Shown one piece after another: positions 1-64,000 of a stretch of DNA of 64,000 nt (position 1 is the stretch's first letter; each line of letters begins with the position of its first letter). The position numbers were made by a program, and so were the translations under genes. Source of the DNA: a virus; the IMG/VR virus record IMGVR_UViG_3300017991_000007, positions 1 through 64,000 of that record; one strand, written 5' to 3'. Under the pieces are notes generated by a model that was not told the origin of the DNA, did no database searches, and was given only the letters and a program-made list of their open reading frames with translations.

Positions 1-2
1 GT

Positions 3-224
3 CAAATTCTGGAAACGGCCAAAAAGTTCAAGGTTCTCTACAAGGATAAGTCAAAATGGATTTTGGGGGAGCGGTCCTTTAAGACGCTGAATGAGATTGT
101 AGCGTGGGCTAAAGCAGAGCCTATTGAGTTTGAGTTTTTCCAACGGGCGTTGACTGAGTTGGTTTGCAGTATGCAAGCCGGATGGATATCTAAGGGCGTA
201 ATGAAAGCCGGGGGTACCTTATAA
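3..224 (+). CDS. C-terminal fragment of an unrecognised protein
   Basis: An open frame runs in from the left edge and ends at a TAA that overlaps the next ATG (TAATG). The 73 visible residues are mixed charged and hydrophobic, contain several Trp, and match no family I recognise. Tight coupling to the following resolvase-like gene suggests one operon. The start lies outside the window. Confidence 0.6.
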   Translation, partial: QILETAKKFKVLYKDKSKWILGERSFKTLNEIVAWAKAEPIEFEFFQRALTELVCSMQAGWISKGVMKAGGTL

Positions 225-622
225 TGGATATCCGAAAGCATCAACCAAAGAGGCGTACACCGTCCGGGGATATCAAGAGGTCGGATGAAAATACCGAGAC
301 TTGGAAAACGCAGGAAAAGAGAGTTGCCAAAAGAACGGGGGGTACCCGTACAAGGGGGTCCGGGTGCGGGTGTAATATAGAGGAAAAGGGTGATATCAAA
401 ATTCAGAATATTCGGTGTGAGTGCAAATCAACCAAACATCAATCCATATCCATAAAGGTAAAGCAGCTTGCCAAGATCACCTCAGAGGCAAACGCTATCG
501 GGAAAATTCCGGGGTTGGCTATAACCTTCAAAGACGTACCCGCCGGGGTTGACGATGATTGGATTTTATTGCCTTTAGGTTGCATTGAAAATCTGGAAAT
601 CACGCAAGTACCTGAAAAATAA
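224..622 (+). CDS. PD-(D/E)XK nuclease, Holliday-junction-resolvase-like
   Basis: A 132-residue basic protein. Its centre reads like an archaeal-type or phage resolvase core: a basic GGTRTRGSG stretch (residues 39-47), then KGD (55-57) and a C-E-C-K segment (about 64-67) as the metal-binding acidic-X-Lys pair, followed by a Ser-rich helix. It probably cuts branched DNA during phage recombination or packaging. This rests on motif order only. It overlaps the upstream stop (TAATG) and is preceded by GGGGGTA, a ribosome-binding form used across this genome. It lies beside a RecB-like nuclease and a RuvC-like protein, consistent with a recombination block. A different PD-(D/E)XK nuclease role is possible. 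Confidence 0.6.
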   Translation: MDIRKHQPKRRTPSGDIKRSDENTETWKTQEKRVAKRTGGTRTRGSGCGCNIEEKGDIKIQNIRCECKSTKHQSISIKVKQLAKITSEANAIGKIPGLAITFKDVPAGVDDDWILLPLGCIENLEITQVPEK

Positions 623-638
623 GGGAAATAAAAATCGT

Positions 639-666
639 AAAAAAAGTGCAATTAATTGCATTTTTT
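639..666 (+). promoter_or_regulatory. Palindromic operator/terminator module
   Basis: A perfect palindrome TGCAATTAATTGCA (647-660) is flanked by seven A (639-645) and six T (661-666). It sits 2 bp before a TTGACA box. The A/T tracts make it able to act as an intrinsic terminator for the upstream gene as well as an operator. The same module recurs at seven other promoters in this window. Confidence 0.65.
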
Positions 667-668
667 AC

Positions 669-697
669 TTGACAAGCCCCTAGAGCTTTGATACACT
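669..697 (+). promoter_or_regulatory. Sigma70-type promoter
   Basis: TTGACA (669-674), 17-bp spacer, TACACT (692-697). It drives the SWIM-finger gene. Transcription should start near 704, at the beginning of the conserved leader GAAACGACACAACAA. Confidence 0.75.
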
Positions 698-751
698 TTA
701 ACCATGATGATGAATGAAACGACACAACAAGCCAGCGAAGGGGGTAGCCAA

Positions 752-1117
752 ATGAACGTATCAATCAATAACCCAAATCAGTATCGTCACGGTATCATGG
801 TCAACTTGGAGGCTGCGGTTGCCGATGGTCATTTTGATCAATCTGCGGTGAATGCCAGAGTCCAGAGGGCAATGACCGTCCTGCGGACCTACGAAGTGGC
901 TGAGTTGGGTACCTATGTAAATGGATGGAATGAGAATGTCACCGGATATCGCCTGACAAGCCCCGCCGGACGTACCTATGAGGTTCAAATCAGGGCAAAC
1001 GGTCAAGGTTCCTGCAACTGCCCGGATTGGATTTATCGCAGACGGTCCAACGCCGGACTCTGCAAGCACGTTTTGGCAGTCCAAGGGTTGCATCAAGTGA
1101 TATCCCAAAGGGGATAA
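752..1117 (+). CDS. SWIM-type zinc-finger protein
   Basis: A 121-residue protein whose C-terminal part carries C-x-C followed by C-x-H (CNCPDW, then GLCKH), the ligand pattern of SWIM zinc fingers. These bind DNA or proteins and are often linked to recombination or transposition proteins. I chose the ATG at 752 because it follows GGGGGTAGCC. The in-frame ATGs at 704-713 lie at the predicted transcript start, inside the conserved leader, and would add an NETTQQ-type peptide also seen upstream of other genes. Function in the phage is unknown. Confidence 0.7.
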   Translation: MNVSINNPNQYRHGIMVNLEAAVADGHFDQSAVNARVQRAMTVLRTYEVAELGTYVNGWNENVTGYRLTSPAGRTYEVQIRANGQGSCNCPDWIYRRRSNAGLCKHVLAVQGLHQVISQRG

Positions 1118-1121
1118 ATGA

Positions 1122-1167
1122 AACCTACAACTGAGGGGGGCTGCTAAAGCGGCCTCTTAGGTTTTTT
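1122..1167 (+). terminator. Hairpin terminator or attenuator
   Basis: AACCTA (1122-1127) pairs with TAGGTT (1158-1163). A G/C-rich inner stem lies between them, and a six-T run follows. It sits between the SWIM-finger gene and the next start, so it probably reduces rather than ends expression of the downstream genes. Confidence 0.5.
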
Positions 1168-1178
1168 GGGGGTAGCTA

Positions 1179-1403
1179 ATGAGTGCCAAGAAAAAGATAA
1201 AGATTACGCTTAGAGCGGGTTATGTTTGCCCTGAAAAAAGGCGTAAAACTGAGGCAAAAGCTGAGTTGGATCACGGGTATCCGTGGCAATATGATGAAAC
1301 TTATTTCATAGAGCTTAACGTGAAACGGTGTCCGTTGTGTCGTAAGCCGCATACGTTTCATATGGATTTTGATGAGTGGAAAACGGGGAGTTTTCCGGTC
1401 TAA
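1179..1403 (+). CDS. Small Cys-containing protein, unrecognised
   Basis: A 74-residue basic protein with CPLC (C-x-x-C) and a nearby His pair, which could hold a metal. It starts at an ATG after GGGGGTAGC, and the next gene begins 8 bp after its stop. No family recognised. Confidence 0.55.
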   Translation: MSAKKKIKITLRAGYVCPEKRRKTEAKAELDHGYPWQYDETYFIELNVKRCPLCRKPHTFHMDFDEWKTGSFPV

Positions 1404-1411
1404 GAGGTAGT

Positions 1412-2350
1412 ATGTCATCTAGTGCTTTATCGAAGTTGGCAAGGTCTACTCTATCCAAGGGTGGACCTATCGTTATTCCTGCCCTCAGAAAAGCCGTTTT
1501 AGAGCATGATTCGGAGCGGGATGAGTCTTACCTACACGCATCCGGTCTTGAGGATTACTGCCCACGTCTTAACGTCATATCTCACATTTTCGGTATCAAG
1601 GTTGAAACCGGAATAGAGATAAGCTTTCAGCTTGGAATGACGTTTGAGATTGGTCATGCAATCCACTCAAGGATTCAGAATAAGCTTTTAGGGGAGCGTG
1701 TGCATAAAGTCTTAGGGCTTTGGGTATGTCCGTTCTGCTTGTCCGTTGCGGGCGGTGTAGAGCCTAAACACTGGCAACCATGCCCAAGTGTCAAGGGATG
1801 CACTCAAAACAACGGTAGGCATTTTTGGAGGTTTGTGGAATCGTCTAATATAAGTGACCGGCTGAAAATTGGGGGATCAATCGACGGGGGTATCTACAAC
1901 TACGATAAGAGGGGTAACAAGGTTCTATCCGGCCTTGAGATTAAAACCATATCGGAAAAGGGATTCAACCGGCTCAATAAAGTCATGCCGGGTCATGTTC
2001 GCCAAGCCCAAATTTATATGTACTTATTCAACTTGCCAATGCAGACGTTTATTTATGTGTCGAAAGGTTGGCATGAACCAAGCGAAAAGATTGAGATTAT
2101 TCGTAAGAATCGGTTGAAAGACGTGCAAGGTTGGAGGTGCGGCCCGGTATTTGAAACTGTAGTTTATAGGGATGAGGCTTTGATTACTCAGCTTGTGGAA
2201 GGTCGCAAGGCTGAGTTGGCTGCGTATGAGTCCTTGGATGCAGGGTTTGAGGAATACCCTCAGAAATTGCCGGAATGCAAAAGCAGAATGGCAACGAAAG
2301 CCAAGAATTGTCCGGCGGCTCACATTTGTTTTGACTTGGAGAAAAAATGA
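1412..2350 (+). CDS. RecB/Cas4-like PD-(D/E)XK exonuclease with probable Fe-S cluster
   Basis: A 312-residue protein with nuclease motifs in RecB/Cas4 order: GHAIH (81-85), D158 in GGSIDGG, the E176-x-K178 pair, and a Q-x-x-x-Y motif (200-204). One Cys near the N-terminus (C50) and three near the C-terminus (C289, C300, C306) match the split four-Cys pattern of AddB/Cas4-type 4Fe-4S nucleases. An extra CPFC...C...C zinc-like insert lies at 106-130. It probably resects DNA ends in phage recombination. The start at 1412 has GAGGTAGT upstream; an earlier ATG at 1376 lies inside the preceding gene. It overlaps the RuvC-like gene by ATGA. Confidence 0.75.
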   Translation: MSSSALSKLARSTLSKGGPIVIPALRKAVLEHDSERDESYLHASGLEDYCPRLNVISHIFGIKVETGIEISFQLGMTFEIGHAIHSRIQNKLLGERVHKVLGLWVCPFCLSVAGGVEPKHWQPCPSVKGCTQNNGRHFWRFVESSNISDRLKIGGSIDGGIYNYDKRGNKVLSGLEIKTISEKGFNRLNKVMPGHVRQAQIYMYLFNLPMQTFIYVSKGWHEPSEKIEIIRKNRLKDVQGWRCGPVFETVVYRDEALITQLVEGRKAELAAYESLDAGFEEYPQKLPECKSRMATKAKNCPAAHICFDLEKK

Positions 2351-2955
2351 GTATAGCAGTATGCGGTTTGGATATCAGTTTGCGTGGGACAGGTATTGTG
2401 ATTCTGCAAGATGGTCAAATTATGCACCGTGAAACCATCAAGTACAAGCCCGTTGCTAAGGAAATGACCATAACGAAATCCGGCAAGAGCAAGACGTTGA
2501 CGGAGAGACAGAAGATTGAGCGGTTGCTTTATGTTGCTGATCGGGTTGTAGGACTATGCGCTCAATTCGGGGTGCAAGCGATTGCCCGTGAGGATTACGC
2601 CTATTCCAAAAGCTCATCATCTGTTACCGGGCTGGCTGAGGTGACGGGTGTTTTGCGGACTCATATTTACAATCATGGGGGAGCCGTCTTGCATACCCTT
2701 GGAATCACTCAGTCTCGTAAGCTGGTTATGGGGGTGGGTACGGGTAGCAAGGCAAAGGCAAAGAAATGGTTGCAGGATCAAGGGTATGAATTCGATACGG
2801 ATGATGAGTACGATGCTTTCATGGTAGCTTTCACTCTCTATTATATCGTCAACAAGAAAAGCCGTGGGTCACTCAGCGTTTTACAGTTGGAGTACCTTGA
2901 TGAGCTTGAGACTGAGATTCAAAGAAAATTAGGTGTGCAAGCGATTGCATCTTGA
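2347..2955 (+). CDS. RuvC-like Holliday junction resolvase
   Basis: A 202-residue protein with an RNase-H-fold start (GLDISLRGTG, D9), an acidic residue in AREDYA (E82) and a final acidic cluster in DDEYDAFM (152-159). These match the catalytic set of RuvC/Pox A22-type resolvases. It would cleave four-way junctions before packaging. It is translationally coupled to the RecB-like gene. Its last codons contain an exact copy of the 14-bp palindrome (2936-2949) immediately before the next promoter, so coding and regulatory sequence overlap here. Confidence 0.75.
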   Translation: MSIAVCGLDISLRGTGIVILQDGQIMHRETIKYKPVAKEMTITKSGKSKTLTERQKIERLLYVADRVVGLCAQFGVQAIAREDYAYSKSSSSVTGLAEVTGVLRTHIYNHGGAVLHTLGITQSRKLVMGVGTGSKAKAKKWLQDQGYEFDTDDEYDAFMVAFTLYYIVNKKSRGSLSVLQLEYLDELETEIQRKLGVQAIAS

Positions 2956-2980
2956 CAAGTCAAAAAGACCTTGTTATATT
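2936..2980 (+). promoter_or_regulatory. Operator palindrome plus sigma70-type promoter
   Basis: TGCAAGCGATTGCA (2936-2949) lies 2 bp before TTGACA (2952-2957), followed by a 17-bp spacer and TATATT (2975-2980). The palindrome is inside the end of the RuvC-like gene. The promoter serves the genes from 3028. Confidence 0.75.
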
Positions 2981-3027
2981 ATGGATAGTTTTTTGAAACG
3001 GCAACTTTTAATTGTAAAGGGGTAGTT

Positions 3028-3255
3028 ATGACTTTGAAAATCGAAAAAGTGACCGCACAAGAGCCGTGGGATGCGTTCAAAGAGGAAATGCCTCAGTATT
3101 GTTCGGATGAAAGCGGCGAAAACATTGACGTGGTTTTGGCTGCGTTGCAGGAATACACCGCATGGCTTGAGCGCAAGGGTGTAAAGATGAATCAGTGCGT
3201 GGTATGTGAGCGGAAATTCAAAAACCGTAAAAAGGGGGTAGCACAAGATGACTGA
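3028..3255 (+). CDS. Small protein, unrecognised
   Basis: A 75-residue protein with a C-terminal CVVC pair and a Lys/Arg-rich tail. It is the first gene after the promoter at 2952, with an AAAGGGGTAG ribosome-binding site. It overlaps the next gene by 8 bp. No function suggested. Confidence 0.55.
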   Translation: MTLKIEKVTAQEPWDAFKEEMPQYCSDESGENIDVVLAALQEYTAWLERKGVKMNQCVVCERKFKNRKKGVAQDD

Positions 3256-4012
3256 GGAAAAGAAATTTGACGAAAACCCGGAAACCAACCTTACAACTGA
3301 GGATATTGAGGCGTTGCGTCTTGAGGCCAAACGGCTTGCGGACGTGGTAGATACCTCATATTTTGAGCTTGGCGGGGTACTCAATACCATTTCGGAGTCC
3401 GGGTGCTATACCGAGTGGGGGCATGACACTTTCGGGGCATTCGTGGAATCGGATGATTTGGGGTTTGCCCGCCGTAAGGCTTTCTACCTTATGATGATCC
3501 ATGAACAATCTGAAAAGCTTGGGGTAGGAGTTGACGATTTGAGGGGCGTTGGATGGTCTAAGGCTAAAGAGTTCCTACCTATCTGCGAAACCCGGTCTGA
3601 ATTCGACGTGTGGGCTGATAAGGCCAAAAAACTCAGCCTCAAGGATATCACCAAAGAGGTTAAGCTTGCCAAAGGAGCGGACCCGGACGCTGGTAAGGAT
3701 GCTGAGGGCAACAAAATCACAACCAACCCTGAAACCGGTGAAACTTTCCACATTCTGACTTTTTCCCTTGCCGATAAGCAGTACGAAAACGTCTTGCTTG
3801 CTATCCAAAAGGCAAAGGAAATGGGTAAGAGCGAGTCCAAAGAGCATTTGATTGATATGATTGCCTTGGATTTCCTTTCCCACAATGCGACCTTTACCGA
3901 CTTGGCTGAAAAGCTTGCGGATTGGTTCGTACAAGACGGTGATCTGAATGTGCGGATTGCTGAGGCCGTTAATGCCAAGCTACTCAAAGCTGAGGATGAT
4001 GAAACCGAGTAA
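3248..4012 (+). CDS. Phage protein with DUF3102-like helical core
   Basis: A 254-residue, mostly helical, acidic protein. The segment around residues 36-110 (YFELGGVLNTI...YTEWG...FVES...GWSKAKEFL) resembles phage and plasmid proteins in which a helix-turn-helix-like unit is followed by a Trp-rich helix. This recalls DUF3102-type proteins, and the assignment is weak. The ribosome-binding site is GGGGGTAGC. It overlaps the preceding gene, and a weak hairpin follows. It could bind DNA, possibly in replication or partition. Confidence 0.45.
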   Translation: MTEEKKFDENPETNLTTEDIEALRLEAKRLADVVDTSYFELGGVLNTISESGCYTEWGHDTFGAFVESDDLGFARRKAFYLMMIHEQSEKLGVGVDDLRGVGWSKAKEFLPICETRSEFDVWADKAKKLSLKDITKEVKLAKGADPDAGKDAEGNKITTNPETGETFHILTFSLADKQYENVLLAIQKAKEMGKSESKEHLIDMIALDFLSHNATFTDLAEKLADWFVQDGDLNVRIAEAVNAKLLKAEDDETE

Positions 4013-4031
4013 AGGTTTGTACTTGATATAG

Positions 4032-4055
4032 GGGCTTGCGAAAACTCGTAAGCCC
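4032..4055 (+). terminator. Weak hairpin between operons
   Basis: GGGCTTGCG pairs with CGTAAGCCC (one mismatch) around a six-base loop. Only a T/A-mixed tail (TTGTATTATTAT) follows, so termination may be partial. Confidence 0.4.
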
Positions 4056-4098
4056 TTGTATTATTATAAAAGTACATTTTTTGCTTTGGAGGTCTGCT

Positions 4099-5160
4099 AT
4101 GGCTAAGGGACGTTCTACCGGCGGCGGGGCTGCGGCGGGCGGTGCCGCACCTGAATTACCGGAGCGCACGGTACAAGAATTAGAGAAAGCGTGGGATCAA
4201 TTTCAAGGTCAAGTGGATAACGAGCTTAACTCTTTTGTGCCTGTCATTGAGGCATGGAATCTTGATTCAGCCCGTAAAGCCGCTATTCGGAATCCCATTG
4301 ACGTTACCGATATGAGCGTTGCTGATTCACGCCGGTTGCAGCGTTTCACTAAAACTGATAACCATGACGATGCCATGCGGATGCTTGCCCGTTTGGGCGG
4401 TGTTTCGGACGTTAATACCAATGGTATCAGTATCAATTTCAAGTATGGTGATCCAAATACATTGGTGGTATCGCAAATCGGTAATGGACGTAATATCCAA
4501 TATGACGTGAAATTCAAGGGGGGTCAGCCCTCAATCACTTATCATATGTTTGTGCCAAGACCGGGTGACTCAAACTCAGTTGCCCTTATGGGTACCCGTC
4601 TTACCTCTCTTGCCAATGACTTTGGTATCAAGAGGATCAATATTCCCTCAGCCGCAGGGTCCGGGGGTGGATTGGCGGGCGGTCCAAGGAAAGAAACTGG
4701 TTCTTACACCGGATACAGGCAGTGGTTGGGCGTTGGTGCCATGCCGAAAGGGTGGGGTACTCCCCGTGAACCCGGCGGTAGTTGGCGAAGTGCCGCTACC
4801 TCAGCTATGCGGAATGGCACGTTTGTCCGTTATGGAAACGAAGTTTATAAAGTGCGCCCGGAGGCAGTAAGGCAGCTTTTGGGTAGTGAGAGAAACCCCA
4901 AGTTCTTTTCGCCGCAACAGGTTGCACAAAATCCTATTCTTTTCGGGATTTGGTCGCAGTATGGTAGAGGCGGTCCAGCAACGGTCTTTCTTGGAGGGGC
5001 CAAAACGCAGGACGCTATCAGGAATTATACGAAACTCACAATGGCTCGTAAGATGCCGCAATTTCAGAATTTGGGGTATGGCAGACCGCATCCCCGTGAT
5101 TTACAGATGCCCACTCGTACCGAGTTGAGGCGGGTAGCACCCGATTTACCGAGAGGCTAA
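4099..5160 (+). CDS. MAKGR-tagged protein with GNAT-like segment
   Basis: A 353-residue protein starting with MAKGRSTGGGAAAGG, the N-terminal tag shared with five minus-strand proteins at 27921-30630. The ATG at 4099 follows GGAGGT; a longer frame from 4036 would have no ribosome site. Residues around 160-220 carry a pattern (long Gly-containing helix, then IKRIN, then TGYRQWLGVGA) like GNAT-type acetyltransferase domains in phage head-associated proteins. That is a tentative reading. The rest is Arg/Gln-rich. Its place just before packaging genes favours a virion or head-assembly role. Confidence 0.5.
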   Translation: MAKGRSTGGGAAAGGAAPELPERTVQELEKAWDQFQGQVDNELNSFVPVIEAWNLDSARKAAIRNPIDVTDMSVADSRRLQRFTKTDNHDDAMRMLARLGGVSDVNTNGISINFKYGDPNTLVVSQIGNGRNIQYDVKFKGGQPSITYHMFVPRPGDSNSVALMGTRLTSLANDFGIKRINIPSAAGSGGGLAGGPRKETGSYTGYRQWLGVGAMPKGWGTPREPGGSWRSAATSAMRNGTFVRYGNEVYKVRPEAVRQLLGSERNPKFFSPQQVAQNPILFGIWSQYGRGGPATVFLGGAKTQDAIRNYTKLTMARKMPQFQNLGYGRPHPRDLQMPTRTELRRVAPDLPRG

Positions 5161-5172
5161 AGGAGAAAGAAA

Positions 5173-5406
5173 ATGGCAAAGCCCAAAGACGGTAGCGTAA
5201 GGACCGTATCAGGCATGAAACCAGTGAGAGTCCCTAAGCAGGGCAAGAGCAACGCAATGGATTTTGATTTTGATGCCGGTGTTGGAGCCGCAGTCAACGC
5301 TACAAAGCCCAAAATGAGCAAGAAACTGAGGGAGCAAGCAGCGAAAATGGGTAAGACCTCGCAGCGCATCATGCGTATGAATGAGAGGCTTGGAAAGAAA
5401 AAGTAA
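5173..5406 (+). CDS. Small basic protein, unrecognised
   Basis: A 77-residue Lys-rich protein (about one Lys in five residues) with an AGGAG ribosome-binding site. It is located between the tagged protein and the DUF4417-like gene. Size, charge and position resemble small virion or nucleic-acid-binding phage proteins, such as the one at 54075, but no domain is recognised. Confidence 0.55.
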   Translation: MAKPKDGSVRTVSGMKPVRVPKQGKSNAMDFDFDAGVGAAVNATKPKMSKKLREQAAKMGKTSQRIMRMNERLGKKK

Positions 5407-5409
5407 TGT

Positions 5410-6582
5410 ATGGGTTTTGAAATCAATCCCAAAAGAGAGGCCAATTACCGGCATACTCTAACTTCCCGTGATTATGAATATATGAAAAACTGTAAGGTCT
5501 GCCCCGTGGTGGACCTTTGCGGTGGTTGGTCCGTTTGGAATGATGCCCGTTGGTGTGTCGGACCCGGCCCGTGGTGCGTTGGTGGGGAACATCCTGACTA
5601 CCCGCACGGTTGCAGGGTGATTTGTTCCCGCTCATCCGAGAAAATTGAGGATGCTACTTACGCTTTAGGACCGAGCAACTATGAGTCCAATCTTGAGTGT
5701 GATCCAGAGAATCGCAAGCACTGTTGGGACGTAGAGGTGGTTCCTGACTTGGGTATCGTAGGAAAGCACAAATGGGAGCCGTGGGATTTTAATTGGCCGG
5801 ACGTTGGTTTTCAGCTTAACGCACATGCCAACTATCAACATCAAGACCTTTATACCATATCCCTCAAGCACCTATTCTATGCGACCCGTCGCACTTGGAG
5901 TCCGCAAAAGGATTTAAGGGAAAGATTCAAAATTCCTGAATCGGCTGCGGTTGCGATTACCAGTACCGTCCATGACGATATCCTTGACGTGCTTGCTCAA
6001 GATATTCCAACGTGGGCTGCGGCGTTGGCTGAGTACGAGGGTGTGACTTTCGTACTTGCTCCCAATTTTTCGGTTTATGACAACTATCCCCGGTTGGACA
6101 ATCTCTTTCATATAAAGCGGAAATTCGTTGCTTTGGAGGCGTTTCAGCGAGAGGGTATGAAGGTTGTACCGGATATCTGCTTTACGACCTCTAGGGATTT
6201 TAAGAATCAGGTTGCTTGGATGCGGGAAAATAAGTGTGAAATGATGCTTATGAACTTTCAGGTTCAAGCCGTTACAACCGATACCCCGCAGTGGAAAGCC
6301 CAAATTAAATCCGCATTAATGGTACAGGATGCCCTTGGTTGGCCGGTACGCATGATTGCCTATGGAGCTACCGGGGGTAAGAGAATGCAGGATATTGCAC
6401 GGCTTTATCCGAATACAACTTTTATTGATTCAAAGGCATATCGACTTGCTGAGTTTCATAAAGATTTGAATTTAGTAGTGGATAAGAGCATTCCGGTTAA
6501 GGATTTGTTTCATATGAATTGCGCCCAAAGTCTTGCCAGAATCCAAGAGGCCAAAGGACAAGCATTGAAATTGGGTGGGTAA
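5410..6582 (+). CDS. DUF4417-like protein with Cys-rich N-terminus
   Basis: A 390-residue protein. The N-terminal 90 residues contain many Cys (CKVCPVVDLC, then WC, WC, GC, IC), suggesting a zinc or Fe-S site. The centre has a pattern (FVLAPNFSVYDNYP, then a helix, then GMKVVPDICF) like DUF4417, a phage and mobile-element family with no settled function. The fold looks like an alternating alpha/beta barrel. It sits between a virion-like gene and an HExxH gene, upstream of terminase. Confidence 0.45.
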   Translation: MGFEINPKREANYRHTLTSRDYEYMKNCKVCPVVDLCGGWSVWNDARWCVGPGPWCVGGEHPDYPHGCRVICSRSSEKIEDATYALGPSNYESNLECDPENRKHCWDVEVVPDLGIVGKHKWEPWDFNWPDVGFQLNAHANYQHQDLYTISLKHLFYATRRTWSPQKDLRERFKIPESAAVAITSTVHDDILDVLAQDIPTWAAALAEYEGVTFVLAPNFSVYDNYPRLDNLFHIKRKFVALEAFQREGMKVVPDICFTTSRDFKNQVAWMRENKCEMMLMNFQVQAVTTDTPQWKAQIKSALMVQDALGWPVRMIAYGATGGKRMQDIARLYPNTTFIDSKAYRLAEFHKDLNLVVDKSIPVKDLFHMNCAQSLARIQEAKGQALKLGG

Positions 6583-6627
6583 TCTGGTAAAACTGTAAAT
6601 AGGTCAAGCCGGATATGGAGTGTGACA

Positions 6628-7785
6628 ATGCCAGAGATTTTAGATAGATGCGTAATGGGTCAAATGGAGAGGGGCGTTTCTCAATCCTCAGCTTTTGCTA
6701 TTTGTACGGCTGCTTTGCAAAGAGCGGGCAAATTGCCCCGTGGTAGGGGTAAGAGTGCCTTTCCTGGGTGGGCAAAAAGGGTTGCTTTACCGGAGCCGGT
6801 TTATTCTGGTATGGAGAATTCTTGGCCCACCCTAACGTCACCGGATCAATCACTTTTGAAAAGTCTTAGGAAAGTCCAGTTGACTGATAGAGAGGGTATC
6901 TTGGGGTCTGCCTTTCTGCATTCCAAAGTCATTGCGCTCAATCCCGAAATGTTGGAGAAAGCGGGCGGTCAACCCCTCTGGTACGGTGCTGTTGCTATCC
7001 ATGAAGCACAACACGCTCTTTACGGCTTTGGGGAGCATGAAGCTACACGGGCAGAACAAAGGTTCCTTGGAAAGTGCTTTGGAGAGTCCAAGATGGATTT
7101 CGATAGACCGGGCATGTTCCTTTCTTGCCGTGCAAGTACGGTTGCTCAAGCCCAAAGGATGAAAGACGTACACGTTAGGCATCGTCGCAATGATTATCAG
7201 TTCCTTGTTTCCTGCGGATATACCCCACGGGTTGCCCGTAAGATCATTGAGGGCGGTAAGAGGGCTTATAAGGCCCGTTTAGCGGCTGCAATGCCTATTC
7301 GATTGATTGCTGCTAAAGACGCTAAGGACTATTTCGAGTTGGATGATACCTATCTACATGCAGTTGTGGATAAGGAGTTTGCCGCCTCTTTGGATGAGTT
7401 CGTTGTGGAAAAAGTTTTTCCGGGCTTTGATATTTATGCCGGTAAGAGCGGTATGAAAGAGCCTGAGAGATTTGGTGGTTTTCGCAGCGTTATGGAGGGG
7501 TATATTCGTCAAGCGGTTGGACGGGGAGTTGGGGTTAGTGAGCGTGGACCTCTTGGAATCGTACCTGTTTTGCGCCGTCATAATTGGGATATTGATGCGT
7601 TGCCGGATGAGTGGCAGCAAAAGAGGGCAGACGCTTTGGCAGAACTTACCGAAAGCCTGAAAACCGAGGGGCTTTACAATGATGAGGGTGATCCTACCGA
7701 GCCTCATTTACTCTGCATTTTGAACGGTTGGACACCGGTACCACATTTGGTATTCTCAGACGTAACCACGTCAATTTCTGGTTGA
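6628..7785 (+). CDS. Putative HExxH metallopeptidase-like protein
   Basis: A 385-residue protein with HEAQH near residue 124 and a Glu-bearing helix ten residues later (GEHEATRAEQ), the layout of zincin metallopeptidases. The N-terminus has a short C...C segment (residues 6-25) of a type seen in head-associated phage proteins. The ATG at 6628 is chosen because GGAG lies seven bases upstream; an in-frame GTG at 6622 is possible. A role in processing virion or host proteins is inference only. It ends shortly before the promoter at 7801. Confidence 0.45.
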   Translation: MPEILDRCVMGQMERGVSQSSAFAICTAALQRAGKLPRGRGKSAFPGWAKRVALPEPVYSGMENSWPTLTSPDQSLLKSLRKVQLTDREGILGSAFLHSKVIALNPEMLEKAGGQPLWYGAVAIHEAQHALYGFGEHEATRAEQRFLGKCFGESKMDFDRPGMFLSCRASTVAQAQRMKDVHVRHRRNDYQFLVSCGYTPRVARKIIEGGKRAYKARLAAAMPIRLIAAKDAKDYFELDDTYLHAVVDKEFAASLDEFVVEKVFPGFDIYAGKSGMKEPERFGGFRSVMEGYIRQAVGRGVGVSERGPLGIVPVLRRHNWDIDALPDEWQQKRADALAELTESLKTEGLYNDEGDPTEPHLLCILNGWTPVPHLVFSDVTTSISG

Positions 7786-7800
7786 TCCATTCAAACATTC

Positions 7801-7829
7801 TTGCTTAGTCCTTTCAGCTTTGTTATAGT
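7801..7829 (+). promoter_or_regulatory. Probable promoter for the packaging genes
   Basis: TTGCTT (7801-7806), 17-bp spacer, TATAGT (7824-7829). The -35 box is weaker than in the other promoters here. Start would be near 7836, just before the AAGGAGG of the ParB-like gene. Confidence 0.55.
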
Positions 7830-7850
7830 CAGGGGTGAAAAGGAGGCCGT

Positions 7851-8819
7851 ATGAGCAAAATCGACAAGTCCAAAATTGGGGGCTTGAAAGTCAAAGACCC
7901 TAAACGAGCCGCACCTGAGACAGTGGAGGAAAAGGATACCTCTGAGGATACGTCTTGGCTTGATGAGGGTTTCATTCCGGTAGAGGATGGTGTTGGTGAT
8001 TCGGAAATGGCGAATGTACCGGGCAATTATATAGATATTCCCGTTGATGACCTCATTCCGAATTCGTGGAATCCGAATCAAATGAATGATAAGACGTTTG
8101 ATATGCTGGTTCGTCGGATGCGGGAAGTTGGACCACTCAGACCTATTAACGTCATTGCGCTCAAAGATCAACCCGGAAAGTACATGATCATTGACGGGGA
8201 GCATCGTTGGAAAGCCGCAAAAGCCCTTGATTGGCCGTCTGTCTCTGCTCTGGTAATGGAGGGAACGCAGTTTGAGCAAGAGGATGCTCAAAAGTTCCTA
8301 ACCATGCAGCTTAATCAAATAGCTGGTAAGACAAGTCCTGAGAAATTCCTGAAACTCTACAACGAAATGGTAGCGAAGTACGGGGATAAAGCCCTGAAAG
8401 ACCTTATGGGGTTTACCGATTCTACTAAATGGAGGGTTTTGACGAAAGGGATTGCGGACGGCTTACCGGGGGAAATGAAAAAGAAATTCAAAGAGAAAAT
8501 GGAGGGGGCAAACCCGGATGAATTAGGAAATATCCTGCAAGAAATCATGGGGATGTACGGCAATGATATGCGGTATAACTTTATGGTTTTCACTTTCGAG
8601 GATAAAGAGCATGTGTGGATACGCATGAACAAAGATACGCATCAATTGGTCAAGGATTTGGCAGATACTTGTAGGGCTGTTGGTCTGGATATCAACATTC
8701 CTCTCATTGATGCCCTTGACTTTGCGTTGACTCAGTTTACGCCCGCAGATGACGGTTTGGAGTATTCCAATGAGCCAAGTGAGAAAGAGCAAGCTACAAT
8801 TCAAGAGGGCGGGGGATGA
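7851..8819 (+). CDS. ParB/Srx-type nuclease-domain protein
   Basis: A 322-residue protein. Residues about 62-130 form a ParB N-terminal (Srx/ParB CTPase-nuclease) domain: IPVDDLIPNSWNPNQ, a helix, LRPINVI, and IIDGEHRWKAAKAL. In ParB this region binds nucleotide; in phages such domains often act as nucleases or precede methyltransferase or terminase genes. I see no clear parS-binding helix-turn-helix after it, only a long helical region. The next gene starts inside its end, and TerL follows. It may act in packaging initiation or DNA processing. A parS-like site lies at 41501, but this protein may not be its reader. Confidence 0.7.
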   Translation: MSKIDKSKIGGLKVKDPKRAAPETVEEKDTSEDTSWLDEGFIPVEDGVGDSEMANVPGNYIDIPVDDLIPNSWNPNQMNDKTFDMLVRRMREVGPLRPINVIALKDQPGKYMIIDGEHRWKAAKALDWPSVSALVMEGTQFEQEDAQKFLTMQLNQIAGKTSPEKFLKLYNEMVAKYGDKALKDLMGFTDSTKWRVLTKGIADGLPGEMKKKFKEKMEGANPDELGNILQEIMGMYGNDMRYNFMVFTFEDKEHVWIRMNKDTHQLVKDLADTCRAVGLDINIPLIDALDFALTQFTPADDGLEYSNEPSEKEQATIQEGGG

Positions 8820-9633
8820 TCTTAGAGCCTTAGATATTTACCCGGAAATTTACCGCCGGATAATGTCAGGGGAAGCGTCATACTCCGTTGCCAAGTGGTT
8901 AAAGTCCTTGGGGCATTTTGCCGAAATTAAAGAGGAATCTTTGCGTAAGAAGATTGACCGGGCAATTCCGAGTATTCAAAGAGAGGTACCACCCCAAGTC
9001 CAAGCAACTTATCTCCGTAAGAACGAAAACGAAACTGTAGAGCCGGAAATAGTTGAAAAACTTGATGAATCCGCTGAGGATTGTGTTGAAAAACTGCTTG
9101 AGTCGAAAGAAAAGCCGGGGGAAGTTGTCAAGGCTGAGGGGGATGAGGCTACTGAGGTGCAATCGGTTGCACCGGATGTAGTGGATTGTGAGCTTGTGCA
9201 AGACGATTTGCCGCCTAAACCGGTCCCGCCGCCGGTACCCCGGCCTCAGTTAAAAGAGGTTGCACAACTTGAGAAAGCCGCTGATATGCAATGGAGTAGG
9301 ATCAAGATGCTGCATGAAAACGAGAAAAAGATTCAGCATTTGTTCCCGCAGGGTAGGCAGGAATTCTCTGAGTACCGTGCCATGCTGCATACTCTTATCG
9401 ACAAGAAACGTGATCTTGGTATTGCCGGGTATGGACGCAGACAACCCAACATTACTCAGAACAATACCATCATTCAGGGTGACGTAAAGCAAGTTACCGA
9501 GCAAACCATGAATGTCATTGGTGATCCGAAAGCCCGCAGAAAAGTTTTGGATGTTCTCAGGCTTTTTAAGGTCCAAGAGGATGATGAGGATCAAAAACGG
9601 CTTGGTTCTAACGATGTAGCGGCTGAGGCATGA
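8770..9633 (+). CDS. Probable terminase small subunit / DNA-binding protein
   Basis: A 287-residue protein directly upstream of TerL and overlapping it by 4 bp. The first 60 residues are basic and helical, with a helix-turn-helix-like pattern (IMSGEASYSVAKWLKSLG). The middle is acidic and Pro-rich (PPKPVPPPVPRP), and the C-terminus has an N/Q-rich segment and a helix. Position and HTH suggest the DNA-recognition subunit of terminase; sequence alone does not prove it. It starts at 8770 inside the ParB-like gene, with GGAG upstream. One regulatory palindrome copy is embedded at 9158. Confidence 0.5.
   Translation: MSQVRKSKLQFKRAGDDLRALDIYPEIYRRIMSGEASYSVAKWLKSLGHFAEIKEESLRKKIDRAIPSIQREVPPQVQATYLRKNENETVEPEIVEKLDESAEDCVEKLLESKEKPGEVVKAEGDEATEVQSVAPDVVDCELVQDDLPPKPVPPPVPRPQLKEVAQLEKAADMQWSRIKMLHENEKKIQHLFPQGRQEFSEYRAMLHTLIDKKRDLGIAGYGRRQPNITQNNTIIQGDVKQVTEQTMNVIGDPKARRKVLDVLRLFKVQEDDEDQKRLGSNDVAAEA
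9158..9171. promoter_or_regulatory. Intragenic copy of the 14-bp palindrome
   Basis: TGCAATCGGTTGCA has both arms intact and lies inside the probable small-terminase gene with no promoter next to it. See the dispersed-palindrome finding. Confidence 0.5.
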
Positions 9634-11459
9634 CGGAATTAAATCAAGATGAACAACGGCTACTTACTTCCCTTTCCCCGGAGGAACAGGACTTAGTTTT
9701 ACGGGTGTTGGAGGGGGATGAGGAAATACTTTCAGCCCTCTATCAAGAGGAATATGAGGAAGTACCAGTAAGCCCGCATAAGTTTTTTACCGACCCGTAC
9801 TATTTGGGGCAGACCGGAGCCGATTTATACCCACAAATCTTGAGTGACTTGGTTGACGTTTTCAGTACGGATTGTGTGGAAATTGTGCTTGGTGGTAGTA
9901 TCGGGTGGGGCAAATCCACGTTTACAGAGTTTGCAATTCTGCGGGTTTTGTATGAGGTTGCTTGCCTGAGAAATCCACAACGCTCTTTTGGTCTTATGGA
10001 GGGGTCCAGTATTGTCCTTATCAACCTTTCCGTTACCCACGCTCAAGCAAAGAAAGCCATTTTTACGGGTTTGCTTGCCAAGGTAAGGCAAAGCCCTTTT
10101 TTCAAAGAGAAATTCCCCTACGACCCGTCTGTTACCTCTGAGTTGCGCTTTCCAAAGAACATTACTATTTTTCCGGGTGCATCAACTGATAACTCTATCT
10201 TGGGGCTAAATGTCATAGGAGGTGCGGTTGACGAATCAAACTTTATGCCGGTAAGGGAGAAAGCCAAGATGCCGGGTATGAGGGGCGCAACCGTTGGTGT
10301 GTACGACAAGGCTGATTCTCTCTACAATGCTATGCTGAGGCGTATGAAATCCCGTTTTATGAAGCGGGGGAAGCTGCCCGGAAAGCTCTTTACCCTTTCC
10401 TCAGCCCAATACCCAAACGATTTTATTGAGCGTAAGACACGTCAAGCCTTGCATGATGACCGTATCTTTGTTCGTAACTACTCCCTTTGGGAAGTCAAGC
10501 CGCCGGGTGAGTATTCGGATGAGACTTTCAAGGTAGAGGTTGGCACGGATTTACAGGGATCACGGATACTCACCGGCAAAGAGCCGCCCAATACGATTGT
10601 CGGTAAGGTCATTGACGTTCCCATAGATTTTATAAAGGATTTTGAAAACGATATTGAGGGGTCCATTCGGGATATTGCCGGTATCTCTACTTTGACCGTT
10701 GACCAATTTATCAAGAATTTCAGAAAAGTAGTGGATTGCATCAATAAGAAAAGGCACCATGTTTTCACGGGGGAAAGCACAACTCTTGAGGATAATCATA
10801 AGTTTTATCGTCGGACCTATCTGAAACCAAATCCAGTTAAACCCAAGACTCGTAAGCCGGTCCTAATCCATAATCCAGAGGCCGTCCGGGTAGCGCACAT
10901 TGACCCTTCTGTATCCGGTGATGCGACGGGTATTGCGGTTGGTCATATCGCTGATATGGTCAAAGTGTCCAGAAAGCAGCCGGACGGTAGAAAAACTGAG
11001 GAATATGCACCTCTCATATTTTATGATTTGTTGCTTCAAATACGCCCGCCTTTGCATCGGGAAATTCAGTTTGACCGTGTTCGTGACGTTCTTTATGAGT
11101 TGATTAAGGATGGTATGAAAATCCAGATAGTTACGATGGACTCTTATCAGTCAGCCGAGCCTTTACAGCAACTTAGGCGTAAGGGATTGATAGCTGATTT
11201 GTTGTCAGTTGACCGGACAACCGACCCTTACGATATCCTCAAGGCCGCATTCTACGAAAACCGGGTGGATATGTACGAGCATAAGATTGCCATGCAAGAG
11301 CTTAGGCAGTTGGAGCATGACCGGCAAAAGAACAAGATTGATCACCCCGAAAGAGGCTCAAAGGACATTGCGGACGCTATGGCGGGGGTGGCATTCACTC
11401 TCACAACTTACGCATCCAGACTCTATAAACCCACTGTTGCCGTCCGAACATTCGGATAA
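9630..11459 (+). CDS. terL: Terminase large subunit
   Basis: A 609-residue packaging motor that translocates DNA into proheads and cuts concatemers. The ATPase domain has Walker A GGSIGWGKST (88-97) and Walker B GAVDES (D201, E202). The nuclease domain has HIDPS (D425), MDSYQ (D504) and KDIADA (D579/D582), the three acidic sites of the RNase-H-like fold. Length is typical or slightly long. It overlaps the preceding gene by ATGA. The head genes it should work with begin only at 52100, so the packaging and head genes are split by about 40 kb of accessory DNA. Confidence 0.93.
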   Translation: MTELNQDEQRLLTSLSPEEQDLVLRVLEGDEEILSALYQEEYEEVPVSPHKFFTDPYYLGQTGADLYPQILSDLVDVFSTDCVEIVLGGSIGWGKSTFTEFAILRVLYEVACLRNPQRSFGLMEGSSIVLINLSVTHAQAKKAIFTGLLAKVRQSPFFKEKFPYDPSVTSELRFPKNITIFPGASTDNSILGLNVIGGAVDESNFMPVREKAKMPGMRGATVGVYDKADSLYNAMLRRMKSRFMKRGKLPGKLFTLSSAQYPNDFIERKTRQALHDDRIFVRNYSLWEVKPPGEYSDETFKVEVGTDLQGSRILTGKEPPNTIVGKVIDVPIDFIKDFENDIEGSIRDIAGISTLTVDQFIKNFRKVVDCINKKRHHVFTGESTTLEDNHKFYRRTYLKPNPVKPKTRKPVLIHNPEAVRVAHIDPSVSGDATGIAVGHIADMVKVSRKQPDGRKTEEYAPLIFYDLLLQIRPPLHREIQFDRVRDVLYELIKDGMKIQIVTMDSYQSAEPLQQLRRKGLIADLLSVDRTTDPYDILKAAFYENRVDMYEHKIAMQELRQLEHDRQKNKIDHPERGSKDIADAMAGVAFTLTTYASRLYKPTVAVRTFG

Positions 11460-11501
11460 CACAAGATGTAGTAGAGCATGTATAAAAAACGTCATTTATT
11501 C

Positions 11502-11530
11502 TTGACAAGCGAGAAATGGCGTGTTATGTT
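11502..11530 (+). promoter_or_regulatory. Sigma70-type promoter
   Basis: TTGACA (11502-11507), 17-bp spacer, TATGTT (11525-11530). No palindrome is present upstream, unlike many other promoters here. Confidence 0.7.
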
Positions 11531-11555
11531 TTAAGCAGAAAGGAGTGGTATATTT

Positions 11556-11981
11556 ATGAGCGAGAATGAAAAGCCAAAACGCAAAAGGTTGCCGTCCCAT
11601 ATCCGGGAACAGCTTATTAGCGAGCTTGGTACTGCCACGGATCAAGCGTTGGCTGATAAGTATTCAAAGCTTGTGGGTTTCACCATCGAAAGGCATACCG
11701 TATTCTATCTGCGAAATAGCCGGGGAATAGCTGCGTTTGCTCCCCGTCCATATACCCCACCCGCTTTCAAAGGTCGGTTTGAGGATGCGTATCCAGAGGT
11801 CAAAGAGCTTTTGGGCAGAGTACCTTTGCTGCATATCGCAAGGCGATACAATGTAAGCCGGTCATGCGTTAGAGCCGCCGCTGAGAGGCTTGGATTGCCC
11901 ACACGGGCGCAAGACTTTGAAAAGATTTTTGAGGATGCCGGGTCAAACCCGTTGCCAGATGAGGCAAGACAAGCCGGATAA
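11556..11981 (+). CDS. Helix-turn-helix DNA-binding protein
   Basis: A 141-residue basic protein. A C-terminal segment (VPLLHIARRYNVSRSCVRAA, about residues 86-105) is a good helix-turn-helix of the homeodomain-like type, and a second similar unit lies at residues 20-45. It has its own promoter and an AAAGGAG site and is followed by a strong terminator, so it is a single-gene unit. It is a candidate regulator. Nothing shows that it is the reader of the TGCAA palindrome. Confidence 0.65.
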   Translation: MSENEKPKRKRLPSHIREQLISELGTATDQALADKYSKLVGFTIERHTVFYLRNSRGIAAFAPRPYTPPAFKGRFEDAYPEVKELLGRVPLLHIARRYNVSRSCVRAAAERLGLPTRAQDFEKIFEDAGSNPLPDEARQAG

Positions 11982-12020
11982 ATTTGATACGTTGCGAGTC
12001 ATAGCACCCCACCTTATGAT

Positions 12021-12047
12021 TGCCCCCTTAACCGGGGGCATATTTTT
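12021..12047 (+). terminator. Rho-independent terminator
   Basis: TGCCCCC pairs with GGGGGCA (plus one inner C-G) and is followed by TATTTTT. It ends the HTH-gene transcript just before the next TTGACA. Confidence 0.8.
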
Positions 12048-12049
12048 AC

Positions 12050-12078
12050 TTGACAATTCAAAAGAGTGTTGTTATATT
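12050..12078 (+). promoter_or_regulatory. Sigma70-type promoter
   Basis: TTGACA (12050-12055), 17-bp spacer, TATATT (12073-12078). It directly follows the terminator and drives the genes from 12113. Confidence 0.78.
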
Positions 12079-12112
12079 ATGTGCGTGAAACATATTTTTG
12101 CGGGGGTGCGAA

Positions 12113-12463
12113 ATGACGCATGAAAGTGAGATTAATTGCTCCATAAGCAAGATTGAACACCGGGTATGGGGTGGTTCTTTGATTGCCACGGTGACGGTCC
12201 TGCCAACGGATGAGGATGATCCCGATGAGGTATCTTTTGGGGTTGATGTTGCTGAGTTCGTCAAACATCTTGAAGTTGAATCCAATCCATACACTGAGAT
12301 TCTTATCGACAAAACGGAGCCGAAAAAACGGTTTGTTCTGCGTACCGTTGATTTTGTGGGGGGTCTGGAATCAGCCGGGGTCTTAGCTGAGTTGGAAAAC
12401 GCCGGGGAAAGCGTAAATACGGATGCGCCGGACGGCATTGACGATGATGATATCCCATTTTGA
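12113..12463 (+). CDS. Protein with SSB-like C-terminal tip
   Basis: A 116-residue acidic protein whose last residues are DDDDIPF, nearly identical to the DDDIPF tip by which bacterial single-stranded-DNA-binding protein recruits repair and replication enzymes. The preceding domain is beta-rich but not clearly an OB fold. It could be a diverged phage SSB or a decoy that binds SSB partners. I chose the ATG at 12113 after GGGGGTGCG; an in-frame TTG at 12098 is possible. It overlaps the next gene by TTGA. Confidence 0.55.
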   Translation: MTHESEINCSISKIEHRVWGGSLIATVTVLPTDEDDPDEVSFGVDVAEFVKHLEVESNPYTEILIDKTEPKKRFVLRTVDFVGGLESAGVLAELENAGESVNTDAPDGIDDDDIPF

Positions 12464-12834
12464 GTAGGCAGTACAACATAAGCGGGCAAGACCGCAGCAT
12501 TCTCTTTCACCTGAAAAGACGTGGGGGAGAATGTGAACTGTTTACAATACTTTACTACGATCTTGATATGCCAATGGGACGGGCAAGGCAAAGCGTAATG
12601 CCTCTCGCTGCCCGGTTGCGGGAACGCAGATTAGTTGCGTTTCCTTCAAAGCAGCCCTTGGTTTGTGCTATAACTAGGGTTGGAGAAAAGGTCTTATCCA
12701 AAGACCAAAAATCCATTACCGTTAAGGAGCAAAATGATGATATTAAGAAGCGAGTCGGAACTAATGCAGGGGCTAAAAGCCGCCGAATTACCCGTTACCG
12801 ACCTACGACACCGCCTACCCCGTCACGAAAGTAG
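12460..12834 (+). CDS. Winged-helix-like small protein
   Basis: A 124-residue basic protein starting at a TTG that overlaps the preceding stop (TTGA), a coupling seen again at 22394 and 37196. Residues about 10-65 look like a winged helix (ILFHLKRRG, ARQSVMPLAARLRERRLV). It ends in TAG and overlaps the start of the endolysin gene by about 100 bp in another frame, so its C-terminus may be unreliable. It could be a regulator. Confidence 0.5.
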   Translation: MSRQYNISGQDRSILFHLKRRGGECELFTILYYDLDMPMGRARQSVMPLAARLRERRLVAFPSKQPLVCAITRVGEKVLSKDQKSITVKEQNDDIKKRVGTNAGAKSRRITRYRPTTPPTPSRK

Positions 12835-13531
12835 AGCTTGGGGAAAGCGTGACCCGGCGGGCATTCAGGGAGTCGTCTATCACCATGCAGCAAGTACCGG
12901 AACCTTTGAGGCTGTTGCTAACTACCATATAAAACCCAACCACATTTCCAGCCGGGGTCTGCCCTCCATTTCGTACACAATGGGTATCGACACGGATGGT
13001 ACCATTGCGTTATTCAATGATTTCGTTTGGCGCACTTATTCTCAGGGATATTCCAAGCGTCCGGGGGATGAAAACGCTGAGTTTATGGCGGTCCTTATCC
13101 GGGGCAACCTTTGGAGTCCGCACAATCCCAACGGGCATGATCCAACGGAAAAGCAACTGTTTTCCGCAGCCGCACTTTACGATTGGCTGCATAGGAATTG
13201 GGGTTTGCATCCCTCAATGCTTTTCGGTCATTATCATTTTGGCAAGGCTTTGTGTCCGGGGTCCGCAGTCAAGAGATTGATTGAGACTATTCGGGGTGAC
13301 GTGGTAGAGCCTACTCCTACCATGCTGCCAGAAAAGCAAATTAACTTGGTTGCCGATAGGCAAATTAAGCTCAAGACTTTGGGGCATTATTCCGGCAATA
13401 TTGACGGTATTTGGGGTCCGCAGTCGGACTCTGCCCTAAGAGCATTTCAAGCTGAAAGCGGTTTGTATGTTGATGGTATTTGGGGCCGGAATACTGAGGC
13501 TGCTATGAAAGCTGCCCTAGCTGCAAAATAA
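12734..13531 (+). CDS. Endolysin: N-acetylmuramoyl-L-alanine amidase with peptidoglycan-binding domain
   Basis: A 265-residue lytic enzyme. Residues about 40-185 form an Amidase_2 domain, with zinc ligands likely H50 (VVYHH), H166/H168 (GHYHFG) and C174 (ALCPG). Residues about 205-262 form a PG_binding_1 repeat (NIDGIWGPQSDSALRAFQ). It cleaves the amide bond between MurNAc and L-Ala in peptidoglycan. No signal peptide is seen, so it needs a holin; the two-TM protein at 47914 is a candidate. The start at 12734 follows AAGGAG; an upstream ATG at 12680 lacks a site. Confidence 0.88.
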   Translation: MMILRSESELMQGLKAAELPVTDLRHRLPRHESRAWGKRDPAGIQGVVYHHAASTGTFEAVANYHIKPNHISSRGLPSISYTMGIDTDGTIALFNDFVWRTYSQGYSKRPGDENAEFMAVLIRGNLWSPHNPNGHDPTEKQLFSAAALYDWLHRNWGLHPSMLFGHYHFGKALCPGSAVKRLIETIRGDVVEPTPTMLPEKQINLVADRQIKLKTLGHYSGNIDGIWGPQSDSALRAFQAESGLYVDGIWGRNTEAAMKAALAAK

Positions 13532-13555
13532 AAAATGCCCGGTAGGAGTACCGGG
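13529..13555 (-). terminator. Minus-strand terminator
   Basis: CCCGGTA-GGAG-TACCGGG forms a 7-bp stem with a four-base loop, followed on the minus strand by a T run (A run on plus). It ends the minus operon 14230-13580. The same stem with loop TGGG ends the small RNA at 22994. Confidence 0.7.
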
Positions 13556-13579
13556 TCTTGGTAGGATTCATTAGTGGGA

Positions 13580-13741
13580 TTAGGACACTCTTTGGGAACT
13601 ACCCTCTTGCATTTGCCCCTCAAAGAGTGCTTGTAGGTCCGCTAATTCCTGCCTTTGGCGGTCATTCAGGGGTTGACCGTTGTTATTGGAAAGTTCCTGA
13701 ATCATTATCTCAGTCTCTTGGATCATTTCAGAGTGTGTCAT
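13580..13741 (-). CDS. Small acidic/Gln-rich protein
   Basis: A 53-residue Gln/Glu-rich helical protein. It has AAAGGAG before its ATG, starts 12 bp after the stop of the DUF6011 gene, and is followed by the terminator at 13529. No family recognised. Confidence 0.6.
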   Translation of the reverse strand: MTHSEMIQETEIMIQELSNNNGQPLNDRQRQELADLQALFEGQMQEGSSQRVS

Positions 13742-13753
13742 TTTCAGACTCCT

Positions 13754-14230
13754 TTAGGCGATTGAGCCGGTAGTGTTGATATCGTTAATATGCCGGTATC
13801 CCGCTCCGATATTGACGCACACGGGGCCAAACCCGGTAGCAATAGACTCAGGGACCGTCAACCGCCGTCCGCAGCGTCCGCAACGCCCTTCATGCCAGAT
13901 TTCGACACTCTCAGGGAGATTGCCGGAAAGCAACCGGGTGAAAAACCAGTTGAAAACCCTTGCGCTTTGGGCATCCCGGCTGATTCGGGAACGCCGCCCG
14001 TGAAAGTACCGGGCATTCTCGGTACCCGCATCAAAGATGGTACCCAAAAAGGTGTAGTCACTGGAATTTTCCGGGCCGGTCAAAACGCTTACGAAGTGAG
14101 GCGCATCCTCATTGGGTTGCCGGACTCGGAAAGTGAGGCGATTGCCGGTATCGGTATTGAGTAGGGTAAAGTAAGCGTTTCCTGCCAAGACGAATTGCCG
14201 GATATTTTGCTCTATGATATGCCTTTCCAT
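13754..14230 (-). CDS. DUF6011-domain phage protein
   Basis: A 158-residue protein. The C-terminal 35 residues (GRCGRCGRRLTVPESIATGF followed by GPVC) match the Cys-rich DUF6011 signature found in phage and plasmid proteins; it probably binds zinc. The start is the ATG at 14230 after AAAGGGGAAACGAA. Upstream in frame the conserved leader would encode an NETTQQ-like peptide starting at the transcript start, so those ATGs are rejected as main starts. Confidence 0.65.
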   Translation of the reverse strand: MERHIIEQNIRQFVLAGNAYFTLLNTDTGNRLTFRVRQPNEDAPHFVSVLTGPENSSDYTFLGTIFDAGTENARYFHGRRSRISRDAQSARVFNWFFTRLLSGNLPESVEIWHEGRCGRCGRRLTVPESIATGFGPVCVNIGAGYRHINDINTTGSIA

Positions 14231-14281
14231 TTCGTTTCCCCTTTCGGTTTGTTGTGTCGTTTCATTAATCATCATGGTTGT

Positions 14282-14339
14282 ACTATACCAAGGCTAAAAA
14301 GACTTGTCAAGTAAAAAATGCAAGCGATTGCACTTTTTT
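14282..14339 (-). promoter_or_regulatory. Operator/terminator module plus promoter
   Basis: Reading minus: an A run, palindrome TGCAATCGCTTGCA (14332-14319), six T, then TTGACA (14310-14305), a 17-bp spacer and TATAGT (14287-14282). It drives the minus operon from 14230. A plus-strand promoter starts about 20 bp beyond, so the palindrome could control both. Confidence 0.78.
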
Positions 14340-14352
14340 TAACAATTTTCTC

Positions 14353-14382
14353 TTGACGTGTTAAGTAGGTTTGCGCTATTAA
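14353..14382 (+). promoter_or_regulatory. Probable divergent promoter
   Basis: TTGACG (14353-14358), 18-bp spacer, TATTAA (14377-14382). It is less consensus-like than others and faces right toward 14420. Confidence 0.45.
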
Positions 14383-14419
14383 ATATTTGTTATGGTTATT
14401 TGGTTACGAGAATTTTGAT

Positions 14420-14638
14420 ATGAGGTACCGGTGTAATGATCCCGTCACCGTTGCCGTATCCTATTGTCCTATGTGTCAGAAATCCGTAAATATTTTGTAC
14501 GTTGAGGCTCGTAAGGACCGTGTTCTTTGCCCGCATTGTTTTGGAGTTTTCACTTACACACAGCCGAAAAGAGTTATAGTAAACCGTGGCATGATTGCGT
14601 CTGATGGTATGGACGGGGAGTTTCTGTATGAGGATTGA
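14420..14638 (+). CDS. Zinc-ribbon protein
   Basis: A 72-residue protein with two C-x-x-C pairs (CPMC and CPHC), typical of a small zinc ribbon. I used the ATG at 14420; a TTG at 14387 would lie at the transcript start. It overlaps the STAS-like gene by 11 bp. Function unknown. Confidence 0.55.
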   Translation: MRYRCNDPVTVAVSYCPMCQKSVNILYVEARKDRVLCPHCFGVFTYTQPKRVIVNRGMIASDGMDGEFLYED

Positions 14639-14945
14639 TGTGTTTAGAGCGACGGGTGACGGGTACGCACAGGACGTTACTGAGGGGGTTGAGGTTGCCA
14701 AGATTGTAGCCGCCTTGCTGAGTAATAGTCCGGGTGTGGTAGAGATTGATTTTGCGGGGGTCATAGCGGTAGAGCGGGTTTTTCTCTTTGGGCTATTCAA
14801 TTCGCTTTATCTACAGTTCTCGGTTGATGAGCTTCATACTCGGATTCGATTTAAGAACTTGGGAGATTTCGAGTTCGTAGTAAGACGGTGTGCGGTGTTG
14901 TCTTTGGAGAGTGTGCTGAAAATTCAATCATCCTCAGCAACGTAA
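14628..14945 (+). CDS. STAS-like (DUF4325-type) protein
   Basis: A 105-residue alpha/beta protein with a VVEIDFAGV strand followed by VFLFGLFNSL helix, resembling the STAS-like DUF4325 domain, which occurs beside signalling or defence genes. It starts inside the zinc-ribbon gene after GGGGAG. Its last 20 bp are a direct repeat of 15336-15355. It ends abutting a convergent minus-strand gene. Confidence 0.55.
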   Translation: MRIDVFRATGDGYAQDVTEGVEVAKIVAALLSNSPGVVEIDFAGVIAVERVFLFGLFNSLYLQFSVDELHTRIRFKNLGDFEFVVRRCAVLSLESVLKIQSSSAT

Positions 14946-15355
14946 TCAGTCTTTTTCAAGAGCGTACCGGGCTTTGCTGATTCTATCCAATAGATCATTT
15001 ACCCGTACAAAGGCGGTATCTAAGGTTTTTTCCGCAGCCTCTTGTTTTGAGTGTTTGGCCCGTCTATTTGCCATTAACACGAATAGATGTTCTCTAAAGG
15101 TTACTTTGGTTTCGGTGATTTTTTGGAGTTCTTTGCACCGGTCAAGTGTTTGATCCACTCGTATAAAATCGGCACCTATTTTGCCCCAATATTGTTGTTC
15201 TTGGAGGTCGGTACCTATCTCACTAGCCTCAATGCAGGAAAGTGCATTCTCTAATGTTTCGAGTCTATCACTTGCTTGGTGTAGAAGTTGCTCCAAGGCT
15301 TTCATAACTGATATACGAATTTGTGTATCCATTTTAATCATCCTCAGCAACGTAA
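14926..15355. repeat. 20-bp direct repeat flanking a minus-strand gene
   Basis: AATCATCCTCAGCAACGTAA occurs at 14926-14945 and again at 15336-15355, on either side of the 128-residue minus-strand gene. One copy encodes the C-terminus of the STAS-like protein; the other, on the opposite strand, encodes the end of a 55-residue protein. Confidence 0.8.
14946..15332 (-). CDS. Coiled-coil protein, unrecognised
   Basis: A 128-residue, strongly helical protein with heptad-like spacing of Leu and Ile. It starts 2 bp after the stop of the preceding minus gene (TAAAATG) and ends against the convergent STAS-like gene. It is bracketed by a 20-bp direct repeat, suggesting acquisition by recombination. 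No function suggested. Confidence 0.55.
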   Translation of the reverse strand: MDTQIRISVMKALEQLLHQASDRLETLENALSCIEASEIGTDLQEQQYWGKIGADFIRVDQTLDRCKELQKITETKVTFREHLFVLMANRRAKHSKQEAAEKTLDTAFVRVNDLLDRISKARYALEKD

Positions 15356-15501
15356 AGGCCGTATTCAATAATAGCATCTAACAAGTCCGGGTGTTCGTCA
15401 AGTTTGTATCCGGTTGCCCTCTCAAATTCAAAGAAGATATCGCAGAAATGATTGGAGCCTTGATCTTTTGCTTTTGCCTCTCTATCGTCTGCTTGGCTCA
15501 T
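15334..15501 (-). CDS. Small acidic protein
   Basis: A 55-residue acidic protein (ends YVAEDD) one base after the stop of the preceding gene. Its 3' end carries one copy of the 20-bp repeat. No family recognised. Confidence 0.6.
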   Translation of the reverse strand: MSQADDREAKAKDQGSNHFCDIFFEFERATGYKLDEHPDLLDAIIEYGLYVAEDD

Positions 15502-15502
15502 T

Positions 15503-15835
15503 TTACGCATCCCCCTCAGTTACGAGTACCCACCCCGGCCCGCTGGTAGGATTCTCAGGAATAGCCTCATAAGCGGCCCTTTGCATGGCCTCAGTCAAAT
15601 CCCGCCGGTATTGGGCATTGCGCCTATTTGCCGCATCCATAACGTAATCCAGAGGCAAGAAAGTACCATCCCCATATTCATAGTCCGGTAGTATGGATTC
15701 ATTTTCCATAAAGGTACCGTCCGGGGCAGTAATTAGAAGCTGCCAACCGTGATCATGGTACAACTCAAAATGAAAACCGCTATCACCGGTTGCCTCAAAT
15801 CCGCTACAAATCTCAGTCCATTCGATTGCTGCCAT
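15503..15835 (-). CDS. Acidic protein, unrecognised
   Basis: A 110-residue protein rich in Asp, Glu and aromatic residues, with a beta-rich first half (FHFELYHDHGWQLLITAPDG) and a helical Arg-rich segment near residues 75-95. The ATG at 15835 follows AAAGGGGCAACGAA, matching other leader-fed minus genes. First gene of a three-gene minus operon. Confidence 0.6.
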   Translation of the reverse strand: MAAIEWTEICSGFEATGDSGFHFELYHDHGWQLLITAPDGTFMENESILPDYEYGDGTFLPLDYVMDAANRRNAQYRRDLTEAMQRAAYEAIPENPTSGPGWVLVTEGDA

Positions 15836-15877
15836 TTCGTTGCCCCTTTGGTTTGTGCCATTAAGTACCATACGCAC

Positions 15878-15937
15878 ACTATAATAAGGCTAAAAAGTCT
15901 TGTCAAGTAAAAAATGCAATCACTTGCACTTTTTTTC
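15878..15937 (-). promoter_or_regulatory. Operator/terminator module plus promoter
   Basis: Minus reading: A run, TGCAAGTGATTGCA (15928-15915), T run, TTGACA (15906-15901), 17-bp spacer, TATAGT (15883-15878). A divergent promoter lies at 15955. Confidence 0.78.
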
Positions 15938-15954
15938 ATTAGTAACGATTTCTC

Positions 15955-15983
15955 TTGACAAGCCTAAAAGTGAGTGTTAGATT
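15955..15983 (+). promoter_or_regulatory. Sigma70-type promoter, divergent
   Basis: TTGACA (15955-15960), 17-bp spacer, TAGATT (15978-15983). It faces right from the same intergenic region as the minus module. Confidence 0.72.
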
Positions 15984-16012
15984 GATGGAAACTTTGACAA
16001 GCGGGGGTAGCA

Positions 16013-16285
16013 ATGGATAATCAAGAGCTTGCGAAAAAGATGATCAATGACCTTAGTTCCCACGTCAATAACATGGGTTTGGATGAGAATGAGTTTGCGG
16101 ATGAGTTCTTTCAGGCTTTGGCAAGGGAGCATAGGACGTTGCAAGCGTCTATTGTGCGTGTACTACTAAAAGGATTGGTCCGGTACGGTGAAAATATCAG
16201 TACCGACTTGCGGAATGAAGCTGCGAAAAAGGCGTGTAAGGCCGTTTCGGACGTAATCAGGTCTTGCCCTATCCCTTTTATCTAA
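16013..16285 (+). CDS. Small helical protein
   Basis: A 90-residue, all-helical, mixed-charge protein, first in a long operon that includes RNase HI. GGGGGTAGC precedes the ATG. No family recognised. Confidence 0.6.
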   Translation: MDNQELAKKMINDLSSHVNNMGLDENEFADEFFQALAREHRTLQASIVRVLLKGLVRYGENISTDLRNEAAKKACKAVSDVIRSCPIPFI

Positions 16286-16301
16286 ATGGAGGTCTGAGGC
16301 T

Positions 16302-16427
16302 ATGTGGGAGCATTTTAAGCAGACTTTTGAGGGTATGTCCAAGCTGGAAATTGCCTCTGAAATTGCCGGGGGCTTTATGGTCTTTGGGCTGATAGGTCTT
16401 TTGTGGACTCTTGCGGCGGTCTGGTAA
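16302..16427 (+). CDS. 41-residue membrane protein
   Basis: An amphipathic N-terminus is followed by one hydrophobic segment (GGFMVFGLIGLLWTLAAVW) ending at the C-terminus, so it is probably a tail-anchored membrane peptide. GGAGGT lies upstream, and its TAA overlaps the next ATG (TAATG). Role unknown. Confidence 0.6.
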   Translation: MWEHFKQTFEGMSKLEIASEIAGGFMVFGLIGLLWTLAAVW

Positions 16428-16753
16428 TGGTTTATATAGGTAGATTTTTAGGCGGGGGTGGGAACGTAGCTGAGATTGGTCCCATGCTTACTTGGCTTGT
16501 AAAAAAAGATATAAAAGCTGAGTTTGTTCTTTTTGCCAACGGGAATTTTGGTATTCGTTTACTTGAATCAGAGGTTTCAAAGCTGCCTACCTATGAGGAT
16601 AAACCTTATTTACCCGTACCGGATGAGTGGGGAAGGAATACGCAAGGCGGTCATTCGGTTTATAAAATACATGAAAACGAGGATTGGTCTAAGCGTGTCA
16701 AAGCCTTTGGAAAAAACACTGGTTGGATTAAGGTGGGGTTAGCAAATGTGTAG
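16427..16753 (+). CDS. Hypothetical protein
   Basis: A 108-residue protein starting at an ATG overlapping the membrane peptide stop; a frame from 16403 would begin inside that peptide gene. Contains GRFLGGGGN near the N-terminus. Ends in TAG and overlaps the next gene by 8 bp. No family recognised. Confidence 0.55.
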   Translation: MVYIGRFLGGGGNVAEIGPMLTWLVKKDIKAEFVLFANGNFGIRLLESEVSKLPTYEDKPYLPVPDEWGRNTQGGHSVYKIHENEDWSKRVKAFGKNTGWIKVGLANV

Positions 16754-16925
16754 GGTCTGCGATTGGGAAAGTTACGTTGATAAGATTGAGGGTATGATTT
16801 CAGACGGGGAGTACAAGTGGGCTGAGGATACCCTTTCTGGTATTTTGGAGTGGGTAGAGGAAAATGGTCATATCACTGATAAGCAAATGCGGGCGGTTGA
16901 TAATATCGAATCAAGGGGTAATTGA
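16746..16925 (+). CDS. Small acidic helical protein
   Basis: A 59-residue acidic protein starting MCRVCDW, with a single C-x-x-C. It overlaps the upstream gene and abuts the GTG of RNase HI. The coupling supports it being real. Function unknown. Confidence 0.55.
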   Translation: MCRVCDWESYVDKIEGMISDGEYKWAEDTLSGILEWVEENGHITDKQMRAVDNIESRGN

Positions 16926-17639
16926 GTGGGATTTTTCAGCAAGAAAAAGAAAGCCAAGCTAAAGGCTATTGAGGAATGCGTAACCGGAATCAAGATATGG
17001 ACGGATGGTTCATGTTTTCCAAATCCAGACGGAGAGGGCGGTTGGTCTTTTGTGATCCGTGCGGATGATTTATGCGTTGTGAGGTCCGGGTATATTCCAG
17101 AACCATGCACCAATAACCGGGCTGAGTTGCTTGGGGCTATTGCGGCGTTGAAACAACTGGACAAGAATACCCTGCTTTACAAACCCGTGACGCTATACAC
17201 CGATTCACAGTACGTCCAAAAAGGCATTACTCAGTGGATAAGTGGGTGGATAAGCCGGGGTTGGCGCAATGTTCAAGGTCAACCGACTCCGAATAAAAAG
17301 CTTTGGCAGTTGCTTTTGGATGCCAAGTCCGGCATTAAGGTCCAATTCAAGCACGTCCGGGGTCACACCGGGGAGCCTATGAATGAGCTTTGCGATTGGT
17401 TAGCCAATGCTGCCAGAGAAAATAAGGTGGGAGTGGTTTACCAAGGCTGTTTCGCTGATTTAGATGACTCTTTGCGGGATGTTATGGATAAAGAGGGTGA
17501 CGGTACCATGACTACCATTGCGCCGGATATCTCTGAGGATGATGTAATGGGAAAGCGGTCAAACCGGCCAAAACAAAAACCGGTTGATTGGAAAAAAGCC
17601 AATAACCCGTTTGGTGATAAAGACGATGATCCGTTTTAG
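16926..17639 (+). CDS. rnhA: Ribonuclease HI with SSB-like C-terminal tip
   Basis: A 237-residue protein that degrades the RNA strand of RNA-DNA hybrids. The RNase H domain (about 20-165) shows the full catalytic set: D27 (WTDGSC), E67 (NNRAELL), D93 (YTDSQ), H147 (GHTGE) and D157. A Lys-rich N-terminus precedes it. About 70 residues follow, ending DKDDDPF, which resembles the SSB tip used to recruit repair enzymes. The start is a GTG abutting the previous stop; the stop is TAG. It probably removes primers or R-loops during phage replication. Confidence 0.88.
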   Translation: MGFFSKKKKAKLKAIEECVTGIKIWTDGSCFPNPDGEGGWSFVIRADDLCVVRSGYIPEPCTNNRAELLGAIAALKQLDKNTLLYKPVTLYTDSQYVQKGITQWISGWISRGWRNVQGQPTPNKKLWQLLLDAKSGIKVQFKHVRGHTGEPMNELCDWLANAARENKVGVVYQGCFADLDDSLRDVMDKEGDGTMTTIAPDISEDDVMGKRSNRPKQKPVDWKKANNPFGDKDDDPF

Positions 17640-17647
17640 GAGAGACA

Positions 17648-18286
17648 ATGACTGAGAAAGCGAAAGTGCCAGAGGATTGCCCTAAGTCTTTTCAGGGAAT
17701 TGGGGATGAGCGTTGTTATGCGTGTCCTTTGGGATATGGTACGGATGCAGAACCATGTTGTCCGTTCAAGTTCGGAATTCCAAAAGAGGTACGGGATGCG
17801 GTATTGGCTGAGGATGATGAGGCGAAAGCGTCTTTTGATCCAGACGATTGCACCGGGAAGTATGATCCGGTCACAAAACCGTGCTGTATTTGCGGAATCA
17901 TTGACGAATGCCCGCACCGTCCGGCTCAAGTGGAAGTCCTGATACAATGGGATGATAAGGGCAGACCGGTTTGCGTGTGGGATAAACCCAACAATTACAT
18001 ACGTTTGCGGGCTATTGATTTCCCGGAGCAATGGTGGGTTATTCGGAAAGTGCCAAAATCAAGCTGCAAGCGTTGTTATGGCAGGGGTGTTGTGGGGCTT
18101 GATGCCAAAACGAAAGCCCCGGTATTCTGCGGATGCACCAAAGGCGGGATTCGGAAAGTGCCAAAACCAAACGTGAAAGATAGGGTACAGGCTATTATTG
18201 AGGGTGATTACCGTCCGGCTCTTGTGGGTGCGGATGGAAAACCCATACAAGGAGAGACAAATGGCAAAAGAAATGAAAAACATTGA
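17648..18286 (+). CDS. Cys-rich zinc-binding protein
   Basis: A 212-residue protein with many Cys: CYACPLG...PCCPF (about 23-40), CCICG...CPH (about 79-90) and a DnaJ-like CKRCYGRG...CGC cluster (about 140-163). The segment IRKVPK occurs twice, encoded by an 18-bp direct repeat, so an internal duplication has occurred. It has an AGGAG site and follows RNase HI. Function unknown. Confidence 0.6.
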   Translation: MTEKAKVPEDCPKSFQGIGDERCYACPLGYGTDAEPCCPFKFGIPKEVRDAVLAEDDEAKASFDPDDCTGKYDPVTKPCCICGIIDECPHRPAQVEVLIQWDDKGRPVCVWDKPNNYIRLRAIDFPEQWWVIRKVPKSSCKRCYGRGVVGLDAKTKAPVFCGCTKGGIRKVPKPNVKDRVQAIIEGDYRPALVGADGKPIQGETNGKRNEKH

Positions 18287-18455
18287 CGCAACGATTGATG
18301 GTGACATTCTGACTCTGAAAATCGACTTGACTAAGGATTTTGGCCCGTCCAAGTCCGGCAAGACCGTCATTATCGCATCCTCAGCGGGAACGGTACCGGT
18401 AGAGGGTGCGGATGGTGTGAAAATGGGGGTGAATGTCTTTAAGAAAAAGGAATAA
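18261..18455 (+). CDS. Small conserved phage-type protein
   Basis: A 64-residue beta-rich protein. The pattern DILTLKIDLTKDFGPSKSGK is one I associate with small uncharacterised phage and prophage proteins. The ATG at 18261 follows GGAGAG and lies inside the end of the previous gene. Confidence 0.6.
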   Translation: MAKEMKNIDATIDGDILTLKIDLTKDFGPSKSGKTVIIASSAGTVPVEGADGVKMGVNVFKKKE

Positions 18456-18458
18456 GCC

Positions 18459-18932
18459 GTGGATGAGCAAGAGGAAAAACGGCGGGCTGAGGGTGATCTT
18501 TGGAAAAACATCTATGACCTTGTGTGCCATATCCTCAGCGGGGAGATAGAAAGCAAATGTGGGGATGCGTTTGGTTTGATCGGAGCCAAGTGTGACGGCC
18601 AACCGTGGGCTTGCCCCGGACCCGATGATGAGGATGGTGATGAAACTGTAGATGCGCTTTGCGACGGATGCAGTGGTAGTCCGGCGGTAAGACCTTTGGA
18701 GCTTGATGAGATTCTACCACCAAATCTAATGCAGCAAGACCTTGAGCGCATTCAGGCAGTCGCTTTGGAGCGGTCAACCTTTCCGGTATTGCCGGGGGAT
18801 GTTCGCACGGTGACGGTAAAGCAGCCGCAGTTGATTAAAGAGGTGATTCGGGAAGTGGAAAACCGAATTGAGATACCCATTATTGGGGGCGCACAAATGA
18901 CTTTTAGGAGTGCTAAAGATGAAAGCAACTGA
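18459..18932 (+). CDS. Acidic Cys-containing protein
   Basis: A 157-residue acidic protein starting at GTG three bases after the previous stop. The middle contains CDGQPWACPGP and LCDGCSG, possible metal sites; the C-terminal third is helical. It shares the CDG...C layout with the next gene. No family recognised. Confidence 0.55.
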   Translation: MDEQEEKRRAEGDLWKNIYDLVCHILSGEIESKCGDAFGLIGAKCDGQPWACPGPDDEDGDETVDALCDGCSGSPAVRPLELDEILPPNLMQQDLERIQAVALERSTFPVLPGDVRTVTVKQPQLIKEVIREVENRIEIPIIGGAQMTFRSAKDESN

Positions 18933-19197
18933 TTTCTGGAAAGCTGTCCGTAACATGGCTGAGGCTTGCAAAACCGGTTTTGAGTTTGGCTGCGATGGTT
19001 CGCCTTGTAAGCGGGAACAGATGTTCCATGATCACGGTGAATGTGAGGGATGCCCCGGTGATTCTACCTTTAGTCCGGTAGCGGTAGAGGGCGTTACTAA
19101 GGCTGAGTTGGAGGAAATACGCATGATTGCCATTGCTAAGTTTACGGATGCGTCCGATACTGCGGAGATAAAGCTGAATGGCAAGGAAACCTCTTAA
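18919..19197 (+). CDS. Small Cys-containing protein
   Basis: A 92-residue protein with FGCDGSPC and ECEGCPG segments and a helical C-terminus. The ATG at 18919 follows TAGGAG. It overlaps both neighbours. It is similar in Cys layout to the preceding protein, so the two may be distant paralogues. Confidence 0.55.
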   Translation: MKATDFWKAVRNMAEACKTGFEFGCDGSPCKREQMFHDHGECEGCPGDSTFSPVAVEGVTKAELEEIRMIAIAKFTDASDTAEIKLNGKETS

Positions 19198-19681
19198 ATC
19201 AGAACATAGCGTAAGGGATTTTAGGCAAGCTTCACCCGCTGCATTGTTACCCCTAATCCCGTACCTGAAACCTGAATGGACGGTGTGGGATTGTGCGGCG
19301 GGTCAAGCTCGCTTTGTTAGGGCTTTGCTGAATCACGGCTTTACAGCTTTTGGCACGGACGTACTTACCGGCCAAGACTTTCTCACTTGGTTGCCCCAAG
19401 ATGATTGGGATTGCATCGTATCGGAGCCGCCTCTTTCCCGTTTGACGGGCTTTTTCCAGCAAGCATACGCCTTGGGTAAGCCTTTTGCCTTTTTGTGCGA
19501 TACCGGAGCGTTTGGTGGGCTGAAACGGCGTTTTCTATTCCGTTCTTATGGTGTAGAATTAATAATTCTGCCCGGTCAACTCGAAAATCTTGGAGAGGGC
19601 GCAAAGAGAGTGGAAATGACGTGGTTTACGCACGGTCTGAATATGGGTAAGGAGTTGACCTTTGCAGAACATTTGGTTTGA
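19178..19681 (+). CDS. Methyltransferase-like protein
   Basis: A 167-residue class I SAM-dependent methyltransferase fold. Motif I is VWDCAAGQARF (about 36-46) and motif IV is IVSEPPL (about 75-81), where DNA adenine methylases have N/D-PP-Y/F; here the first residue is Glu and the last Leu. It is short, with no recognition domain. It may be a degenerate or altered-specificity DNA methylase. It overlaps the previous gene and ends the operon before the promoter at 19695. Confidence 0.6.
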   Translation: MARKPLKSEHSVRDFRQASPAALLPLIPYLKPEWTVWDCAAGQARFVRALLNHGFTAFGTDVLTGQDFLTWLPQDDWDCIVSEPPLSRLTGFFQQAYALGKPFAFLCDTGAFGGLKRRFLFRSYGVELIILPGQLENLGEGAKRVEMTWFTHGLNMGKELTFAEHLV

Positions 19682-19694
19682 GGTCATATTTTTC

Positions 19695-19723
19695 TTGACA
19701 AGACCTTTTGACCTTGTTATAGT
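19695..19723 (+). promoter_or_regulatory. Sigma70-type promoter
   Basis: TTGACA (19695-19700), 17-bp spacer, TATAGT (19718-19723). It is followed by a roughly 100-nt structured leader. Confidence 0.78.
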
Positions 19724-19729
19724 GTAGCC

Positions 19730-19827
19730 AATTGACGGGTACTTTCCCCGTTGGTTTTTGTGTCGGGTCTAAGGCTCGGTTGTCAAAATGGGTTGACACC
19801 GGGCCTTAACCTTTTAAGGAGAGTGGC
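19730..19827 (+). promoter_or_regulatory. Structured 5' leader
   Basis: The untranslated leader contains a long stem-loop: TAAGGC-x-CGG (19770-19779) pairs with CCG-GGCCTTA (19799-19808), and TTGTCAA inside pairs with TTGACA. CCTTTTAAGG follows, in which CCTT could cover the AAGGAG ribosome-binding site. This suggests translational control by RNA structure. Confidence 0.45.
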
Positions 19828-20181
19828 ATGACATTTTTTGAATGGCTTTTACGTCCGTTACTTAGGTGGGCTGCGAAAGTGAGAGAGAAAGCGTATGAGG
19901 ATATGCTGCGGGGTTTATCTGAGGCTGAGTTGCAGCAAGTCAAGGAATGGCAGGATACCCGTGAAAAGGTTTTCCTCAAGTACAAGCACGGTGATCTTAA
20001 ATGGCGTGATACTCTTGGTTTGCGCTACTGTGATATGCTGAGTCCGATTGAGCAAAAGCGGTTTTCGACTCTTAATGATGTAGAACTTATATTCCGCAAT
20101 GAGCGGCTTAGACTACAAAGGATGGAAATAGATGGATATTGTCGTACCGGGCAAGAAACCAGTGCAAATGCCCAAGTGTAA
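19828..20181 (+). CDS. Helical basic protein
   Basis: A 117-residue protein with an amphipathic or weakly hydrophobic N-terminus (FFEWLLRPLLRW) that may contact membrane, followed by long charged helices. It sits behind the structured leader and overlaps the next gene. No family recognised. Confidence 0.55.
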   Translation: MTFFEWLLRPLLRWAAKVREKAYEDMLRGLSEAELQQVKEWQDTREKVFLKYKHGDLKWRDTLGLRYCDMLSPIEQKRFSTLNDVELIFRNERLRLQRMEIDGYCRTGQETSANAQV

Positions 20182-20317
20182 GATTTGTGGATATCCAAAC
20201 ACTCTTATTGAAATGAGCTATCCGGGTATGTGTGGTAAGCAGCGGAAAAGGCGGCAATACGTTTGCACACGGGATGGTTGCTCAAACCGTGAAAGATACC
20301 GGATTCACCTTAAATAA
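20132..20317 (+). CDS. Small zinc-finger protein, Ogr/Delta-like layout
   Basis: A 61-residue basic protein with C-x-x-C and C-x(4)-C (CKICG, CTRDGC) separated by about 20 residues, the spacing seen in Ogr/Delta-type late activators, although the similarity is only in layout. The start may be 20132 or the ATG at 20168. It ends just before a promoter. Confidence 0.5.
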   Translation: MDIVVPGKKPVQMPKCKICGYPNTLIEMSYPGMCGKQRKRRQYVCTRDGCSNRERYRIHLK

Positions 20318-20319
20318 AC

Positions 20320-20348
20320 TTGACAAGTCTCTAATGTGTTGTTAAATT
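20320..20348 (+). promoter_or_regulatory. Sigma70-type promoter
   Basis: TTGACA (20320-20325), 17-bp spacer, TAAATT (20343-20348). The leader after it contains GAAACGACACGAAAGGAG, a short version of the shared leader. Confidence 0.7.
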
Positions 20349-20380
20349 GGTTAGATGAAACGACACGAAAGGAGCTTAAC

Positions 20381-20866
20381 GTGGAAAGTCAATTAATAGC
20401 AGTTGAAGGGGATCATCCCCTTGCAAAACTTTTGGAAAAGATGGTAGGGGGTAGAAAGCCCAAACACGTAAAACCTGAATTTGAGCGGGTACCGGATAAT
20501 GAGCTATTCGGTTTTCTTATGCACCTATATGACCAAGAGAGGTCTTTGCCGATACGTCTTGCACTGGCAAAATGCTGCGTTTGCGGGGTACCGGTTGACC
20601 CTCATAAGCAGACTTGCTCGGTTTGCAACTACTTTACCTCACTGCCCGCAATGGATGAGCGGGATTTGGTACTCAAGGAATTCGAGGGCAAGCGTCTTGA
20701 GCCTGAGACACCGGATGATGAGGGCTGCAACTGCCCCGCTTGTCAATTGAGAGACAAAATGCGTAACGGGGAGCCTTTTGATGAGGCTGATAAGGCATTG
20801 TTGACTGAATTGATGAGTCAGGGTCCACCTTTCCGCTTGGATGAGGATGAGGATGAGCGAGAATAA
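20381..20866 (+). CDS. Zinc-binding protein
   Basis: A 161-residue protein with two C-x-x-C pairs in the middle (CCVCG, CSVC) and a second CNCPAC group near residue 130. It starts at GTG 20381 after AAAGGAG; upstream ATG frames begin inside the leader. It overlaps the next gene. Function unknown. Confidence 0.55.
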   Translation: MESQLIAVEGDHPLAKLLEKMVGGRKPKHVKPEFERVPDNELFGFLMHLYDQERSLPIRLALAKCCVCGVPVDPHKQTCSVCNYFTSLPAMDERDLVLKEFEGKRLEPETPDDEGCNCPACQLRDKMRNGEPFDEADKALLTELMSQGPPFRLDEDEDERE

Positions 20867-21188
20867 GACACAACCGCCGGATGGTGAAAGGACGGGCATA
20901 CGGGTAGTTTCACAACCAAGCCCGGATGAATCAGAACTTTTAGAGCTATTCAAAGAGGTCGGTACGGATACCAAGGGGGAAAGTGCTGAGTTTTTCCGTT
21001 GGTATTCATGGCTGACTAACGCACACGTTGGAACCAGTTTCGTATCTGTTGACAAGGCTTTTGAGTTCATTAACACGCTGGCAGCGTTGATTCCAACTAA
21101 GCTTTACCGGTTGCCGGACATTGATCTTAATGCGGAAACACCCGAAACCCCTACCTATACTCTGGCAGACAAGACCTACAAGCACTGA
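20853..21188 (+). CDS. Hypothetical protein
   Basis: A 111-residue mixed alpha protein. It starts at one of several ATGs in a GAGGATGAGGATG stretch that also encodes the acidic tail of the previous protein. No family recognised. Confidence 0.5.
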   Translation: MSENKTQPPDGERTGIRVVSQPSPDESELLELFKEVGTDTKGESAEFFRWYSWLTNAHVGTSFVSVDKAFEFINTLAALIPTKLYRLPDIDLNAETPETPTYTLADKTYKH

Positions 21189-21197
21189 GGTTGATCC

Positions 21198-21623
21198 ATG
21201 TTTGATGCTACCTCTAATGACTTGATTTTTACTTTTGCGGATGGTTGGACAATACCGGCAAAGCTGAAATCGTTGGAACAGCACATGGATTCCCCGATTG
21301 AATACCGAGAGGGCGGTATATCAATAGCTATGCGTTTTCCGGGTCGCAGGGAGATTAATCTTACGGTTTATATGGAGGCTGCGGATGCTGCGGGTTGGCA
21401 AGAGCGTGTCAATTCGCTGGATAATTATAAAGCGGATGCGGTGTACGGTGATGCGGTACTGCATGGCTGTTGGCCCAAGAGTGTGCAAGTTGATATGGCT
21501 TGGGATGCGGCTGAGGTAGAGATTATCTCAGATTCGCTTATAGAGCCGCCTGAGATACCAGCGGTCAACTTGACTATTAAACCGGAGCGTCCGACAATGG
21601 CTAGAGTTCGTTTGATTGAATAA
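21198..21623 (+). CDS. Tailed protein 1 (C-terminal ARVRLIE)
   Basis: A 141-residue, beta-rich protein, first of nine co-oriented proteins ending in a shared tail; here TMARVRLIE. The body resembles no family I know. Unlike most members its stop does not overlap the next start, and the tail codons (GTT CGT) contain no ribosome-site-like bases. The shared tail is therefore not a by-product of a Shine-Dalgarno sequence. Confidence 0.6.
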   Translation: MFDATSNDLIFTFADGWTIPAKLKSLEQHMDSPIEYREGGISIAMRFPGRREINLTVYMEAADAAGWQERVNSLDNYKADAVYGDAVLHGCWPKSVQVDMAWDAAEVEIISDSLIEPPEIPAVNLTIKPERPTMARVRLIE

Positions 21624-21634
21624 AGGAGTACGTC

Positions 21635-22120
21635 ATGTATTGGCTGATAAAGTGCCTTTGGAAGCGAACAGCGGCAAGCAAGAGGGGTTATCCGAACCAG
21701 TGGCACAACAAAGACTTTAGAAATCGGGATACGCTTTTCCTGCGGATGCGGAAAGGCTCTTGGATGGATAAGTTCTTAGCGTGGGCAAGTATGAGTGGTA
21801 CGACTTACGGAGATTTGGTAGCCGTCCGAAATGACAGGTGGCACAAGGTCACTGCTTGCGACGGGGGCAATCCGCACTCCAAGTTTGTGATACATGAAAT
21901 GGTACATCATATGCAGTGTGAGAGGCGATTGACTTATGGAATGCAAGCGATTGCATATACCCTTGAGTGGGGTTGGAGGTGGGTTGCCGCCCTTTTCGGA
22001 AAGCAGACACACGCCCGGTACGATAACAAGTATGAGGTGGAAGCTTGGAATAAAGCCGGTCAAGATATCCGGGATTGGAAAGCCGATGGTCTTGATCCGA
22101 AACGCCCGTGGGTGATCTAA
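21635..22120 (+). CDS. HExxH putative metallopeptidase-like protein
   Basis: A 161-residue basic protein with HEMVHH near residue 88 and a downstream Glu-bearing helix, compatible with a small zincin (SprT/Wss1-like or similar); the zinc role is inferred. It has an AAAGGAG site. An exact TGCAAGCGATTGCA lies within it at 21952. It sits inside the tailed-protein operon but lacks the tail (ends RPWVI). Confidence 0.5.
   Translation: MYWLIKCLWKRTAASKRGYPNQWHNKDFRNRDTLFLRMRKGSWMDKFLAWASMSGTTYGDLVAVRNDRWHKVTACDGGNPHSKFVIHEMVHHMQCERRLTYGMQAIAYTLEWGWRWVAALFGKQTHARYDNKYEVEAWNKAGQDIRDWKADGLDPKRPWVI
21952..21965. promoter_or_regulatory. Intragenic copy of the 14-bp palindrome
   Basis: Exact TGCAAGCGATTGCA within the HExxH gene, with no promoter nearby. 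Confidence 0.5.
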
Positions 22121-22401
22121 TGAAAGGCTTGCGGTATTTTGGTCATTTCAGGACACCGGCTGAGGCGATAAAGCATATCAAGTTTGTTGGTGAGGATTTG
22201 ATGCCGGGTGATTGGTTCTATAGTAAGCGGAATGGAGAGGCTTATATTTGGGACGGGGGAAACTGGATACTTATGCTTGGCAGTACCGGGGAGCCGCAGC
22301 CGATTTTCAGAAAAAAGGAGGGTAGATTCATGGAGGTCTATGAGGTCAATTACGATTTGCCGGGTAATACCCCAATGGCTGAGGTAAGGACTATTGAGTG
22401 A
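22120..22401 (+). CDS. Tailed protein 2 (AEVRTIE)
   Basis: A 93-residue protein starting at an ATG overlapping the preceding TAA. The body is alpha then beta, with a WIDGGNW-like turn (YIWDGGNWILML). The C-terminus is PMAEVRTIE. It overlaps the next start. Confidence 0.6.
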   Translation: MKGLRYFGHFRTPAEAIKHIKFVGEDLMPGDWFYSKRNGEAYIWDGGNWILMLGSTGEPQPIFRKKEGRFMEVYEVNYDLPGNTPMAEVRTIE

Positions 22402-22633
22402 CTTCGACAAGAAAGAGGCCATGCGTGATCCGGGTATTGTGGGGATAGTTTCTCGCACCCTTGCACGGCATACCCATGTAACAGGTACGCCGGACCCGCT
22501 GAGTCCTGAGAAAGTTGCTGAGTGGGATGGTATGAGCAAAGTGAGGCAAGGGGATATAAAGCTGCCTAAAGGGGTTTACTATTGGGTGGGTGACTTCGAT
22601 TGCCCGATTGCAAAAGTAAGGACCATAGAATGA
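22394..22633 (+). CDS. Tailed protein 3 (AKVRTIE)
   Basis: A 79-residue protein. The likely start is a TTG overlapping the preceding TGA (TTGA-type coupling); the ATG at 22421 is the alternative. The C-terminus is CPIAKVRTIE, preceded by a YYWVGDF strand. No family recognised. Confidence 0.55.
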   Translation: MSDFDKKEAMRDPGIVGIVSRTLARHTHVTGTPDPLSPEKVAEWDGMSKVRQGDIKLPKGVYYWVGDFDCPIAKVRTIE

Positions 22634-22995
22634 GCAAACTACCAAAAGGTACGATAGTTACCAAGACGAAATTTGGGTACAAGCCTTATGTGGAATATCC
22701 GAGTATGGGGAATACTCATATCAATACATTGCAGGATTTGAAAGATTTTCTTGATGAGGTTGCCGCTGAGTATCTTTACAAACCAGCTACCAATGAACTG
22801 ATAAACCAAATCTACAGACGAATCAAAGCCGCCGTACCCGCTACCTTGGGGGTAAGGGTCAACCTGACAAGAGGTGGAAACGTCCGGGTTGAATTTGAGG
22901 GTGCTGAGGAAACCTTTGGTTGCTCCAATGACGATATGAAATACTTTTTCAGTGACCTTTCGTTTGACGTGGCAACCGTGCGGTGTATCCAATAA
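22630..22995 (+). CDS. Tailed protein 4 (ATVRCIQ)
   Basis: A 121-residue alpha/beta protein: two helices (about 30-75), a strand pair GVRVNLTRGGNVRVEFEG, then the tail FDVATVRCIQ. It overlaps the preceding gene by ATGA and is last before a convergent small RNA, so no downstream start can explain its tail. Confidence 0.6.
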   Translation: MSKLPKGTIVTKTKFGYKPYVEYPSMGNTHINTLQDLKDFLDEVAAEYLYKPATNELINQIYRRIKAAVPATLGVRVNLTRGGNVRVEFEGAEETFGCSNDDMKYFFSDLSFDVATVRCIQ

Positions 22996-23077
22996 AAAAA
23001 AAATGCCCGGTATGGGTACCGGGGCTTTGGAAGGGAATATGTGAATGGGTTTTTGTAGGCTTTATTCGTTTTTCAAT
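22994..23077 (-). ncRNA. Predicted small RNA (about 84 nt)
   Basis: A minus-strand promoter (TTGACA-17-TAGAAT) fires into an 84-nt interval with no start codon in any useful frame, closed by the terminator stem CCCGGTA-TGGG-TACCGGG and a ten-T run (A run on plus). The 5' part is unstructured and A/C-rich with a TTCCCTTCC stretch that could pair with G-rich ribosome-binding sites. It is convergent with the tailed-protein operon, so it could also act as an antisense terminator. Confidence 0.6.
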
Positions 23078-23083
23078 GATGCC

Positions 23084-23142
23084 ATTCTAGCAAGGCAGTA
23101 AAGCCTTGTCAAGTAAAAAATGCAATCAATTGCACTTTTTTT
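23084..23142 (-). promoter_or_regulatory. Operator/terminator module plus promoter for the small RNA
   Basis: Minus reading: A run, TGCAATTGATTGCA (23134-23121), T run, TTGACA (23112-23107), 17-bp spacer, TAGAAT (23089-23084). Confidence 0.75.
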
Positions 23143-23171
23143 CAAAATAGTTTTTAACCCCTTGATTTTAG

Positions 23172-23200
23172 TTGACAATTCATAAAAGCAGTGTTAAGTT
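23172..23200 (+). promoter_or_regulatory. Sigma70-type promoter, likely leaderless transcript
   Basis: TTGACA (23172-23177), 17-bp spacer, TAAGTT (23195-23200). The expected start, near 23207, coincides with the ATG of the next gene. Confidence 0.7.
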
Positions 23201-23206
23201 TCTTTT

Positions 23207-23482
23207 ATGGATGCGAAAAGATATAATCAAACGCCGTGCATAGGGTGTGGGTATTGTTGCCAAACCCCTTGCGTATTGGCTTTGCAGACTTACGGGATAG
23301 ACCGGCTCAAGAAAGAGCGTTGCCCGTCATTAAGGTGGGATGGTAAAAGATGGTTCTGCCAGCTTGCAGAAACGTCTGAGAGGGTCCGTAAAGACCTTTG
23401 GATAGGTGCGGGTTGTTGTTCTGCCTTAAATACCAATAGGAGAGAGAATAGACCTATTAAGCCGTGGGAATTTGGAAAATGA
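23207..23482 (+). CDS. YkgJ-like cysteine-cluster protein
   Basis: A 91-residue protein with CIGCGYCCQTPC near the N-terminus, then further Cys at C-x-x-L, FCQL and GCC, like the YkgJ metal-binding cysteine cluster. The mRNA is probably leaderless because the ATG lies about 7 bp after the -10 box and no ribosome site is present. It overlaps tailed protein 5. A related but longer protein is at 32215. Confidence 0.6.
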   Translation: MDAKRYNQTPCIGCGYCCQTPCVLALQTYGIDRLKKERCPSLRWDGKRWFCQLAETSERVRKDLWIGAGCCSALNTNRRENRPIKPWEFGK

Positions 23483-23844
23483 CTTTAAGCGGCCTCAGAA
23501 AGAAGGATAGGGATTTTGTCTTGGACCTCAAGGATTTCCTTGAGTACGAGTTGCAGAATTACGTTGTGAGGCGTTTTCAGCAAGGCGTGAATATCCTGAA
23601 TAAGCTCATATGCCAAAAAATGGAAAAGAAAATGGGTAAGGCGTATGCTATTCATAAATGGAGTTGGCAGATAAAAGAGCATCAAGGGTCGGACGTACCG
23701 GCTCATTCGCTTGGATTCCATTTGATTATATTTCCACCTAAGCCGTCACCCCTTACGTCATTCGTAGTTTCGATTGGAAAGCCGGGTTTTGAGTTTCCTT
23801 GGCCGGATCATATCGTTAAGGCAAAAGTGCGGTGTATCGCATGA
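23479..23844 (+). CDS. Tailed protein 5 (AKVRCIA)
   Basis: A 121-residue protein with a long N-terminal helical region, a Pro-rich FPPKPSP stretch and the tail IVKAKVRCIA. ATGA overlaps link it to both neighbours. Frame start at 23464 is rejected because the ATG at 23479 fits the overlap pattern. Confidence 0.6.
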   Translation: MTLSGLRKKDRDFVLDLKDFLEYELQNYVVRRFQQGVNILNKLICQKMEKKMGKAYAIHKWSWQIKEHQGSDVPAHSLGFHLIIFPPKPSPLTSFVVSIGKPGFEFPWPDHIVKAKVRCIA

Positions 23845-24164
23845 AGCTACCCATAATATTTCCGAATCAGAATGAGAAAATAGTCCATGACTTTCGCAAG
23901 GCGTTGTCTGAGGATGAGTATTTCAATGCCTCTAAAACTTCTAAAGAGGCTAAAGAGTCTGCCTTTGGGTTTGCGAATAAATACTTGCCGAAAGGGTGGA
24001 CTTTTAATGTTAGAGATTTGGCCGGGTGGGGAGATACGGTCAAGATTCAGGTGAATTTGCAGCCGCCAAGAGGGAAGGAAATCTATACTGTAGAGGCGGT
24101 CTTGCTCATTGATGACGGGGTGTACCCGCCGCCTCTGGCAACGGTAAGGCTGGTTGGAAAGTGA
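23841..24164 (+). CDS. Tailed protein 6 (ATVRLVGK)
   Basis: A 107-residue alpha/beta protein: helix (15-45), then GWTFNVRDLAGWGDTVKIQV strands, Pro-rich turn, and tail PPLATVRLVGK, one residue longer than in the other members. Overlaps both neighbours. Confidence 0.6.
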   Translation: MKLPIIFPNQNEKIVHDFRKALSEDEYFNASKTSKEAKESAFGFANKYLPKGWTFNVRDLAGWGDTVKIQVNLQPPRGKEIYTVEAVLLIDDGVYPPPLATVRLVGK

Positions 24165-24610
24165 TTGAACCACGCATAACCAAAGAGAAATTAGAGCATT
24201 TTCAGCGGACTATTGTGGATTTTCACCGCAGCAAGCTCATTATCTATGATCCCCAATACGAGTTTTATGATGCTACCCGTCAATTCTATGTTTGCACCGA
24301 TTATGATAGCTATCTAAGAAGGATTTACCGTGGATCAAAGCAGACAGATGCCGTTGTGTGGGCTGCTTTCGCTGAGGCTAAGATTCGGATGGTTGTCTTT
24401 ACCCCTATTCTCAAGTGCGCTTTGGACCGGCTTAGAAAAAAGACCCCTCGTAGGTCTAATGATCCGGTCTTTTTGAGTATGGTCCAGCTTGATACTCCTA
24501 CTATCCGAAAGTTTGAACATGCTTGCGCTCAAGGTAGTGTTTTGGGGCTTTGGGAAACGATGACCCGTGATCCCGCTCCGTTGCTTGCCCGTGTAAGGTT
24601 GGTAGGATGA
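24161..24610 (+). CDS. Tailed protein 7 (ARVRLVG)
   Basis: A 149-residue, mainly helical, Arg-rich protein ending PLLARVRLVG. It starts at a GTG overlapping the previous stop (GTGA). The body is unlike the neighbouring tailed proteins. Confidence 0.6.
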   Translation: MIEPRITKEKLEHFQRTIVDFHRSKLIIYDPQYEFYDATRQFYVCTDYDSYLRRIYRGSKQTDAVVWAAFAEAKIRMVVFTPILKCALDRLRKKTPRRSNDPVFLSMVQLDTPTIRKFEHACAQGSVLGLWETMTRDPAPLLARVRLVG

Positions 24611-24945
24611 GTAGTATAACGGAAAGGCGATACAACCGCATAAAGAAAAAGCTATACGATGCCCTTGAGTACGATATGCCATTGCTCCATGATGAGAAAC
24701 AGGGGCAGGATGAGGTATATAGAACAATCAAAAGCGTTTTGAAATCTCCGAGTACGTGGGACGTTAAAGTGTGGGTAAACAAAACGGTCCAACCGGCATT
24801 AAAGCAACCGGGTATGTTCTATTATTGTGCAAAACTGCGGGTTTTGGGAACGCCGGATGAGGTTCATTTGAATATAGTAGCCGCTCAAGGGGGAGGTAGA
24901 GATATCAAGGAATTGCGGTTGGCAAGAGTGAGGTGTATTGCCTAA
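24607..24945 (+). CDS. Tailed protein 8 (ARVRCIA)
   Basis: A 112-residue protein: N-terminal helices, a strand pair (WDVKVWVNK, YYCAKLRVLG), a Gly-rich loop and the tail LRLARVRCIA. Coupled by ATGA to the previous gene and by TAATG to the next. Confidence 0.6.
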   Translation: MSSITERRYNRIKKKLYDALEYDMPLLHDEKQGQDEVYRTIKSVLKSPSTWDVKVWVNKTVQPALKQPGMFYYCAKLRVLGTPDEVHLNIVAAQGGGRDIKELRLARVRCIA

Positions 24946-25241
24946 TGGATAAAGTTGTGGTTGATGGATTCAGGCAATTATTGAAAGACGCTATGCGGGA
25001 ATGTATGAGGATCAAGGGTATCGACTCCCCCAATAAATTTGATGATACTGCTTTGGACTTTATTCAAAATGCGTTGGAAAGGCACCTATGGCCTCAGTAT
25101 GAGGTATCGGTGCGGGTTTATAGGGGAGTATTTGAGGCTAAGATAATCCATGTTGATAATAATGAGGTAGAATGGCTTTGGCCGTATTTGGATATGCTGA
25201 TTTATAGTAAGGAGTTGGCAGTGGTAAGGACAATACAATGA
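24945..25241 (+). CDS. Tailed protein 9 (AVVRTIQ)
   Basis: A 98-residue protein: two helices, then YEVSVRVYRGVFEAKI strands, then tail ELAVVRTIQ. Overall order (helices, beta hairpin, tail) resembles tailed proteins 4, 6 and 8, so some members may be true paralogues. Overlaps the next gene by ATGA. Confidence 0.6.
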   Translation: MDKVVVDGFRQLLKDAMRECMRIKGIDSPNKFDDTALDFIQNALERHLWPQYEVSVRVYRGVFEAKIIHVDNNEVEWLWPYLDMLIYSKELAVVRTIQ

Positions 25242-25486
25242 TTAAACCAATGAAAATAGTGTTTTGGTCTTTTTCCTTCGGAACCATGTTGATCATCGTT
25301 TTAGTGATTATGCTGCTACTTTTACCGGTTTCTATACCCTCAGATGCGGTAAGTGCAACCGATTGCACTGAAAACATAACTGTCAATCCGTGCCATGACT
25401 GCCCGCCGCCGGGTCTGAGGTGGCAAACACCCGAAACTCCAAGGATGCCCCAAGTAGAGCCGCCTTGGAAGGAAAGGAGAGAGTGA
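25238..25486 (+). CDS. Small membrane-anchored protein
   Basis: An 82-residue protein: short basic N-terminus, one strong transmembrane segment (about 8-32), then a Cys/Pro-rich region (CTENITVNPCHDCPPPG) likely outside the cytoplasm. It abuts the SNase gene. It could be a spanin-like or exclusion protein, without direct evidence. A palindrome copy lies inside (25354). Confidence 0.55.
   Translation: MIKPMKIVFWSFSFGTMLIIVLVIMLLLLPVSIPSDAVSATDCTENITVNPCHDCPPPGLRWQTPETPRMPQVEPPWKERRE
25354..25367. promoter_or_regulatory. Intragenic copy of the 14-bp palindrome
   Basis: TGCAACCGATTGCA, both arms intact, inside the membrane-protein gene. Confidence 0.45.
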
Positions 25487-25855
25487 ATGTACGAATACAA
25501 AGCCCGTGTGGTTAGAGTAGTTGACGGGGATACAATGGACGTATCCATTGATCTTGGTTTTGGGGTTTACAAAAGGGAGCGGATAAGGCTTGCGGGGATC
25601 AATACCCCTGAGACTTTCGGAGTCAAGAAAACAAGTGATGAATACGCCGCAGGAATGGCTGCTAAGGAGTTCGTACAATCGGTCTGCCCCGTTGATTCAA
25701 TCATCGTTATTCGCACCGATAAGGACAAACAGGGCAAGTATGGCCGGTACATTGCCTATGTGTTCTACCATGATTCAGGGGGTGACGAACCAAATCACTT
25801 GTGCCTGAATGAAACACTGCTTGCAGCCGGTCATGCGGAAAAGGTGGATTACTAA
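25487..25855 (+). CDS. Thermonuclease (SNase) family nuclease
   Basis: A 122-residue staphylococcal-nuclease fold: VVDGDTMDV (11-19), RIRLAGINTPE (32-42) and KYGRYIAYV (about 79-87), carrying the family's Arg, acidic and Glu catalytic positions. No signal peptide, so it acts in the cytoplasm or virion. It cleaves DNA or RNA and could help degrade host nucleic acid. It follows the previous stop without a gap and overlaps the Nudix gene by TAATG. Confidence 0.82.
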   Translation: MYEYKARVVRVVDGDTMDVSIDLGFGVYKRERIRLAGINTPETFGVKKTSDEYAAGMAAKEFVQSVCPVDSIIVIRTDKDKQGKYGRYIAYVFYHDSGGDEPNHLCLNETLLAAGHAEKVDY

Positions 25856-26355
25856 TGAATGAAAGAGTCTTAGGGGATGTTACGGGTGACGGACCCCAAT
25901 ACATGACGTTGGTGTTTCCCTACGATTCAACGGGGATTCTCCTTGGCATGAAAAAAGAGGGATTCGGTAAAGGGCGTTGGAATGGTTTTGGAGGCAAGGT
26001 AAAGGAGGGAGAGCAATTAAAGGATGCTGCTGTACGAGAGTTGAAAGAGGAATGCGGCTTGGAAGCTTCCCCGGATGATCTTGTAGAGGCTGGAATCCTG
26101 AATTTCTATCCATATTATTGTGTGGTATTCGTGTATGGGTATAGGGTTAAGGGTGACTTGAGGCAGGAAAGACCCGTGGAAACGGAGGAAATGATACCAC
26201 GCCGGTTTGCTAATGAGGAAATACCTTTTGATCAAATGTGGGCCGATGATTCATATTGGCTCCCCTTGTTTTTGAAAGGTATCCCTTTTGTTGGAGAATT
26301 TCATTTTAACGGGGATGATTCAGTTAGAGAATGGTCCTTAGAGGGTATGCCGTGA
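25855..26355 (+). CDS. MTH1-like Nudix hydrolase
   Basis: A 166-residue protein with a complete Nudix box (G46 to L68; REL-x-EECGL with the catalytic Glu pair). The preceding RWNGFGGKV segment is typical of the 8-oxo-dGTP diphosphatase group (MTH1/NUDT1). It would hydrolyse oxidised or modified nucleoside triphosphates to monophosphates, cleaning the dNTP pool. It fits a nucleotide-metabolism set with the ribonucleotide reductase (49953) and dCTP deaminase (48515). Start overlaps the SNase stop. Confidence 0.82.
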   Translation: MNERVLGDVTGDGPQYMTLVFPYDSTGILLGMKKEGFGKGRWNGFGGKVKEGEQLKDAAVRELKEECGLEASPDDLVEAGILNFYPYYCVVFVYGYRVKGDLRQERPVETEEMIPRRFANEEIPFDQMWADDSYWLPLFLKGIPFVGEFHFNGDDSVREWSLEGMP

Positions 26356-26376
26356 AGTAGGAAAGGTGGATTATTA

Positions 26377-26883
26377 ATGAGGCGATATTGGGCTTACTTG
26401 AAAGTGGTTTTGAGGCACAAATACTACGTTTACAAGGCGTGTCGGATAATGAAAGTGCCTTGGTGGATTGCGGTAGTCCATGATTGGCGCAAGTTCCTAC
26501 CGAGAGAGTTTATCCCATACGCTCACAACTTCTACAATGCGGACGGCTCCAAGCGTACTGTTCGGGATAAAACCGGTGCCTACGACCCTGCGGCTCAAGC
26601 AAATGCGTTTCAGCTTGCATGGCTGGATCATCAACGGGCAAGGCACCATTGGCAAGCTTGGTGCGTGATAGGTGACGGCGGTAAGCTGAGTCCAATGACG
26701 ATGCCGGAAATCTTTGTGAGGGAGTTGGTTGCCGATTGGATGGGAGCGGGGGCTGCTTACGACAATTACAGTCCGCAGGGTTGGTACAAAGCAAATAAAG
26801 ATTCTTTGGTTGTTACCCCGTCAACTACGATGCTCATTGAGCGATTGTTGCAGGATGAGGTACCGGTAGAGAATCCTTTTTAG
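26377..26883 (+). CDS. DUF5662 family protein
   Basis: A 168-residue basic protein. The N-terminal pattern (YLKVVLRHKYYVYKACR, VVHDWRKFLPREF) and HHWQAW match the DUF5662 family of phage and bacterial proteins with conserved His/Asp residues. It ends in TAG directly before the GGGGGTAG ribosome site of the next gene, which is in the same frame. Amber read-through would fuse the two. Confidence 0.65.
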   Translation: MRRYWAYLKVVLRHKYYVYKACRIMKVPWWIAVVHDWRKFLPREFIPYAHNFYNADGSKRTVRDKTGAYDPAAQANAFQLAWLDHQRARHHWQAWCVIGDGGKLSPMTMPEIFVRELVADWMGAGAAYDNYSPQGWYKANKDSLVVTPSTTMLIERLLQDEVPVENPF

Positions 26884-26892
26884 GGGGTAGAA

Positions 26893-27147
26893 ATGGCTAA
26901 GTATCGAAAGAAACCCGTTGTCATTGAGGCGTGGGAGTTTGGCTCCGGTACGCCTAAGCCTGAATGGTTGCAAAAGGCTTTTGATGAGGGAGTGATAGCG
27001 CATGATGGTCCTTTGCTCAAGGTCAAGACGCTTGAGGGAGAAATGAGTGCCTTTCCGGGCAGCTTTATCATTCAGGGAATCAAGGGAGAAATCTACCCTT
27101 GTGAGGCTGAGATATTTGAGGCTACTTATGAGCATGTTGACGATTAA
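26893..27147 (+). CDS. Conserved small phage protein (PGD-type)
   Basis: An 84-residue protein matching a widespread uncharacterised phage family: KYRKKPVVIEAWEF at the N-terminus, KTLEGEMSAFPGSFIIQG and GEIYPCEAEIFEATYE. Ribosome site GGGGGTAG. Its function is unknown although it is common in phages. Confidence 0.7.
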   Translation: MAKYRKKPVVIEAWEFGSGTPKPEWLQKAFDEGVIAHDGPLLKVKTLEGEMSAFPGSFIIQGIKGEIYPCEAEIFEATYEHVDD

Positions 27148-27343
27148 AGCCGTGGATATCTATTACGGGGAGCATAGTCCAAGGTGGCAATATGACTGCT
27201 TTAGGTGCAAGTTTGGTTGGTCATGTGGTATGACGTGTGAGTGTGTGTTGCGAACATTCCTGATAGGAAAGATGCCGCCCGCTGAGAGGCAACAGCAAGT
27301 GAATGAGGCACTAATCTCAGCGGGCTTGGAGCCTGAGTTTTAG
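27128..27343 (+). CDS. Small Cys-containing protein
   Basis: A 71-residue protein with CFRCKFGWSCGMTCEC, probably metal-binding. It starts in the end of the preceding gene after GAGG and ends in TAG, overlapping a convergent minus-strand gene by 4 bp. Confidence 0.55.
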   Translation: MSMLTIKAVDIYYGEHSPRWQYDCFRCKFGWSCGMTCECVLRTFLIGKMPPAERQQQVNEALISAGLEPEF

Positions 27344-27561
27344 GGTTTTCCCTGAGAATGTTTGTTGGTCTGCCTTTTGTTCGGCACGGTACCGATATCA
27401 GCATAGGTCCGGCGGTAGCGCACTCTTGCTTTTTCCAAGGCTCCTACCAGATTCACGCCTTGAACGCCCCGGACACCCTCATAGCCCTTTTTGCCTTGTT
27501 CCCGTACTTGCCGGTCCCTGAATCGTACCTTAGCGCATGGGTTTTTCTTTGGTCCTGCCAT
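27340..27561 (-). CDS. Small basic protein
   Basis: A 73-residue, strongly Arg/Lys-rich protein (MAGPKKN start), last of the minus operon from 30630. GGAGAG precedes the ATG. It is probably nucleic-acid-binding. It lacks the Gly-rich N-terminal tag of its operon partners. Confidence 0.55.
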   Translation of the reverse strand: MAGPKKNPCAKVRFRDRQVREQGKKGYEGVRGVQGVNLVGALEKARVRYRRTYADIGTVPNKRQTNKHSQGKP

Positions 27562-27572
27562 TGTATCTCTCC

Positions 27573-27908
27573 TTATTCCGGTACCGGTGTGGGGAATCCC
27601 CCCGGCGGTAAAGTGTTTAGCTTACTTTCAAGCCTTATATTCGAGTCACGCAATTGCTGTAATATCGCAGTTTGCGCTTTCTGGTTCTCTTGAACATCAT
27701 CCATTTCAATGCGGTAGATATCCTCATCAACCTTTGTATCGCCAAGCTCTTTCACGTCCGTTTGTAGGTTTTCAATCGCATGGTCCCTATCTGAGTTGAC
27801 GAAATCGGAGATAAAGATGATTGCGGTGCCAATGGCTACGATACCAACGGCAACAGCCACTATCTTGCTCCAAAGCGGGAAAGGTGTTTTCTCTCCATTT
27901 TTTGTCAT
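27573..27908 (-). CDS. Membrane-anchored coiled-coil protein
   Basis: A 111-residue protein: short N-terminal tail, one transmembrane helix (about 12-33), then a long coiled coil (about 40-98) and a Pro-rich end. This layout is shared by inner-membrane spanins and some virion or tail-tip membrane proteins. It sits between MAKGR-tagged proteins and a small basic protein. Confidence 0.55.
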   Translation of the reverse strand: MTKNGEKTPFPLWSKIVAVAVGIVAIGTAIIFISDFVNSDRDHAIENLQTDVKELGDTKVDEDIYRIEMDDVQENQKAQTAILQQLRDSNIRLESKLNTLPPGGFPTPVPE

Positions 27909-27920
27909 GGCTCAAGTCCT

Positions 27921-28589
27921 TTAGGTAATAGTACGTCTGCCTACCCTTGGTCCTTGCGGTGCTGCGGGTGTGGGGGTCGGTGTTCTCAGCGGACCTCTCA
28001 TACCGGCTACCACTTGTCTCATATCTATTGTACCCCATTGTGAGGCGGCTGGAAATGTGCCGTCCCTATGGATATTCCGAATACGGTTATCCAGATTGTT
28101 GACCCGGTTTACTATGCGGTCATTTTGGGCTATGAGCCGTTGCCTTTGGCCCGGTGTGGTACCTCTGGCATTTGCGTTGGCAATAACCCTATCCTGTTGC
28201 TGGATAAGACGGCGGCGTTGGTTGATGAGGGTTTGGGCTTGCCTATCCCGTTGCTGGACTGCCATTTGCGTAATATTACGTCTGGTTTCATGCCCACGCT
28301 GCCTTATTCGTTGATCCGCATTCAGCCTCACACCCTCAATCGCTGTAGCGGCTCTTTGGGAGTCAACTCCCCACCTGAATATCGTTTGGGTGGGTAGTCT
28401 GGTTGCAGCAAGTTCCTTAGCAATCCTTACTTGGTTTTGCTCGCTGAGATTGGAGCGTCCTAAATCCATCATATCAAGACTGCCTAAGAGTCTTTGGTGT
28501 TCCCTAACTATGTTTTCAACGGGAGTTGGTTCTATAATAGCAACAGCCCCGCCGCCCGCTGCGCCTCCACCTGATCTGCCTTTAGCCAT
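27921..28589 (-). CDS. MAKGR-tagged protein A
   Basis: A 222-residue, Arg/Gln-rich protein starting MAKGRSGGGAAGGG. The body is long helix, likely coiled coil, and the C-terminus is Pro/Thr-rich ending VGRRTIT. GGAGGT precedes the ATG, and the start overlaps the stop of the next upstream gene (TAATG). Charge and shape suggest a nucleic-acid-associated or internal virion protein; this is inference. Confidence 0.6.
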   Translation of the reverse strand: MAKGRSGGGAAGGGAVAIIEPTPVENIVREHQRLLGSLDMMDLGRSNLSEQNQVRIAKELAATRLPTQTIFRWGVDSQRAATAIEGVRLNADQRIRQRGHETRRNITQMAVQQRDRQAQTLINQRRRLIQQQDRVIANANARGTTPGQRQRLIAQNDRIVNRVNNLDNRIRNIHRDGTFPAASQWGTIDMRQVVAGMRGPLRTPTPTPAAPQGPRVGRRTIT

Positions 28590-29239
28590 TATCTACCTCC
28601 AATAACTCGACTACGTTCTACTGCAAGACTGAGTAATTCAACACGCCGTCGCATATCGTTTTGCGCCCCTGAAAGCCTAAAGTTGCCCTCATTCCGCATG
28701 GTAGCTGCTATTTTGGTTTCGGATGCTCTTGCGGCTGCTAGTCTGCGTTCAAGTTGTGCCGTGGGAAATGTCCGGGCAAGGCCGTCCGCTATTGGTGAAT
28801 TACCCCTGAAAGGCGGTGGAATGCTCCCAATTCTTGTGCTTCTATTCCACATACTATTACTCACACCGTCTGGTATGGTTGTTAGGTTGCGTTGACGGGT
28901 TGACAGTACGCCGATTGTCTCTGCGGGCGGTCTTGCTCTTGATGGTAAAGGTCGTGATCCGCTGCCTTGAAGGGGAGCGGTTGGTGCGTGTTCTACGAGT
29001 ATGCCCCGTTGCCGTGCGCCTTGGAGTGGACCGGACTTGGAGCGTTGTGCGGCAAGCTCTCTGGTTCGCCATTCAGCTACCTGTGTGTTCATGGCTGAGA
29101 TTGCTCCCGGTGTATGTCCGGGGAACGGAAAGCGGGCCATGACTCGGTTTTCCTCATCATTGAGCATTGTGTTAATATCGTTGTTACTTAATGGGGCGGC
29201 TCCCGCTGCGGCTCCCCCTCCCGCTCTGCCTTTAGCCAT
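28589..29239 (-). CDS. MAKGR-tagged protein B
   Basis: A 216-residue protein starting MAKGRAGGGAAAGAAP, the same tag as the 353-residue protein at 4099. The body is Arg/Pro-rich with low-complexity stretches (PLQGSGSRPLPSRARPP). GGAGAT upstream. Ends RVIGGR. Confidence 0.6.
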   Translation of the reverse strand: MAKGRAGGGAAAGAAPLSNNDINTMLNDEENRVMARFPFPGHTPGAISAMNTQVAEWRTRELAAQRSKSGPLQGARQRGILVEHAPTAPLQGSGSRPLPSRARPPAETIGVLSTRQRNLTTIPDGVSNSMWNRSTRIGSIPPPFRGNSPIADGLARTFPTAQLERRLAAARASETKIAATMRNEGNFRLSGAQNDMRRRVELLSLAVERSRVIGGR

Positions 29240-29249
29240 ACTTTATCTC

Positions 29250-29765
29250 CTATTCCGGTTGAATGCGCCTTGCCGCAATCCGGTTTACGTCCCTGCGGGG
29301 AGTTGGCGGTGTTGGTGTGGTACCGGCGGGTCTATTTACTCTTTGACCTCTTAGAAACATCGTATCAGGGTTTGCGCCCCGGATTCGGATACCGGCTCTT
29401 TCCATATGCTCAAATTGTCTCTGCGTTGATCCAATGCGGGATATGCCTCCAATTGCGTTGACATATCGAATGCGGGCAACCTCTTGCTGCCCTAAAGCTC
29501 TATCCCGTGCGGCTCCGGTAAGTACGGATGCTCTTTGTTGCCGTCTGCGTATCTCATTTGCCATAGAAACGAGTCTATCAGCACTCCTAGCAGTGGACCG
29601 TAATTGGCGAATCTCATTGACGGCAAAGGCACGGTCAATCAAATCACCCCCGGTAGCATCCTGAATGGCAAGACGTAGGGCATCAATCTCATTATTAAGC
29701 TGTTCGTTGGTGATATCACCCATTCCGGCGGTTCCACCACTCCCGCCCGCACGTCCTTTAGCCAT
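29250..29765 (-). CDS. MAKGR-tagged protein C
   Basis: A 171-residue protein starting MAKGRAGGSGGTAG, with an Arg-rich helical body, a Thr/Pro linker, and a C-terminus RIAARRIQPE that is nearly repeated in the next two upstream proteins. AAAGGAG upstream. Confidence 0.6.
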   Translation of the reverse strand: MAKGRAGGSGGTAGMGDITNEQLNNEIDALRLAIQDATGGDLIDRAFAVNEIRQLRSTARSADRLVSMANEIRRRQQRASVLTGAARDRALGQQEVARIRYVNAIGGISRIGSTQRQFEHMERAGIRIRGANPDTMFLRGQRVNRPAGTTPTPPTPRRDVNRIAARRIQPE

Positions 29766-29778
29766 TGGTTACTCCTTT

Positions 29779-30423
29779 TTACGTTGGCTCAATACGCCGT
29801 CTTGCGATTCTTTCAGCTTGTTGCCGGGTAGCTGCCCTTTGAGGTGTTTGGGTGAATAGTCGGTTGGTCGCTGCATTGGCAACGGCTTGTGCTTCCCTGC
29901 GGGATGCTCCTGCGTCCCTTGCAGCCCTGAAAGCGTCCGCTCTTACCACGTCACGGTTTGCTGCGGTGTTAGCACCAAAAGCCCGGAATGTCCGGTTGGC
30001 GGCTCTATCCGCTGCCCGGATAGCAACAGGCGGTGCGCCGGTAGCAGTTCTGGTTTGGGTGCGGCGGTCAAGGGCATTGAGAATGATCCCATTTCGGACT
30101 GAGTGTGACCGGGTAGCTCTCTGCCTCATTGGACCAATTCTTCTACCCGCAACCCTCATATCAACACTTTCTTGGACAAAATCTCTGGAAAGACGGCCAA
30201 TGGTGCGAAGGTTGGCACTGGATATGACGCTATCGGCAAGCCTATCAGCAAGGCGTTGGAGTTGGGTGACGCTGGTTACGTTCCCAAGGTCGTTAAAGCC
30301 TCCAAGTATCTGATTCACACGGTCTGTTGCCCACTCGACATTGCCAAGTCCTGCGGCTCTACCTATTGCAGCCTCAACGCCGCCGCCCCCTGCGGCCCCG
30401 CCGCCTGATCTACCCTTTGCCAT
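29779..30423 (-). CDS. MAKGR-tagged protein D
   Basis: A 214-residue protein starting MAKGRSGGGAAGGGG. About one residue in three is Arg or Ala. Ends RIARRRIEPT. TAGGAG upstream. Internal Arg/Ala-rich segments resemble each other, hinting at repeats. Confidence 0.6.
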   Translation of the reverse strand: MAKGRSGGGAAGGGGVEAAIGRAAGLGNVEWATDRVNQILGGFNDLGNVTSVTQLQRLADRLADSVISSANLRTIGRLSRDFVQESVDMRVAGRRIGPMRQRATRSHSVRNGIILNALDRRTQTRTATGAPPVAIRAADRAANRTFRAFGANTAANRDVVRADAFRAARDAGASRREAQAVANAATNRLFTQTPQRAATRQQAERIARRRIEPT

Positions 30424-30453
30424 GACACGCTCCTAGAGGGAGAAAGGTAACTG

Positions 30454-30630
30454 TTATCCAGTGATTCGTCTTGCGGCAATGCGAGCTACGTTAGCTGCGG
30501 TGCGGGCAATCCGTCCAACCCTTTGCCGGGTGGTTGGGGTTGCGGCTCTGGCAGGACGTACACGGACGGTCTTTTCCTTTTCGATAACAACGCCGCCCCC
30601 GGCTCCCCCGCCTTTTGCTCCTTTAGCCAT
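30454..30630 (-). CDS. MAKG-tagged mini-protein E
   Basis: A 58-residue protein consisting almost only of the N-terminal tag (MAKGAKGGGAGGG), a short basic stretch and the C-terminal motif RIAARRITG. AAGGAG upstream. It is first in the minus operon and shows that the N- and C-terminal motifs can exist with hardly any body between them. Confidence 0.65.
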   Translation of the reverse strand: MAKGAKGGGAGGGVVIEKEKTVRVRPARAATPTTRQRVGRIARTAANVARIAARRITG

Positions 30631-30688
30631 GACTGACTCCTTATAAGTAGTGATTTGTCAAAGCACAATACAATCTGTGCGCTCTTAA

Positions 30689-30717
30689 AGTATAGAATAT
30701 TGGGCAAGCCGTGGCAA
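30689..30717 (-). promoter_or_regulatory. Promoter of the MAKGR operon
   Basis: Minus reading: TTGCCA (30717-30712), 17-bp spacer, TATACT (30694-30689). It has a weaker -35 than the TTGACA class and no palindrome beside it, so this operon is probably timed differently. Confidence 0.55.
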
Positions 30718-30739
30718 GCTCCTTTTGGTGGGGAAAAGG

Positions 30740-30770
30740 AAAGCCCCCTACCATACGGCAAGGGGCTTTT
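30740..30770. terminator. Bidirectional terminator
   Basis: AAGCCCC pairs with GGGGCTT, with TACC/GGCA inside, and there are T-rich tails on both strands. It ends the minus gene at 30786. Confidence 0.65.
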
Positions 30771-30785
30771 CAGTGGGGTAAGCTC

Positions 30786-31244
30786 TTAGGCTTTGGCGGG
30801 GTCCGGGTACTTTGAGCCGGGTATTTTGACCTCATAGGATTTAAGGTCATTTGGCAAGTCTTTCCAATCGGGTAGGCTATTGCCAGTATCGGACCATTGC
30901 ACCCTTACGGTACCGTCCTGCATGATTGTCAGCTTATACACATAAGCCCAATCGGTATCCCTTAGACTCTCAAAGAGGTCGGTAGGATATCCACTATAAC
31001 CACTAGACCATCCTTGCGCCCAAAGTTCTGAGGTAAGCACCATCATAAGCTTACTTACCTCATTCACTATGTTGGCAGGGGGGTAGTAATCCTCATTCGA
31101 GTTGATAAGCTGAGGTATGCGCCTCTCAGCGAACCATTGCAGGAAAGCTCCCATACCCTCTAGGTATCCATCATGGTGATGATAGATAGCTTGGGGTGTG
31201 TCACCGTCATGGCTTTCGATTAAGATACAACACCGGGTACTCAT
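30786..31244 (-). CDS. Hypothetical protein
   Basis: A 152-residue protein with a His-rich IYHHHDGYLEGMG segment near residue 20, a pattern found in uncharacterised phage and plasmid proteins. GGAGGT upstream of the ATG, with its own promoter and terminator. Function unknown. Confidence 0.6.
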   Translation of the reverse strand: MSTRCCILIESHDGDTPQAIYHHHDGYLEGMGAFLQWFAERRIPQLINSNEDYYPPANIVNEVSKLMMVLTSELWAQGWSSGYSGYPTDLFESLRDTDWAYVYKLTIMQDGTVRVQWSDTGNSLPDWKDLPNDLKSYEVKIPGSKYPDPAKA

Positions 31245-31282
31245 ACTCTACCTCCATTGATTTGAATGTCAAAGATACACAT

Positions 31283-31311
31283 ACTATAACACTACTCTAT
31301 AGCCTTGTCAA
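31283..31311 (-). promoter_or_regulatory. Sigma70-type promoter
   Basis: Minus reading: TTGACA (31311-31306), 17-bp spacer, TATAGT (31288-31283). A palindrome copy lies 67 bp upstream (31378). Confidence 0.75.
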
Positions 31312-32214
31312 GTATAAAGTGGGCAGGGCATACCCCCTATGTCACACGGCGCATAATATAAATAGAGTAGTGTGACGTGCAAACGATTGCACTCACATAG
31401 CCTATGAATCAAGGCCGGGTGGGGGTGGATCAAAGGCGGGGGGAAACCTATATTCAAGGGGTCGGGTCGCCAAGCAGTAGAGGGGTGGGGTAGTAGTACA
31501 ACACAACACACAAAGCACCTACTGTCCGTCCTCACACAACACAACATCGGGGGTACCCTATACGGTGTCCACACGTTGTCCACATTCAGCGCATCAAACC
31601 CTTGTCTAACCTTCAAATATGGACGGTAGGGGGGTACCATCATTTTTGGGTCAAAAATAAAAGTCCCTTTTCAGAAAGTAACCCTAAGCCTCATGCCGTA
31701 CAACTATAACGCACAGGACATTTTAAGTAATTAAAACAAGCACTTGCACACCCCCTCCCCCCAAAAATATAAGATACTATGAGATAAGGACACCCATTAT
31801 GGACACTATGGACATATAACCCCTGAAAAGCGGGTGGTAGGCTTGGATTTGGCTTAATTTGCCTAAAATATAAGCAGAAACGGGGGAGCTAAGGTGGTTT
31901 GTGACTATCGGTTGCACCTAAAATCTTGGGGTATGGACACTTTAATTTTCGGGGGTGTCCATATTTTTCGTTGGGGCTGACTTAGTTCCCGCCTTGTGTA
32001 TCGGAGCGGACAGTTTGCCTTTGTTTTCGCATACTTGGGGCTAAATACTTTCCACATATGGAGTTAGTCAGGGCTTTGGTGCAAAAAATATATTTCGTGG
32101 TCCACCAAATATATGTATCGTAAGTACCTGAAACAGTTAGGCTTTTTCGTTTCGAGCGTGTAAAGGGTCATCAAAAGGCTTTTTCGTGGTCCTCTTTTGC
32201 CTTATACTCTATCT
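31312..32214. other. Gene-free region with TGGACA repeats (possible replication origin)
   Basis: About 900 bp without a convincing gene. It holds TGGACA/TGTCCA units at 31566, 31577, 31800, 31809, 31934 and 31956 (plus AGGACA at 31787). One pair forms a hairpin TATGGACAC...GTGTCCATA (31932-31963). A 27-bp near-palindrome (32088-32114; ATATATTT and AAATATAT arms around GTGG/CCAC) lies further right, followed by two copies of AGGCTTTTTCGT. A 14-bp palindrome copy is at 31378. Iterons, A/T-rich stretches and the position between divergent operons suggest an origin or a control region. Confidence 0.45.
31378..31391. promoter_or_regulatory. Intergenic copy of the 14-bp palindrome
   Basis: TGCAAACGATTGCA without the A/T-tract flanks, 67 bp upstream of the minus promoter at 31311. 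Confidence 0.5.
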
Positions 32215-32754
32215 ATGAACAAACCAGCATTTCAGCCGTCCCTACAACTCGCACAGGCAAGGGGCATGATCCAAGACACTCAGGGGCGGTTGTTTACCCG
32301 GATTGTCTGCCATAGCTCCAAAGCATGTAGCGGCTGTTGCCGGGAGAGTGCAAACGTGGTCCTCACCCCCGACGAACTCCCCGTCATCATGGACCTTGCC
32401 AGAATCCGAAATATTCCCACCCCGCTTGTAGAAACCAATGACGAACAGGGCTTGATTGTTATGGCCCCGCAGCATGGCCGGTGCGTTTTCTTTTCACCGA
32501 GCAAGAATACCTGTGTGATTCATAAGGACAAGCCCTTATTCTGCCAACTTTATCCGATATGGCTCACACCCAAAGGGCCAATCATCGACGTGTCCTGTCC
32601 CATAGGTGATTTCTTTCGCAATCTTCTAAGGTCAAGAGACAAGGAAATGCTCACACTACTCCAAGCCGCCCAAGACCTACTGACACTCTACCCCACGCTT
32701 GCGAGCGTCCAAACTAATGCAATCGCTTGCACTGATTCTGTTAATTCAGATTAA
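32215..32754 (+). CDS. YkgJ-family cysteine-cluster protein
   Basis: A 179-residue protein with CSGCCRES, then GRCVFF...CVIHKDKPLFCQLYP, the spaced Cys pattern of the YkgJ (zinc/iron-chelating) family. Start at ATG 32215, about 7 bp after a TATACT box, so the mRNA may be leaderless. The 3' end contains palindrome TGCAATCGCTTGCA (32718), so the gene overlaps the regulatory region of the next operon. Confidence 0.72.
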   Translation: MNKPAFQPSLQLAQARGMIQDTQGRLFTRIVCHSSKACSGCCRESANVVLTPDELPVIMDLARIRNIPTPLVETNDEQGLIVMAPQHGRCVFFSPSKNTCVIHKDKPLFCQLYPIWLTPKGPIIDVSCPIGDFFRNLLRSRDKEMLTLLQAAQDLLTLYPTLASVQTNAIACTDSVNSD

Positions 32755-32785
32755 TCTTGACAAGCCCTTATAGTATTGTTATATT
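32718..32785 (+). promoter_or_regulatory. Operator palindrome plus promoter
   Basis: TGCAATCGCTTGCA (32718-32731) inside the YkgJ-like gene, then TTGACA (32757-32762), 17-bp spacer, TATATT (32780-32785). Confidence 0.72.
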
Positions 32786-32808
32786 GTGCATTGAAAGGGG
32801 GTAGCTAA

Positions 32809-33204
32809 ATGAAATTTGTATTCCATGATTCTTGTTATTACTGCGGGGATGAGGTAGAGGCTGAGTTTCACCAATATGAAGTAACCCGAATGCAAGTTGG
32901 TACGGCTCTTATGTCAAAGGGGTGGGAACAATGTATTAATGCGTCCGGGTGGGACGTATGGAAATGCCCAAAGTGCCAAAAAGCGGAAAGTGAGGCAACG
33001 GTGAAATTACTTGTAGAGTGGCAACCATATGATGAGGCACCTCAGAAAAGTCAAATTAAGGTCAAGGATAAAAACAATACCGCTGAGGTAAAGAAAGCTT
33101 TGTATGCGGATTACATGGAGTCCGGCGGGTTGTCTGAGGATGATATGGATGGATTTACCCCGGATACTTTCGTAACCATTCTGGAAATGTGGGAATTAAA
33201 GTGA
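32809..33204 (+). CDS. Zinc-finger-like protein
   Basis: A 131-residue protein with CYYCG near the N-terminus and CPKCQ near residue 53, probably one zinc site. GGGGGTAGC precedes the ATG. It starts an operon of three tailed proteins, overlapping the first by GTGA. Confidence 0.6.
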   Translation: MKFVFHDSCYYCGDEVEAEFHQYEVTRMQVGTALMSKGWEQCINASGWDVWKCPKCQKAESEATVKLLVEWQPYDEAPQKSQIKVKDKNNTAEVKKALYADYMESGGLSEDDMDGFTPDTFVTILEMWELK

Positions 33205-33461
33205 CGGTCAAAATCCACAACCATGAATCTTGCCCCAAGTGCGGGTATGATTTTCAGAAATTGGCAGACCCCGTGTACGTCAAAGATATGTGTCCTTTCT
33301 GCGGTTGGCCGAATAAACCGAAAGCGATAGGGGAATTTGGTAAGACGGTTTTCATGGACGGGGGTAGAGCTTTTCCTGCGGATATCCTTGAGGGTATGGC
33401 TGAGAAATACGATAAGATGGTCAATAATCCACCAATGGCTAAAGCTAAAACGATTTGTTGA
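33201..33461 (+). CDS. Tailed protein 10 (AKAKTIC), zinc-ribbon type
   Basis: An 86-residue protein starting at a GTG overlapping the upstream stop. The body is a zinc ribbon (CPKCG...CPFCG). The C-terminus PPMAKAKTIC is the most diverged tail (A for V, K for R). Its body has nothing in common with the other tailed proteins. Confidence 0.6.
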   Translation: MTVKIHNHESCPKCGYDFQKLADPVYVKDMCPFCGWPNKPKAIGEFGKTVFMDGGRAFPADILEGMAEKYDKMVNNPPMAKAKTIC

Positions 33462-33471
33462 GAGGTCTTGA

Positions 33472-33765
33472 GTGTACCTGAAATTCACCGGCAAAGATAA
33501 AGGCTCTTGGAAAATTGGATCATCGGTTTTCTGCTACAAGAACGGTGACGCTTTTCCTATGGGTAAGGTCATTGCTATCCATGAAAAAGAGGTATCAGTG
33601 GGTATCCGCTTTGTGTTTACCGCTGAGATAGAGCTTGCCTATTGGGGGGAAGCTTTGAAAATGGCAGATGGTTGTGAAAAGCTTTTTGAAAACGCCGGTC
33701 AAAAAATTTGGGTGGATATTGATCCTGAATGCCCGGAAATCGCTGAGGTACGGAGCATATGCTGA
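33472..33765 (+). CDS. Tailed protein 11 (AEVRSIC)
   Basis: A 97-residue beta-rich protein with FCYKNGDAFPMGKVIAI-like strands, ending CPEIAEVRSIC. It starts at GTG after AGAGGT and overlaps the next gene. Confidence 0.6.
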   Translation: MYLKFTGKDKGSWKIGSSVFCYKNGDAFPMGKVIAIHEKEVSVGIRFVFTAEIELAYWGEALKMADGCEKLFENAGQKIWVDIDPECPEIAEVRSIC

Positions 33766-34157
33766 CTCACAAACAGCTTATGAAAGTTGCCGGTATTCGG
33801 ACTAGGACTGAGGCGGTAGAGAAATTGGCTGAGGGTAAGATAGGGGTTGATATGGGTATCAAAAAGAGAATTCCTTGGCTGAAAATCGACACCAAGAAAT
33901 ACAAAATCCGGGCTTGGAGTGATCCTAAAACCGGAATCCCTACGAGATATAGATTCACGGTAATTGACAAGGAATTGGTTAAGGTCGTACCGGCCTCAAA
34001 GGTTTTTCTGAATAGTGTTTGTGTGCTTGATGCAATGAGCAATAGACCCGTAACCGGGGCAGATATGGAGTGGAATGCCTACTCCCCCAATAGCCCGGAC
34101 TTGGATGTAGAGATAGATTTTAGACCGCTGCTTGCTCAAGTCCGATTAATTTCTTGA
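33759..34157 (+). CDS. Tailed protein 12 (AQVRLIS)
   Basis: A 132-residue basic alpha/beta protein ending RPLLAQVRLIS. Nothing follows in the operon; the stop codon overlaps the next TTGACA box. The tail is therefore not needed for downstream translation. Confidence 0.6.
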   Translation: MLTHKQLMKVAGIRTRTEAVEKLAEGKIGVDMGIKKRIPWLKIDTKKYKIRAWSDPKTGIPTRYRFTVIDKELVKVVPASKVFLNSVCVLDAMSNRPVTGADMEWNAYSPNSPDLDVEIDFRPLLAQVRLIS

Positions 34158-34182
34158 CACTCCCTAAAAGTGTTGTTATATT
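34154..34182 (+). promoter_or_regulatory. Sigma70-type promoter
   Basis: TTGACA (34154-34159), overlapping the stop of tailed protein 12; 17-bp spacer; TATATT (34177-34182). Confidence 0.78.
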
Positions 34183-34187
34183 ATAGA

Positions 34188-34390
34188 TAGTTGCCCGTGG
34201 TAGCCGATGACCGGAGAGAGGCGGGGCAAGGACCGGGGAAACTCGCTACTGCATTGATAAGACGCTTACCGATGATAGCGGTGGACGCGCTGCTTAGTGG
34301 TAAGAAATGCCCTATGTCACGGGGTAAGGTCGCAACCGGTATTATGCGACCTTCGTTTAAGCCCCCACGGGTACCTTAAATTTTCATAAT
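34188..34390 (+). ncRNA. Structured leader or non-coding RNA
   Basis: About 200 nt between the promoter start and the GGAGGT of the next gene. Paired elements include TTGCCC (34191) with GGGCAA, and GGTCGC...GCGACC enclosing a 12-base loop near 34330. A 62-codon frame from a TTG at the transcript start has no ribosome site and an atypical composition. It could be a riboswitch-like leader or an independent RNA. Confidence 0.4.
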
Positions 34391-34402
34391 GGAGGTTTGA
34401 AA

Positions 34403-34795
34403 ATGGATGAGCTTAAAAAGGTGCGGGATAGGCTTGCTGAAATGCTCTATGCGTTGGATGAGTTGGTTACAAACCGAGCCGGGGTTAATTCTACAATAGA
34501 TAGGAAAAATATTTCCGTTGCCGGTGTTCCAATTTTTGAAAATGCGCTTAAAGAGCCGGGGGTGGGAGCCGTTTTTATGCTTACGGATAATGAAAGCCGT
34601 TTCACTCTTTCGGAAACCGGGGAAATGCAACTGTTTTCCGATAAAAAGAGCTATGCGACAAGATGGAATAGGTTTGAAATGGCTCATTATATCAGGGTTG
34701 GAATCAAGTCTTGCTTAGAGCGTATGTGCGAAGTTGCCGGATATCCGGTCAAAGAATTCACTTTTGCTAAATTTGTGGGGAATGTAGAGGATTGA
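34403..34795 (+). CDS. Hypothetical protein
   Basis: A 130-residue helical/beta protein after GGAGGT; ATG at 34403 preferred over an in-frame TTG at 34397. No family recognised. Expression would depend on the structured leader. Confidence 0.6.
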   Translation: MDELKKVRDRLAEMLYALDELVTNRAGVNSTIDRKNISVAGVPIFENALKEPGVGAVFMLTDNESRFTLSETGEMQLFSDKKSYATRWNRFEMAHYIRVGIKSCLERMCEVAGYPVKEFTFAKFVGNVED

Positions 34796-34826
34796 TTTTG
34801 CGATTTAGCTGAGTTTTTAGGAGAGA

Positions 34827-35021
34827 ATGATGACGGTATGTGAAAAGAGCGATTGTCCTTATAATCTCCAAGGGGCTTGCCAAGCCGATTGGAAAGTTAT
34901 GGAAATCACCTCTGAGGGTGTTTTTTATTGTGCCACTGCAATGCAGCTTGACCGTAACGCAAACGTCAAAAGGTCACATAGCTTTGACACCCCAATTCTT
35001 GCTGAGATAGGAAAGAAATAA
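34827..35021 (+). CDS. Small Cys-containing protein
   Basis: A 64-residue protein with CEKSDCPYNLQGACQ and a later FYC, a four-Cys pattern for zinc or Fe-S. AGGAGAG precedes two adjacent ATGs. TAATG coupling to the next gene. Confidence 0.55.
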   Translation: MMTVCEKSDCPYNLQGACQADWKVMEITSEGVFYCATAMQLDRNANVKRSHSFDTPILAEIGKK

Positions 35022-35251
35022 TGAACTTTGATCCTTTGGCACTTTGGAAAGACGGTAACGGAGTCAGTACCTTAACACTGAAAAGCGGTTTGTCGGTTAT
35101 CGTTGAGCGTAAGCGTTCTCAGTGGTGGGTGTATTTGCGGAAAGGTCCGATGAAAAACGGTAGGATTTTGCTGCGGAAAGAACGTACTAAAACGGAAGCC
35201 AAAGACAAAACCTACGAATGGTTGCAAGAGGTGGGTTTGGTCTTTGGCTAG
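35021..35251 (+). CDS. Small basic protein
   Basis: A 76-residue, Lys/Arg-rich beta/alpha protein coupled to the preceding gene by TAATG. Ends in TAG. No family recognised. Confidence 0.55.
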   Translation: MNFDPLALWKDGNGVSTLTLKSGLSVIVERKRSQWWVYLRKGPMKNGRILLRKERTKTEAKDKTYEWLQEVGLVFG

Positions 35252-35289
35252 GGAAGGGTAAAATTTAAGAAGATACTCAGGGGGTAGTT

Positions 35290-35718
35290 ATGGCTGAATT
35301 GAGTAAAAAAGTAAAAGCGGCGGTAGAGGAATATCAATGTTCTGGTTGCGTTGGCGGGTCGGATACGTCCTGCTATGAAGCGGCTCAATTTCATGCCGGG
35401 TGTGAGAGACACGTTGCGGGTACCATCTTTGCGCCTCATATTGGCAGCATTCTTTTAGGAATGCCTAAAGGCTTTAACCGGCTTGGACTTTTGGGAGCGA
35501 AACAACCTATCTGTATTTTCAAGACTTTTGCGGATTCATCCTACACTTTCGATAAGTACAACGTACCGGTTTGGAAAATGGTGCTTAACGGGCATACGTT
35601 TGTGCGGGGCATATCCCCCCGGATCAACATGCCTTTCATTCTGGTTTTTCTTGAGGATTGTGCGGATAAGATAGATTGCTTGGAAATTACTGAGAAAGAC
35701 CTTGAGGAAATGGATTAA
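35290..35718 (+). CDS. Conserved phage-type Cys protein
   Basis: A 142-residue protein with EYQCSGCVGG...CYE...GCERHVAGT near the N-terminus, a pattern I associate with uncharacterised phage proteins, then GMPKGFNRLG. Ribosome site GGGGGTAG. It is directly upstream of the tRNA. Confidence 0.6.
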   Translation: MAELSKKVKAAVEEYQCSGCVGGSDTSCYEAAQFHAGCERHVAGTIFAPHIGSILLGMPKGFNRLGLLGAKQPICIFKTFADSSYTFDKYNVPVWKMVLNGHTFVRGISPRINMPFILVFLEDCADKIDCLEITEKDLEEMD

Positions 35719-35731
35719 GGGGTAGAGTTAT

Positions 35732-35805
35732 GCGCTTATAGCTCAATGGTAGAGCAAGGGACTCTAAATCCCCGTGCATAGGTTCAAATCCTATTAAGCG
35801 CACCA
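35732..35805 (+). tRNA. tRNA with CUA anticodon (amber-suppressor type)
   Basis: A 74-nt cloverleaf: 7-bp acceptor (GCGCTTA/TAAGCGC), D arm GCTC-AATGGTA-GAGC, anticodon stem AGGGA/TCCCC (one A-C mismatch at its base), loop CTCTAAA with T33 and anticodon CTA, variable GTGC, T arm ATAGG-TTCAAAT-CCTAT, discriminator A, encoded CCA. Anticodon CUA reads UAG. The charging amino acid cannot be told from sequence. It could allow UAG read-through late in infection; eleven or more small genes here end in TAG, the recognised virion and packaging genes do not. Confidence 0.85.
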
Positions 35806-35823
35806 AATAGAGAGGATTACTAG

Positions 35824-36285
35824 ATGAGTAAACCGACTTGTAATATCTGCGGGCAGTTCCTAGAGACAGTTGCCCAAAAATTTGCTGGATTCTGTGATAA
35901 ATGCTGCGATGATCTACTTGATTTGCGGGAAAAGGCCAAGAACTACAAGACCACCCCGCAGGATCAGGACCAACAGCTAAAGGCGGCTGAGAATTTCATG
36001 GAGAAAACCGACAAAATCCCTATTGCCAGCATGGACCCGCTGGTAGCTGAGGCCCGCCTTGCGATTCGCAACTTTCTGGAATTCTACAATGCGGCTGTTA
36101 CCTACCCGGATGTTGTCGAGGTGCTTGAGGATGTGATAAATCAGGCTTGCACCGTGGGGGATGAGCTTGATTCGAGTGCGCTATCTGCCTATGCGGGCGG
36201 GATGCGTCTGTTGGCGAAACTCGGACGGCTGGAAATTACAAAGGAGTACGGGCGGCGGGTTATCGGAAAGTGGGTGGCAGAATGA
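35824..36285 (+). CDS. Helical protein with N-terminal zinc ribbon
   Basis: A 153-residue protein with CNICG...CDKCC at the N-terminus, then helices. It follows the tRNA by 18 bp, so tRNA processing may set its mRNA 5' end. Overlaps the next gene by ATGA. Confidence 0.55.
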   Translation: MSKPTCNICGQFLETVAQKFAGFCDKCCDDLLDLREKAKNYKTTPQDQDQQLKAAENFMEKTDKIPIASMDPLVAEARLAIRNFLEFYNAAVTYPDVVEVLEDVINQACTVGDELDSSALSAYAGGMRLLAKLGRLEITKEYGRRVIGKWVAE

Positions 36286-36581
36286 GTAGAGGCAAACATG
36301 ATCCGAAACAAGATTTTCCTAAATCTGCTACTCCCTTGCCAAAACCTAAAGATGAGCAAGTGGATTGGGATGCCTTGGTTGATGAGGTTGCTGCCAAGAT
36401 GAGGGAGTTTGTTAATGCCGGTCTGCTAAAGCCTACCCCTATGATTGACTGCGGGGAGTATTGGATTATCCCCCACGAAAACGGGGAGTGGGTTGACTCT
36501 GAGGGTCGGTTATTGATTCGTTGGAAAAAGCCGGTAGAGTATATCACCATGACGGTTATGATAGGTGGGGATGGTGAATAG
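36282..36581 (+). CDS. Hypothetical acidic protein
   Basis: A 99-residue protein: polar N-terminus, helix, then strands with two Trp motifs (YWIIPHENGEW). Ends in TAG and overlaps the following membrane peptide gene by 11 bp. Confidence 0.55.
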   Translation: MSRGKHDPKQDFPKSATPLPKPKDEQVDWDALVDEVAAKMREFVNAGLLKPTPMIDCGEYWIIPHENGEWVDSEGRLLIRWKKPVEYITMTVMIGGDGE

Positions 36582-36741
36582 TCTCATAGCTGTATTGATC
36601 ATAATTGCCGGGTGGGTTTTAGGTGTTTGGGCATTCGTCATTATCCCCTTGCAGATTTACGCCGGGGTAGATTGGAAAACCAACCCCTTTAAGGCGATTG
36701 AAAAGCAGTGGGATGAGGATAGAAAGCGATACAAGGATTAG
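36571..36741 (+). CDS. 56-residue membrane protein
   Basis: One N-terminal transmembrane segment (LIAVLIIIAGWVLGVWAFVI) followed by a charged cytoplasmic tail. ATG at 36571 after GGTGGGG, stop TAG at 36739, 4 bp into a convergent minus gene. Function unknown. Confidence 0.6.
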   Translation: MVNSLIAVLIIIAGWVLGVWAFVIIPLQIYAGVDWKTNPFKAIEKQWDEDRKRYKD

Positions 36742-37196
36742 AAAAGTTCGTCACCTCTCCAATGGAAAATACCGTCAAGCAGATTATTGGAATTGAAGTC
36801 ACCCTCTGGTTGTACCTCAAGTTCATGCTCTTGGATTGGAGCGTCAAGGGATTCTCTGGTTAAGATAATGACCTTCATATCCTTGTGGGTAAAGGGTTTG
36901 TCATAGGGGTAATCCTTTGGCTCATTGGGGTACGCTTTATCATCATATTGCTCTCTAATGCGCCGGAAAAGCCTCAATATGTATTCCTCAGCGGTATCGA
37001 CTATAACCACGTCACCGCCCCGGAAATGGACCTCTAAGGCCAATTCTGCAAGCGCAAGGCGTTGCTCCGGGTAGGTCTGACTGAGGCTCCAAAAAGGCAT
37101 AAAGTTAGGCGGTTGTCCACCTAACTTGCCGGTAACGTATTCTTTGGCGTGATCCTTTTCTATCCAGTAGGTATTTGGAATATAGAACGTGATCAA
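36738..37196 (-). CDS. Hypothetical protein
   Basis: A 152-residue alpha/beta protein with GGDVVIVDTAEEYILRLFRR and DMKVIILTRES, reminiscent of a nucleotide-binding fold but without a P-loop. Starts at TTG overlapping the preceding stop (TTGA coupling). Last gene of the minus operon from 38077. Confidence 0.55.
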   Translation of the reverse strand: MITFYIPNTYWIEKDHAKEYVTGKLGGQPPNFMPFWSLSQTYPEQRLALAELALEVHFRGGDVVIVDTAEEYILRLFRRIREQYDDKAYPNEPKDYPYDKPFTHKDMKVIILTRESLDAPIQEHELEVQPEGDFNSNNLLDGIFHWRGDELF

Positions 37197-37348
37197 TCGG
37201 TATCCTCTCGTTTTTCTTTACCAAAGCAGTAAGGATCATCCTCAGCGCAATAGCAAACGCTCTTATTGCAGCAAGAGGTGTATCCATCATCGACTACCGG
37301 ATTTTCACGTCCGCAATTGCTACAATGCGGGGTGCCAAAATCTTTCAT
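37193..37348 (-). CDS. Small Cys-rich protein
   Basis: A 51-residue protein with CSNCG, CCNKSVCYC and a further Cys, probably binding one or two zinc ions. Its ATG overlaps the stop before it (ATGA) and its stop overlaps the next TTG. Confidence 0.6.
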   Translation of the reverse strand: MKDFGTPHCSNCGRENPVVDDGYTSCCNKSVCYCAEDDPYCFGKEKREDTD

Positions 37349-37593
37349 ATGCCCACCTCAGCCATTAAAGCGGCGTTTGCAGCCTCATCAAAATCAGGGG
37401 GTACTTGTACCCGATAGGTCGCAAAATCCTCTACCGTTGCCGGACGTAAATTGGAAAAAGCTACATGCTGCGGACCCGGATGCAAAGCGAAAGGTGCGCC
37501 CCTCAAGACGCTTGCCCGCAGTACACCCATATTGACTGCATCAATCATATAGCCAAGAGTATGCTCATTTCGGACAACATAGCAGTTTAACAT
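37345..37593 (-). CDS. Hypothetical protein
   Basis: An 82-residue protein in the minus operon, overlapping both neighbours. Mixed alpha/beta with many Ala, Val and Pro. No family recognised. Confidence 0.55.
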   Translation of the reverse strand: MLNCYVVRNEHTLGYMIDAVNMGVLRASVLRGAPFALHPGPQHVAFSNLRPATVEDFATYRVQVPPDFDEAANAALMAEVGI

Positions 37594-37862
37594 TCGTCTG
37601 CCTCTCCATTAATGATTTGCAGAAAACCGGTCAACCCGGCCTCAAAGTCACCTATCAATTCAGCTTCCCCGCAACCGTTATAATCCGGGTCAACCTCAAG
37701 AAAGCAGACGTGCGGATTTTCGTGATCCGGGTCATAAACATGGTGCATTTCGCCAAGCACTAAGCCGTTGCTGGAATCAATTACAAAGTAGGTAGCAACC
37801 GAGCCGTTGCCGTCTGCGGATGCCTCAGTAAGCTCCGTATGAATGTCATTGCGATTCAACAT
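37587..37862 (-). CDS. Acidic beta-rich protein
   Basis: A 91-residue acidic protein with MHHVYDPDHENPH and several strands. Starts with MLN, like the next gene, at a TAATG-type overlap. Function unknown. Confidence 0.55.
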   Translation of the reverse strand: MLNRNDIHTELTEASADGNGSVATYFVIDSSNGLVLGEMHHVYDPDHENPHVCFLEVDPDYNGCGEAELIGDFEAGLTGFLQIINGEADEC

Positions 37863-38077
37863 TATACCACCTCATCAAAAACGTCATTGGCTATGTAGAA
37901 AACAATATCCGCTGCGGCTGCGTTGGCTATGCAGTCCAGACCCAAGGCGTTTGCGCCCGCAAGAGTGTTTTCCAAGTCGGTAGTTTCCGCAGTGAGTTCC
38001 TGCGGGGTCATGGAGTCGTAAAGGTCCAAGGCCAATTCGTCTGCTATTTCCAAGTTGTGTAAGGTTAAGTCAGTCAT
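37862..38077 (-). CDS. Small acidic helical protein
   Basis: A 71-residue acidic, Ala/Leu-rich helical protein. The ATG at 38077 follows AAAGGGGAAATGCA. The frame reads back through the conserved leader (GAAACGACACAACAA-like; here CAAACGACACAACAA) to ATGs at the transcript start, which I do not take as the start. Confidence 0.6.
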   Translation of the reverse strand: MTDLTLHNLEIADELALDLYDSMTPQELTAETTDLENTLAGANALGLDCIANAAAADIVFYIANDVFDEVV

Positions 38078-38131
38078 TGCATTTCCCCTTTCGGTGTTGG
38101 CTTGTTGTGTCGTTTGATTCATCATGCGTAA

Positions 38132-38189
38132 AGTATAACAAGTCCCTAGAGCGTTGTCAACAAAAAAGTGCAATTAATTGCACTTTTTT
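38132..38189 (-). promoter_or_regulatory. Operator/terminator module plus promoter
   Basis: Minus reading: A run, GTGCAATTAATTGCAC (16-bp perfect palindrome, 38183-38168), T run, TTGACA (38160-38155), 17-bp spacer, TATACT (38137-38132). It also lies just past the stop of the minus gene at 38216, so the hairpin can end that transcript. Confidence 0.78.
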
Positions 38190-38215
38190 ATAAGATGTTG
38201 AAAATAAAGAGCATT

Positions 38216-38473
38216 TTATCCATTCATTAAGAGTAAAGAGCCTAAGCCTCTATTCATAGCCTCTTGCCAAATTACGTGAAACTGAATTTCCAAGGTATGT
38301 ACTACCCGGTCAACCGTCCTACCGCCGTGGGGGTGATCCTCACAAAGCAGATTGATATTCCGGCGCAAGTCACCGCTGAAACGTACCAAGCTGAAATCAT
38401 CCATAGACATAGCGGTTATTCGGGTTGAAACGGCCAAATCCCTATCAAAATTTTCCTGATTAAAATTCGGCAT
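38216..38473 (-). CDS. Hypothetical protein
   Basis: An 85-residue protein with Asp/Arg-rich helices and a His-containing middle (CEDHPHGGRTVDR). ATG at 38473 after GAAAGGAGAAACGAA; it is preceded by a diverged form of the shared leader. Single-gene unit between two modules. Confidence 0.6.
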   Translation of the reverse strand: MPNFNQENFDRDLAVSTRITAMSMDDFSLVRFSGDLRRNINLLCEDHPHGGRTVDRVVHTLEIQFHVIWQEAMNRGLGSLLLMNG

Positions 38474-38521
38474 TTCGTTTCTCCTTTCTTGGCTTATGTC
38501 ATTATTGGTTTCCATGCCCTA

Positions 38522-38578
38522 ACTCTATCAAGGCTTAAAAGCCGTGTCAAGTAAAAAATGCAAGCGATTGCACTTTTT
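38522..38578 (-). promoter_or_regulatory. Operator/terminator module plus promoter
   Basis: Minus reading: A run, TGCAATCGCTTGCA (38572-38559), T run, TTGACA (38550-38545), 17-bp spacer, TAGAGT (38527-38522). Divergent promoter at 38596. Confidence 0.78.
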
Positions 38579-38595
38579 TATTTTTCAGAAATTAC

Positions 38596-38624
38596 TTGAC
38601 AAGTCTTTTCAGGTGTGTTAGTAT
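38596..38624 (+). promoter_or_regulatory. Sigma70-type promoter, divergent
   Basis: TTGACA (38596-38601), 17-bp spacer, TAGTAT (38619-38624). Drives the operon from 38655. Confidence 0.75.
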
Positions 38625-38654
38625 TCCTTTATAATTTACGCACGGGGGTAGCGA

Positions 38655-39194
38655 ATGGCAAAGAAAAAGCCGGTCAAATGGGAGCCTTTCAAAGAGGCAT
38701 ATTACCCGGATGATTTTCCGCTTGATGACGATAAGGTTTACAAGAATAATCAGTATCAGGTAGCAGCCAAGCTTTATCCCTCTCAAGGGGGTTTTCCTCA
38801 GTATGTGGGGCTTTCCATTAAGAAGCTGAATAAACACCCCGTACATGATTGGCGGGATTTGCAGCGTATAAAAAATGAGTTGTGCGGGATCAATTGTCAA
38901 GCTATTGAGATTTACCCGCCTGAGTCTGAGTTGGTGGATACTGCCAACCAATATCATCTTTGGGTATTCCCGCCGGGTATCTGCTTACCTATCGGATTTA
39001 GTGAGCGGCGTGTTTCGTGTGATCCTGAATTCCAAGAGCAATTAGAGCAAGATTGTGCTGGTATCGGGATTGATCCAAAGCAGTTGAATAAATCCAAGCA
39101 AAGAGAATTCAAAGAGCATCATAAATGCCGGACCTTGCCGGAAATCGGTAGGGTATGGCAGGATGTTGGCTATGAGGGGGTAGAGGATGATTGA
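38655..39194 (+). CDS. DUF7694-like conserved phage protein
   Basis: A 179-residue protein. The segment SIKKLNKHPVHDWRDLQRIK, then NELCG, IEIYPPESELVDTANQYHLW and a PIGF...RRVS stretch match an uncharacterised phage domain (DUF7694 in my recollection). GGGGGTAGC upstream. Overlaps the next gene by 8 bp. Confidence 0.65.
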   Translation: MAKKKPVKWEPFKEAYYPDDFPLDDDKVYKNNQYQVAAKLYPSQGGFPQYVGLSIKKLNKHPVHDWRDLQRIKNELCGINCQAIEIYPPESELVDTANQYHLWVFPPGICLPIGFSERRVSCDPEFQEQLEQDCAGIGIDPKQLNKSKQREFKEHHKCRTLPEIGRVWQDVGYEGVEDD

Positions 39195-39414
39195 TATCAC
39201 TAAGCCCGTTACCACGGCAAAAGGGCAGCGTGTTATCGGATTGCAGCGGGTACCATGCAACTCTGAGGGTAGAAAAGTAACCTACCCTTTGAAGGGTAGC
39301 GTTGTGGTTTGTGAAAAGCCTTTCAGGACTGAGTACAATGTTTGGACTGATAGCGGCGTGTGGGATGTAGTCTGGAATAGGCACCCGGAACTTAACTTGA
39401 TTCAAGGGGGTTGA
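39187..39414 (+). CDS. Small hypothetical protein
   Basis: A 75-residue beta-rich basic protein, overlapping the DUF7694-like gene. Ends at a TGA that is part of the GGGGGTTGAAA ribosome region of the next gene. Confidence 0.55.
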   Translation: MIDITKPVTTAKGQRVIGLQRVPCNSEGRKVTYPLKGSVVVCEKPFRTEYNVWTDSGVWDVVWNRHPELNLIQGG

Positions 39415-39416
39415 AA

Positions 39417-39671
39417 ATGGCCTTAGTGAGTAGAGAGGAAAAGGACGGCGTTCATATTGACGTGGTTTGTGATCATTGCGGTGCGGTCAATGATGCGGAT
39501 GTAACGCATGATATTGCCGGAAATTATTGCAGCAAACCGGAGTGTCAAAAAGTTTGGTGGAAAAACCGAAAAAAAGGTAAGGCATTTATGGGTAAGCTTT
39601 TGAAAACCACTATGAATTTCATTGAGGGAATGGATGATCTTGCTAAAGAATTTGAGGAAAGTAAGAAATGA
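39417..39671 (+). CDS. Zinc-ribbon protein
   Basis: An 84-residue protein with CDHCG and CSKPEC (two Cys pairs) followed by a Lys-rich helical tail. ATG 39417 follows GGGGGTTGAAA. Overlaps the next gene by ATGA. Confidence 0.6.
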   Translation: MALVSREEKDGVHIDVVCDHCGAVNDADVTHDIAGNYCSKPECQKVWWKNRKKGKAFMGKLLKTTMNFIEGMDDLAKEFEESKK

Positions 39672-39904
39672 CGGCGTTTACTTTTGTGGGAGTGTTGGCG
39701 GTTGGTTTCATCCTTGGGGTGATTTTAGGGCTTTCAATGGGGAGTCAAAAAAGAAAGCTACTTGAGGAATTGCAGGAAACTTATGAGGAAACGGTTGCCA
39801 AGCAAAAAGAGGCAATCAAGCATCAAGATTCTGCTATCGAAACTCAGAAAGAAGCTATTGAAAAGCTTATGCTGAGGCTCAAGGTAGATTATCCTTTTGT
39901 GTGA
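39668..39904 (+). CDS. Membrane-anchored coiled-coil protein
   Basis: A 78-residue protein: N-terminal transmembrane helix with Gly zipper (FVGVLAVGFILGVILGLSMG) and a long Glu/Lys/Gln coiled coil. This is the layout of inner-membrane spanins or of small YtxH-like proteins. No lysis genes are adjacent. Confidence 0.6.
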   Translation: MTAFTFVGVLAVGFILGVILGLSMGSQKRKLLEELQETYEETVAKQKEAIKHQDSAIETQKEAIEKLMLRLKVDYPFV

Positions 39905-39912
39905 GGTAATAA

Positions 39913-40206
39913 ATGAAATTCCGGCTTGAACCTATGGACCTTTTTCCTCTGAATAATATCAGCGGGAAAATCCCTATGGACCTTTTAATTAAAGTTCATT
40001 GGGGTGGTATGTCCAAGTCAAGCTTTTCGCTTGAGTCTTTTATCAGGCAGTACACGCCGGATAAGGTTATCTCATTTTCGGATGCAACGGGTGTGGGGGA
40101 ACCTCTTGTAATGAGGCATTCACAGCTTATGGAAAAGCTTGAGATTGAGGGTATCTTAAAAAAGTGGGAGCGCATTCAGGATGAGCGGGAAAACCGAAAG
40201 CGATAA
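39913..40206 (+). CDS. Hypothetical protein
   Basis: A 97-residue protein, starting 9 bp after the previous gene and overlapping the next by 26 bp. The C-terminus is a charged helix. No family recognised. Confidence 0.55.
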   Translation: MKFRLEPMDLFPLNNISGKIPMDLLIKVHWGGMSKSSFSLESFIRQYTPDKVISFSDATGVGEPLVMRHSQLMEKLEIEGILKKWERIQDERENRKR

Positions 40207-40477
40207 AATTTTTGAGCAATGGCGCACTAAGGTCTATGACCCCAATGAGGGTGGGTTTGTAACCATTAAGCATAGGGATAGGAAGTTCATAGGTACCCTT
40301 TCTTGCGGACCCGGCGGGGTGGGTATCTTTGAGCCTTATGAGCCGTTGCACGTCAATTTTAAGTATGAAATCAATGTGTCTGAGTTGGACCCTGCGGTAG
40401 TTAAGTCGATAAAAGAATTCAGGGCGGGGTGGGGTGCAAAGAAAGTTGAAATAGCTTTAGATGATGATGAGGATTAA
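40181..40477 (+). CDS. Hypothetical protein
   Basis: A 98-residue beta-rich protein with an acidic end (DDDED). The ATG lies inside the previous gene after GGATG-rich sequence; coupled to the next gene by TAATG. Confidence 0.55.
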   Translation: MSGKTESDKIFEQWRTKVYDPNEGGFVTIKHRDRKFIGTLSCGPGGVGIFEPYEPLHVNFKYEINVSELDPAVVKSIKEFRAGWGAKKVEIALDDDED

Positions 40478-40947
40478 TGGAGGCTCCTAAGCACATAAAA
40501 AGTATGAGGGAACTTGTAGATATTTTTGGGGATTTTTATCCGCAAACTACTTTGGAATTGCGTCACTCTGAAATGTTTTCCCCGGTTGGCAGACTCAAAA
40601 TGGGTAGTTGGTCTATTCCGGCTTATGATCCGGTTTCCAAGTACAATAGGACTGAGTACGTTGTGGTATTTACGGACTTTGGCGTTCAATACCGTGGGGA
40701 GCTTGACGTTGAAACTGGAATCATAACTATAGATAGTCATATCACGGGTGACGTGAAAAAGATTGTAACAATGGAGGTCGTAACCTGCGGGTATGCGCCC
40801 GGTGTGGACCCTGATAGACTCGAATACTTTGAGGAAAGGCGGTTGGCGAATTTACCCATTGGGGTACCGTCGCAGTCTTTCAATACACAACACAATGCTT
40901 GGTTTAGGATTCATAGTTTTAGAGAATTGAGGGATAGACCCCCTTAA
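40477..40947 (+). CDS. Hypothetical protein
   Basis: A 156-residue beta-rich protein, last of the operon that begins at 38655. No family recognised. Its stop lies just before the promoter at 40955. Confidence 0.55.
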   Translation: MEAPKHIKSMRELVDIFGDFYPQTTLELRHSEMFSPVGRLKMGSWSIPAYDPVSKYNRTEYVVVFTDFGVQYRGELDVETGIITIDSHITGDVKKIVTMEVVTCGYAPGVDPDRLEYFEERRLANLPIGVPSQSFNTQHNAWFRIHSFRELRDRPP

Positions 40948-40954
40948 AAAATAC

Positions 40955-40982
40955 TTGACAATCCAAATAAGCGGTGTATATT
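40955..40982 (+). promoter_or_regulatory. Sigma70-type promoter
   Basis: TTGACA (40955-40960), 16-bp spacer, TATATT (40977-40982). It opens a region of about 500 bp without a standard gene, ended by the terminator at 41450. Confidence 0.7.
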
Positions 40983-41069
40983 AACCAACCATTACGGCGG
41001 CAAACCGTGACTCTGGATAGCGATTTGTTAGCTGTATTTGCTCAATTTTATTAGGAAAGGGGTGATTAA

Positions 41070-41255
41070 ACGTGTCAAGATTTTGAAGTTCATTTTGATG
41101 AAAGTCTGCTTTTGGACGTAACTCACTGCGAAGTGGGGTACCCCTTGGTAGGGCAGCTTTTTGAATCTCTGGTTTTGTCTTGGCCCTTTATCCGTGATTT
41201 TGATTCACGGGGCAAGTCAGGGGAAAATCAGGCTAAAGAGTCTCTAAGCTTGTGA
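41070..41255 (+). pseudogene. Start-less open frame (possible broken or atypically started gene)
   Basis: A 61-codon open frame with gene-like codon use and protein-like composition begins just after an in-frame TAA, with no ATG, GTG or TTG near its start. AAAGGGGTGATTAAAC followed by GTG sits two bases out of frame. Either a frameshift has separated the ribosome site and GTG from the frame, or it is not translated. Confidence 0.3.
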
Positions 41256-41449
41256 TCTGCGGGGGAACGCTCCGGTAACTATACGGGAAAGAGCCTGAAC
41301 GAGCGAACAGGTCATTTCCTTAAACACCGTGCCGGGGTTTCAACGGAGTTGGCTGCAATCCTATCCAATGTGATCATAGGGCTGCGGTGTTTGGAGGCGG
41401 GTGACTTAGAACATGAAAGGATAGAACTTTGAATAGTTTTACGAGGTAG
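41256..41449 (+). ncRNA. Structured non-coding RNA candidate
   Basis: No frame is open for a useful length. AAACACCG (near 41322) pairs at a distance with CGGTGTTT (near 41384), enclosing hairpins CAAC-GGA-GTTG and CCTAT...ATAGG; upstream CCTG...CAGG forms another hairpin. The region has its own promoter (40955) and terminator (41450). I cannot assign it to a known RNA class. Confidence 0.5.
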
Positions 41450-41482
41450 AGGCCGTTTCCATTGGGAGCGGCCTTTGCTTTT
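41450..41482 (+). terminator. Rho-independent terminator
   Basis: AGGCCG pairs with CGGCCT around a 13-base loop and is followed by TTGCTTTTT. Ends the non-coding transcript. Confidence 0.7.
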
Positions 41483-41500
41483 TGTGCTATGATGTAAAAA

Positions 41501-41516
41501 TGTTTCACATGAAACA
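41501..41516. promoter_or_regulatory. parS-like site
   Basis: TGTTTCACATGAAACA differs at one position from the bacterial centromere consensus TGTTTCACGTGAAACA bound by chromosomal ParB. It lies 15 bp upstream of the next start codon. The phage ParB-like protein at 7851 lacks an obvious parS-binding HTH, so host ParB is a possible reader. Confidence 0.6.
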
Positions 41517-41530
41517 ATTGGAGCTACCCA

Positions 41531-42418
41531 ATGAGCAAAGGCGAAAACCAAACCAATATTACCATCCAAGGCAAGAGCTTCCAACACTACCTATTTTTTC
41601 CACTGTTAATCATAGCTTGCGCTGCTATCGCTATCGGAGTGTACCAATACTATGCCCACCAAAAAGACCTTGATGCGGCCTCAGTTGACGCAAAGAGCCT
41701 GAAAGACCTTGTGAAAAACCTCAAGAAAGCGAATGCGGGGTATGAGCAAGAGATAGATGCCCTTGCAAAACTGGCAACCGACCTCAGAGACAAGCTGGAA
41801 AACGCTGAGTCAGAGGTGCGGGTAGAGGTGCGGACTCGTACAATCCGAATTCCGGGGCAACCAACCGACCCCGTGCAACCGATTGCACTACCACCGTCTT
41901 GTGAGGACTGTCTGCCTCAAATCGAAATGCCCTATCACTTTGAAAATACTTATGTGACGCTGGATGACCTACTCAAATGGTCTGAGGATGACAAAACCTT
42001 TGTTTCGGATGAGGATTACCGCAAGTTCAAACTGAAACCGGAGTTTGATGCGCTGCTTTTGACCCAAGGCACTGAGAATATTGTGGAACAGGATGAGAAA
42101 ATTCTGAGGGCAAGGTGGATCATTGGTGTTGACGGGGGTATCCGTACTCTGAATGATGAGGATAAGCCCGGTGAATTGGGGGCTACTGAGGTTGGCATTA
42201 ATTCCGGGGTTGAATTCCTGAATTTTAAGAAGCTGATAAAGGCACCCTTGGGCATGGCAGCAACAGCCTCAGTCACGCCCGCCGATTGGGAGCAATCGCA
42301 CCTCTCTTTGGGGATGACCTACCGGCCTTTCAGGAATGTTGCCGTGTCTGTTGGCTATGGTCGGTCCATGCAATCCGATATGGCTCTTGTGGGGCTTGGT
42401 GTTTTTCCTATGAAGTAA
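41531..42418 (+). CDS. Membrane-anchored coiled-coil protein with beta-rich C-terminus
   Basis: A 295-residue protein: short N-tail, one transmembrane helix (about 20-38), coiled coil (about 45-95), a Pro-rich linker with SCEDC, then a C-terminal region with alternating strands (HLSLGMTYRPF, NVAVSVGYGRS, MALVGLGVF) like an outer-membrane or virion surface domain. GGAG precedes the ATG. It could span the envelope like a u-spanin or be a virion protein. The parS-like site is just upstream. Confidence 0.55.
   Translation: MSKGENQTNITIQGKSFQHYLFFPLLIIACAAIAIGVYQYYAHQKDLDAASVDAKSLKDLVKNLKKANAGYEQEIDALAKLATDLRDKLENAESEVRVEVRTRTIRIPGQPTDPVQPIALPPSCEDCLPQIEMPYHFENTYVTLDDLLKWSEDDKTFVSDEDYRKFKLKPEFDALLLTQGTENIVEQDEKILRARWIIGVDGGIRTLNDEDKPGELGATEVGINSGVEFLNFKKLIKAPLGMAATASVTPADWEQSHLSLGMTYRPFRNVAVSVGYGRSMQSDMALVGLGVFPMK
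41874..41887. promoter_or_regulatory. Intragenic copy of the 14-bp palindrome
   Basis: TGCAACCGATTGCA inside the membrane coiled-coil gene. Confidence 0.45.
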
Positions 42419-42483
42419 ATGAAAAGGTGTGTTATGATTTAGGTGGTACATTTTGGTTGCCGTTTTGCTATCTTTCCTTTCTG

Positions 42484-42525
42484 AAAGGCCGGTGTTGTCG
42501 CTACCCCCGTTGACACCGGCCTTTC
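42484..42525. terminator. Bidirectional terminator
   Basis: AAAGGCCGGTGT pairs perfectly with ACACCGGCCTTT, giving a 12-bp stem with T-rich flanks on both sides. Confidence 0.75.
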
Positions 42526-42539
42526 CCTTTGAAAATTGT

Positions 42540-42568
42540 TTGCCAGCTAAAATAGTTCCTGCTATCAT
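42540..42568 (+). promoter_or_regulatory. Probable promoter of the collagen-like gene
   Basis: TTGCCA (42540-42545), 17-bp spacer, TATCAT (42563-42568). Same weaker -35 as the MAKGR operon promoter. Confidence 0.5.
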
Positions 42569-42613
42569 TATGTAGGTTATAACCGTTAATTTCTTTGCAA
42601 AGGAGTGAGGTAA

Positions 42614-43114
42614 ATGGCTTACGATGTAGAACTGATTAGGTCGGACGGTGAGGGAAGTCTAAACTTTAACGAGCTTGAGGCGAAAATCAAAGATTTCGTT
42701 GACGCTCTTTCGGTACCGGTGAAAGTGTCGGTTGGAGAGGGTGAGGATGGTCTGTTCGCCGTGATCGAATACGGTACCGACCTTGCCGGTGCGGGTCTTG
42801 TTGGTCCGGCGGGTCCGGCGGGTCCGGCGGGTGATCCAACCGTTCTTTACCCGGTGGAATTTGTCGGGTCCAACGGTGCGGGTCCATGCACCCCGGCCTC
42901 AAAATCGGATGAGGCAATCAACGTGGGTGACAAGCTGGTTCATATCGTTGGATATGTGACGGCTGCGGGTACCTTCGTTGCTACCCCCACATTGGCTGAG
43001 GCTATTGGTTCGGCTGATTTCGATTCGCTGATTACGGCGGGTCCGGTTGTTACGCAGAATAATGTAGCGAATTGGTCCACCAATACCTACATTGCGTTGG
43101 TTGCTCGTACCTAA
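42614..43114 (+). CDS. Collagen-like repeat virion protein
   Basis: A 166-residue protein with a GPAGPAGPAGD triplet run (about 64-74) joining an N-terminal alpha/beta part to a beta-rich C-terminal domain. Collagen-like Gly-x-y runs are common in phage fibres and head decoration proteins. AGGAG site, own promoter and strong terminator, so it is a single-gene unit. Confidence 0.6.
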   Translation: MAYDVELIRSDGEGSLNFNELEAKIKDFVDALSVPVKVSVGEGEDGLFAVIEYGTDLAGAGLVGPAGPAGPAGDPTVLYPVEFVGSNGAGPCTPASKSDEAINVGDKLVHIVGYVTAAGTFVATPTLAEAIGSADFDSLITAGPVVTQNNVANWSTNTYIALVART

Positions 43115-43136
43115 GTAACCGAGCATTTACAGTGGA

Positions 43137-43167
43137 AAGCCCCGGCGTAAAAACCGGGGCTTTTTAT
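43137..43167. terminator. Bidirectional terminator
   Basis: AAAGCCCCGG pairs with CCGGGGCTTT around CGTAAAAA. It ends the collagen-like gene on plus and the minus transcript from 43941. Confidence 0.8.
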
Positions 43168-43486
43168 TAAGAGGGGGATAGGCATTTCAGCCTACCGTTT
43201 CCGCTTACTTGTATGAACGGCAATTCTCCAAAAGGTACCCGCCGGTACATCTTGGCCTCAGCGGTGTTTTTCAATAACCCGGTCCTAAAGTCGGTTGCCG
43301 CCAACCATTACCCCCGAATCACCTCAAACTACCCCTCTTAGCAAATCAAAGAAATAACGGCTTGCTCCCCGTGCCTACCGCCTGAATCAGCCCCAAAAAT
43401 CCTTTGCTGAAACTTCCCTATCGGGTACCTCTAGTTAAGCGGGTAAAAACCCCGAAACGCCCCTAGTCGTATTTCAAAAGTAAGGC
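43168..43486 (-). ncRNA. Gene-free, hairpin-rich region (minus transcript)
   Basis: About 320 bp without a gene on either strand, lying between the tRNA-like element and the bidirectional terminator. Minus-strand hairpins include GGTTG-GCGG-CAACC, TAGGC-TGAAAT-GCCTA and CCGTT...AACGG. It may be a structured RNA at the 3' end of the minus operon. No known class recognised. Confidence 0.35.
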
Positions 43487-43580
43487 GGGATGAGCCGGGG
43501 ATTCAAACCCCGTCGCCATTGTAGCGGCTTTACCATTCGTGATCATATCCGTTTGCAACCGGATACTCCCACCTCATCCC
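43487..43580 (-). ncRNA. tRNA-like structure or degenerate tRNA
   Basis: Minus strand, 94 nt: an 8-bp end stem GGGATGAG/CTCATCCC, an arm ATCCG-GTTGCAAA-CGGAT (43564-43547) that resembles a GCA anticodon arm with an 8-base loop, and a T-arm-like hairpin CGGGG-TTTGAAT-CCCCG (43512-43496) near the 3' end. No canonical D arm or CCA. It is too irregular for a working tRNA by eye, but the arms are unlikely to be accidental. Confidence 0.4.
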
Positions 43581-43744
43581 TACTCTCTTGAGAGGTCTTT
43601 TTTCATTTCCCTCTTGAATACCCTGCGGGTCTTACGGCGCAAGGCTTTCCGTTCTTTTCCGGGTGGGGGTCCGCAGCATGAACAATTCATCCCGCCGGGT
43701 CCAACCCATTTCCAAGAGGTTTTCTTGAATTCATCTATTGTCAT
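43580..43744 (-). CDS. Small basic CSCC protein
   Basis: A 54-residue protein, SWKWVGPGGMNCSCCGPPPG followed by an Arg/Lys-rich tail, of a type common and uncharacterised in phages. The ATG overlaps the previous stop (ATGA). Ends in TAG, which touches the tRNA-like element. Confidence 0.65.
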   Translation of the reverse strand: MTIDEFKKTSWKWVGPGGMNCSCCGPPPGKERKALRRKTRRVFKREMKKDLSRE

Positions 43745-43941
43745 TTTCGCTCATTCCTTTCCCAAAAAAGATCATCCCACATTTCAACCGCCTCAGCTTT
43801 GGTGCGTCCTAACGGTCCCTCAGAGTCACAACTTATGCAAGCTACTCTGAAACCTACTATCATCGGAGCGCAACCGGCGGGTGGGCTTTCCTCCATTTCA
43901 GCCCAAAGCATACCGGAGCCGCCTAAGCACTCAAAGCACAA
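43741..43941 (-). CDS. Lar-like (restriction alleviation) zinc protein, atypical start
   Basis: A frame with CFECLGGSG...ACISCDSEGPLGRT...EAVEMW, the Cys-pair and Trp layout of the Lar/restriction-alleviation family. Such proteins can counter host type I restriction; that role is not shown here. The only in-frame start is TTG at 43941, directly after an AAAGGAG. A well-placed ATG with its own AAAGGAG lies 40 bp further upstream but in another frame, so a frameshift is possible. Confidence 0.5.
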   Translation of the reverse strand: MCFECLGGSGMLWAEMEESPPAGCAPMIVGFRVACISCDSEGPLGRTKAEAVEMWDDLFWERNERK

Positions 43942-44014
43942 CTCCTTTGGTTTTGGCTCATTTCGTACCCCATTTTGAGGCTCCTTTCATGCAAACTGAT
44001 TATCAACTGACTGC

Positions 44015-44070
44015 ATCATAACAACGCTCTTTTGGTGTGTCAAGTAAAAAGTGCAATTGCTTGCATTTTT
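44015..44070 (-). promoter_or_regulatory. Operator/terminator module plus promoter
   Basis: Minus reading: A run, TGCAAGCAATTGCA (44065-44052), T run, TTGACA (44043-44038), 17-bp spacer, TATGAT (44020-44015). Divergent promoter at 44084. Confidence 0.78.
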
Positions 44071-44083
44071 TCTTAAAAAATAC

Positions 44084-44112
44084 TTGACACGGCTATTTAG
44101 GTGTGTTAGGGT
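44084..44112 (+). promoter_or_regulatory. Sigma70-type promoter, divergent
   Basis: TTGACA (44084-44089), 17-bp spacer, TAGGGT (44107-44112). Drives the operon from 44156. Confidence 0.72.
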
Positions 44113-44155
44113 TAAGATAGGTTGAAAACTTGGCAACTGAAAAGGGGTAGCAAAA

Positions 44156-44500
44156 ATGTTAAACGAACACTTTTTAGTGATTGCGGGCAACGGGGGTCAA
44201 CATGACGCTGAGGTTACTGAATTAACCTCTCAGGGTGTGGACCTTTGCCGTGTGCAACGTATTCAACACGGGCGGGGGCGGCGTACTGCGGAATTGGTAA
44301 GGACTATTTACGGATGGTCCGTCCGTCACGGTAGCGGCCTCAATAATTTCGGGATCATGCGTCATTCGTGTCCTTTTGAGGATGCCGTTCAATTCGGTAT
44401 CAATTGGGCAAACCGTGATCCTGATAATCGGGAATTTTTTGTCCGGCGGTCTGCATTCAGCAATATGACTGAGGATGACCGGCGGTTAATTGGTGCGTAA
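44156..44500 (+). CDS. Hypothetical protein
   Basis: A 114-residue Arg/Asn-rich alpha/beta protein. Ribosome site AAGGGGTAGC. First gene of a plus operon. No family recognised. Confidence 0.6.
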   Translation: MLNEHFLVIAGNGGQHDAEVTELTSQGVDLCRVQRIQHGRGRRTAELVRTIYGWSVRHGSGLNNFGIMRHSCPFEDAVQFGINWANRDPDNREFFVRRSAFSNMTEDDRRLIGA

Positions 44501-44517
44501 GAAACGGGGGTAGCAAA

Positions 44518-44763
44518 ATGGAAACGACACGAATTGAACGTACACGAATTGAGCCAACCGACTCAATGACACCGCAAGAGCTACTTGAGGCTGCGAATGT
44601 CATTATGAATCGGGTTGCAGCGGACCCTGAGAGGTTGCCTTTCGCTGAGGCAGTGCGTATCAACACGCTCTTGCTTGAGGCTGAAAGGACCGGACGGGAT
44701 TACGATTGGGAAGTGCTTGAGGTTGCAATCCTGCAATTCCAAGAGGCGCACGGGGATGCCTAA
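44518..44763 (+). CDS. Small acidic helical protein
   Basis: An 81-residue acidic helical protein after GGGGGTAGC. Its first codons (ATGGAAACGACACGAA) closely resemble the shared untranslated leader, as if that sequence had become coding. Overlaps the next gene by 8 bp. Confidence 0.6.
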   Translation: METTRIERTRIEPTDSMTPQELLEAANVIMNRVAADPERLPFAEAVRINTLLLEAERTGRDYDWEVLEVAILQFQEAHGDA

Positions 44764-45187
44764 AGGTGACTGCTTTCAGGCAGCTTTTAACCTACTCCAT
44801 GATATGAGGGATGCCTACTTAGTTCATGCGGTCTGCATAGGCAGGGGCGGGGCTATTACGGGCATTCCTTTTATCCATGCGTGGGTAGAGAAAGATCATA
44901 CCGTATTCGATTATTCCAATGATACTGAGGATGAGATTTTTGCGGACTTGTACTATGGGATAGGTAACGTCCGTTGGATACGAAAATATGATTTTGATGC
45001 GGCGTGTCATAGAGCCGTGGCAACGGAAATCTATGGACCTTGGGATATTGACGTGGACTCTGATACCGGGGATATCTTTGACTGCTTTCCGGGTAAGGGT
45101 GATCCTATAAAAAATGCCTTTGATCCTTGGACCTATTGTAGAGGTCTTTGGGGGATCAAGGATATCTTGGGAGTTAGAGTTGGATAA
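44756..45187 (+). CDS. Conserved phage-type protein (GDCF/HAW motifs)
   Basis: A 143-residue protein with GDCFQAAFNLL at the N-terminus, VHAVCIGRGG and FIHAWVEKDH; I have seen this order in uncharacterised phage proteins. A Cys-His-Asp arrangement hints at a papain-like or transglutaminase-like fold, unproven. The C-terminus (ILGVRVG) weakly resembles the tailed proteins but lacks the conserved Ala. Confidence 0.55.
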   Translation: MPKGDCFQAAFNLLHDMRDAYLVHAVCIGRGGAITGIPFIHAWVEKDHTVFDYSNDTEDEIFADLYYGIGNVRWIRKYDFDAACHRAVATEIYGPWDIDVDSDTGDIFDCFPGKGDPIKNAFDPWTYCRGLWGIKDILGVRVG

Positions 45188-46040
45188 GACGTGTAAGACT
45201 TGTAAGCACCGTTTTATAGACTATGGTACGCAAAATTGCTGGCATACACGCCGGGAAATACCTCTTGAGGGAACGTGTGAAAAGTGGGAGTCAAAGATGA
45301 CTGAAACAATAACGATACCGTCTGAGAGTAAAATGTGCGGCTTGTGCAAGCATTTCAATTGGGATGAGTTGTACGATAGGGGCTTGGAAAAGCCTTTTCC
45401 GGCCAACGTCAAATCCTCTTGTCTTGAGAGTGTGGGTACGCTCGTAAAAGCAAATGGTTTGGGAATACCGGGCATAAATAAGTGCGACTTTTTTGAGGCT
45501 GCGGGTACTGCCCCTACTCCGAAAGGTAGAAAAAGACCGGTATCGGGTGGGGATTTTAAGAAAAAGGCTGAGGCTTTTTTAGAGATTCTAAGAGAGTTGA
45601 ATCCGGGTATGCCGGTAGAGGCAATCAAAGACTTGACTGAGTTTTCGCTAAAGGCTGCGGATAGAGGTCATGCTTTGGGGGTGATCATGGATGATGATAA
45701 GACCGGTACTGAGGTCAATTTTAGCGTTCCTAAGAATGCTGGTAGTGTAGAGAGGGATGAATTTAGTCTGAGTTGGGCGGTTACGCCGGGGTATGAGTAC
45801 AACGGCGTAAAAGTAGTTGTGGGGTGGGGAGCGGGAGATTTTACTGAAACCACAACGGTAGCGCACTTGCTCCAAGTTTTAGAGACACACCATGACGATA
45901 CTGCTTTTATTGATATGGAGCATTTCAGGCTTGGTACGCCGGGATGCAAGCTTGTTATAACCAAGGGGGAGCTACTTTCTGCCCTTGAGGAATCCGGGGC
46001 ATTGGCAGCTTACGATAGGGTAAGGGAGAGTGAGGAATGA
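45180..46040 (+). CDS. Cys-rich N-terminal protein
   Basis: A 286-residue protein starting at TTG (GGAG seven bases upstream, overlapping the previous stop). The N-terminal 60 residues hold two Cys groups (CKTCKH...CWH...C and CGLCKHF...C) likely binding zinc. The middle is helical and the C-terminal half beta-rich. The ATG at 45298 is an alternative start. Function unknown. Confidence 0.5.
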   Translation: MDKTCKTCKHRFIDYGTQNCWHTRREIPLEGTCEKWESKMTETITIPSESKMCGLCKHFNWDELYDRGLEKPFPANVKSSCLESVGTLVKANGLGIPGINKCDFFEAAGTAPTPKGRKRPVSGGDFKKKAEAFLEILRELNPGMPVEAIKDLTEFSLKAADRGHALGVIMDDDKTGTEVNFSVPKNAGSVERDEFSLSWAVTPGYEYNGVKVVVGWGAGDFTETTTVAHLLQVLETHHDDTAFIDMEHFRLGTPGCKLVITKGELLSALEESGALAAYDRVRESEE

Positions 46041-46441
46041 AACGGTTGATTCGATATGGATTGCATAATGTGGATACTTGGGGTCCAAAGAGGGTCCGTA
46101 TTCGCTTGAATAAGCTAATGCCTATTGAAACGCATTTTGATGGTGTGAATTGGTTTGCAACGGCTTGCGGCGGGGTCATTAAAGGTGATACGGAAATCTT
46201 TGACGATAAGACTGAGGCACGGGCAATTTGGGATTTGCGGCAAGAGATTGGTGGGCTTGTGGGTAGGGATCATTTTATGTACGCAAGAAATGATTTTACG
46301 GAAAAAGGGATGCGGTCTTTTGAGCGGGAACGGGATGCCCTTATGCCTTTCTTACCTGAGAATAAATGGCCTTTTGCTGCGGTGATTGAGGAAAAGTACG
46401 GATATAAATCTAAAAGACTTGACAACCCGAAAACGGGGTAG
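46037..46441 (+). CDS. Basic alpha/beta protein
   Basis: A 134-residue Arg/Lys-rich protein overlapping the previous gene. Ends with two consecutive TAG codons. The next promoter (46419) lies inside its 3' end. No family recognised. Confidence 0.55.
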   Translation: MKRLIRYGLHNVDTWGPKRVRIRLNKLMPIETHFDGVNWFATACGGVIKGDTEIFDDKTEARAIWDLRQEIGGLVGRDHFMYARNDFTEKGMRSFERERDALMPFLPENKWPFAAVIEEKYGYKSKRLDNPKTG

Positions 46442-46447
46442 TAGAGT
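46419..46447 (+). promoter_or_regulatory. Sigma70-type promoter within a gene end
   Basis: TTGACA (46419-46424), 17-bp spacer, TAGAGT (46442-46447). Drives the DUF433 operon. Confidence 0.68.
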
Positions 46448-46479
46448 AAATCGTTAGTAACAATTAAGGGGTAGAATCC

Positions 46480-46713
46480 TTGTCTTTGATCCAGAAAGAT
46501 ATGAAAGGTGATTTGGGGGGAGTAGCCTGTATTCGTGATACACGCATTGCCGTGTGGGAAGTTGTCAGGCTATGGCGAATGAACCTTTTGGACAAGGATG
46601 TTTTCAAGCAATATCCAGAACTAACAAAAGAGGATTTAGAGGCTGCTTGGCAATACTATCTCAAGCATTCCTCTGAGATTCTAGGGGAAATTCAGAAACG
46701 GAAAGAGGGGTAG
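46480..46713 (+). CDS. DUF433 antitoxin-like protein
   Basis: A 77-residue protein with CIRDTRIAVWEVVRLW...YPELTKEDLEAAWQYYL, matching DUF433, a DNA-binding fold found in VapB-type antitoxins. Start is TTG after GGGGTAG. No toxin partner is evident next to it, so it may be a stand-alone regulator. Ends in TAG, after which the reading frame continues directly into the next gene. Confidence 0.68.
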   Translation: MSLIQKDMKGDLGGVACIRDTRIAVWEVVRLWRMNLLDKDVFKQYPELTKEDLEAAWQYYLKHSSEILGEIQKRKEG

Positions 46714-46716
46714 AAA

Positions 46717-47214
46717 ATGGTTAAGGCAACCAAACCGCCGAGTGTGTCCGATTCAATTTTTGAGGGCAAACAGTACGTCCAAAAAGGGATGAAAAACGGG
46801 GGCGTGAAATGCCCTTGCTGCGGTAAAAAGGCAAAGATTTGGACACGGGGAATCACCTCATCAATGGCAAAATCGCTGATTAACTTGGTGCGCCGTTACC
46901 TGAAAGAGAGAAAGGCGTATCATATCAGTCAGTTTTATGCCAAAACATCCGGCTCTTGGGGTGGTGATTTCGCTCTTATGCGTCATTGGGGATTGATTGA
47001 GGGTGTATATGATCCCAAGACCGGAAAACGCATTCAAGCAATGTGGACACCCACAGACAAGGGGATTGATTTTGTTTTGGGCAAGATCAGGGTAATCCGG
47101 TCTGCGGATACCTACAATGGAAAAATCCTTGCATGGTCTGAGGATAAGGTGGATATCAGGGATGCCCTTGGTAACAAATTCGATTATGATAAGCTGGTAG
47201 CGGGGCTGCTTTAA
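46717..47214 (+). CDS. Zinc-ribbon/winged-helix protein
   Basis: A 165-residue basic protein: CPCC ribbon near residue 32, then a helix-rich winged-helix-like region (ITSSMAKSLINLVRRYL...), a pattern known from uncharacterised phage proteins. In frame with the DUF433 gene across one TAG. Overlaps the next gene by TAATG. Confidence 0.6.
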   Translation: MVKATKPPSVSDSIFEGKQYVQKGMKNGGVKCPCCGKKAKIWTRGITSSMAKSLINLVRRYLKERKAYHISQFYAKTSGSWGGDFALMRHWGLIEGVYDPKTGKRIQAMWTPTDKGIDFVLGKIRVIRSADTYNGKILAWSEDKVDIRDALGNKFDYDKLVAGLL

Positions 47215-47831
47215 TGCAAGTGGCAAAAGAGGTCCAAGTAAAAGCTTACACTCTAGCGGACGGTAATATTGATATGGAGGCTCTTTTTTGGGCTATGTTC
47301 CCGTCCGTTTTTATTCCAGACCGGTCCACTCTTACGGTTTATCTTGAGTCCTTTGGAAAAGTCTTTGATCCTGCGGCGGCAAAAGCAGCCTGTATTAATG
47401 CAGCGGCCTTATTCGATAAGCCCCCAAACATGGCAGGGAGCGGGGAGGAATTCGGTAAGTCTCAGGCTTTGGCAGATATGATCAGAGGTCCGAGCGGGTA
47501 TATGGTTACGGATGCTTTGCAGGATACTTTCAAGACGTGGGCTGAGGGGTTGATTGCGGGTGCTGAAATTCGTATGAGTAATAAGATAACCGACCTCAAA
47601 GCCGTGCTTGATACCAAAGACAATAAAGGCAGACAAGCGATTGAACTCAAGGCGGGCAGTACCCATATTCTCGTACATGCAGACGGATTCTATTTCAACG
47701 GTGAAAAGCGGGATGATCCTTTTGGAGTCTATGACGCTTTTGTAAGTTTTCTTGAGGAATCGGGGCATATTGACCCGGAAAAGGTCTTTGCGGATGCCAC
47801 GAAAACTGAGGATGATGAGGATGAGGAATAG
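47214..47831 (+). CDS. Hypothetical protein
   Basis: A 205-residue Ala/Asp-rich protein with a helical first half and a beta hairpin (HILVHADGFYFNG) near residue 150, ending in an acidic tail. Stop TAG overlaps the GTG of a membrane peptide gene. No family recognised. Confidence 0.55.
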   Translation: MQVAKEVQVKAYTLADGNIDMEALFWAMFPSVFIPDRSTLTVYLESFGKVFDPAAAKAACINAAALFDKPPNMAGSGEEFGKSQALADMIRGPSGYMVTDALQDTFKTWAEGLIAGAEIRMSNKITDLKAVLDTKDNKGRQAIELKAGSTHILVHADGFYFNGEKRDDPFGVYDAFVSFLEESGHIDPEKVFADATKTEDDEDEE

Positions 47832-47920
47832 TGTGGTATGCTTTATCTTTTTTCGCAGGGCTGTCCGTGGGAATATTCATAATGGCGATTGCAAATATGC
47901 TGAGGGATGATGAATGGTAA
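47831..47920 (+). CDS. 29-residue membrane peptide
   Basis: A GTG overlapping the previous TAG opens a 29-codon frame with one transmembrane segment (ALSFFAGLSVGIFIMAIA) and a charged end. It overlaps the start of the two-TM protein, the usual packing for paired small lysis genes. Confidence 0.5.
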   Translation: MWYALSFFAGLSVGIFIMAIANMLRDDEW

Positions 47921-48213
47921 GTCAAGGTAACGGTGAAAGCCGGAAATTGAAAATTGTGCGGACGGGGTTGCTTGCCGTCATGTTGCAGATTGTTGTTGGT
48001 CTTTTCGCAGTTGGGTATTTCCCGGTTGAAAAGGCTGCGGTAGTCGGACAAATACTGGCAGCATCCCTTACCGTAACGGGAATCATTTGTGGGGGCTATG
48101 TTGGAATTCAGGGTTGGGCAGATGGACGTGCTGTTACCGGGCATTATCATGCTCAAGCCAACCCGAATATAGCCGCAACTAATTCAATAGGAGAGGATGA
48201 GCAAGCAGTATGA
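47914..48213 (+). CDS. Two-transmembrane protein, holin candidate
   Basis: A 99-residue protein with two hydrophobic helices (about 15-36 and 42-67) joined by a short charged turn, a basic N-terminus and a polar C-tail. This is class II holin-like topology, but the endolysin is 35 kb away, so it could have another membrane role. Confidence 0.5.
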   Translation: MVSQGNGESRKLKIVRTGLLAVMLQIVVGLFAVGYFPVEKAAVVGQILAASLTVTGIICGGYVGIQGWADGRAVTGHYHAQANPNIAATNSIGEDEQAV

Positions 48214-48518
48214 GCCAAAGAAGTAATAACAAGCACCGACTGAGGCAGGGACAGGTTTGCCGAATACTTAATTTTTCATCCCCACGTCTGAGTGTTCTGC
48301 GGAATGAGGGGCGGCTTAGGGAAACGGGGATAGATAAGCAAGGTCGGTATTGGAGTCCGCAAACTATTATGACTTATGTTGAATTTCAAGAAAGGGCCGG
48401 ACGTTTGGAGGATGCAGCCACGTATCGAAAAATGGTTCAACAGAGATTGCGAGAGGAAATGTACGGATTAGAACATCATGCAGCGGCGGGCAGACCCGCA
48501 AAAGGAGATAGCAAATGA
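48210..48518 (+). CDS. MerR/excisionase-like DNA-binding protein
   Basis: A 102-residue basic protein with a winged HTH at residues about 11-55 (RQGQVCRILNFSSPRLSVLR, then GRYWSPQTIMTY), as in MerR-type excisionases and small phage regulators. Overlaps both neighbours. It may regulate or bend DNA. Confidence 0.6.
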   Translation: MSQRSNNKHRLRQGQVCRILNFSSPRLSVLRNEGRLRETGIDKQGRYWSPQTIMTYVEFQERAGRLEDAATYRKMVQQRLREEMYGLEHHAAAGRPAKGDSK

Positions 48519-49156
48519 TATTGACAGGCAGCGAGATTGAGAAAGAAGTGAAAGCCGGGAAAATCATTATTGACCCGTTTGACCCGGAATGCTTGGGACC
48601 GAATTCCTATGATATCGCTTTGGGACCAAACATTAAACTTTATGAGTTGGCTCCCCCGGATTCACTCATTCGGCAACGTACCATTATGAGTACGGATGGA
48701 AAACCAATACAAGCAGTGGTACCGTCCGTAATTGACCCCTCAGACCCGAATCATCCTATCTTTGATGTTGTCATGCCTGAGAGTGGGTTGATCCTTTGGC
48801 CGGATAAGCTTTACCTTGCACATACGGTAGAGGCGTTTGGCAGTGATCATTTCGTACCCCGAATTACCGGGCGGTCAAGTTTTGGCCGGTACGGTGTAAA
48901 TGTGCATTGCACTGCGGGCTTTGGTGATCTTGGTTATAAGTCTCAGTGGACCTTGGAAATTACGGTCATGCAGCCTATCCTTTTAAGACCGGGTATGCGT
49001 ATCGCACAAGCGTATTTCTATGAGGTCAAAGGAGAGAAAACCAAGCTTTACCGGGGCAAGTATCTGAATGCCAAAGGTGTGATTGAAAGCCGTGCTTATG
49101 AGGAAATCAAGAAACCGGCTCCCCCGCAGCAACCGGGTAGTCAGCAAAAACATTAA
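48515..49156 (+). CDS. dcd: dCTP deaminase
   Basis: A 213-residue enzyme of the dUTPase/dCTP-deaminase superfamily, converting dCTP to dUTP for thymidylate synthesis. Motif GRSSFGRYG (119-127) and VHCTAGFGDLGY...TLEIT with E148 as the likely catalytic Glu. No separate dUTPase is seen in the window, so it could be of the bifunctional type. A Pro/Gln tail follows the fold. ATGA-coupled to the MerR-like gene; the operator/terminator module follows its stop. Confidence 0.85.
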   Translation: MILTGSEIEKEVKAGKIIIDPFDPECLGPNSYDIALGPNIKLYELAPPDSLIRQRTIMSTDGKPIQAVVPSVIDPSDPNHPIFDVVMPESGLILWPDKLYLAHTVEAFGSDHFVPRITGRSSFGRYGVNVHCTAGFGDLGYKSQWTLEITVMQPILLRPGMRIAQAYFYEVKGEKTKLYRGKYLNAKGVIESRAYEEIKKPAPPQQPGSQQKH

Positions 49157-49211
49157 AAAGTGCAAGCGAGTGCATTTTTTACTTGACAAGGCTCTTTTGC
49201 ATTGTTATGGT
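49157..49211 (+). promoter_or_regulatory. Operator/terminator module plus promoter
   Basis: A run, TGCAAGCGAGTGCA (49161-49174, one arm mismatch), T run, TTGACA (49183-49188), 17-bp spacer, TATGGT (49206-49211). The hairpin sits right after the dcd stop. Confidence 0.75.
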
Positions 49212-49254
49212 TAGGCAAGTTGATTGAAACGCAAACTTGCAAAGGGGTATGCAA

Positions 49255-49863
49255 ATGGCGAAAGCTAAGGCAACTAAGAAAAAAGAGGTCACTGAGATTC
49301 CTTTCACTGAGGATATTCAGACTCTTTTTACTGCGACAATGGCTACCGCTGAGGAATTGAAGGGTGGTACGGTTAAACCGAATACTGAGGATGCTCTTTT
49401 CATCCATGCCGGTTACAAGGGCATTGAAAAGGCTGCAAAGGCCGGTATTGATGCAGTACGTCCGATTCTCCAAAAGGCGGCTGAGGATACTGAGGGTGGT
49501 ACTTTTGAGGGTGCCAACGGGAAAGCTACCTATACATGGATTCAGGGTGACGATACCGTGAATTTCACTGAGGCAACTACCGAATTGCTTGAGCAAAAAG
49601 GTGTCTTGGATGATAGCGTGGTTATCCATGCGACTCTCAAACCGGGCGTTGAAGTGGAAAAGATAACCGAAAAAGAGCTTGAGGTTATTCAAAAATACTT
49701 CGATGTAGAGTACACTCTTTCCCATGAAAAAATTGCGGCTCAAGTCACTCTTGAAAAACTCACTCAAGAGGAATTGGACGCAACGGTAGAGCGTGTTCCT
49801 GCAAAGGGTTACGGTAGGCTGAATGTCACACCGGCAAAAGAGGTTAAGAAGTCTTTTTCCTAA
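49255..49863 (+). CDS. Hypothetical protein
   Basis: A 202-residue Lys/Glu/Thr-rich protein with a basic N-terminus (MAKAKATKKKE) and a long helical body. ATG 49255 follows AAAGGGGTATGC. Strong promoter and terminator surround it as a single-gene unit, so expression may be high. No family recognised. Confidence 0.6.
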   Translation: MAKAKATKKKEVTEIPFTEDIQTLFTATMATAEELKGGTVKPNTEDALFIHAGYKGIEKAAKAGIDAVRPILQKAAEDTEGGTFEGANGKATYTWIQGDDTVNFTEATTELLEQKGVLDDSVVIHATLKPGVEVEKITEKELEVIQKYFDVEYTLSHEKIAAQVTLEKLTQEELDATVERVPAKGYGRLNVTPAKEVKKSFS

Positions 49864-49898
49864 GCCTCTAAGACACACCGGATTGATAAACTCTTTAT

Positions 49899-49933
49899 AA
49901 GACGTAAGGGTGTAATGCCCTTGCGTCTTTTTT
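49899..49933 (+). terminator. Rho-independent terminator
   Basis: AAGACG-x-AAGGG pairs with CCCTT-x-CGTCTT and is followed by TTTT. Ends the 49255 transcript. Confidence 0.8.
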
Positions 49934-49952
49934 GCTTTGAGGGATAGGTGCT

Positions 49953-51932
49953 ATGGATAATGTGTTTCGATTGACTGAGGGATTCCTTGATAAGTACAAA
50001 GGCCGTCAACCAAATTGGGGGTACGGCGTTGTGGGGTGGGTGACGTACAAGCGCACCTATGCCCGGTTAAAACCGGACGGCAATTTAGAGGATTGGTGGG
50101 AAACGGTAAAGCGGGTAGTAGAGGGTTGCTACAATGTTCAAAAGCTTCATTGTGAGGCACACCGCTTACCGTGGAATGGTAACAAGGGGCAGCTATCAGC
50201 CCAAAAGATGTATGACTTGATCTTTAATATGAAATTTCTACCGCCGGGTAGAGGGCTTTGGGCAATGGGTACTGAGTATGTTTCGGAGCGTGGCAGTGCG
50301 GCTTTGAATAATTGTGGATTTGTCAGTACCAAGGATATCAAGAGGGACTTTGCCCGTCCTTTCTGTTTTCTTATGGATATGAGTATGCTTGGAGTGGGGG
50401 TGGGAGCGGATACCAAAGGGGCCGGTACTTTCACCTTGACGCAACCGGATTACGATGATGAGCCTTATATCATTCCAGACTCAAGAGAGGGTTGGGTTGA
50501 TTCGCTCAAGGCTATTTTGGATGCGTTTTCCGGGCGTGGTAGGTTGCCCGCCAAATTCGATTACTCCCAAATCAGACCGCAGGGCGCAACTCTCAGGGGG
50601 TTTGGGGGTAAAGCCTCTGGACCCGGACCTTTGAAGCTACTCCATAAAGACGTGATCCGAATGCTGCATAAGCAAGTGTATGAAAAGAATGGAGAGGTAA
50701 CGTCAACTGTTATCGTAGATATTTTCAACATGGCAGGGCGTTGTGTTGTAGCGGGTGGTATTCGTAGGTCCGCTGAAATCATGCTTGGGGATTCTGAGGA
50801 TGCTGATTTTCTGGACTTGAAAAACCCTGCTAAGTGGAAAAAGGAGTTGAATTCGCATAGGTGGGCATCCAATAACTCAGTGTTCGCTGAGGTTGGCATG
50901 GACTATGAGCCTTTTGTGGATCAAATCATGGAAAACGGGGAGCCGGGTTTCGTTTGGTTGGATAATGCCCGGAATTATGGACGGATGATTGATGGATTCA
51001 ATGAGGATGCGGACCCGTTTGTAATGGGATGTAACCCGTGCGGCGAACAGTCGCTTGAATCTTATGAGCTTTGCAATCTGGTAGAGACTTTTCCGGCATT
51101 CCACGAATCTTATGAGGAATTTCAGTTTACACTGAAATATGCGTACCTATACGCAAAGACCGTATCCCTGATTCCCACGCATGATCCCAACGCAAATGCG
51201 ATTATCGGACGTAACCGGCGCATTGGCACGTCCGTATCCGGTATCACTCAGGCAATTCAGAGGTTTGGTTTTCGGAGTTTTATTCAAATGCTTGATAAGG
51301 GCTACCAATATCTGCGGCAACTGGACAATATTTATGCCCGCTGGTTATGTGTGCCAAACTCAATCAAACTAACATCCGTGAAACCATCCGGTACCATTTC
51401 CCTCTTGACGGGTGCGACCCCCGGTATCCATTTCCCCGAATCTGAATACTACATAAGAAACATCCGGTTTGATCCCGGCTCCCCGCTTTTGGAGCGGCTT
51501 GAGGCTGCGGGCTACCCGGTAGAACCATCCATTCAGAAAGATAATACATTAGTAGTGAGCTTTCCCGTCCGGCAAGAGCTTTTCAGCAAATCTAAGTATG
51601 ACGTGACGGTTTGGGAACAATTTGAGCTTGCCAGCCAGATACAGAAGCATTGGAGCGATAATCAGGTATCGGTCACTATCACGGTGCAAGAGGGAGAGGC
51701 GCAAGATGTTCCACGCTGCCTTTCGATGTACGAGAGTAGGCTGAAATCGGTATCAATGCTGCCTTTAGGGGAGCATGGTTATAAGCAAGCCCCGTATATT
51801 CCAATTACCAAGGCTGAGTATGATAAGATGATGAGAAAGTTAAAACCTTTGGACTTCAATGTGTCCGAGAAAGAGTGCCATGACCAAGAAGATAAATTCT
51901 GCGATTCAGAAAGCTGCGAAATCAAAACCTAA
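49953..51932 (+). CDS. nrdJ: Adenosylcobalamin-dependent ribonucleoside-triphosphate reductase (class II)
   Basis: A 659-residue monomeric-type class II reductase that makes deoxynucleotides using coenzyme B12. Active-site segment CNPCGEQSLESYELCNL near residue 358, with the cysteines and Glu of the radical site; GEPGFVWLDNARN earlier; and a C-terminal Cys pair (FCDSESC, near 650) that would relay electrons from thioredoxin. It is slightly shorter than bacterial RTPR. It needs cobalamin from the host. It works in the nucleotide set with dCTP deaminase and the Nudix protein, and opens the head-gene region. Confidence 0.9.
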   Translation: MDNVFRLTEGFLDKYKGRQPNWGYGVVGWVTYKRTYARLKPDGNLEDWWETVKRVVEGCYNVQKLHCEAHRLPWNGNKGQLSAQKMYDLIFNMKFLPPGRGLWAMGTEYVSERGSAALNNCGFVSTKDIKRDFARPFCFLMDMSMLGVGVGADTKGAGTFTLTQPDYDDEPYIIPDSREGWVDSLKAILDAFSGRGRLPAKFDYSQIRPQGATLRGFGGKASGPGPLKLLHKDVIRMLHKQVYEKNGEVTSTVIVDIFNMAGRCVVAGGIRRSAEIMLGDSEDADFLDLKNPAKWKKELNSHRWASNNSVFAEVGMDYEPFVDQIMENGEPGFVWLDNARNYGRMIDGFNEDADPFVMGCNPCGEQSLESYELCNLVETFPAFHESYEEFQFTLKYAYLYAKTVSLIPTHDPNANAIIGRNRRIGTSVSGITQAIQRFGFRSFIQMLDKGYQYLRQLDNIYARWLCVPNSIKLTSVKPSGTISLLTGATPGIHFPESEYYIRNIRFDPGSPLLERLEAAGYPVEPSIQKDNTLVVSFPVRQELFSKSKYDVTVWEQFELASQIQKHWSDNQVSVTITVQEGEAQDVPRCLSMYESRLKSVSMLPLGEHGYKQAPYIPITKAEYDKMMRKLKPLDFNVSEKECHDQEDKFCDSESCEIKT

Positions 51933-52104
51933 GTTCGTACCAAGGGAACGGTTGCGTTCCTGTAGGAAGTGTGGGAGCATATTTCGTAGTGATGACCATT
52001 ATTTGTGTCGTAATTGTCGGGGTAAAGAGGCGAAAAAGCATACCCCGAAAAAGAAGTTTGATAATGAGAGTATGATTGTCCGTCTGCAAGGGGGTCCGAA
52101 ATGA
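51880..52104 (+). CDS. Small zinc-ribbon basic protein
   Basis: A 74-residue Lys-rich protein with CRKCG and CRNC, one zinc ribbon. It starts inside the end of nrdJ and overlaps the portal gene (ATGA), so it links the two. Function unknown. Confidence 0.6.
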   Translation: MTKKINSAIQKAAKSKPKFVPRERLRSCRKCGSIFRSDDHYLCRNCRGKEAKKHTPKKKFDNESMIVRLQGGPK

Positions 52105-53942
52105 GTAAGGGTAAGAAGTCCACAAAGAAAAAAGGTGTGGAAGGGCAGCGTACCAGACCGCCGGTAGAGGAATACATTATGGAGAAAGTAGTTGACTCTC
52201 AAGAGGTCGTAGTCAAGGTCTTTGGCGGCGGCGGTATTGACGGTCATTCTCAAATTGGAAAGATGGAAAGATTTGGAGCAAGGTCTAAGCAGCTTCCCCC
52301 GGATCATTTTGAGCAAGATATCCGAGCCGGAAATGTTATTGCTCCCCTTTATGATCCTGCGGTTTGGGCTTTCCTCTTAGAGCAAAATACAAGGCTAAAT
52401 AAGCTTGTCAACTCAATGGCGTGTAACACCGTTGGTTTGGGTTGGAAAATCGTACCGGTTAAAGAGGATGAGACTTATATTGAACAAAACAAGAAAGAGA
52501 TTGAGGCAGAAAAGGAACTGTTGATCCCCCTTTTCCAGCATCCTAATCCAGAGGTTCCCTTTACCGAGCTTATGAAAATGGTCAAGGTTGATGAGGAAAG
52601 CACGGGGCAGGGTTGGATGGAGGTTATCAGAAATCTCAAGGGTGACAAGGTTGCAAATATGAATCATTTGCCGTCCTACACCATGCGGGTTGCTAAAGGT
52701 GGGGATAGGTTTGTTCAAATGCGTCCCTCTGATACTTCCAAGAAAGTGTATTTCAAGCCTTTCGGAGTAGAGAGGAAATTGGATTCTTTAACCGGAGAGT
52801 GGGAGAAACCGGGTCAACCGATACCGGCTGATAGAGAGGCTAATGAAGTTCTTTACTGGAAAATTTACAACCCACGCTCATCTTTTTATGGTGCGCCAAG
52901 AGTTGTATCCGCAGCACCGGCTGTTGCTGGTACACGCCTTGCCCACAAACGAAACGTGGCATTCTTTGAAAACGATGCGACCCCACGCCTTGCGATTATC
53001 GTAAATGGAGGGCAGCTTTCGGATGAATCAATGAAAATGATTGAGGATTTTGTTGATGCCCGTGGAAAAGGACCGGGTAATGCTGGTAGATTGATGGTTT
53101 TGCAAGCACGGGGAGCCGATTCAATGCTTGCGGATGCGAGTCAACTCAATATTAACCTTATGCCGCTTACCGTGGGAGTCCAAGATGATGCCAGCTTTAG
53201 CCGGTACCTCACTCAGAATAATGAGGAAGTACGAGAGGCATTTGGTATTGGACAAATTTTCATTGGTACCTCAGACGATGTAAACCGAGCGGTTGCTTTG
53301 GCGATGAAACAATTGACTGTAGAGCAAGTTTTTGAGCCTGAATCACGGCGTTATGAGTATCGAATCAATGAAACAATCGTAAAGACTTTCAATGTCAAAC
53401 ACGTCCGGCTCAAATTTATCAGACCCCGGACTACCGATATGCAAGCTGAGTCTCAAGCATACTCTATGCTTGCTGCGGTTGGCGGCGTAACTCCCAATGA
53501 CGTGCGTGATTTCCTTGAGAAACCGAGATTTGAGGGCAAGTGGGCAAATACTCCGCTTTCGGTCCTGCGTTCTGGAATGATGGAAATTCAGGATAACCCG
53601 GATGCTACTATGTGGACTGAGTATGGTGACAAAATTCCTCAGCAAGAGTTGGTTGATGCTCAAGCCGATAAAGTCCGCATGGAGGTTGGTATGGCAGGGG
53701 CGCAAGCTACGACCCCACAAAAGATGCCAACTGAGGGTGCTACGATAACCCCGCCGGGTATTATGGACCGTGATAAGATCAAAGAAGCGGTTAGAGCAAC
53801 CCCGGAAAACCGGGAAGCGGCCAAAGAAGCATTGAAAGAGTTTCCCGCTGAGAGTATCCAAGAATCTATAGATGAAATGCAAGCGATTGCACAAGGTCTT
53901 AGGGATATGGGATTCAATGTGGAAGTCACTTTACCTGAGTAA
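52101..53942 (+). CDS. Phage portal protein
   Basis: A 613-residue portal, the dodecameric ring through which DNA enters the head. The clip/stem region shows portal-type patterns: LLEQNTRLNKLVNSMACNTVG, VLYWKIYNPRSSFYGAPRVV, FFENDATPRLAI and EVREAFGIGQIFIG. The N-terminus is Lys-rich; a C-terminal extension of about 130 residues is acidic and Ala-rich. It overlaps the preceding gene and is followed by a promoter and the protease gene, the usual head order. It contains one palindrome copy (53878). Confidence 0.88.
   Translation: MSKGKKSTKKKGVEGQRTRPPVEEYIMEKVVDSQEVVVKVFGGGGIDGHSQIGKMERFGARSKQLPPDHFEQDIRAGNVIAPLYDPAVWAFLLEQNTRLNKLVNSMACNTVGLGWKIVPVKEDETYIEQNKKEIEAEKELLIPLFQHPNPEVPFTELMKMVKVDEESTGQGWMEVIRNLKGDKVANMNHLPSYTMRVAKGGDRFVQMRPSDTSKKVYFKPFGVERKLDSLTGEWEKPGQPIPADREANEVLYWKIYNPRSSFYGAPRVVSAAPAVAGTRLAHKRNVAFFENDATPRLAIIVNGGQLSDESMKMIEDFVDARGKGPGNAGRLMVLQARGADSMLADASQLNINLMPLTVGVQDDASFSRYLTQNNEEVREAFGIGQIFIGTSDDVNRAVALAMKQLTVEQVFEPESRRYEYRINETIVKTFNVKHVRLKFIRPRTTDMQAESQAYSMLAAVGGVTPNDVRDFLEKPRFEGKWANTPLSVLRSGMMEIQDNPDATMWTEYGDKIPQQELVDAQADKVRMEVGMAGAQATTPQKMPTEGATITPPGIMDRDKIKEAVRATPENREAAKEALKEFPAESIQESIDEMQAIAQGLRDMGFNVEVTLPE
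53878..53891. promoter_or_regulatory. Intragenic copy of the 14-bp palindrome
   Basis: Exact TGCAAGCGATTGCA near the 3' end of the portal gene, 103 bp upstream of the next TTGACA (53994). Confidence 0.5.
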
Positions 53943-53993
53943 AGACGTGAAAAAAGCCTTACACACCATTTTAGGAAACGCAAAGATATAGGG

Positions 53994-54022
53994 TTGACAA
54001 AAATTTTTTGCATAAGTACACT
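53994..54022 (+). promoter_or_regulatory. Promoter for the head genes
   Basis: TTGACA (53994-53999), 17-bp spacer rich in T, TACACT (54017-54022). A second -10-like TATGAT follows at about 54031. Confidence 0.68.
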
Positions 54023-54074
54023 GATTTCTGTATGATACTTGGTATAGAAACCTAAAGTTTCAAGGAGAACGACA

Positions 54075-54293
54075 ATGCCGATGCCTAAGTACAAATCCCC
54101 CAACAAAAATGCGAGAGTTGCAGACGTGTCTTTGGTTGGTACCCGTGCTAACGTGGTTCGTCACGGCGCACCCCGTATGGCTGACCAAACCGCAGCCGGG
54201 AATGTCAATACTGCATCAAGCCGGAATACTTCAAACTATTCCGACCTGAATCAGAAACGGAACAAGGGTGCTGGTAAGGACATGATTAGCTAA
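54075..54293 (+). CDS. Small basic protein in the head module
   Basis: A 72-residue Asn/Arg/Lys-rich, low-complexity protein with AAGGAG upstream. Positioned between portal and protease. Possibly a small head protein; no domain recognised. Confidence 0.6.
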   Translation: MPMPKYKSPNKNARVADVSLVGTRANVVRHGAPRMADQTAAGNVNTASSRNTSNYSDLNQKRNKGAGKDMIS

Positions 54294-54329
54294 ATCCAGC
54301 GTTTCGGTTCTAAAGCAGTAGGAGTAGGG

Positions 54330-56762
54330 ATGAAAGACCGTTTTGAATTCGATCTGTTCGTTCAAAAAGCGGAGGAACGGGAGGGCCGTCCTTTCTTGAC
54401 GATCTATGCCACCGATACGGCTGAGGATCAACACAAGGAAAGATGTTCCCGTACTTGTCTTGAACGGATGCAGGATCAAATCAAACGTCATTCCGTTGAC
54501 CTATTGAATTCCCACCATGACGCAGTAGGTATGGGGAAAGCGGTTGATTCCTTCATTGTTGATGCCGGACAATTCGATTCGGAGCTTAACGGGGAAACGG
54601 CTCTACTGGTTGATGTAGAGCTTGATCCCCGTTTTCCGCAAGCGGTTGCGCTGCATGAATCAGCAATGAAGGGGGAGCATAAACATAAATTCTCCATAGG
54701 CGGGCGGCTTAACAGGCAGAATCCAAAACCTTTCTATTATGAGCGTGGTAAGAAAGTGCTTGATGACGTGGAATTAGACCATATCACTGCTTGCCGTGCG
54801 CCCAAAGCGTCAAATCAAAGGACTCACATTGCAGAGGCCGTATTCAAGACTTTGGATATGACTGAGGATGATGAGGTTTTGATTCTTGGGGATACCGAGG
54901 ATGACGGGTTGGAGTTTGATAAGAAAGGTATGGGAGGTCTGTTGCCGATTGGCGATAGAGCAAGACCTTGGGATGCGTCCGGGGCAGTTCGGCGTGTGCG
55001 AGATTGGGCAAACGCCAATGAAAAGCCGAATGCCAAGTATGGACGTGCCTTTCTCTGGCATGACAAGACCAACCCGGATGTATTCGGAGCTTATAAGCTG
55101 CCCTATGCTGATATTGTGAATGGTCAATTGACTGCAATGCCAAGAGGTCTTTTTGCAGCGGCGGCTGCGGTCCAAGGCGCAAGAGGCGGCGTGGACATTC
55201 CTGCGGCTGATAGAGGAATGGTGCAACGAAAGCTTGCCTCTTATTATAGTAAGATGCGGACTCAGTTTGACGATGCCAATATTCAGGTGCCTTGGGCGCA
55301 TGAAATGGCTATTGAGAAAGTCTTTGGGTCTGATTTCTTTACTGTACTCAAATCTTTGGACTCAGCGTACTTTGAGGGTGAAACCGCACCCGCTGGTAAA
55401 GGTCCAAGGGAGCATACCCATAAATTCACCGGACGGTTGAATGGGGAGAGTGGTACGTTAATCGGTATGACTACAAGTTGGTCTGCGGGGGAACGTCACG
55501 CTCATATGGTTGATCTTGTTGGTAAGGATGAGGCGGTAACGGCCCCGGCAAGCAGGGGATTTAATCATACTCACAACTTAGAAATGCCGAGCGTTTCATC
55601 CATTACCGAGAAACAGTTTGACAAGGTTCTAATGGAAGCAGCCAAGGAACTACCGATTATGTTCTTTGGGAATGATAAATTGAAAAAACTTGCAGAAAAG
55701 GCCGTTTCAAGACAAGAGCCGGAAAGCGAGCATGAAATGGATAAGGACAAGATCGAAAACGTAGAGGCGGGCGCACCGGTAGAGGAAACCCCTGATACCG
55801 AGACTATTGATACGCCTGAAAACGCAGAAAGCGAGCAAGCCGCTGAGAGCGTTACCGAGCCGGTTGAAACCGAGACACCCTCTGAGGATGATCCTATGGA
55901 GCTTACCAAAGAGGATACCGGGATTCTGCGTAAGATTGTCAATGCTTTTCGGAGTGATCCGAAAGAGGATAACCGTCCTTTGCAGGATAGGATTATCGAC
56001 GCTGCGGACCATATCACTGAAAACTCAGTTTCGCAGGACAACTTTGATGAGGTTGCGGGCGCAAGCCTTTACCTGTTGAAGCGTCTTACCGGACTTGAGT
56101 TGGACCGTGATGAGCTTGCCGTTAAGTCTGCAAGGCTCTTGAGTCAGCTTGAAATGATTGCGGATAAGGATGCCCCGGTTGCCCTTGAGGTGGAAACGCC
56201 TGAAAGTGTCGATACGGGGGAGCCGTCTGATGACGTGTCCAAAACCACTGAGGACGGGGATACCCCGGAGGACACAGAAACTACTCCAATGGAGGTTGAG
56301 GAAATGAATGCTGAGGAATTAAAAGCCTTTGGCAAGGAGTTGGCAACCGGTTTGGTGGAAGGTCTTACCCCGGCAATTACGCAGGGAGTAGTTGACACAT
56401 TCCGCAAAGAGGGTTTGCTGCCCGCCGCAAAGGAAATCGAAACTGAAACCCCGGCTGAGGCTCCGAAAGAGGCCGCACCGGAAACCACTGAGGCTCCGAA
56501 AGAGGAAACTCCTAAAGAGACTCAGACCCCCGAAACACCGGAAACTGAAACCGAGACACCCGCTGAAACCCCGAATGAGGTTGCCAAGACTAAAGACGTT
56601 TTGGATGAAATTCTGAAAACCGTCCAAGGTCTTGATACCCGCATTACGGAGATTGAGGGACGGCCCGGACCATCCCGCAGCATTGCCGGTCAAGACCCCG
56701 CTCCTGCATTGCCGCAAAAGAAAAACAACGGCATTTTCGCAGGTGCATTGTTTCGGAAATAA
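54330..56762 (+). CDS. Prohead protease fused to a scaffold-like region
   Basis: An 810-residue polyprotein. The N-terminal part (about 1-160) is an S78-type prohead protease with the His in LNSHHD (near 62) and the Ser in FSIGGR (near 121). The next region (about 200-320: ARPWDASGAVRRVRDWA...YKLPYADIVNGQLTAMPRG) matches a domain often fused to such proteases. A His-rich segment follows, then about 350 residues rich in Glu/Thr/Pro (many ETP repeats), which looks like an internal scaffold. The end (KKNNGIFAGALFRK) may bind the capsid. The protease would free the scaffold and mature the shell. Confidence 0.78.
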   Translation: MKDRFEFDLFVQKAEEREGRPFLTIYATDTAEDQHKERCSRTCLERMQDQIKRHSVDLLNSHHDAVGMGKAVDSFIVDAGQFDSELNGETALLVDVELDPRFPQAVALHESAMKGEHKHKFSIGGRLNRQNPKPFYYERGKKVLDDVELDHITACRAPKASNQRTHIAEAVFKTLDMTEDDEVLILGDTEDDGLEFDKKGMGGLLPIGDRARPWDASGAVRRVRDWANANEKPNAKYGRAFLWHDKTNPDVFGAYKLPYADIVNGQLTAMPRGLFAAAAAVQGARGGVDIPAADRGMVQRKLASYYSKMRTQFDDANIQVPWAHEMAIEKVFGSDFFTVLKSLDSAYFEGETAPAGKGPREHTHKFTGRLNGESGTLIGMTTSWSAGERHAHMVDLVGKDEAVTAPASRGFNHTHNLEMPSVSSITEKQFDKVLMEAAKELPIMFFGNDKLKKLAEKAVSRQEPESEHEMDKDKIENVEAGAPVEETPDTETIDTPENAESEQAAESVTEPVETETPSEDDPMELTKEDTGILRKIVNAFRSDPKEDNRPLQDRIIDAADHITENSVSQDNFDEVAGASLYLLKRLTGLELDRDELAVKSARLLSQLEMIADKDAPVALEVETPESVDTGEPSDDVSKTTEDGDTPEDTETTPMEVEEMNAEELKAFGKELATGLVEGLTPAITQGVVDTFRKEGLLPAAKEIETETPAEAPKEAAPETTEAPKEETPKETQTPETPETETETPAETPNEVAKTKDVLDEILKTVQGLDTRITEIEGRPGPSRSIAGQDPAPALPQKKNNGIFAGALFRK

Positions 56763-56832
56763 GCTAGGGTAAAACTTGGCTTAAAAGAGACTAAGGTATT
56801 GATCTGTAAACACATTTCTATAGGAGGCTGCA

Positions 56833-58146
56833 ATGCCTAACGAGAATGAACAAATTGTAGAGAAAACAATCTCTACCGATATGATGCTTACGGGTGGTCG
56901 CCTGAATCCGGTCCAGCAGGATGCGTTTGTCCAGTTGGTGAAAGACAACTCCGTAATGCTGGCAATGGTCCGCTACGAGCAAATGGCCGTTTCCAGAAAG
57001 CAGATTGACAAGCTCTACATTGGTGAGCCTGTTACCGCCGGTATCGCTGAAAACATCTGCACCAACAACGATTCCCGCACCGTCTTTGATCAGGTCAACC
57101 TGAATGCGGATAAGCTGAAATCCGATTGGTCCATTACCACGGAAACCTTGCAGGAAAACATCGAAGGTGAAAACTTCGAGGATACCGTGATGGATATGAT
57201 GACCAAGCGTATCGCTACCGATATTGAACTGCTTGGAATTCAGGGTGATACCAACATTACGCCGGGTACCCCGCTTACCAACTTGCTTTCCGTTGCGGAC
57301 GGTTGGGATAAGCTGACTGATTCCTCTCATCTGCTTGACGCTGCGGGTGCTACCATTGAGAAAGAAATCTTTGCGGGCGCAATCCGCAAGATGCCGGAAC
57401 AGTACCTCCAAGACCCGGATTTGCGCTGGTTCATGCCCCGCTCGGTTGCTACCGATTGGGCTGAGTACCTTGCATCCCGTGAAACCGTTGGTGGTGACGC
57501 TGCCCTGAGTGGAAATTCCATGCGTCCGTTTGGCTATCCCGTCACAATCGTTCCCAATATGCCTCAGCGTAAGCCGCTTGCGGCGGGTGCTGCTACCCCG
57601 GCTCTTGTTACCGGCGGTGAATTCGCACCTTATGAGGTCATTGCGGGCGTGAATGATGCAGTCACAATCAACGTGGACGGCGGCGGCAATGTTGCAGTCA
57701 CCATTCCGGCGGGCGTTTATACGGTAGTCGAGTTCATCCCGGTCCTGCGGGCTGCGATGATTGCTACCGGCGCAACCGGTATCGCTGCGAGTGCTGCCCT
57801 GAATATGTATGATGATGGAGAGGGCCGGGTTGTATTCCAGACCGTTGCAACCGGAGCCGCATCAAGCATTCAGTTCGTGGCTGTTGCCAACGATATGTAC
57901 GATGAGCTTGGAGTGACCGCTGCAACCACAACCGGAGCCGATTCCGGCGGTGATACCAACGATGGTACAATCATGTGGTTGGCGAATCCCCGCAACTTCA
58001 TTTACGGTATGGTTGATGACACCCGTATCTACACCGAATTCAACAAAGATTGTGACCGTCACGAATTCGTGATCTACAATCAGGTCGCATACAACATTGA
58101 GAATACGGACGCTATCGTTAAGGTGATCAACCTGAAACGTGGTTAA
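56833..58146 (+). CDS. Major capsid protein (HK97 fold)
   Basis: A 437-residue protein in the correct place after protease/scaffold, with GGAGG upstream. The N-terminus (TGGRLNPVQQDAFVQLV) and middle (MPEQYLQDPDLRWFMPRSVA, then GYPVTIVPNMP) follow HK97-type capsid proteins. A Gly/Ala/Val-rich region (about 255-380) looks like an inserted surface domain before the C-terminal P/A-domain strand (WLANPRNFIYGMVDDTRIYTEF, 22 residues here cited only by ends WLAN and YTEF). A strong terminator follows. It forms the icosahedral shell. Confidence 0.85.
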   Translation: MPNENEQIVEKTISTDMMLTGGRLNPVQQDAFVQLVKDNSVMLAMVRYEQMAVSRKQIDKLYIGEPVTAGIAENICTNNDSRTVFDQVNLNADKLKSDWSITTETLQENIEGENFEDTVMDMMTKRIATDIELLGIQGDTNITPGTPLTNLLSVADGWDKLTDSSHLLDAAGATIEKEIFAGAIRKMPEQYLQDPDLRWFMPRSVATDWAEYLASRETVGGDAALSGNSMRPFGYPVTIVPNMPQRKPLAAGAATPALVTGGEFAPYEVIAGVNDAVTINVDGGGNVAVTIPAGVYTVVEFIPVLRAAMIATGATGIAASAALNMYDDGEGRVVFQTVATGAASSIQFVAVANDMYDELGVTAATTTGADSGGDTNDGTIMWLANPRNFIYGMVDDTRIYTEFNKDCDRHEFVIYNQVAYNIENTDAIVKVINLKRG

Positions 58147-58160
58147 TCTCTGATTCCCTG

Positions 58161-58195
58161 AAAGGTGGGGGCTGAAATATGCCCCCGGCCTTTTT
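58161..58195 (+). terminator. Rho-independent terminator
   Basis: GGGGGC pairs with GCCCCC, extended by AAGG/CCTT, followed by TTTTT. Placed after the capsid gene, it would make capsid mRNA the dominant head transcript. Confidence 0.8.
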
Positions 58196-58217
58196 AACCA
58201 GTTTTAGGGAGTAAACA

Positions 58218-58715
58218 ATGGCTGAAAAGCACTACTACCGACCCGAAAGCAAGAAACTCAGCATTCACTTGCCGAGTGGAAAATTCTGCCTGTTCTATCA
58301 CAAAAACCCTCAGAGGAATGTGATTACGGATGAGCGGGATATTGCTTACTTGGGTAAAATCGACAATATCCATGAAGTAGTACAACTTCCAGACGGACGT
58401 TGGGTACGCAAGCCGGACGGCGGTGTGAATCCCGCAAGAGGCGTTGTGATCGAATCCCAAGAGCCTGAGAGTGTGCCAAGTGGGGCAGAACACCCCTTAG
58501 CCAAGCAGCTTGAGGATGAGCCGCCTTTGCCTGAGACTGAGGATGATGAGTCCGATAGTGACGATGATGACGGCTATTCCAAAGAGGATTTAGAGGCTTT
58601 TACCAAAGATGAACTACTTGAGCTTGCGGATGAGGATTTTTCCGACCTTGAGCTTAAATCGTCAATGAAAAAAGCCGATATGGTTGACGCAATCTTAAAG
58701 GCACAAGACAAGTAA
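58218..58715 (+). CDS. Head-associated protein with SAP/HeH-like C-terminus
   Basis: A 165-residue protein: beta-rich first half, acidic linker (Glu/Asp run), and a C-terminal helix-extension-helix-like segment (YSKEDLEAFTKDELLELA) typical of small DNA-contacting motifs in phage head proteins. Located between capsid and head-tail connector genes. Confidence 0.6.
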   Translation: MAEKHYYRPESKKLSIHLPSGKFCLFYHKNPQRNVITDERDIAYLGKIDNIHEVVQLPDGRWVRKPDGGVNPARGVVIESQEPESVPSGAEHPLAKQLEDEPPLPETEDDESDSDDDDGYSKEDLEAFTKDELLELADEDFSDLELKSSMKKADMVDAILKAQDK

Positions 58716-58738
58716 CATTTTGAAAAGGGATAATCAGT

Positions 58739-59839
58739 GTGCTTCCGGTATTCAGATATGCTACCATTCAGCAAATTAAGGATAGGATCAACCCTGAGTT
58801 ATTAGTTGATCCAGGTCCACCCCCGGAAACCATCATTTCTGATTCCCAAATTCTTGAGCGCATACAAGCTGCGTCCATGATGATCAATAAATGGACTAAG
58901 CAGTATTTCCAGCCTGTTCCACAAATCTACCGAGTTAGCGCAAGAGGTGATCGGCTTTTGACCGGACCTCAAATGCTACCTTTTATTGTTCTCAAGCAAA
59001 TCGGAATGATTGATGATAGAACAACCGGGCAGTTTGAGGGTGCTAATCGGGTGATTCCTGATTCTATTGCCCCTGAAAGAGTGTACCAGTGGCGAACAGG
59101 CGGGCGTTGTGCGTGTACCATTCCCCTTTATTATGACCGTGGCTCTATCAGGTGGGGAGAGGTTGCTTGGGAGCTTGGAAGTCGTACTATTGAAATGATT
59201 GTACGTCAACACGGCTTTACCCGTGGGTATCGTAACGTGGAAATGACGGGTTGGTGGGCTTGGTTGGAAAACTACAAGGTAGTTGAAACCGAGCTTACTC
59301 AAGCTATTCCGGGCGGGTCTGGAAATGTAACTCAAATCAGGATCAAAGATGCCGTTGATGCAAATAGCGGTGACTTTATTGAGGTGGGTGACACCCTTGT
59401 TTTGGACGTAAAGCCCGTGTCAGGTTCGTTGATCCCCACTCATATTGAACCTGTAATAGTGCAAGAGATTGCAGAGGGTACCGGGGAGTACCAAGTTAAT
59501 ATTGATCCGCTGCGGACCTATCCTTTTGAGATTCCCGTTGGTGCGCCGGTTTATTGTTATGGACGTACACCGTCTGCCCTTGCGGACGTGACTCAGTTTT
59601 TGGCGGTCAAGCTGATAGAGGGGCTTTCCGCTGAGATAACCGGTGATCCAGTAACCTCAGCATCCTCTCAAGGCATGTTGATTTCGGAAAGGACTGACAA
59701 CTATAACTACACTCTTGCGGACGTAAGCGGTAGCTCTAAATCGAATTTTGGGAGCCTTGGTAAGTACACTGGTTCCCCACGCATGGATTTGGTGCTTAGG
59801 GAGTTTGCACAACCCACGGTAGCAGTGAGTTTGATATAA
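58739..59839 (+). CDS. Probable head-tail adaptor
   Basis: A 366-residue protein starting at GTG after AAGGGATAATCA. The helical N-terminus (IQQIKDRI...DSQILERIQAASMMINKWTK) resembles connector proteins of the gp6/gp15 type; the remainder is beta-rich. Position after capsid and before a short closure-like protein supports a neck role. Assignment is by context. Confidence 0.5.
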   Translation: MLPVFRYATIQQIKDRINPELLVDPGPPPETIISDSQILERIQAASMMINKWTKQYFQPVPQIYRVSARGDRLLTGPQMLPFIVLKQIGMIDDRTTGQFEGANRVIPDSIAPERVYQWRTGGRCACTIPLYYDRGSIRWGEVAWELGSRTIEMIVRQHGFTRGYRNVEMTGWWAWLENYKVVETELTQAIPGGSGNVTQIRIKDAVDANSGDFIEVGDTLVLDVKPVSGSLIPTHIEPVIVQEIAEGTGEYQVNIDPLRTYPFEIPVGAPVYCYGRTPSALADVTQFLAVKLIEGLSAEITGDPVTSASSQGMLISERTDNYNYTLADVSGSSKSNFGSLGKYTGSPRMDLVLREFAQPTVAVSLI

Positions 59840-60249
59840 TGGCTATTCCGCATCGTTATAATCCGGTCAACTGCCAATACAAGAGATTCTTGCCGGGTAG
59901 TACCCGTGTTGATGATGATTGGGGAGAGCCGAAAGTGGGGGCTGAGAAACAATATTCAGACCCTATTGATATTGTCGCTCAAATTGCATGGACAAATAAA
60001 GAGCGACGGGAAAGAGCCGTTACCGGTGATCCCTCCAATTCGGATGGTCACTTGTGCCTAAAGAGGGCTGTAGTATTGTCAAATGGGTGGGTATTCGCTA
60101 AAGGCGATATCATTACAAGTATTGCCGATTTTCCAGTGAATCTCACTATCATAGAAGTGCGTCCGTCCGGTCATTTGAGAGGTAAGGCAAATCTGCTTAT
60201 GCTATACTTTAAGGAAAATGAGGAAACCAACCCGGTTTTAAGGAGATAA
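59839..60249 (+). CDS. Probable head closure (stopper-like) protein
   Basis: A 136-residue beta-rich protein coupled to the adaptor gene by TAATG. Size, beta content and position fit head-completion stoppers, which plug the portal after packaging. No diagnostic motif. Confidence 0.45.
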   Translation: MAIPHRYNPVNCQYKRFLPGSTRVDDDWGEPKVGAEKQYSDPIDIVAQIAWTNKERRERAVTGDPSNSDGHLCLKRAVVLSNGWVFAKGDIITSIADFPVNLTIIEVRPSGHLRGKANLLMLYFKENEETNPVLRR

Positions 60250-60251
60250 AG

Positions 60252-60605
60252 ATGCCAGCTAATATTATGAAATTTACGCATTCCGTTCCCGCAGGGCAGC
60301 AACTTGATGGTACGCCGGGTAAGGGTGAATTCGTTGAATTGGACGCTCAAGAAACCGGTTGCATCGTTTCTCAGATTGCGGTTGCGGTAGGGACCGGAGC
60401 GGCTACAACCGTGAATATCTATCTCAGACAATACGGCGTAACGCCTGATATTCCTATTGTAAAACAAGCTCTTTTATCCACTGAGGAAGCTTATTTCCTT
60501 TCGGATGTAAAACTTATGATAGGTCCAAAAGACCGAATCGTTATTGAAACCACTGGCTGCATAAACCGAGTCTATGCGACGATTTATGTAAATTCCAAGG
60601 CATAA
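60252..60605 (+). CDS. Small beta-rich virion protein
   Basis: A 117-residue protein rich in Val, Ile and Thr, with jelly-roll-like strand spacing. AAGGAG upstream. Between closure and fibre genes; possibly a decoration or tail-completion protein. Confidence 0.5.
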   Translation: MPANIMKFTHSVPAGQQLDGTPGKGEFVELDAQETGCIVSQIAVAVGTGAATTVNIYLRQYGVTPDIPIVKQALLSTEEAYFLSDVKLMIGPKDRIVIETTGCINRVYATIYVNSKA

Positions 60606-60618
60606 TAGGGGGAAAGCC

Positions 60619-63600
60619 ATGCAACAATCAGGTTCCGGGTTCATTCAGTATCCCCCTATTGAGGTTAATGCCGTTCAAATTCAAGGCATTCCCGTTGCTC
60701 CACCCCCGCCAACAGACGGTGATATCATGGTCTATGATGGTGGGACGGGCATATGGGATTATACTAACTATCAGTCCGGGTTGACCTATCGGGGCGGGTG
60801 GGATGCCAATACCAACACTCCAAACATTATCACCATTGGAAAAAGTGCGAATGACTATTGGATTGTTACCGTTGCAGGGTCCACTGATTTAGGCGGCGGG
60901 CCGGGTACGGATTCTTGGGCAATTGGTGATTGGGCAGTATGGAATGGTACCCAATTCGATAAGGTGGATAACTCTGCAAATGTCACCTCAGTAAATACGC
61001 AAACCGGGGCAGTTGTACTTGATACGGATGATATCTCTGAGGGTGCTACCAATAAGTATTACTCGGATGCTCTTGTAGCTCTTGCCCCTGCGGTAGTTGC
61101 GAATACGGCCAAAGTGTCTGCGGACGGCTCGGTAACTACTCATTCAGACGTGACAAGTGCGGGGTCCGGCCAAATCATTACCACGGGTGAAAGAAACAAG
61201 CTGATAGGTATTGAGGCCGGGGCGCAAGTCAACACTGTAGATTCAGTCAACACGAAAACCGGGGCAGTTGTACTCAATGCTGCGGACGTGGGAGCGGATG
61301 CTGCGGGTACTGCGGCGGCTGCTATTTCGACACACGAAAGTACCTATGACCATACCAAGATTGCTCATACAAACCGGGCGGTCTTGGACGGTATTTCCGG
61401 TGTAGGTAGTGGGTCTATTATCACCGTTGCTGAAAGATCAAAGCTTACTAATATTGAGGCCGGGGCTGAGGTCAATAAGGCTTACCCGGTTATCAGCGTC
61501 AATACTACAACCCCGCCGGGTGGTACTCCGTCTGCGGGAAATCGTTATATTGTAGGTCCGGGTGCTACCGGCGCATGGTTAGGGCATGACAATGAGCTTG
61601 CCATTGCGGATGGTGCGGGTGGTTGGACTTTCAGGATAGAGCCAAATGGTGTGCGGGTTTATAGCACGTCACAAGCCCGTTTCTACTTTTATGATAATGT
61701 TACCGGTACTTGGATTTTAGAGGATTCTATAATCCAGCATAATAGTTTGAACACTTCTACTGGTATTCAGGGCGGCTCTGCTACTGAGAGGTATCACCTT
61801 GCCCTCACTGAATATACTACTTTGAGGGGTGGGAGTGCGGATGCCTCAAGTCTGCATAATCATGCCTCTCTTTATGCCCCAATTGGACACGTTGGAGCGG
61901 GCGGGGCCGCACACGCTCTTGTGACTATAACAGTTGCCGGTTTTATGAGTGCGGCTGATAAAGTCAAACTGAATGGGATCACTGCGGGGGCAGAACCTAA
62001 TGCAGTTGATTCAGTTAATACTCAGACCGGGGCAGTCGTTTTAGATTACACGGATGTTGGAGCGGACCCTGCGGGTGCGGGAGCGGCGGCTGTTGCAACC
62101 CATGAATCAACCTATGACCATACTTTACTCCATGATCCCGTCACTCTCGGAACTGCCAACGGTTTAGGTTTGAGTGGGGTTGGCGGTCAAGTGCTATCGC
62201 TTGCACTCGCAACGCCCTCTACTGCGGGGGCAATGAGCGCAACCGACAAAACGAACCTGAATACTTTGACCGGCGGCGGGGAAACTTCTCTGCATGAACA
62301 CCCCACAAGTGCTATCAACATGCCGGTTATCGGTACGCCAACGTATGACACGCTCAAAGACCTTATTGATACGCTGCAATCTGCGGCTGCAATCTCAGGT
62401 GGGGTCATTTCGGATGCCGGGTCCGGGCAGATCAATGTGACTGCGGGTACCGGAGTTATCAAGACAACGGATTCAGACGTTGGAGAAAACCGATTCTTTG
62501 ATTGGTCCGCTGCAACGGGTGTAGCTCTTACGGACAACTCAATAAATTGGGTGTACGTGGATTACAATGCGGGAAGCCCTCAAATAGCGGTGACTGCCTC
62601 ATTTTCCGGGTTGAATCTACACACTCATGTAGTGCTTGGAAGGGTGTACCGGGAAGGTACCGCCCTGCATTTTGTGAATGTGGGGATGTATTTTGCGGAC
62701 TATATGCGTAAGGACTGCTTGAAATCCTTTGAGGTCAACGGCGTTCAAAGAGCGTCCGGTATTATTGTCTCAGAAACGGGTACCAGAAACATTGCGATTA
62801 CGGCGGGTGTCCTTTGGTGCGGTCCTAATAGGCTGACTTTCCCCGCTTTTGATTCGTCCGGTGCGGATACTTTCGACTACTGGTACCGAAATTCACCGTC
62901 CGGGTGGCTCAAACAAACGGCTCAAAGTCAAATCAGTAACACACAGTATGATGACGGGTCTGGTACGCTTCAAAACCTCACCGTCAATAGGTATGGTGTT
63001 GCGTGGGTTTATGCTGCTTTGGACGGGCATGTTGATGTGCTTTATGGGCAGGGAAACTATGCTACTCTTGCGGCGGCTGAAAACGCTACCCCTCCAAGCT
63101 CGGTACCGGGTATAGTTGAAAACTTTGGGATTCTTGCTGCTAAGATCATTATTCAGCAAGGCGCAAGTGTATTTACCGTTTTGGAAAGTGCCTTTGACAC
63201 TGAGTTTGGTGGTACGCAGATACCGGATCATAATCAATTGGGCGGCTTGCAGGGCGGGTCTGCCACTGAGAGATATCACCTTACCCTTGCACAATTAAAT
63301 GGTCTGAGTGCGCTTGGCGATATTCATACTGCATCCGATGAAACTGAAAGTTCTACAACGGCAACAAGCGCACAAAACAAGCTCACCACACCTTTCACCC
63401 CGGCTTATACTGGCAATTATAAGGTGGAATGGTCGTTTGAGGTTGCTTGTAGCGATAAGGATAAGCCCACTGCCTCTACTGTTACCTTTAATGATGGTGG
63501 GGGTGGGGGTGATGTGGAAGTAGAAAAAGCCGTTTCAAACGTGTCGCAAGATAATCAAAAATATGTAAATGGGGGGTGGTTTCCGATTTCAGGCTTTAAG

Positions 63601-63711
63601 GTGGTTGCTCTAACCGCCTCACAAGCTACGTCCACTAAGGTAAATTGGTGGCAAACCAGTGATAAAACTTCCTATATTCGCCGTGTAAGGGTAGTAATTA
63701 CAAAACTTTAA
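60619..63711 (+). CDS. Fibre or receptor-binding-type protein
   Basis: A 1030-residue protein with repeated units: SVNTQTGAVVL/SVNTKTGAVVL recurs at least three times, HESTYDHT twice, GGSATERYHL twice, and several AGAEVN/AGAQVN turns. These are typical of trimeric phage fibres and baseplate-attached adhesins. The N-terminus (QYPPIEVNAVQIQG) would attach to the virion; the C-terminal 120 residues may bind receptor or act as a trimerisation tip. It is unusual to find such a gene immediately after head-completion genes. Confidence 0.7.
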   Translation: MQQSGSGFIQYPPIEVNAVQIQGIPVAPPPPTDGDIMVYDGGTGIWDYTNYQSGLTYRGGWDANTNTPNIITIGKSANDYWIVTVAGSTDLGGGPGTDSWAIGDWAVWNGTQFDKVDNSANVTSVNTQTGAVVLDTDDISEGATNKYYSDALVALAPAVVANTAKVSADGSVTTHSDVTSAGSGQIITTGERNKLIGIEAGAQVNTVDSVNTKTGAVVLNAADVGADAAGTAAAAISTHESTYDHTKIAHTNRAVLDGISGVGSGSIITVAERSKLTNIEAGAEVNKAYPVISVNTTTPPGGTPSAGNRYIVGPGATGAWLGHDNELAIADGAGGWTFRIEPNGVRVYSTSQARFYFYDNVTGTWILEDSIIQHNSLNTSTGIQGGSATERYHLALTEYTTLRGGSADASSLHNHASLYAPIGHVGAGGAAHALVTITVAGFMSAADKVKLNGITAGAEPNAVDSVNTQTGAVVLDYTDVGADPAGAGAAAVATHESTYDHTLLHDPVTLGTANGLGLSGVGGQVLSLALATPSTAGAMSATDKTNLNTLTGGGETSLHEHPTSAINMPVIGTPTYDTLKDLIDTLQSAAAISGGVISDAGSGQINVTAGTGVIKTTDSDVGENRFFDWSAATGVALTDNSINWVYVDYNAGSPQIAVTASFSGLNLHTHVVLGRVYREGTALHFVNVGMYFADYMRKDCLKSFEVNGVQRASGIIVSETGTRNIAITAGVLWCGPNRLTFPAFDSSGADTFDYWYRNSPSGWLKQTAQSQISNTQYDDGSGTLQNLTVNRYGVAWVYAALDGHVDVLYGQGNYATLAAAENATPPSSVPGIVENFGILAAKIIIQQGASVFTVLESAFDTEFGGTQIPDHNQLGGLQGGSATERYHLTLAQLNGLSALGDIHTASDETESSTTATSAQNKLTTPFTPAYTGNYKVEWSFEVACSDKDKPTASTVTFNDGGGGGDVEVEKAVSNVSQDNQKYVNGGWFPISGFKVVALTASQATSTKVNWWQTSDKTSYIRRVRVVITKL

Positions 63712-63721
63712 GGGGTAGGGC

Positions 63722-63925
63722 ATGGAATACGATTATGAAAATATAACCGAATCCCCGGATTTGGATGCTATCACTTTGGCAATATCGGTTTCTGCCATGA
63801 CGGACAAGAATTTGGATTATCTCAGGTGGGATGAGAGTATTGCCACTCTGCATGTAGCTTGGCAGGATGAGCTTTCAGCCGGGGATAAGGCAATCTTGGA
63901 TCAAATTGTAGCGGACAACACATAA
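63722..63925 (+). CDS. Small acidic protein after the fibre gene
   Basis: A 67-residue acidic helical protein after AAGGGGTAGGGC. It may be a fibre-assembly chaperone or baseplate partner; position is the only support. Confidence 0.55.
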   Translation: MEYDYENITESPDLDAITLAISVSAMTDKNLDYLRWDESIATLHVAWQDELSAGDKAILDQIVADNT

Positions 63926-63934
63926 GGGGTTGAA

Positions 63935-64000
63935 ATGGCTGATAAATACACGCTTGTAAAAACTTGTGATGGTGATCATGCAGACCATACCCCGCCGGGT
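63935..64000 (+). CDS. N-terminal fragment of the next gene
   Basis: ATG after AAGGGGTTGAA opens a frame cut by the window edge after 22 codons (MADKYTLVKTCDGDHADHTP...). Too short to assign. Confidence 0.5.
   Translation, partial: MADKYTLVKTCDGDHADHTPPG

Follow-up and report, generated by a model that had tools for sequence, protein, structure and literature searches.

A shared C-terminal peptide on otherwise unrelated small proteins of a bacterial virus, and its possible role as a docking tag

Why should a bacterial virus end thirteen small and otherwise unrelated proteins with nearly the same eight residues? The question arises from positions 1 to 64,000 of the IMG/VR record IMGVR_UViG_3300017991_000007 (this stretch of 64,000 nucleotides is called the window below), where a preliminary description made from the letters alone had noticed twelve dissimilar proteins with a common A-x-V-R-x-[IV] tail. 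All twelve tails are indeed present at the stop positions with which the gene coordinates below end, and their consensus is [LMIVK]-A-x-[VA]-[RK]-x-[IV]-x (12 of 12), with two looser members, namely AKAKTIC at 33461 and KAKVRCIA at 23844, where Lys replaces the hydrophobic residue of the other tails. The thirteenth tag, IAKVKTI, lies beyond the window: the phage record is 106.6 kb long, and the gene in question occupies 104954-105406.

The twelve genes of the window all lie on the plus strand. Behind a strong sigma-70-like promoter, TTGACA-N17-TAAATT (20320..20348, plus strand), the first unit carries t21 (21198..21623, 141 aa, ...RPT-MARVRLIE), which does not overlap the next gene; t22a (22120..22401, 93 aa, ...GNTP-MAEVRTIE), whose tail contains the TTG start of the next gene at 22394; t22b (22394..22633, 79 aa, ...FDCP-IAKVRTIE), overlapped by the next gene through ATGA; and t22c (22630..22995, 121 aa, ...LSFD-VATVRCIQ), the last gene ahead of a terminator-like hairpin. 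The second unit follows a promoter-like sequence, TTGACAATTCATAAAAGCAGTGTTAAGTT (23172..23200, plus strand), and carries t23a (23479..23844, 121 aa, ...DHIV-KAKVRCIA), t23b (23841..24164, 107 aa, ...YPPP-LATVRLVGK) and t24a (24161..24610, 149 aa, ...PAPL-LARVRLVG), overlapped by their next genes through ATGA, GTGA and ATGA respectively, then t24b (24607..24945, 112 aa, ...IKELR-LARVRCIA), where the next gene begins at TAATG, and t24c (24945..25241, 98 aa, ...YSKE-LAVVRTIQ), where the next open reading frame overlaps (ATGA, 25238). The third unit, behind the promoter TTGACA-N17-TATATT (32757..32785, plus strand), carries the zinc-ribbon-like t33a (33201..33461, 86 aa, ...NNPP-MAKAKTIC), which does not overlap the next gene and whose start is either the GTG at 33201 (overlapping GTGA, 86 aa) or 33189 (90 aa); t33b (33472..33765, 97 aa, ...ECPE-IAEVRSIC), overlapped by the next gene at ATG 33759; and t33c (33759..34157, 132 aa, ...FRPL-LAQVRLIS), whose stop codon shares nucleotides with the -35 box of the promoter that follows (34154).

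The tag is real and strictly C-terminal. In fact, among the 34,513 predicted residues of the phage the pattern [LMIV]A.[VA][RK].[IV] has no internal match, and all of its matches lie 7-9 residues from a C-terminus, while composition shuffles led us to expect 1.46 matches anywhere and 0.025 terminal ones, and the Poisson estimate for 13 terminal tags is about 1e-31. In other phages the motif was found in 3 of about 6,260 open frames and, in further sets, in 3 of 16,402 and 0 of 7,359, the three counts having used slightly different motif patterns. A chance origin of the shared tail is thus ruled out by the shuffles, the Poisson estimate and these backgrounds. Moreover, the tag is flanked by proline, which makes up 17 of the 91 residues (19%) in the seven positions ahead of it against a background of 5.2% (p ~4e-6). 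At the final position E, Q, A, K, G, C, S and I all occur, and so the exact C-end is not read. When TNGCNNNNGTAAGGNNNATNNNATGA, which describes the overlapping tail as DNA, was searched for in IMG/VR, it gave 75 matches, close to the chance estimate, none of them with more than one tail, and a lone IATVRLIE end (L146/L185), being solitary in its own contig, was treated as chance. The literature was searched for a common C-terminal phage tag, and nothing relevant to one was found.

Is it the peptide that is kept, or the nucleotides beneath it? Nine of the thirteen tails overlap the next start, and in eight of these nine the Arg codon is AGG or CGG as against one of the four non-overlapping members, so one may suppose that the codons are set by a ribosome site, or by the start of the gene that overlaps, and that the peptide is a by-product. 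However, the four non-overlapped members keep the peptide through different codons (GTT-CGT, GTG-CGG, GCT-AAA and GTC-CGA); the preliminary description had named those at 21198, 22630 and 33759 as free of such an overlapping gene, which holds, and 33201-33461 makes a fourth. Besides, some 25 other close or overlapping gene pairs of the genome end in unrelated ways, and the Ala and Ile codons lie beyond any Shine-Dalgarno need. At the conserved residues codon choice is roughly as varied as in the genome at large, the A, V and I sets being near genome usage, and the mean codon entropy of the tag is 1.49 bits at the third position against 0.40 at the first and 0.25 at the second. The earlier proposal of selection on the peptide is therefore upheld, with ribosome-site use as a secondary overlay, as the Arg codons and the members without an overlapping gene indicate; as the sole cause, the by-product is ruled out by the peptide's persistence without an overlapping gene and by the mixed codons, and we give that reading next to no weight. 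It is likewise very improbable that the nascent tail slows termination and thereby aids re-initiation at a coupled next gene: such coupling is common in the tagged operons of both phages considered here, but the tail persists in genes that are last or not coupled (22995, 34157, 21623 and 33461; also 15544 in L409) and is missing from coupled genes in the rest of the genome.

If the peptide is what is kept, common descent of the whole proteins might still account for it. The bodies, however, proved as dissimilar in sequence as first described: the best body-to-body BLAST E value is 0.03, hhalign scores between bodies equal those against control proteins, and by both measures whole-protein descent fails to explain the tail at any detectable level. 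No significant homologue of the tagged bodies was found in PHROGs, Pfam or NCBIfam, nor of the 24607 body in IMG/VR, nor of the 24161 body in GTDB genomes; a joined query of all twelve bodies against the phage collection gave no match at E up to 5, a surprising result that counts as a weak negative. At this level the twelve bodies appear to be orphans, meaning only that no homology is detectable. The zinc ribbon proposed for 33201-33461 is weakly supported: Pfam Zn_Ribbon_1 scores 19.6 bits where the cut-off is 25 and the NCBIfam match is FmdB-type.

One highly diverged family, in which all thirteen share a fold and the last strand is merely its best-conserved part, seems to us quite unlikely. 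For such a family there is a precedent in contig G002, where about 60 small paralogues conserve MKYY[IV] at the N-terminus and ExEL[VI]Ax[LI]L at the C-terminus, again many small phage proteins of one genome with a conserved C-end; and by eye a helix-helix-hairpin layout is possibly common to t22c, t23a, t23b, t24b and t24c. In G002, though, the N-terminus and layout are conserved as well, so that one fold explains that array, whereas in the present set neither the N-terminus nor the middle is conserved and body homology is undetectable, the hhalign scores being no better than controls. Two members are clearly different, namely the zinc-ribbon-like one and the thirteenth, a phrog_2164-family protein. 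Five homologues of the latter were compared and all are without the tail, an absence that here favours, and does not weaken, the view that the tag was appended. In the one informative model of two, that of t24c (24945) predicted without an alignment, the helix-helix-hairpin body is folded, residues 74-98 have pLDDT <50 and the tail lies outside the fold; the 21198 model is poor (mean pLDDT 37.5). A fold search with the t24c model gave no match at E<=0.001; among viral entries it ranked small, uncharacterised proteins of phages highest, with DUF7355 of Erwinia phage Cronus first (E 0.04).

An independent analogue, alike in layout but with another tag, occurs in IMGVR_UViG_3300015195_000009, a distant terminase relative of the phage. 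There, eight adjacent and mostly overlapping genes have products that all end [LVI]EIPxPR[KR]xRGxVL-like, and EIPx[PA]R[KR]xR stands exactly 13 residues from each of the eight C-ends and is absent elsewhere in the contig. The linkers again are rich in proline (25% in the 12 residues before the tag, p ~3e-10). This tag is borne by at least two unrelated body domains, which also speaks against a single family, and one protein bears both domains with a single tag. No domain family of the second phage matches the bodies of the thirteen-tag phage above 5% probability. Some 20 other relatives, seen whole or in large part, have no comparable tagged set, and the device is therefore rare. The head protein and the DNA polymerase, each scanned as a single protein, gave no close relatives, and scans with alignments of ribonucleotide reductase and of terminase turned up distant kin only, the best at 51% and 44% among the matches listed, with a mid-distance relative possibly missed.

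With these results, we consider that the tail is probably (at roughly 55%) a portable docking or targeting tag private to the phage. Each protein would consist of a folded body followed, in many cases after a short linker with proline, by the 8-residue peptide hydrophobic-A-x-V-R-x-[IV]-x, which would bring unrelated accessory proteins to one common partner, the set presumably being expressed from operons behind strong promoters. We infer that the tag acts through partner binding and that the individual functions reside in the bodies; as each phage has a tag sequence of its own, the partner is more likely encoded by the phage than by the host.

The best reading by analogy is that the tag would work like the capsid targeting sequence of T4 or the cargo peptides of encapsulins while belonging to neither. 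The former is a terminal peptide of about 10 residues common to internal proteins with divergent bodies, and has been viewed as a means of adding varied proteins (PMC9026906); here, too, one phage's tag is common to bodies that BLAST, hhalign and the homologues show to be divergent. However, the T4 sequence is N-terminal, whereas the present tag lies 7-9 residues from the C-end in 13 of 13; the T4 sequence is cleaved by the prohead protease and sits on internal proteins of the virion, whereas ours is known from genes alone; and the two tag sequences are unrelated. Compared with the (L/I)xE-type site of the T4 prohead protease, only three tails end in IE (21623, 22401, 22633). The targeting peptides of family 1 encapsulins are short, C-terminal, found on unrelated cargo and bound to an HK97-fold shell, with the GSL-type consensus SDGSLGIGSLKRS (PMC8346489). 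They share with our tag the C-terminal position behind a flexible linker, as judged from position, proline enrichment and the low-confidence model tail, but no tail here resembles that consensus, no encapsulin shell gene was recognised in the subset of phage proteins scanned, and here a dozen proteins are tagged per genome.

A specific form of docking, whose weight is contained in that given above, is that the tag packs the proteins into the prohead, which would carry them to the next host. This we hold to be rather unlikely, although the T4 sequence, a terminal peptide of about 10 residues, is the closest described logic (PMC9026906) and the tagged operon of the second phage overlaps the end of its terminase gene. 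The internal proteins of T4 are basic, whereas the pI of the tagged proteins ranges from 4.6 to 9.7; their promoters are of the kind seen at early and replication genes, a kind of which the structural module has few; and a separate set of six proteins of the same phage, with N-terminal MAKG[RA]xxGG and very basic where measured, fits T4-like cargo better.

The main rival to the docking tag is a degradation signal, by which a host or phage protease would clear accessory proteins on schedule. Degrons of the ssrA type are likewise short C-terminal tags acting on unrelated proteins, our tail is also hydrophobic, and the strong sigma-70-like promoters are of a type typical for early expression. Yet ClpXP tags are C-terminal signals of the -LAA type, while the present tag is gene-encoded and has no such fixed hydrophobic end, its terminal residue being unconserved and often charged or polar; an Arg or Lys is invariant in its middle; and the analogous tag of the second phage is basic (PRKxRG) rather than hydrophobic. 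A degron is an unlikely explanation.

The two phages together suggest that private 'address labels' are in use among some phages, directing whole sets of proteins to a single shared destination. It is conceivable, though we hold it only tentatively, that in some phages a short C-terminal peptide, different from phage to phage and borne behind proline-rich linkers by entire operons of unrelated accessory proteins, co-evolves with a receptor encoded by that phage, the bodies being swappable and the destination constant. A shared tag would mean that all members of the set work at a single site or are handled by a single machine, and since most small phage genes lack a known function, finding one receptor would be the first clue to a dozen orphan genes together. 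Moreover, the tag can serve as a probe for similar sets in other genomes, the co-evolution of tag and receptor becomes directly testable, given a relative that combines this layout with a different tag, and such peptides would lend themselves naturally to attaching foreign proteins to a phage structure. The varying last residue of the tag is compatible with docking and also with other uses.

A six-frame scan of the window for ends matching A.[VAIL][RK].[IVL].{0,2} recovered all twelve genes for which a shared C-terminal tail had been proposed in the preliminary description (ending at 21623, 22401, 22633, 22995, 23844, 24164, 24610, 24945, 25241, 33461, 33765 and 34157), together with one short chance frame, and a scan of the remaining record added a thirteenth convincing member outside the window (104954-105406, ending in SKIAKVKTI). 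The member at 23844, which has a lysine preceding the alanine, was counted by eye. Among about 150 predicted genes, the pattern [LMIV]A.[VA][RK].[IV] occurs only at C-terminal ends, 7-9 residues from the end, with zero internal matches, while shuffling predicts 1.46 matches anywhere and 0.025 at ends; the background in other phages is a few matching ends per several thousand open frames. The basis is one metagenomic record, 106,648 bp in total with the window as its bases 1-64000, in which gene starts are inferred.

The bodies, namely the tagged proteins minus the tail, had been held too dissimilar for the tail to come from common descent, and no homology was indeed found: pairwise BLAST of the whole tagged proteins gave no E-value below 0.03, with many local matches being the tails themselves, and the hhalign mean score was 11.25 among tail-less bodies versus 11.19 for bodies against other phage proteins. 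These bodies are orphans and non-homology means none detectable, although distant fold-level kinship among some members is possible. As for known families, the body described as a zinc ribbon does have such a match, but a weak one, and the thirteenth protein belongs with PHROG 2164; the others have no good match. Absence of the tail in orthologues had been named in the preliminary description as contrary to its claim; for the thirteenth protein, the five compared PHROG 2164 homologues (from Streptococcus, Klebsiella, Escherichia and Haloarcula phages) stop before the tail or bear an unrelated end, which here speaks for an appended tag. As to whether the tail is a strand shared by one fold, in the AlphaFold model made from the single sequence of 24945-25238 the body, a helix-helix-hairpin, is predicted with fair confidence, and residues 74-98, the tag included, have a pLDDT below 50; this fits an unanchored tail, though low confidence is no proof of disorder. 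The structural result comes from this model, that of the 21198 protein being too poor for use.

Selection on the tail peptide is well supported, and the mixed codons from which it had been argued bear this out. For the conserved Ala, Val and Ile, identical-codon pairs amount to 0.32, 0.32 and 0.31, against 0.26, 0.28 and 0.40 expected from the genome's codon usage, and the mean codon entropy of the tail is 1.49 bits at the third position, 0.40 at the first and 0.25 at the second. The Arg codons are skewed to AGG and CGG (identical-codon pairs 0.33 versus 0.19 expected), which are used by 8 of 9 members with a tail overlapping the next start and by 1 of the 4 without overlap. Since this bias tracks gene overlap, the tail also serves as a ribosome site wherever genes overlap, as had been suggested for some members, while the peptide persists where they do not. 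Further overlapping or closely spaced gene pairs of the same genome have ends unrelated to the tail.

Proline takes 17 of the 91 positions (19%) in the seven residues preceding the motif, for example in YPPP-LATVRLVGK, NNPP-MAKAKTIC and PAPL-LARVRLVG, compared with 5.2% in the proteome and 4.1% in other genes at equal distance from the C-terminal end (p ~4e-6). A de novo screen for shared C-terminal ends, with no motif assumed, covered eight near-complete terminase relatives and roughly 200 phage contigs, an approximate count because one record can be represented by several overlapping pieces; collagen-like repeats, and unlikely frames clustering by chance, were set aside. Three real cases emerged, namely the phage under study, the comparison contig G002 (IMGVR_UViG_3300022916_000006; L188, L189) and IMGVR_UViG_3300015195_000009. 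G002 encodes some 60 small paralogues of around 70-100 aa each, with both starts (MKYY[IV]) and ends (ExEL[VI]Ax[LI]L) conserved; this is a single family, the scenario which the preliminary description had named as contrary to its claim, but in another phage.

The third case, whose terminase is 37-38% identical to that of the phage under study, has eight adjacent tagged genes (L409:11210-15544) with a four-base overlap at 6 of 7 junctions. All eight products end in [LVI]EIPx[PA]R[KR]xR..., with this motif exactly 13 residues from each C-terminal end and absent from the rest of the contig; the 12 residues ahead of it are 25% proline (p ~3e-10), and the codon entropy of the tag is 1.38 bits at the third position versus 0.72 and 0.41. 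Besides others, the bodies include two distinct domain families: A is present in genes 12490, 12952 and the N-terminal half of 14901, and B in 13535, 13897, the C-terminal half of 14901 and perhaps 15221, 14901 thus having both domains and a single tag at its end. The same layout is therefore present with an unrelated tag, that is, a body, a proline-rich linker, an operon-wide C-terminal peptide and translational overlap, and this repetition is our strongest reason for seeing a functional, portable tag in the tail. The terminase gene of this second phage (L409:7377-11210) carries an insertion of ~340 aa close to the ATPase region at the N-terminus, in a position like that of an intein, and is extended at the C-terminus by a part matching HNH endonuclease.

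Judged from sequence, the economical reading is that the tail is probably a short linear peptide tag for docking: one partner would bind it, and unrelated small proteins would thereby be brought to one place or machine. Such a partner would more likely be encoded by the phage, or specific to the host, because the tag is constant within a phage and different between phages. The main rival is that the tail acts as a degron. Loading into the capsid, a concrete version of docking, has a clear precedent in T4 (PMC9026906) and a C-terminal one in encapsulins (PMC8346489), but we do not favour it strongly, as a basic character is not common to the tagged proteins (pI 4.6-9.7), their promoters resemble early ones, and another set of the same phage better fits T4-like cargo. 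In this set an N-terminal MAKG[RA]xxGG (MAKGR in 5 of 6) is common to six proteins with unlike bodies, one on the plus strand (4099-5160) and the rest on the minus strand (27921-28589, 28589-29239, 29250-29765, 29779-30423 and about 30454-30640); the measured pI is about 12 in four of them, a fifth has a net charge close to +17, and the set recalls the internal proteins of T4.

Regarding the promoters, the tagged-gene units are preceded by strikingly similar strong ones at 20320, 23172, 32757 and 103289, of the form TTGACA-N17-TATANT with TG ahead of the second box. About 25 near-identical consensus matches exist in the whole record (for example at 2952, 12050, 19695, 32757, 34154 and 49183 of the window), recurring in accessory and replication regions, with few in the structural module, and from this type and distribution we infer that the tagged genes may be expressed early or middle. 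An ATGA overlap joins the thirteenth gene to one whose product was named by eye as a RecA-like recombinase. Adjoining the tagged operons are genes for cysteine-rich proteins (23207-23482, CxGCGYCC...; 32197-32754, CSGCCRES...) which by eye resemble YkgJ-type metal-binding proteins.

The docking tag would work like the T4 capsid targeting sequence or encapsulin cargo peptides; however, it lacks the position feature of the former and the consensus of the latter, and since these are defining features we file it with neither. By analogy, its broader class may be that of terminal targeting peptides common to unrelated proteins. Within the limits of the literature searched, no description of phage-private C-terminal tags like these was found.

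Matches to tail sheath, baseplate wedge and portal families identify the record as a tailed phage carrying genes for a contractile tail, and it also has genes for DNA polymerase A, a DnaB-like helicase, a primase and ribonucleotide reductase. Its large terminase (9630-11456) is 36-38% identical to those of Stenotrophomonas, Vibrio, Rhizobium and Rhodobacter phages; no close relative is among the matches listed from IMG/VR and the phage collection, and the relatives compared are distant, some only fragments. Between the portal and a head-protein family sits an 810-aa protein (54330-56762) with only a weak PHROG match, whose start resembles a prohead protease by eye. A tRNA with a CTA anticodon (35732-35805) is likely an amber suppressor; TAG is the stop of 15 of the 116 forward genes, and its read-through at 26883 and 46713 would continue into the following reading frame.
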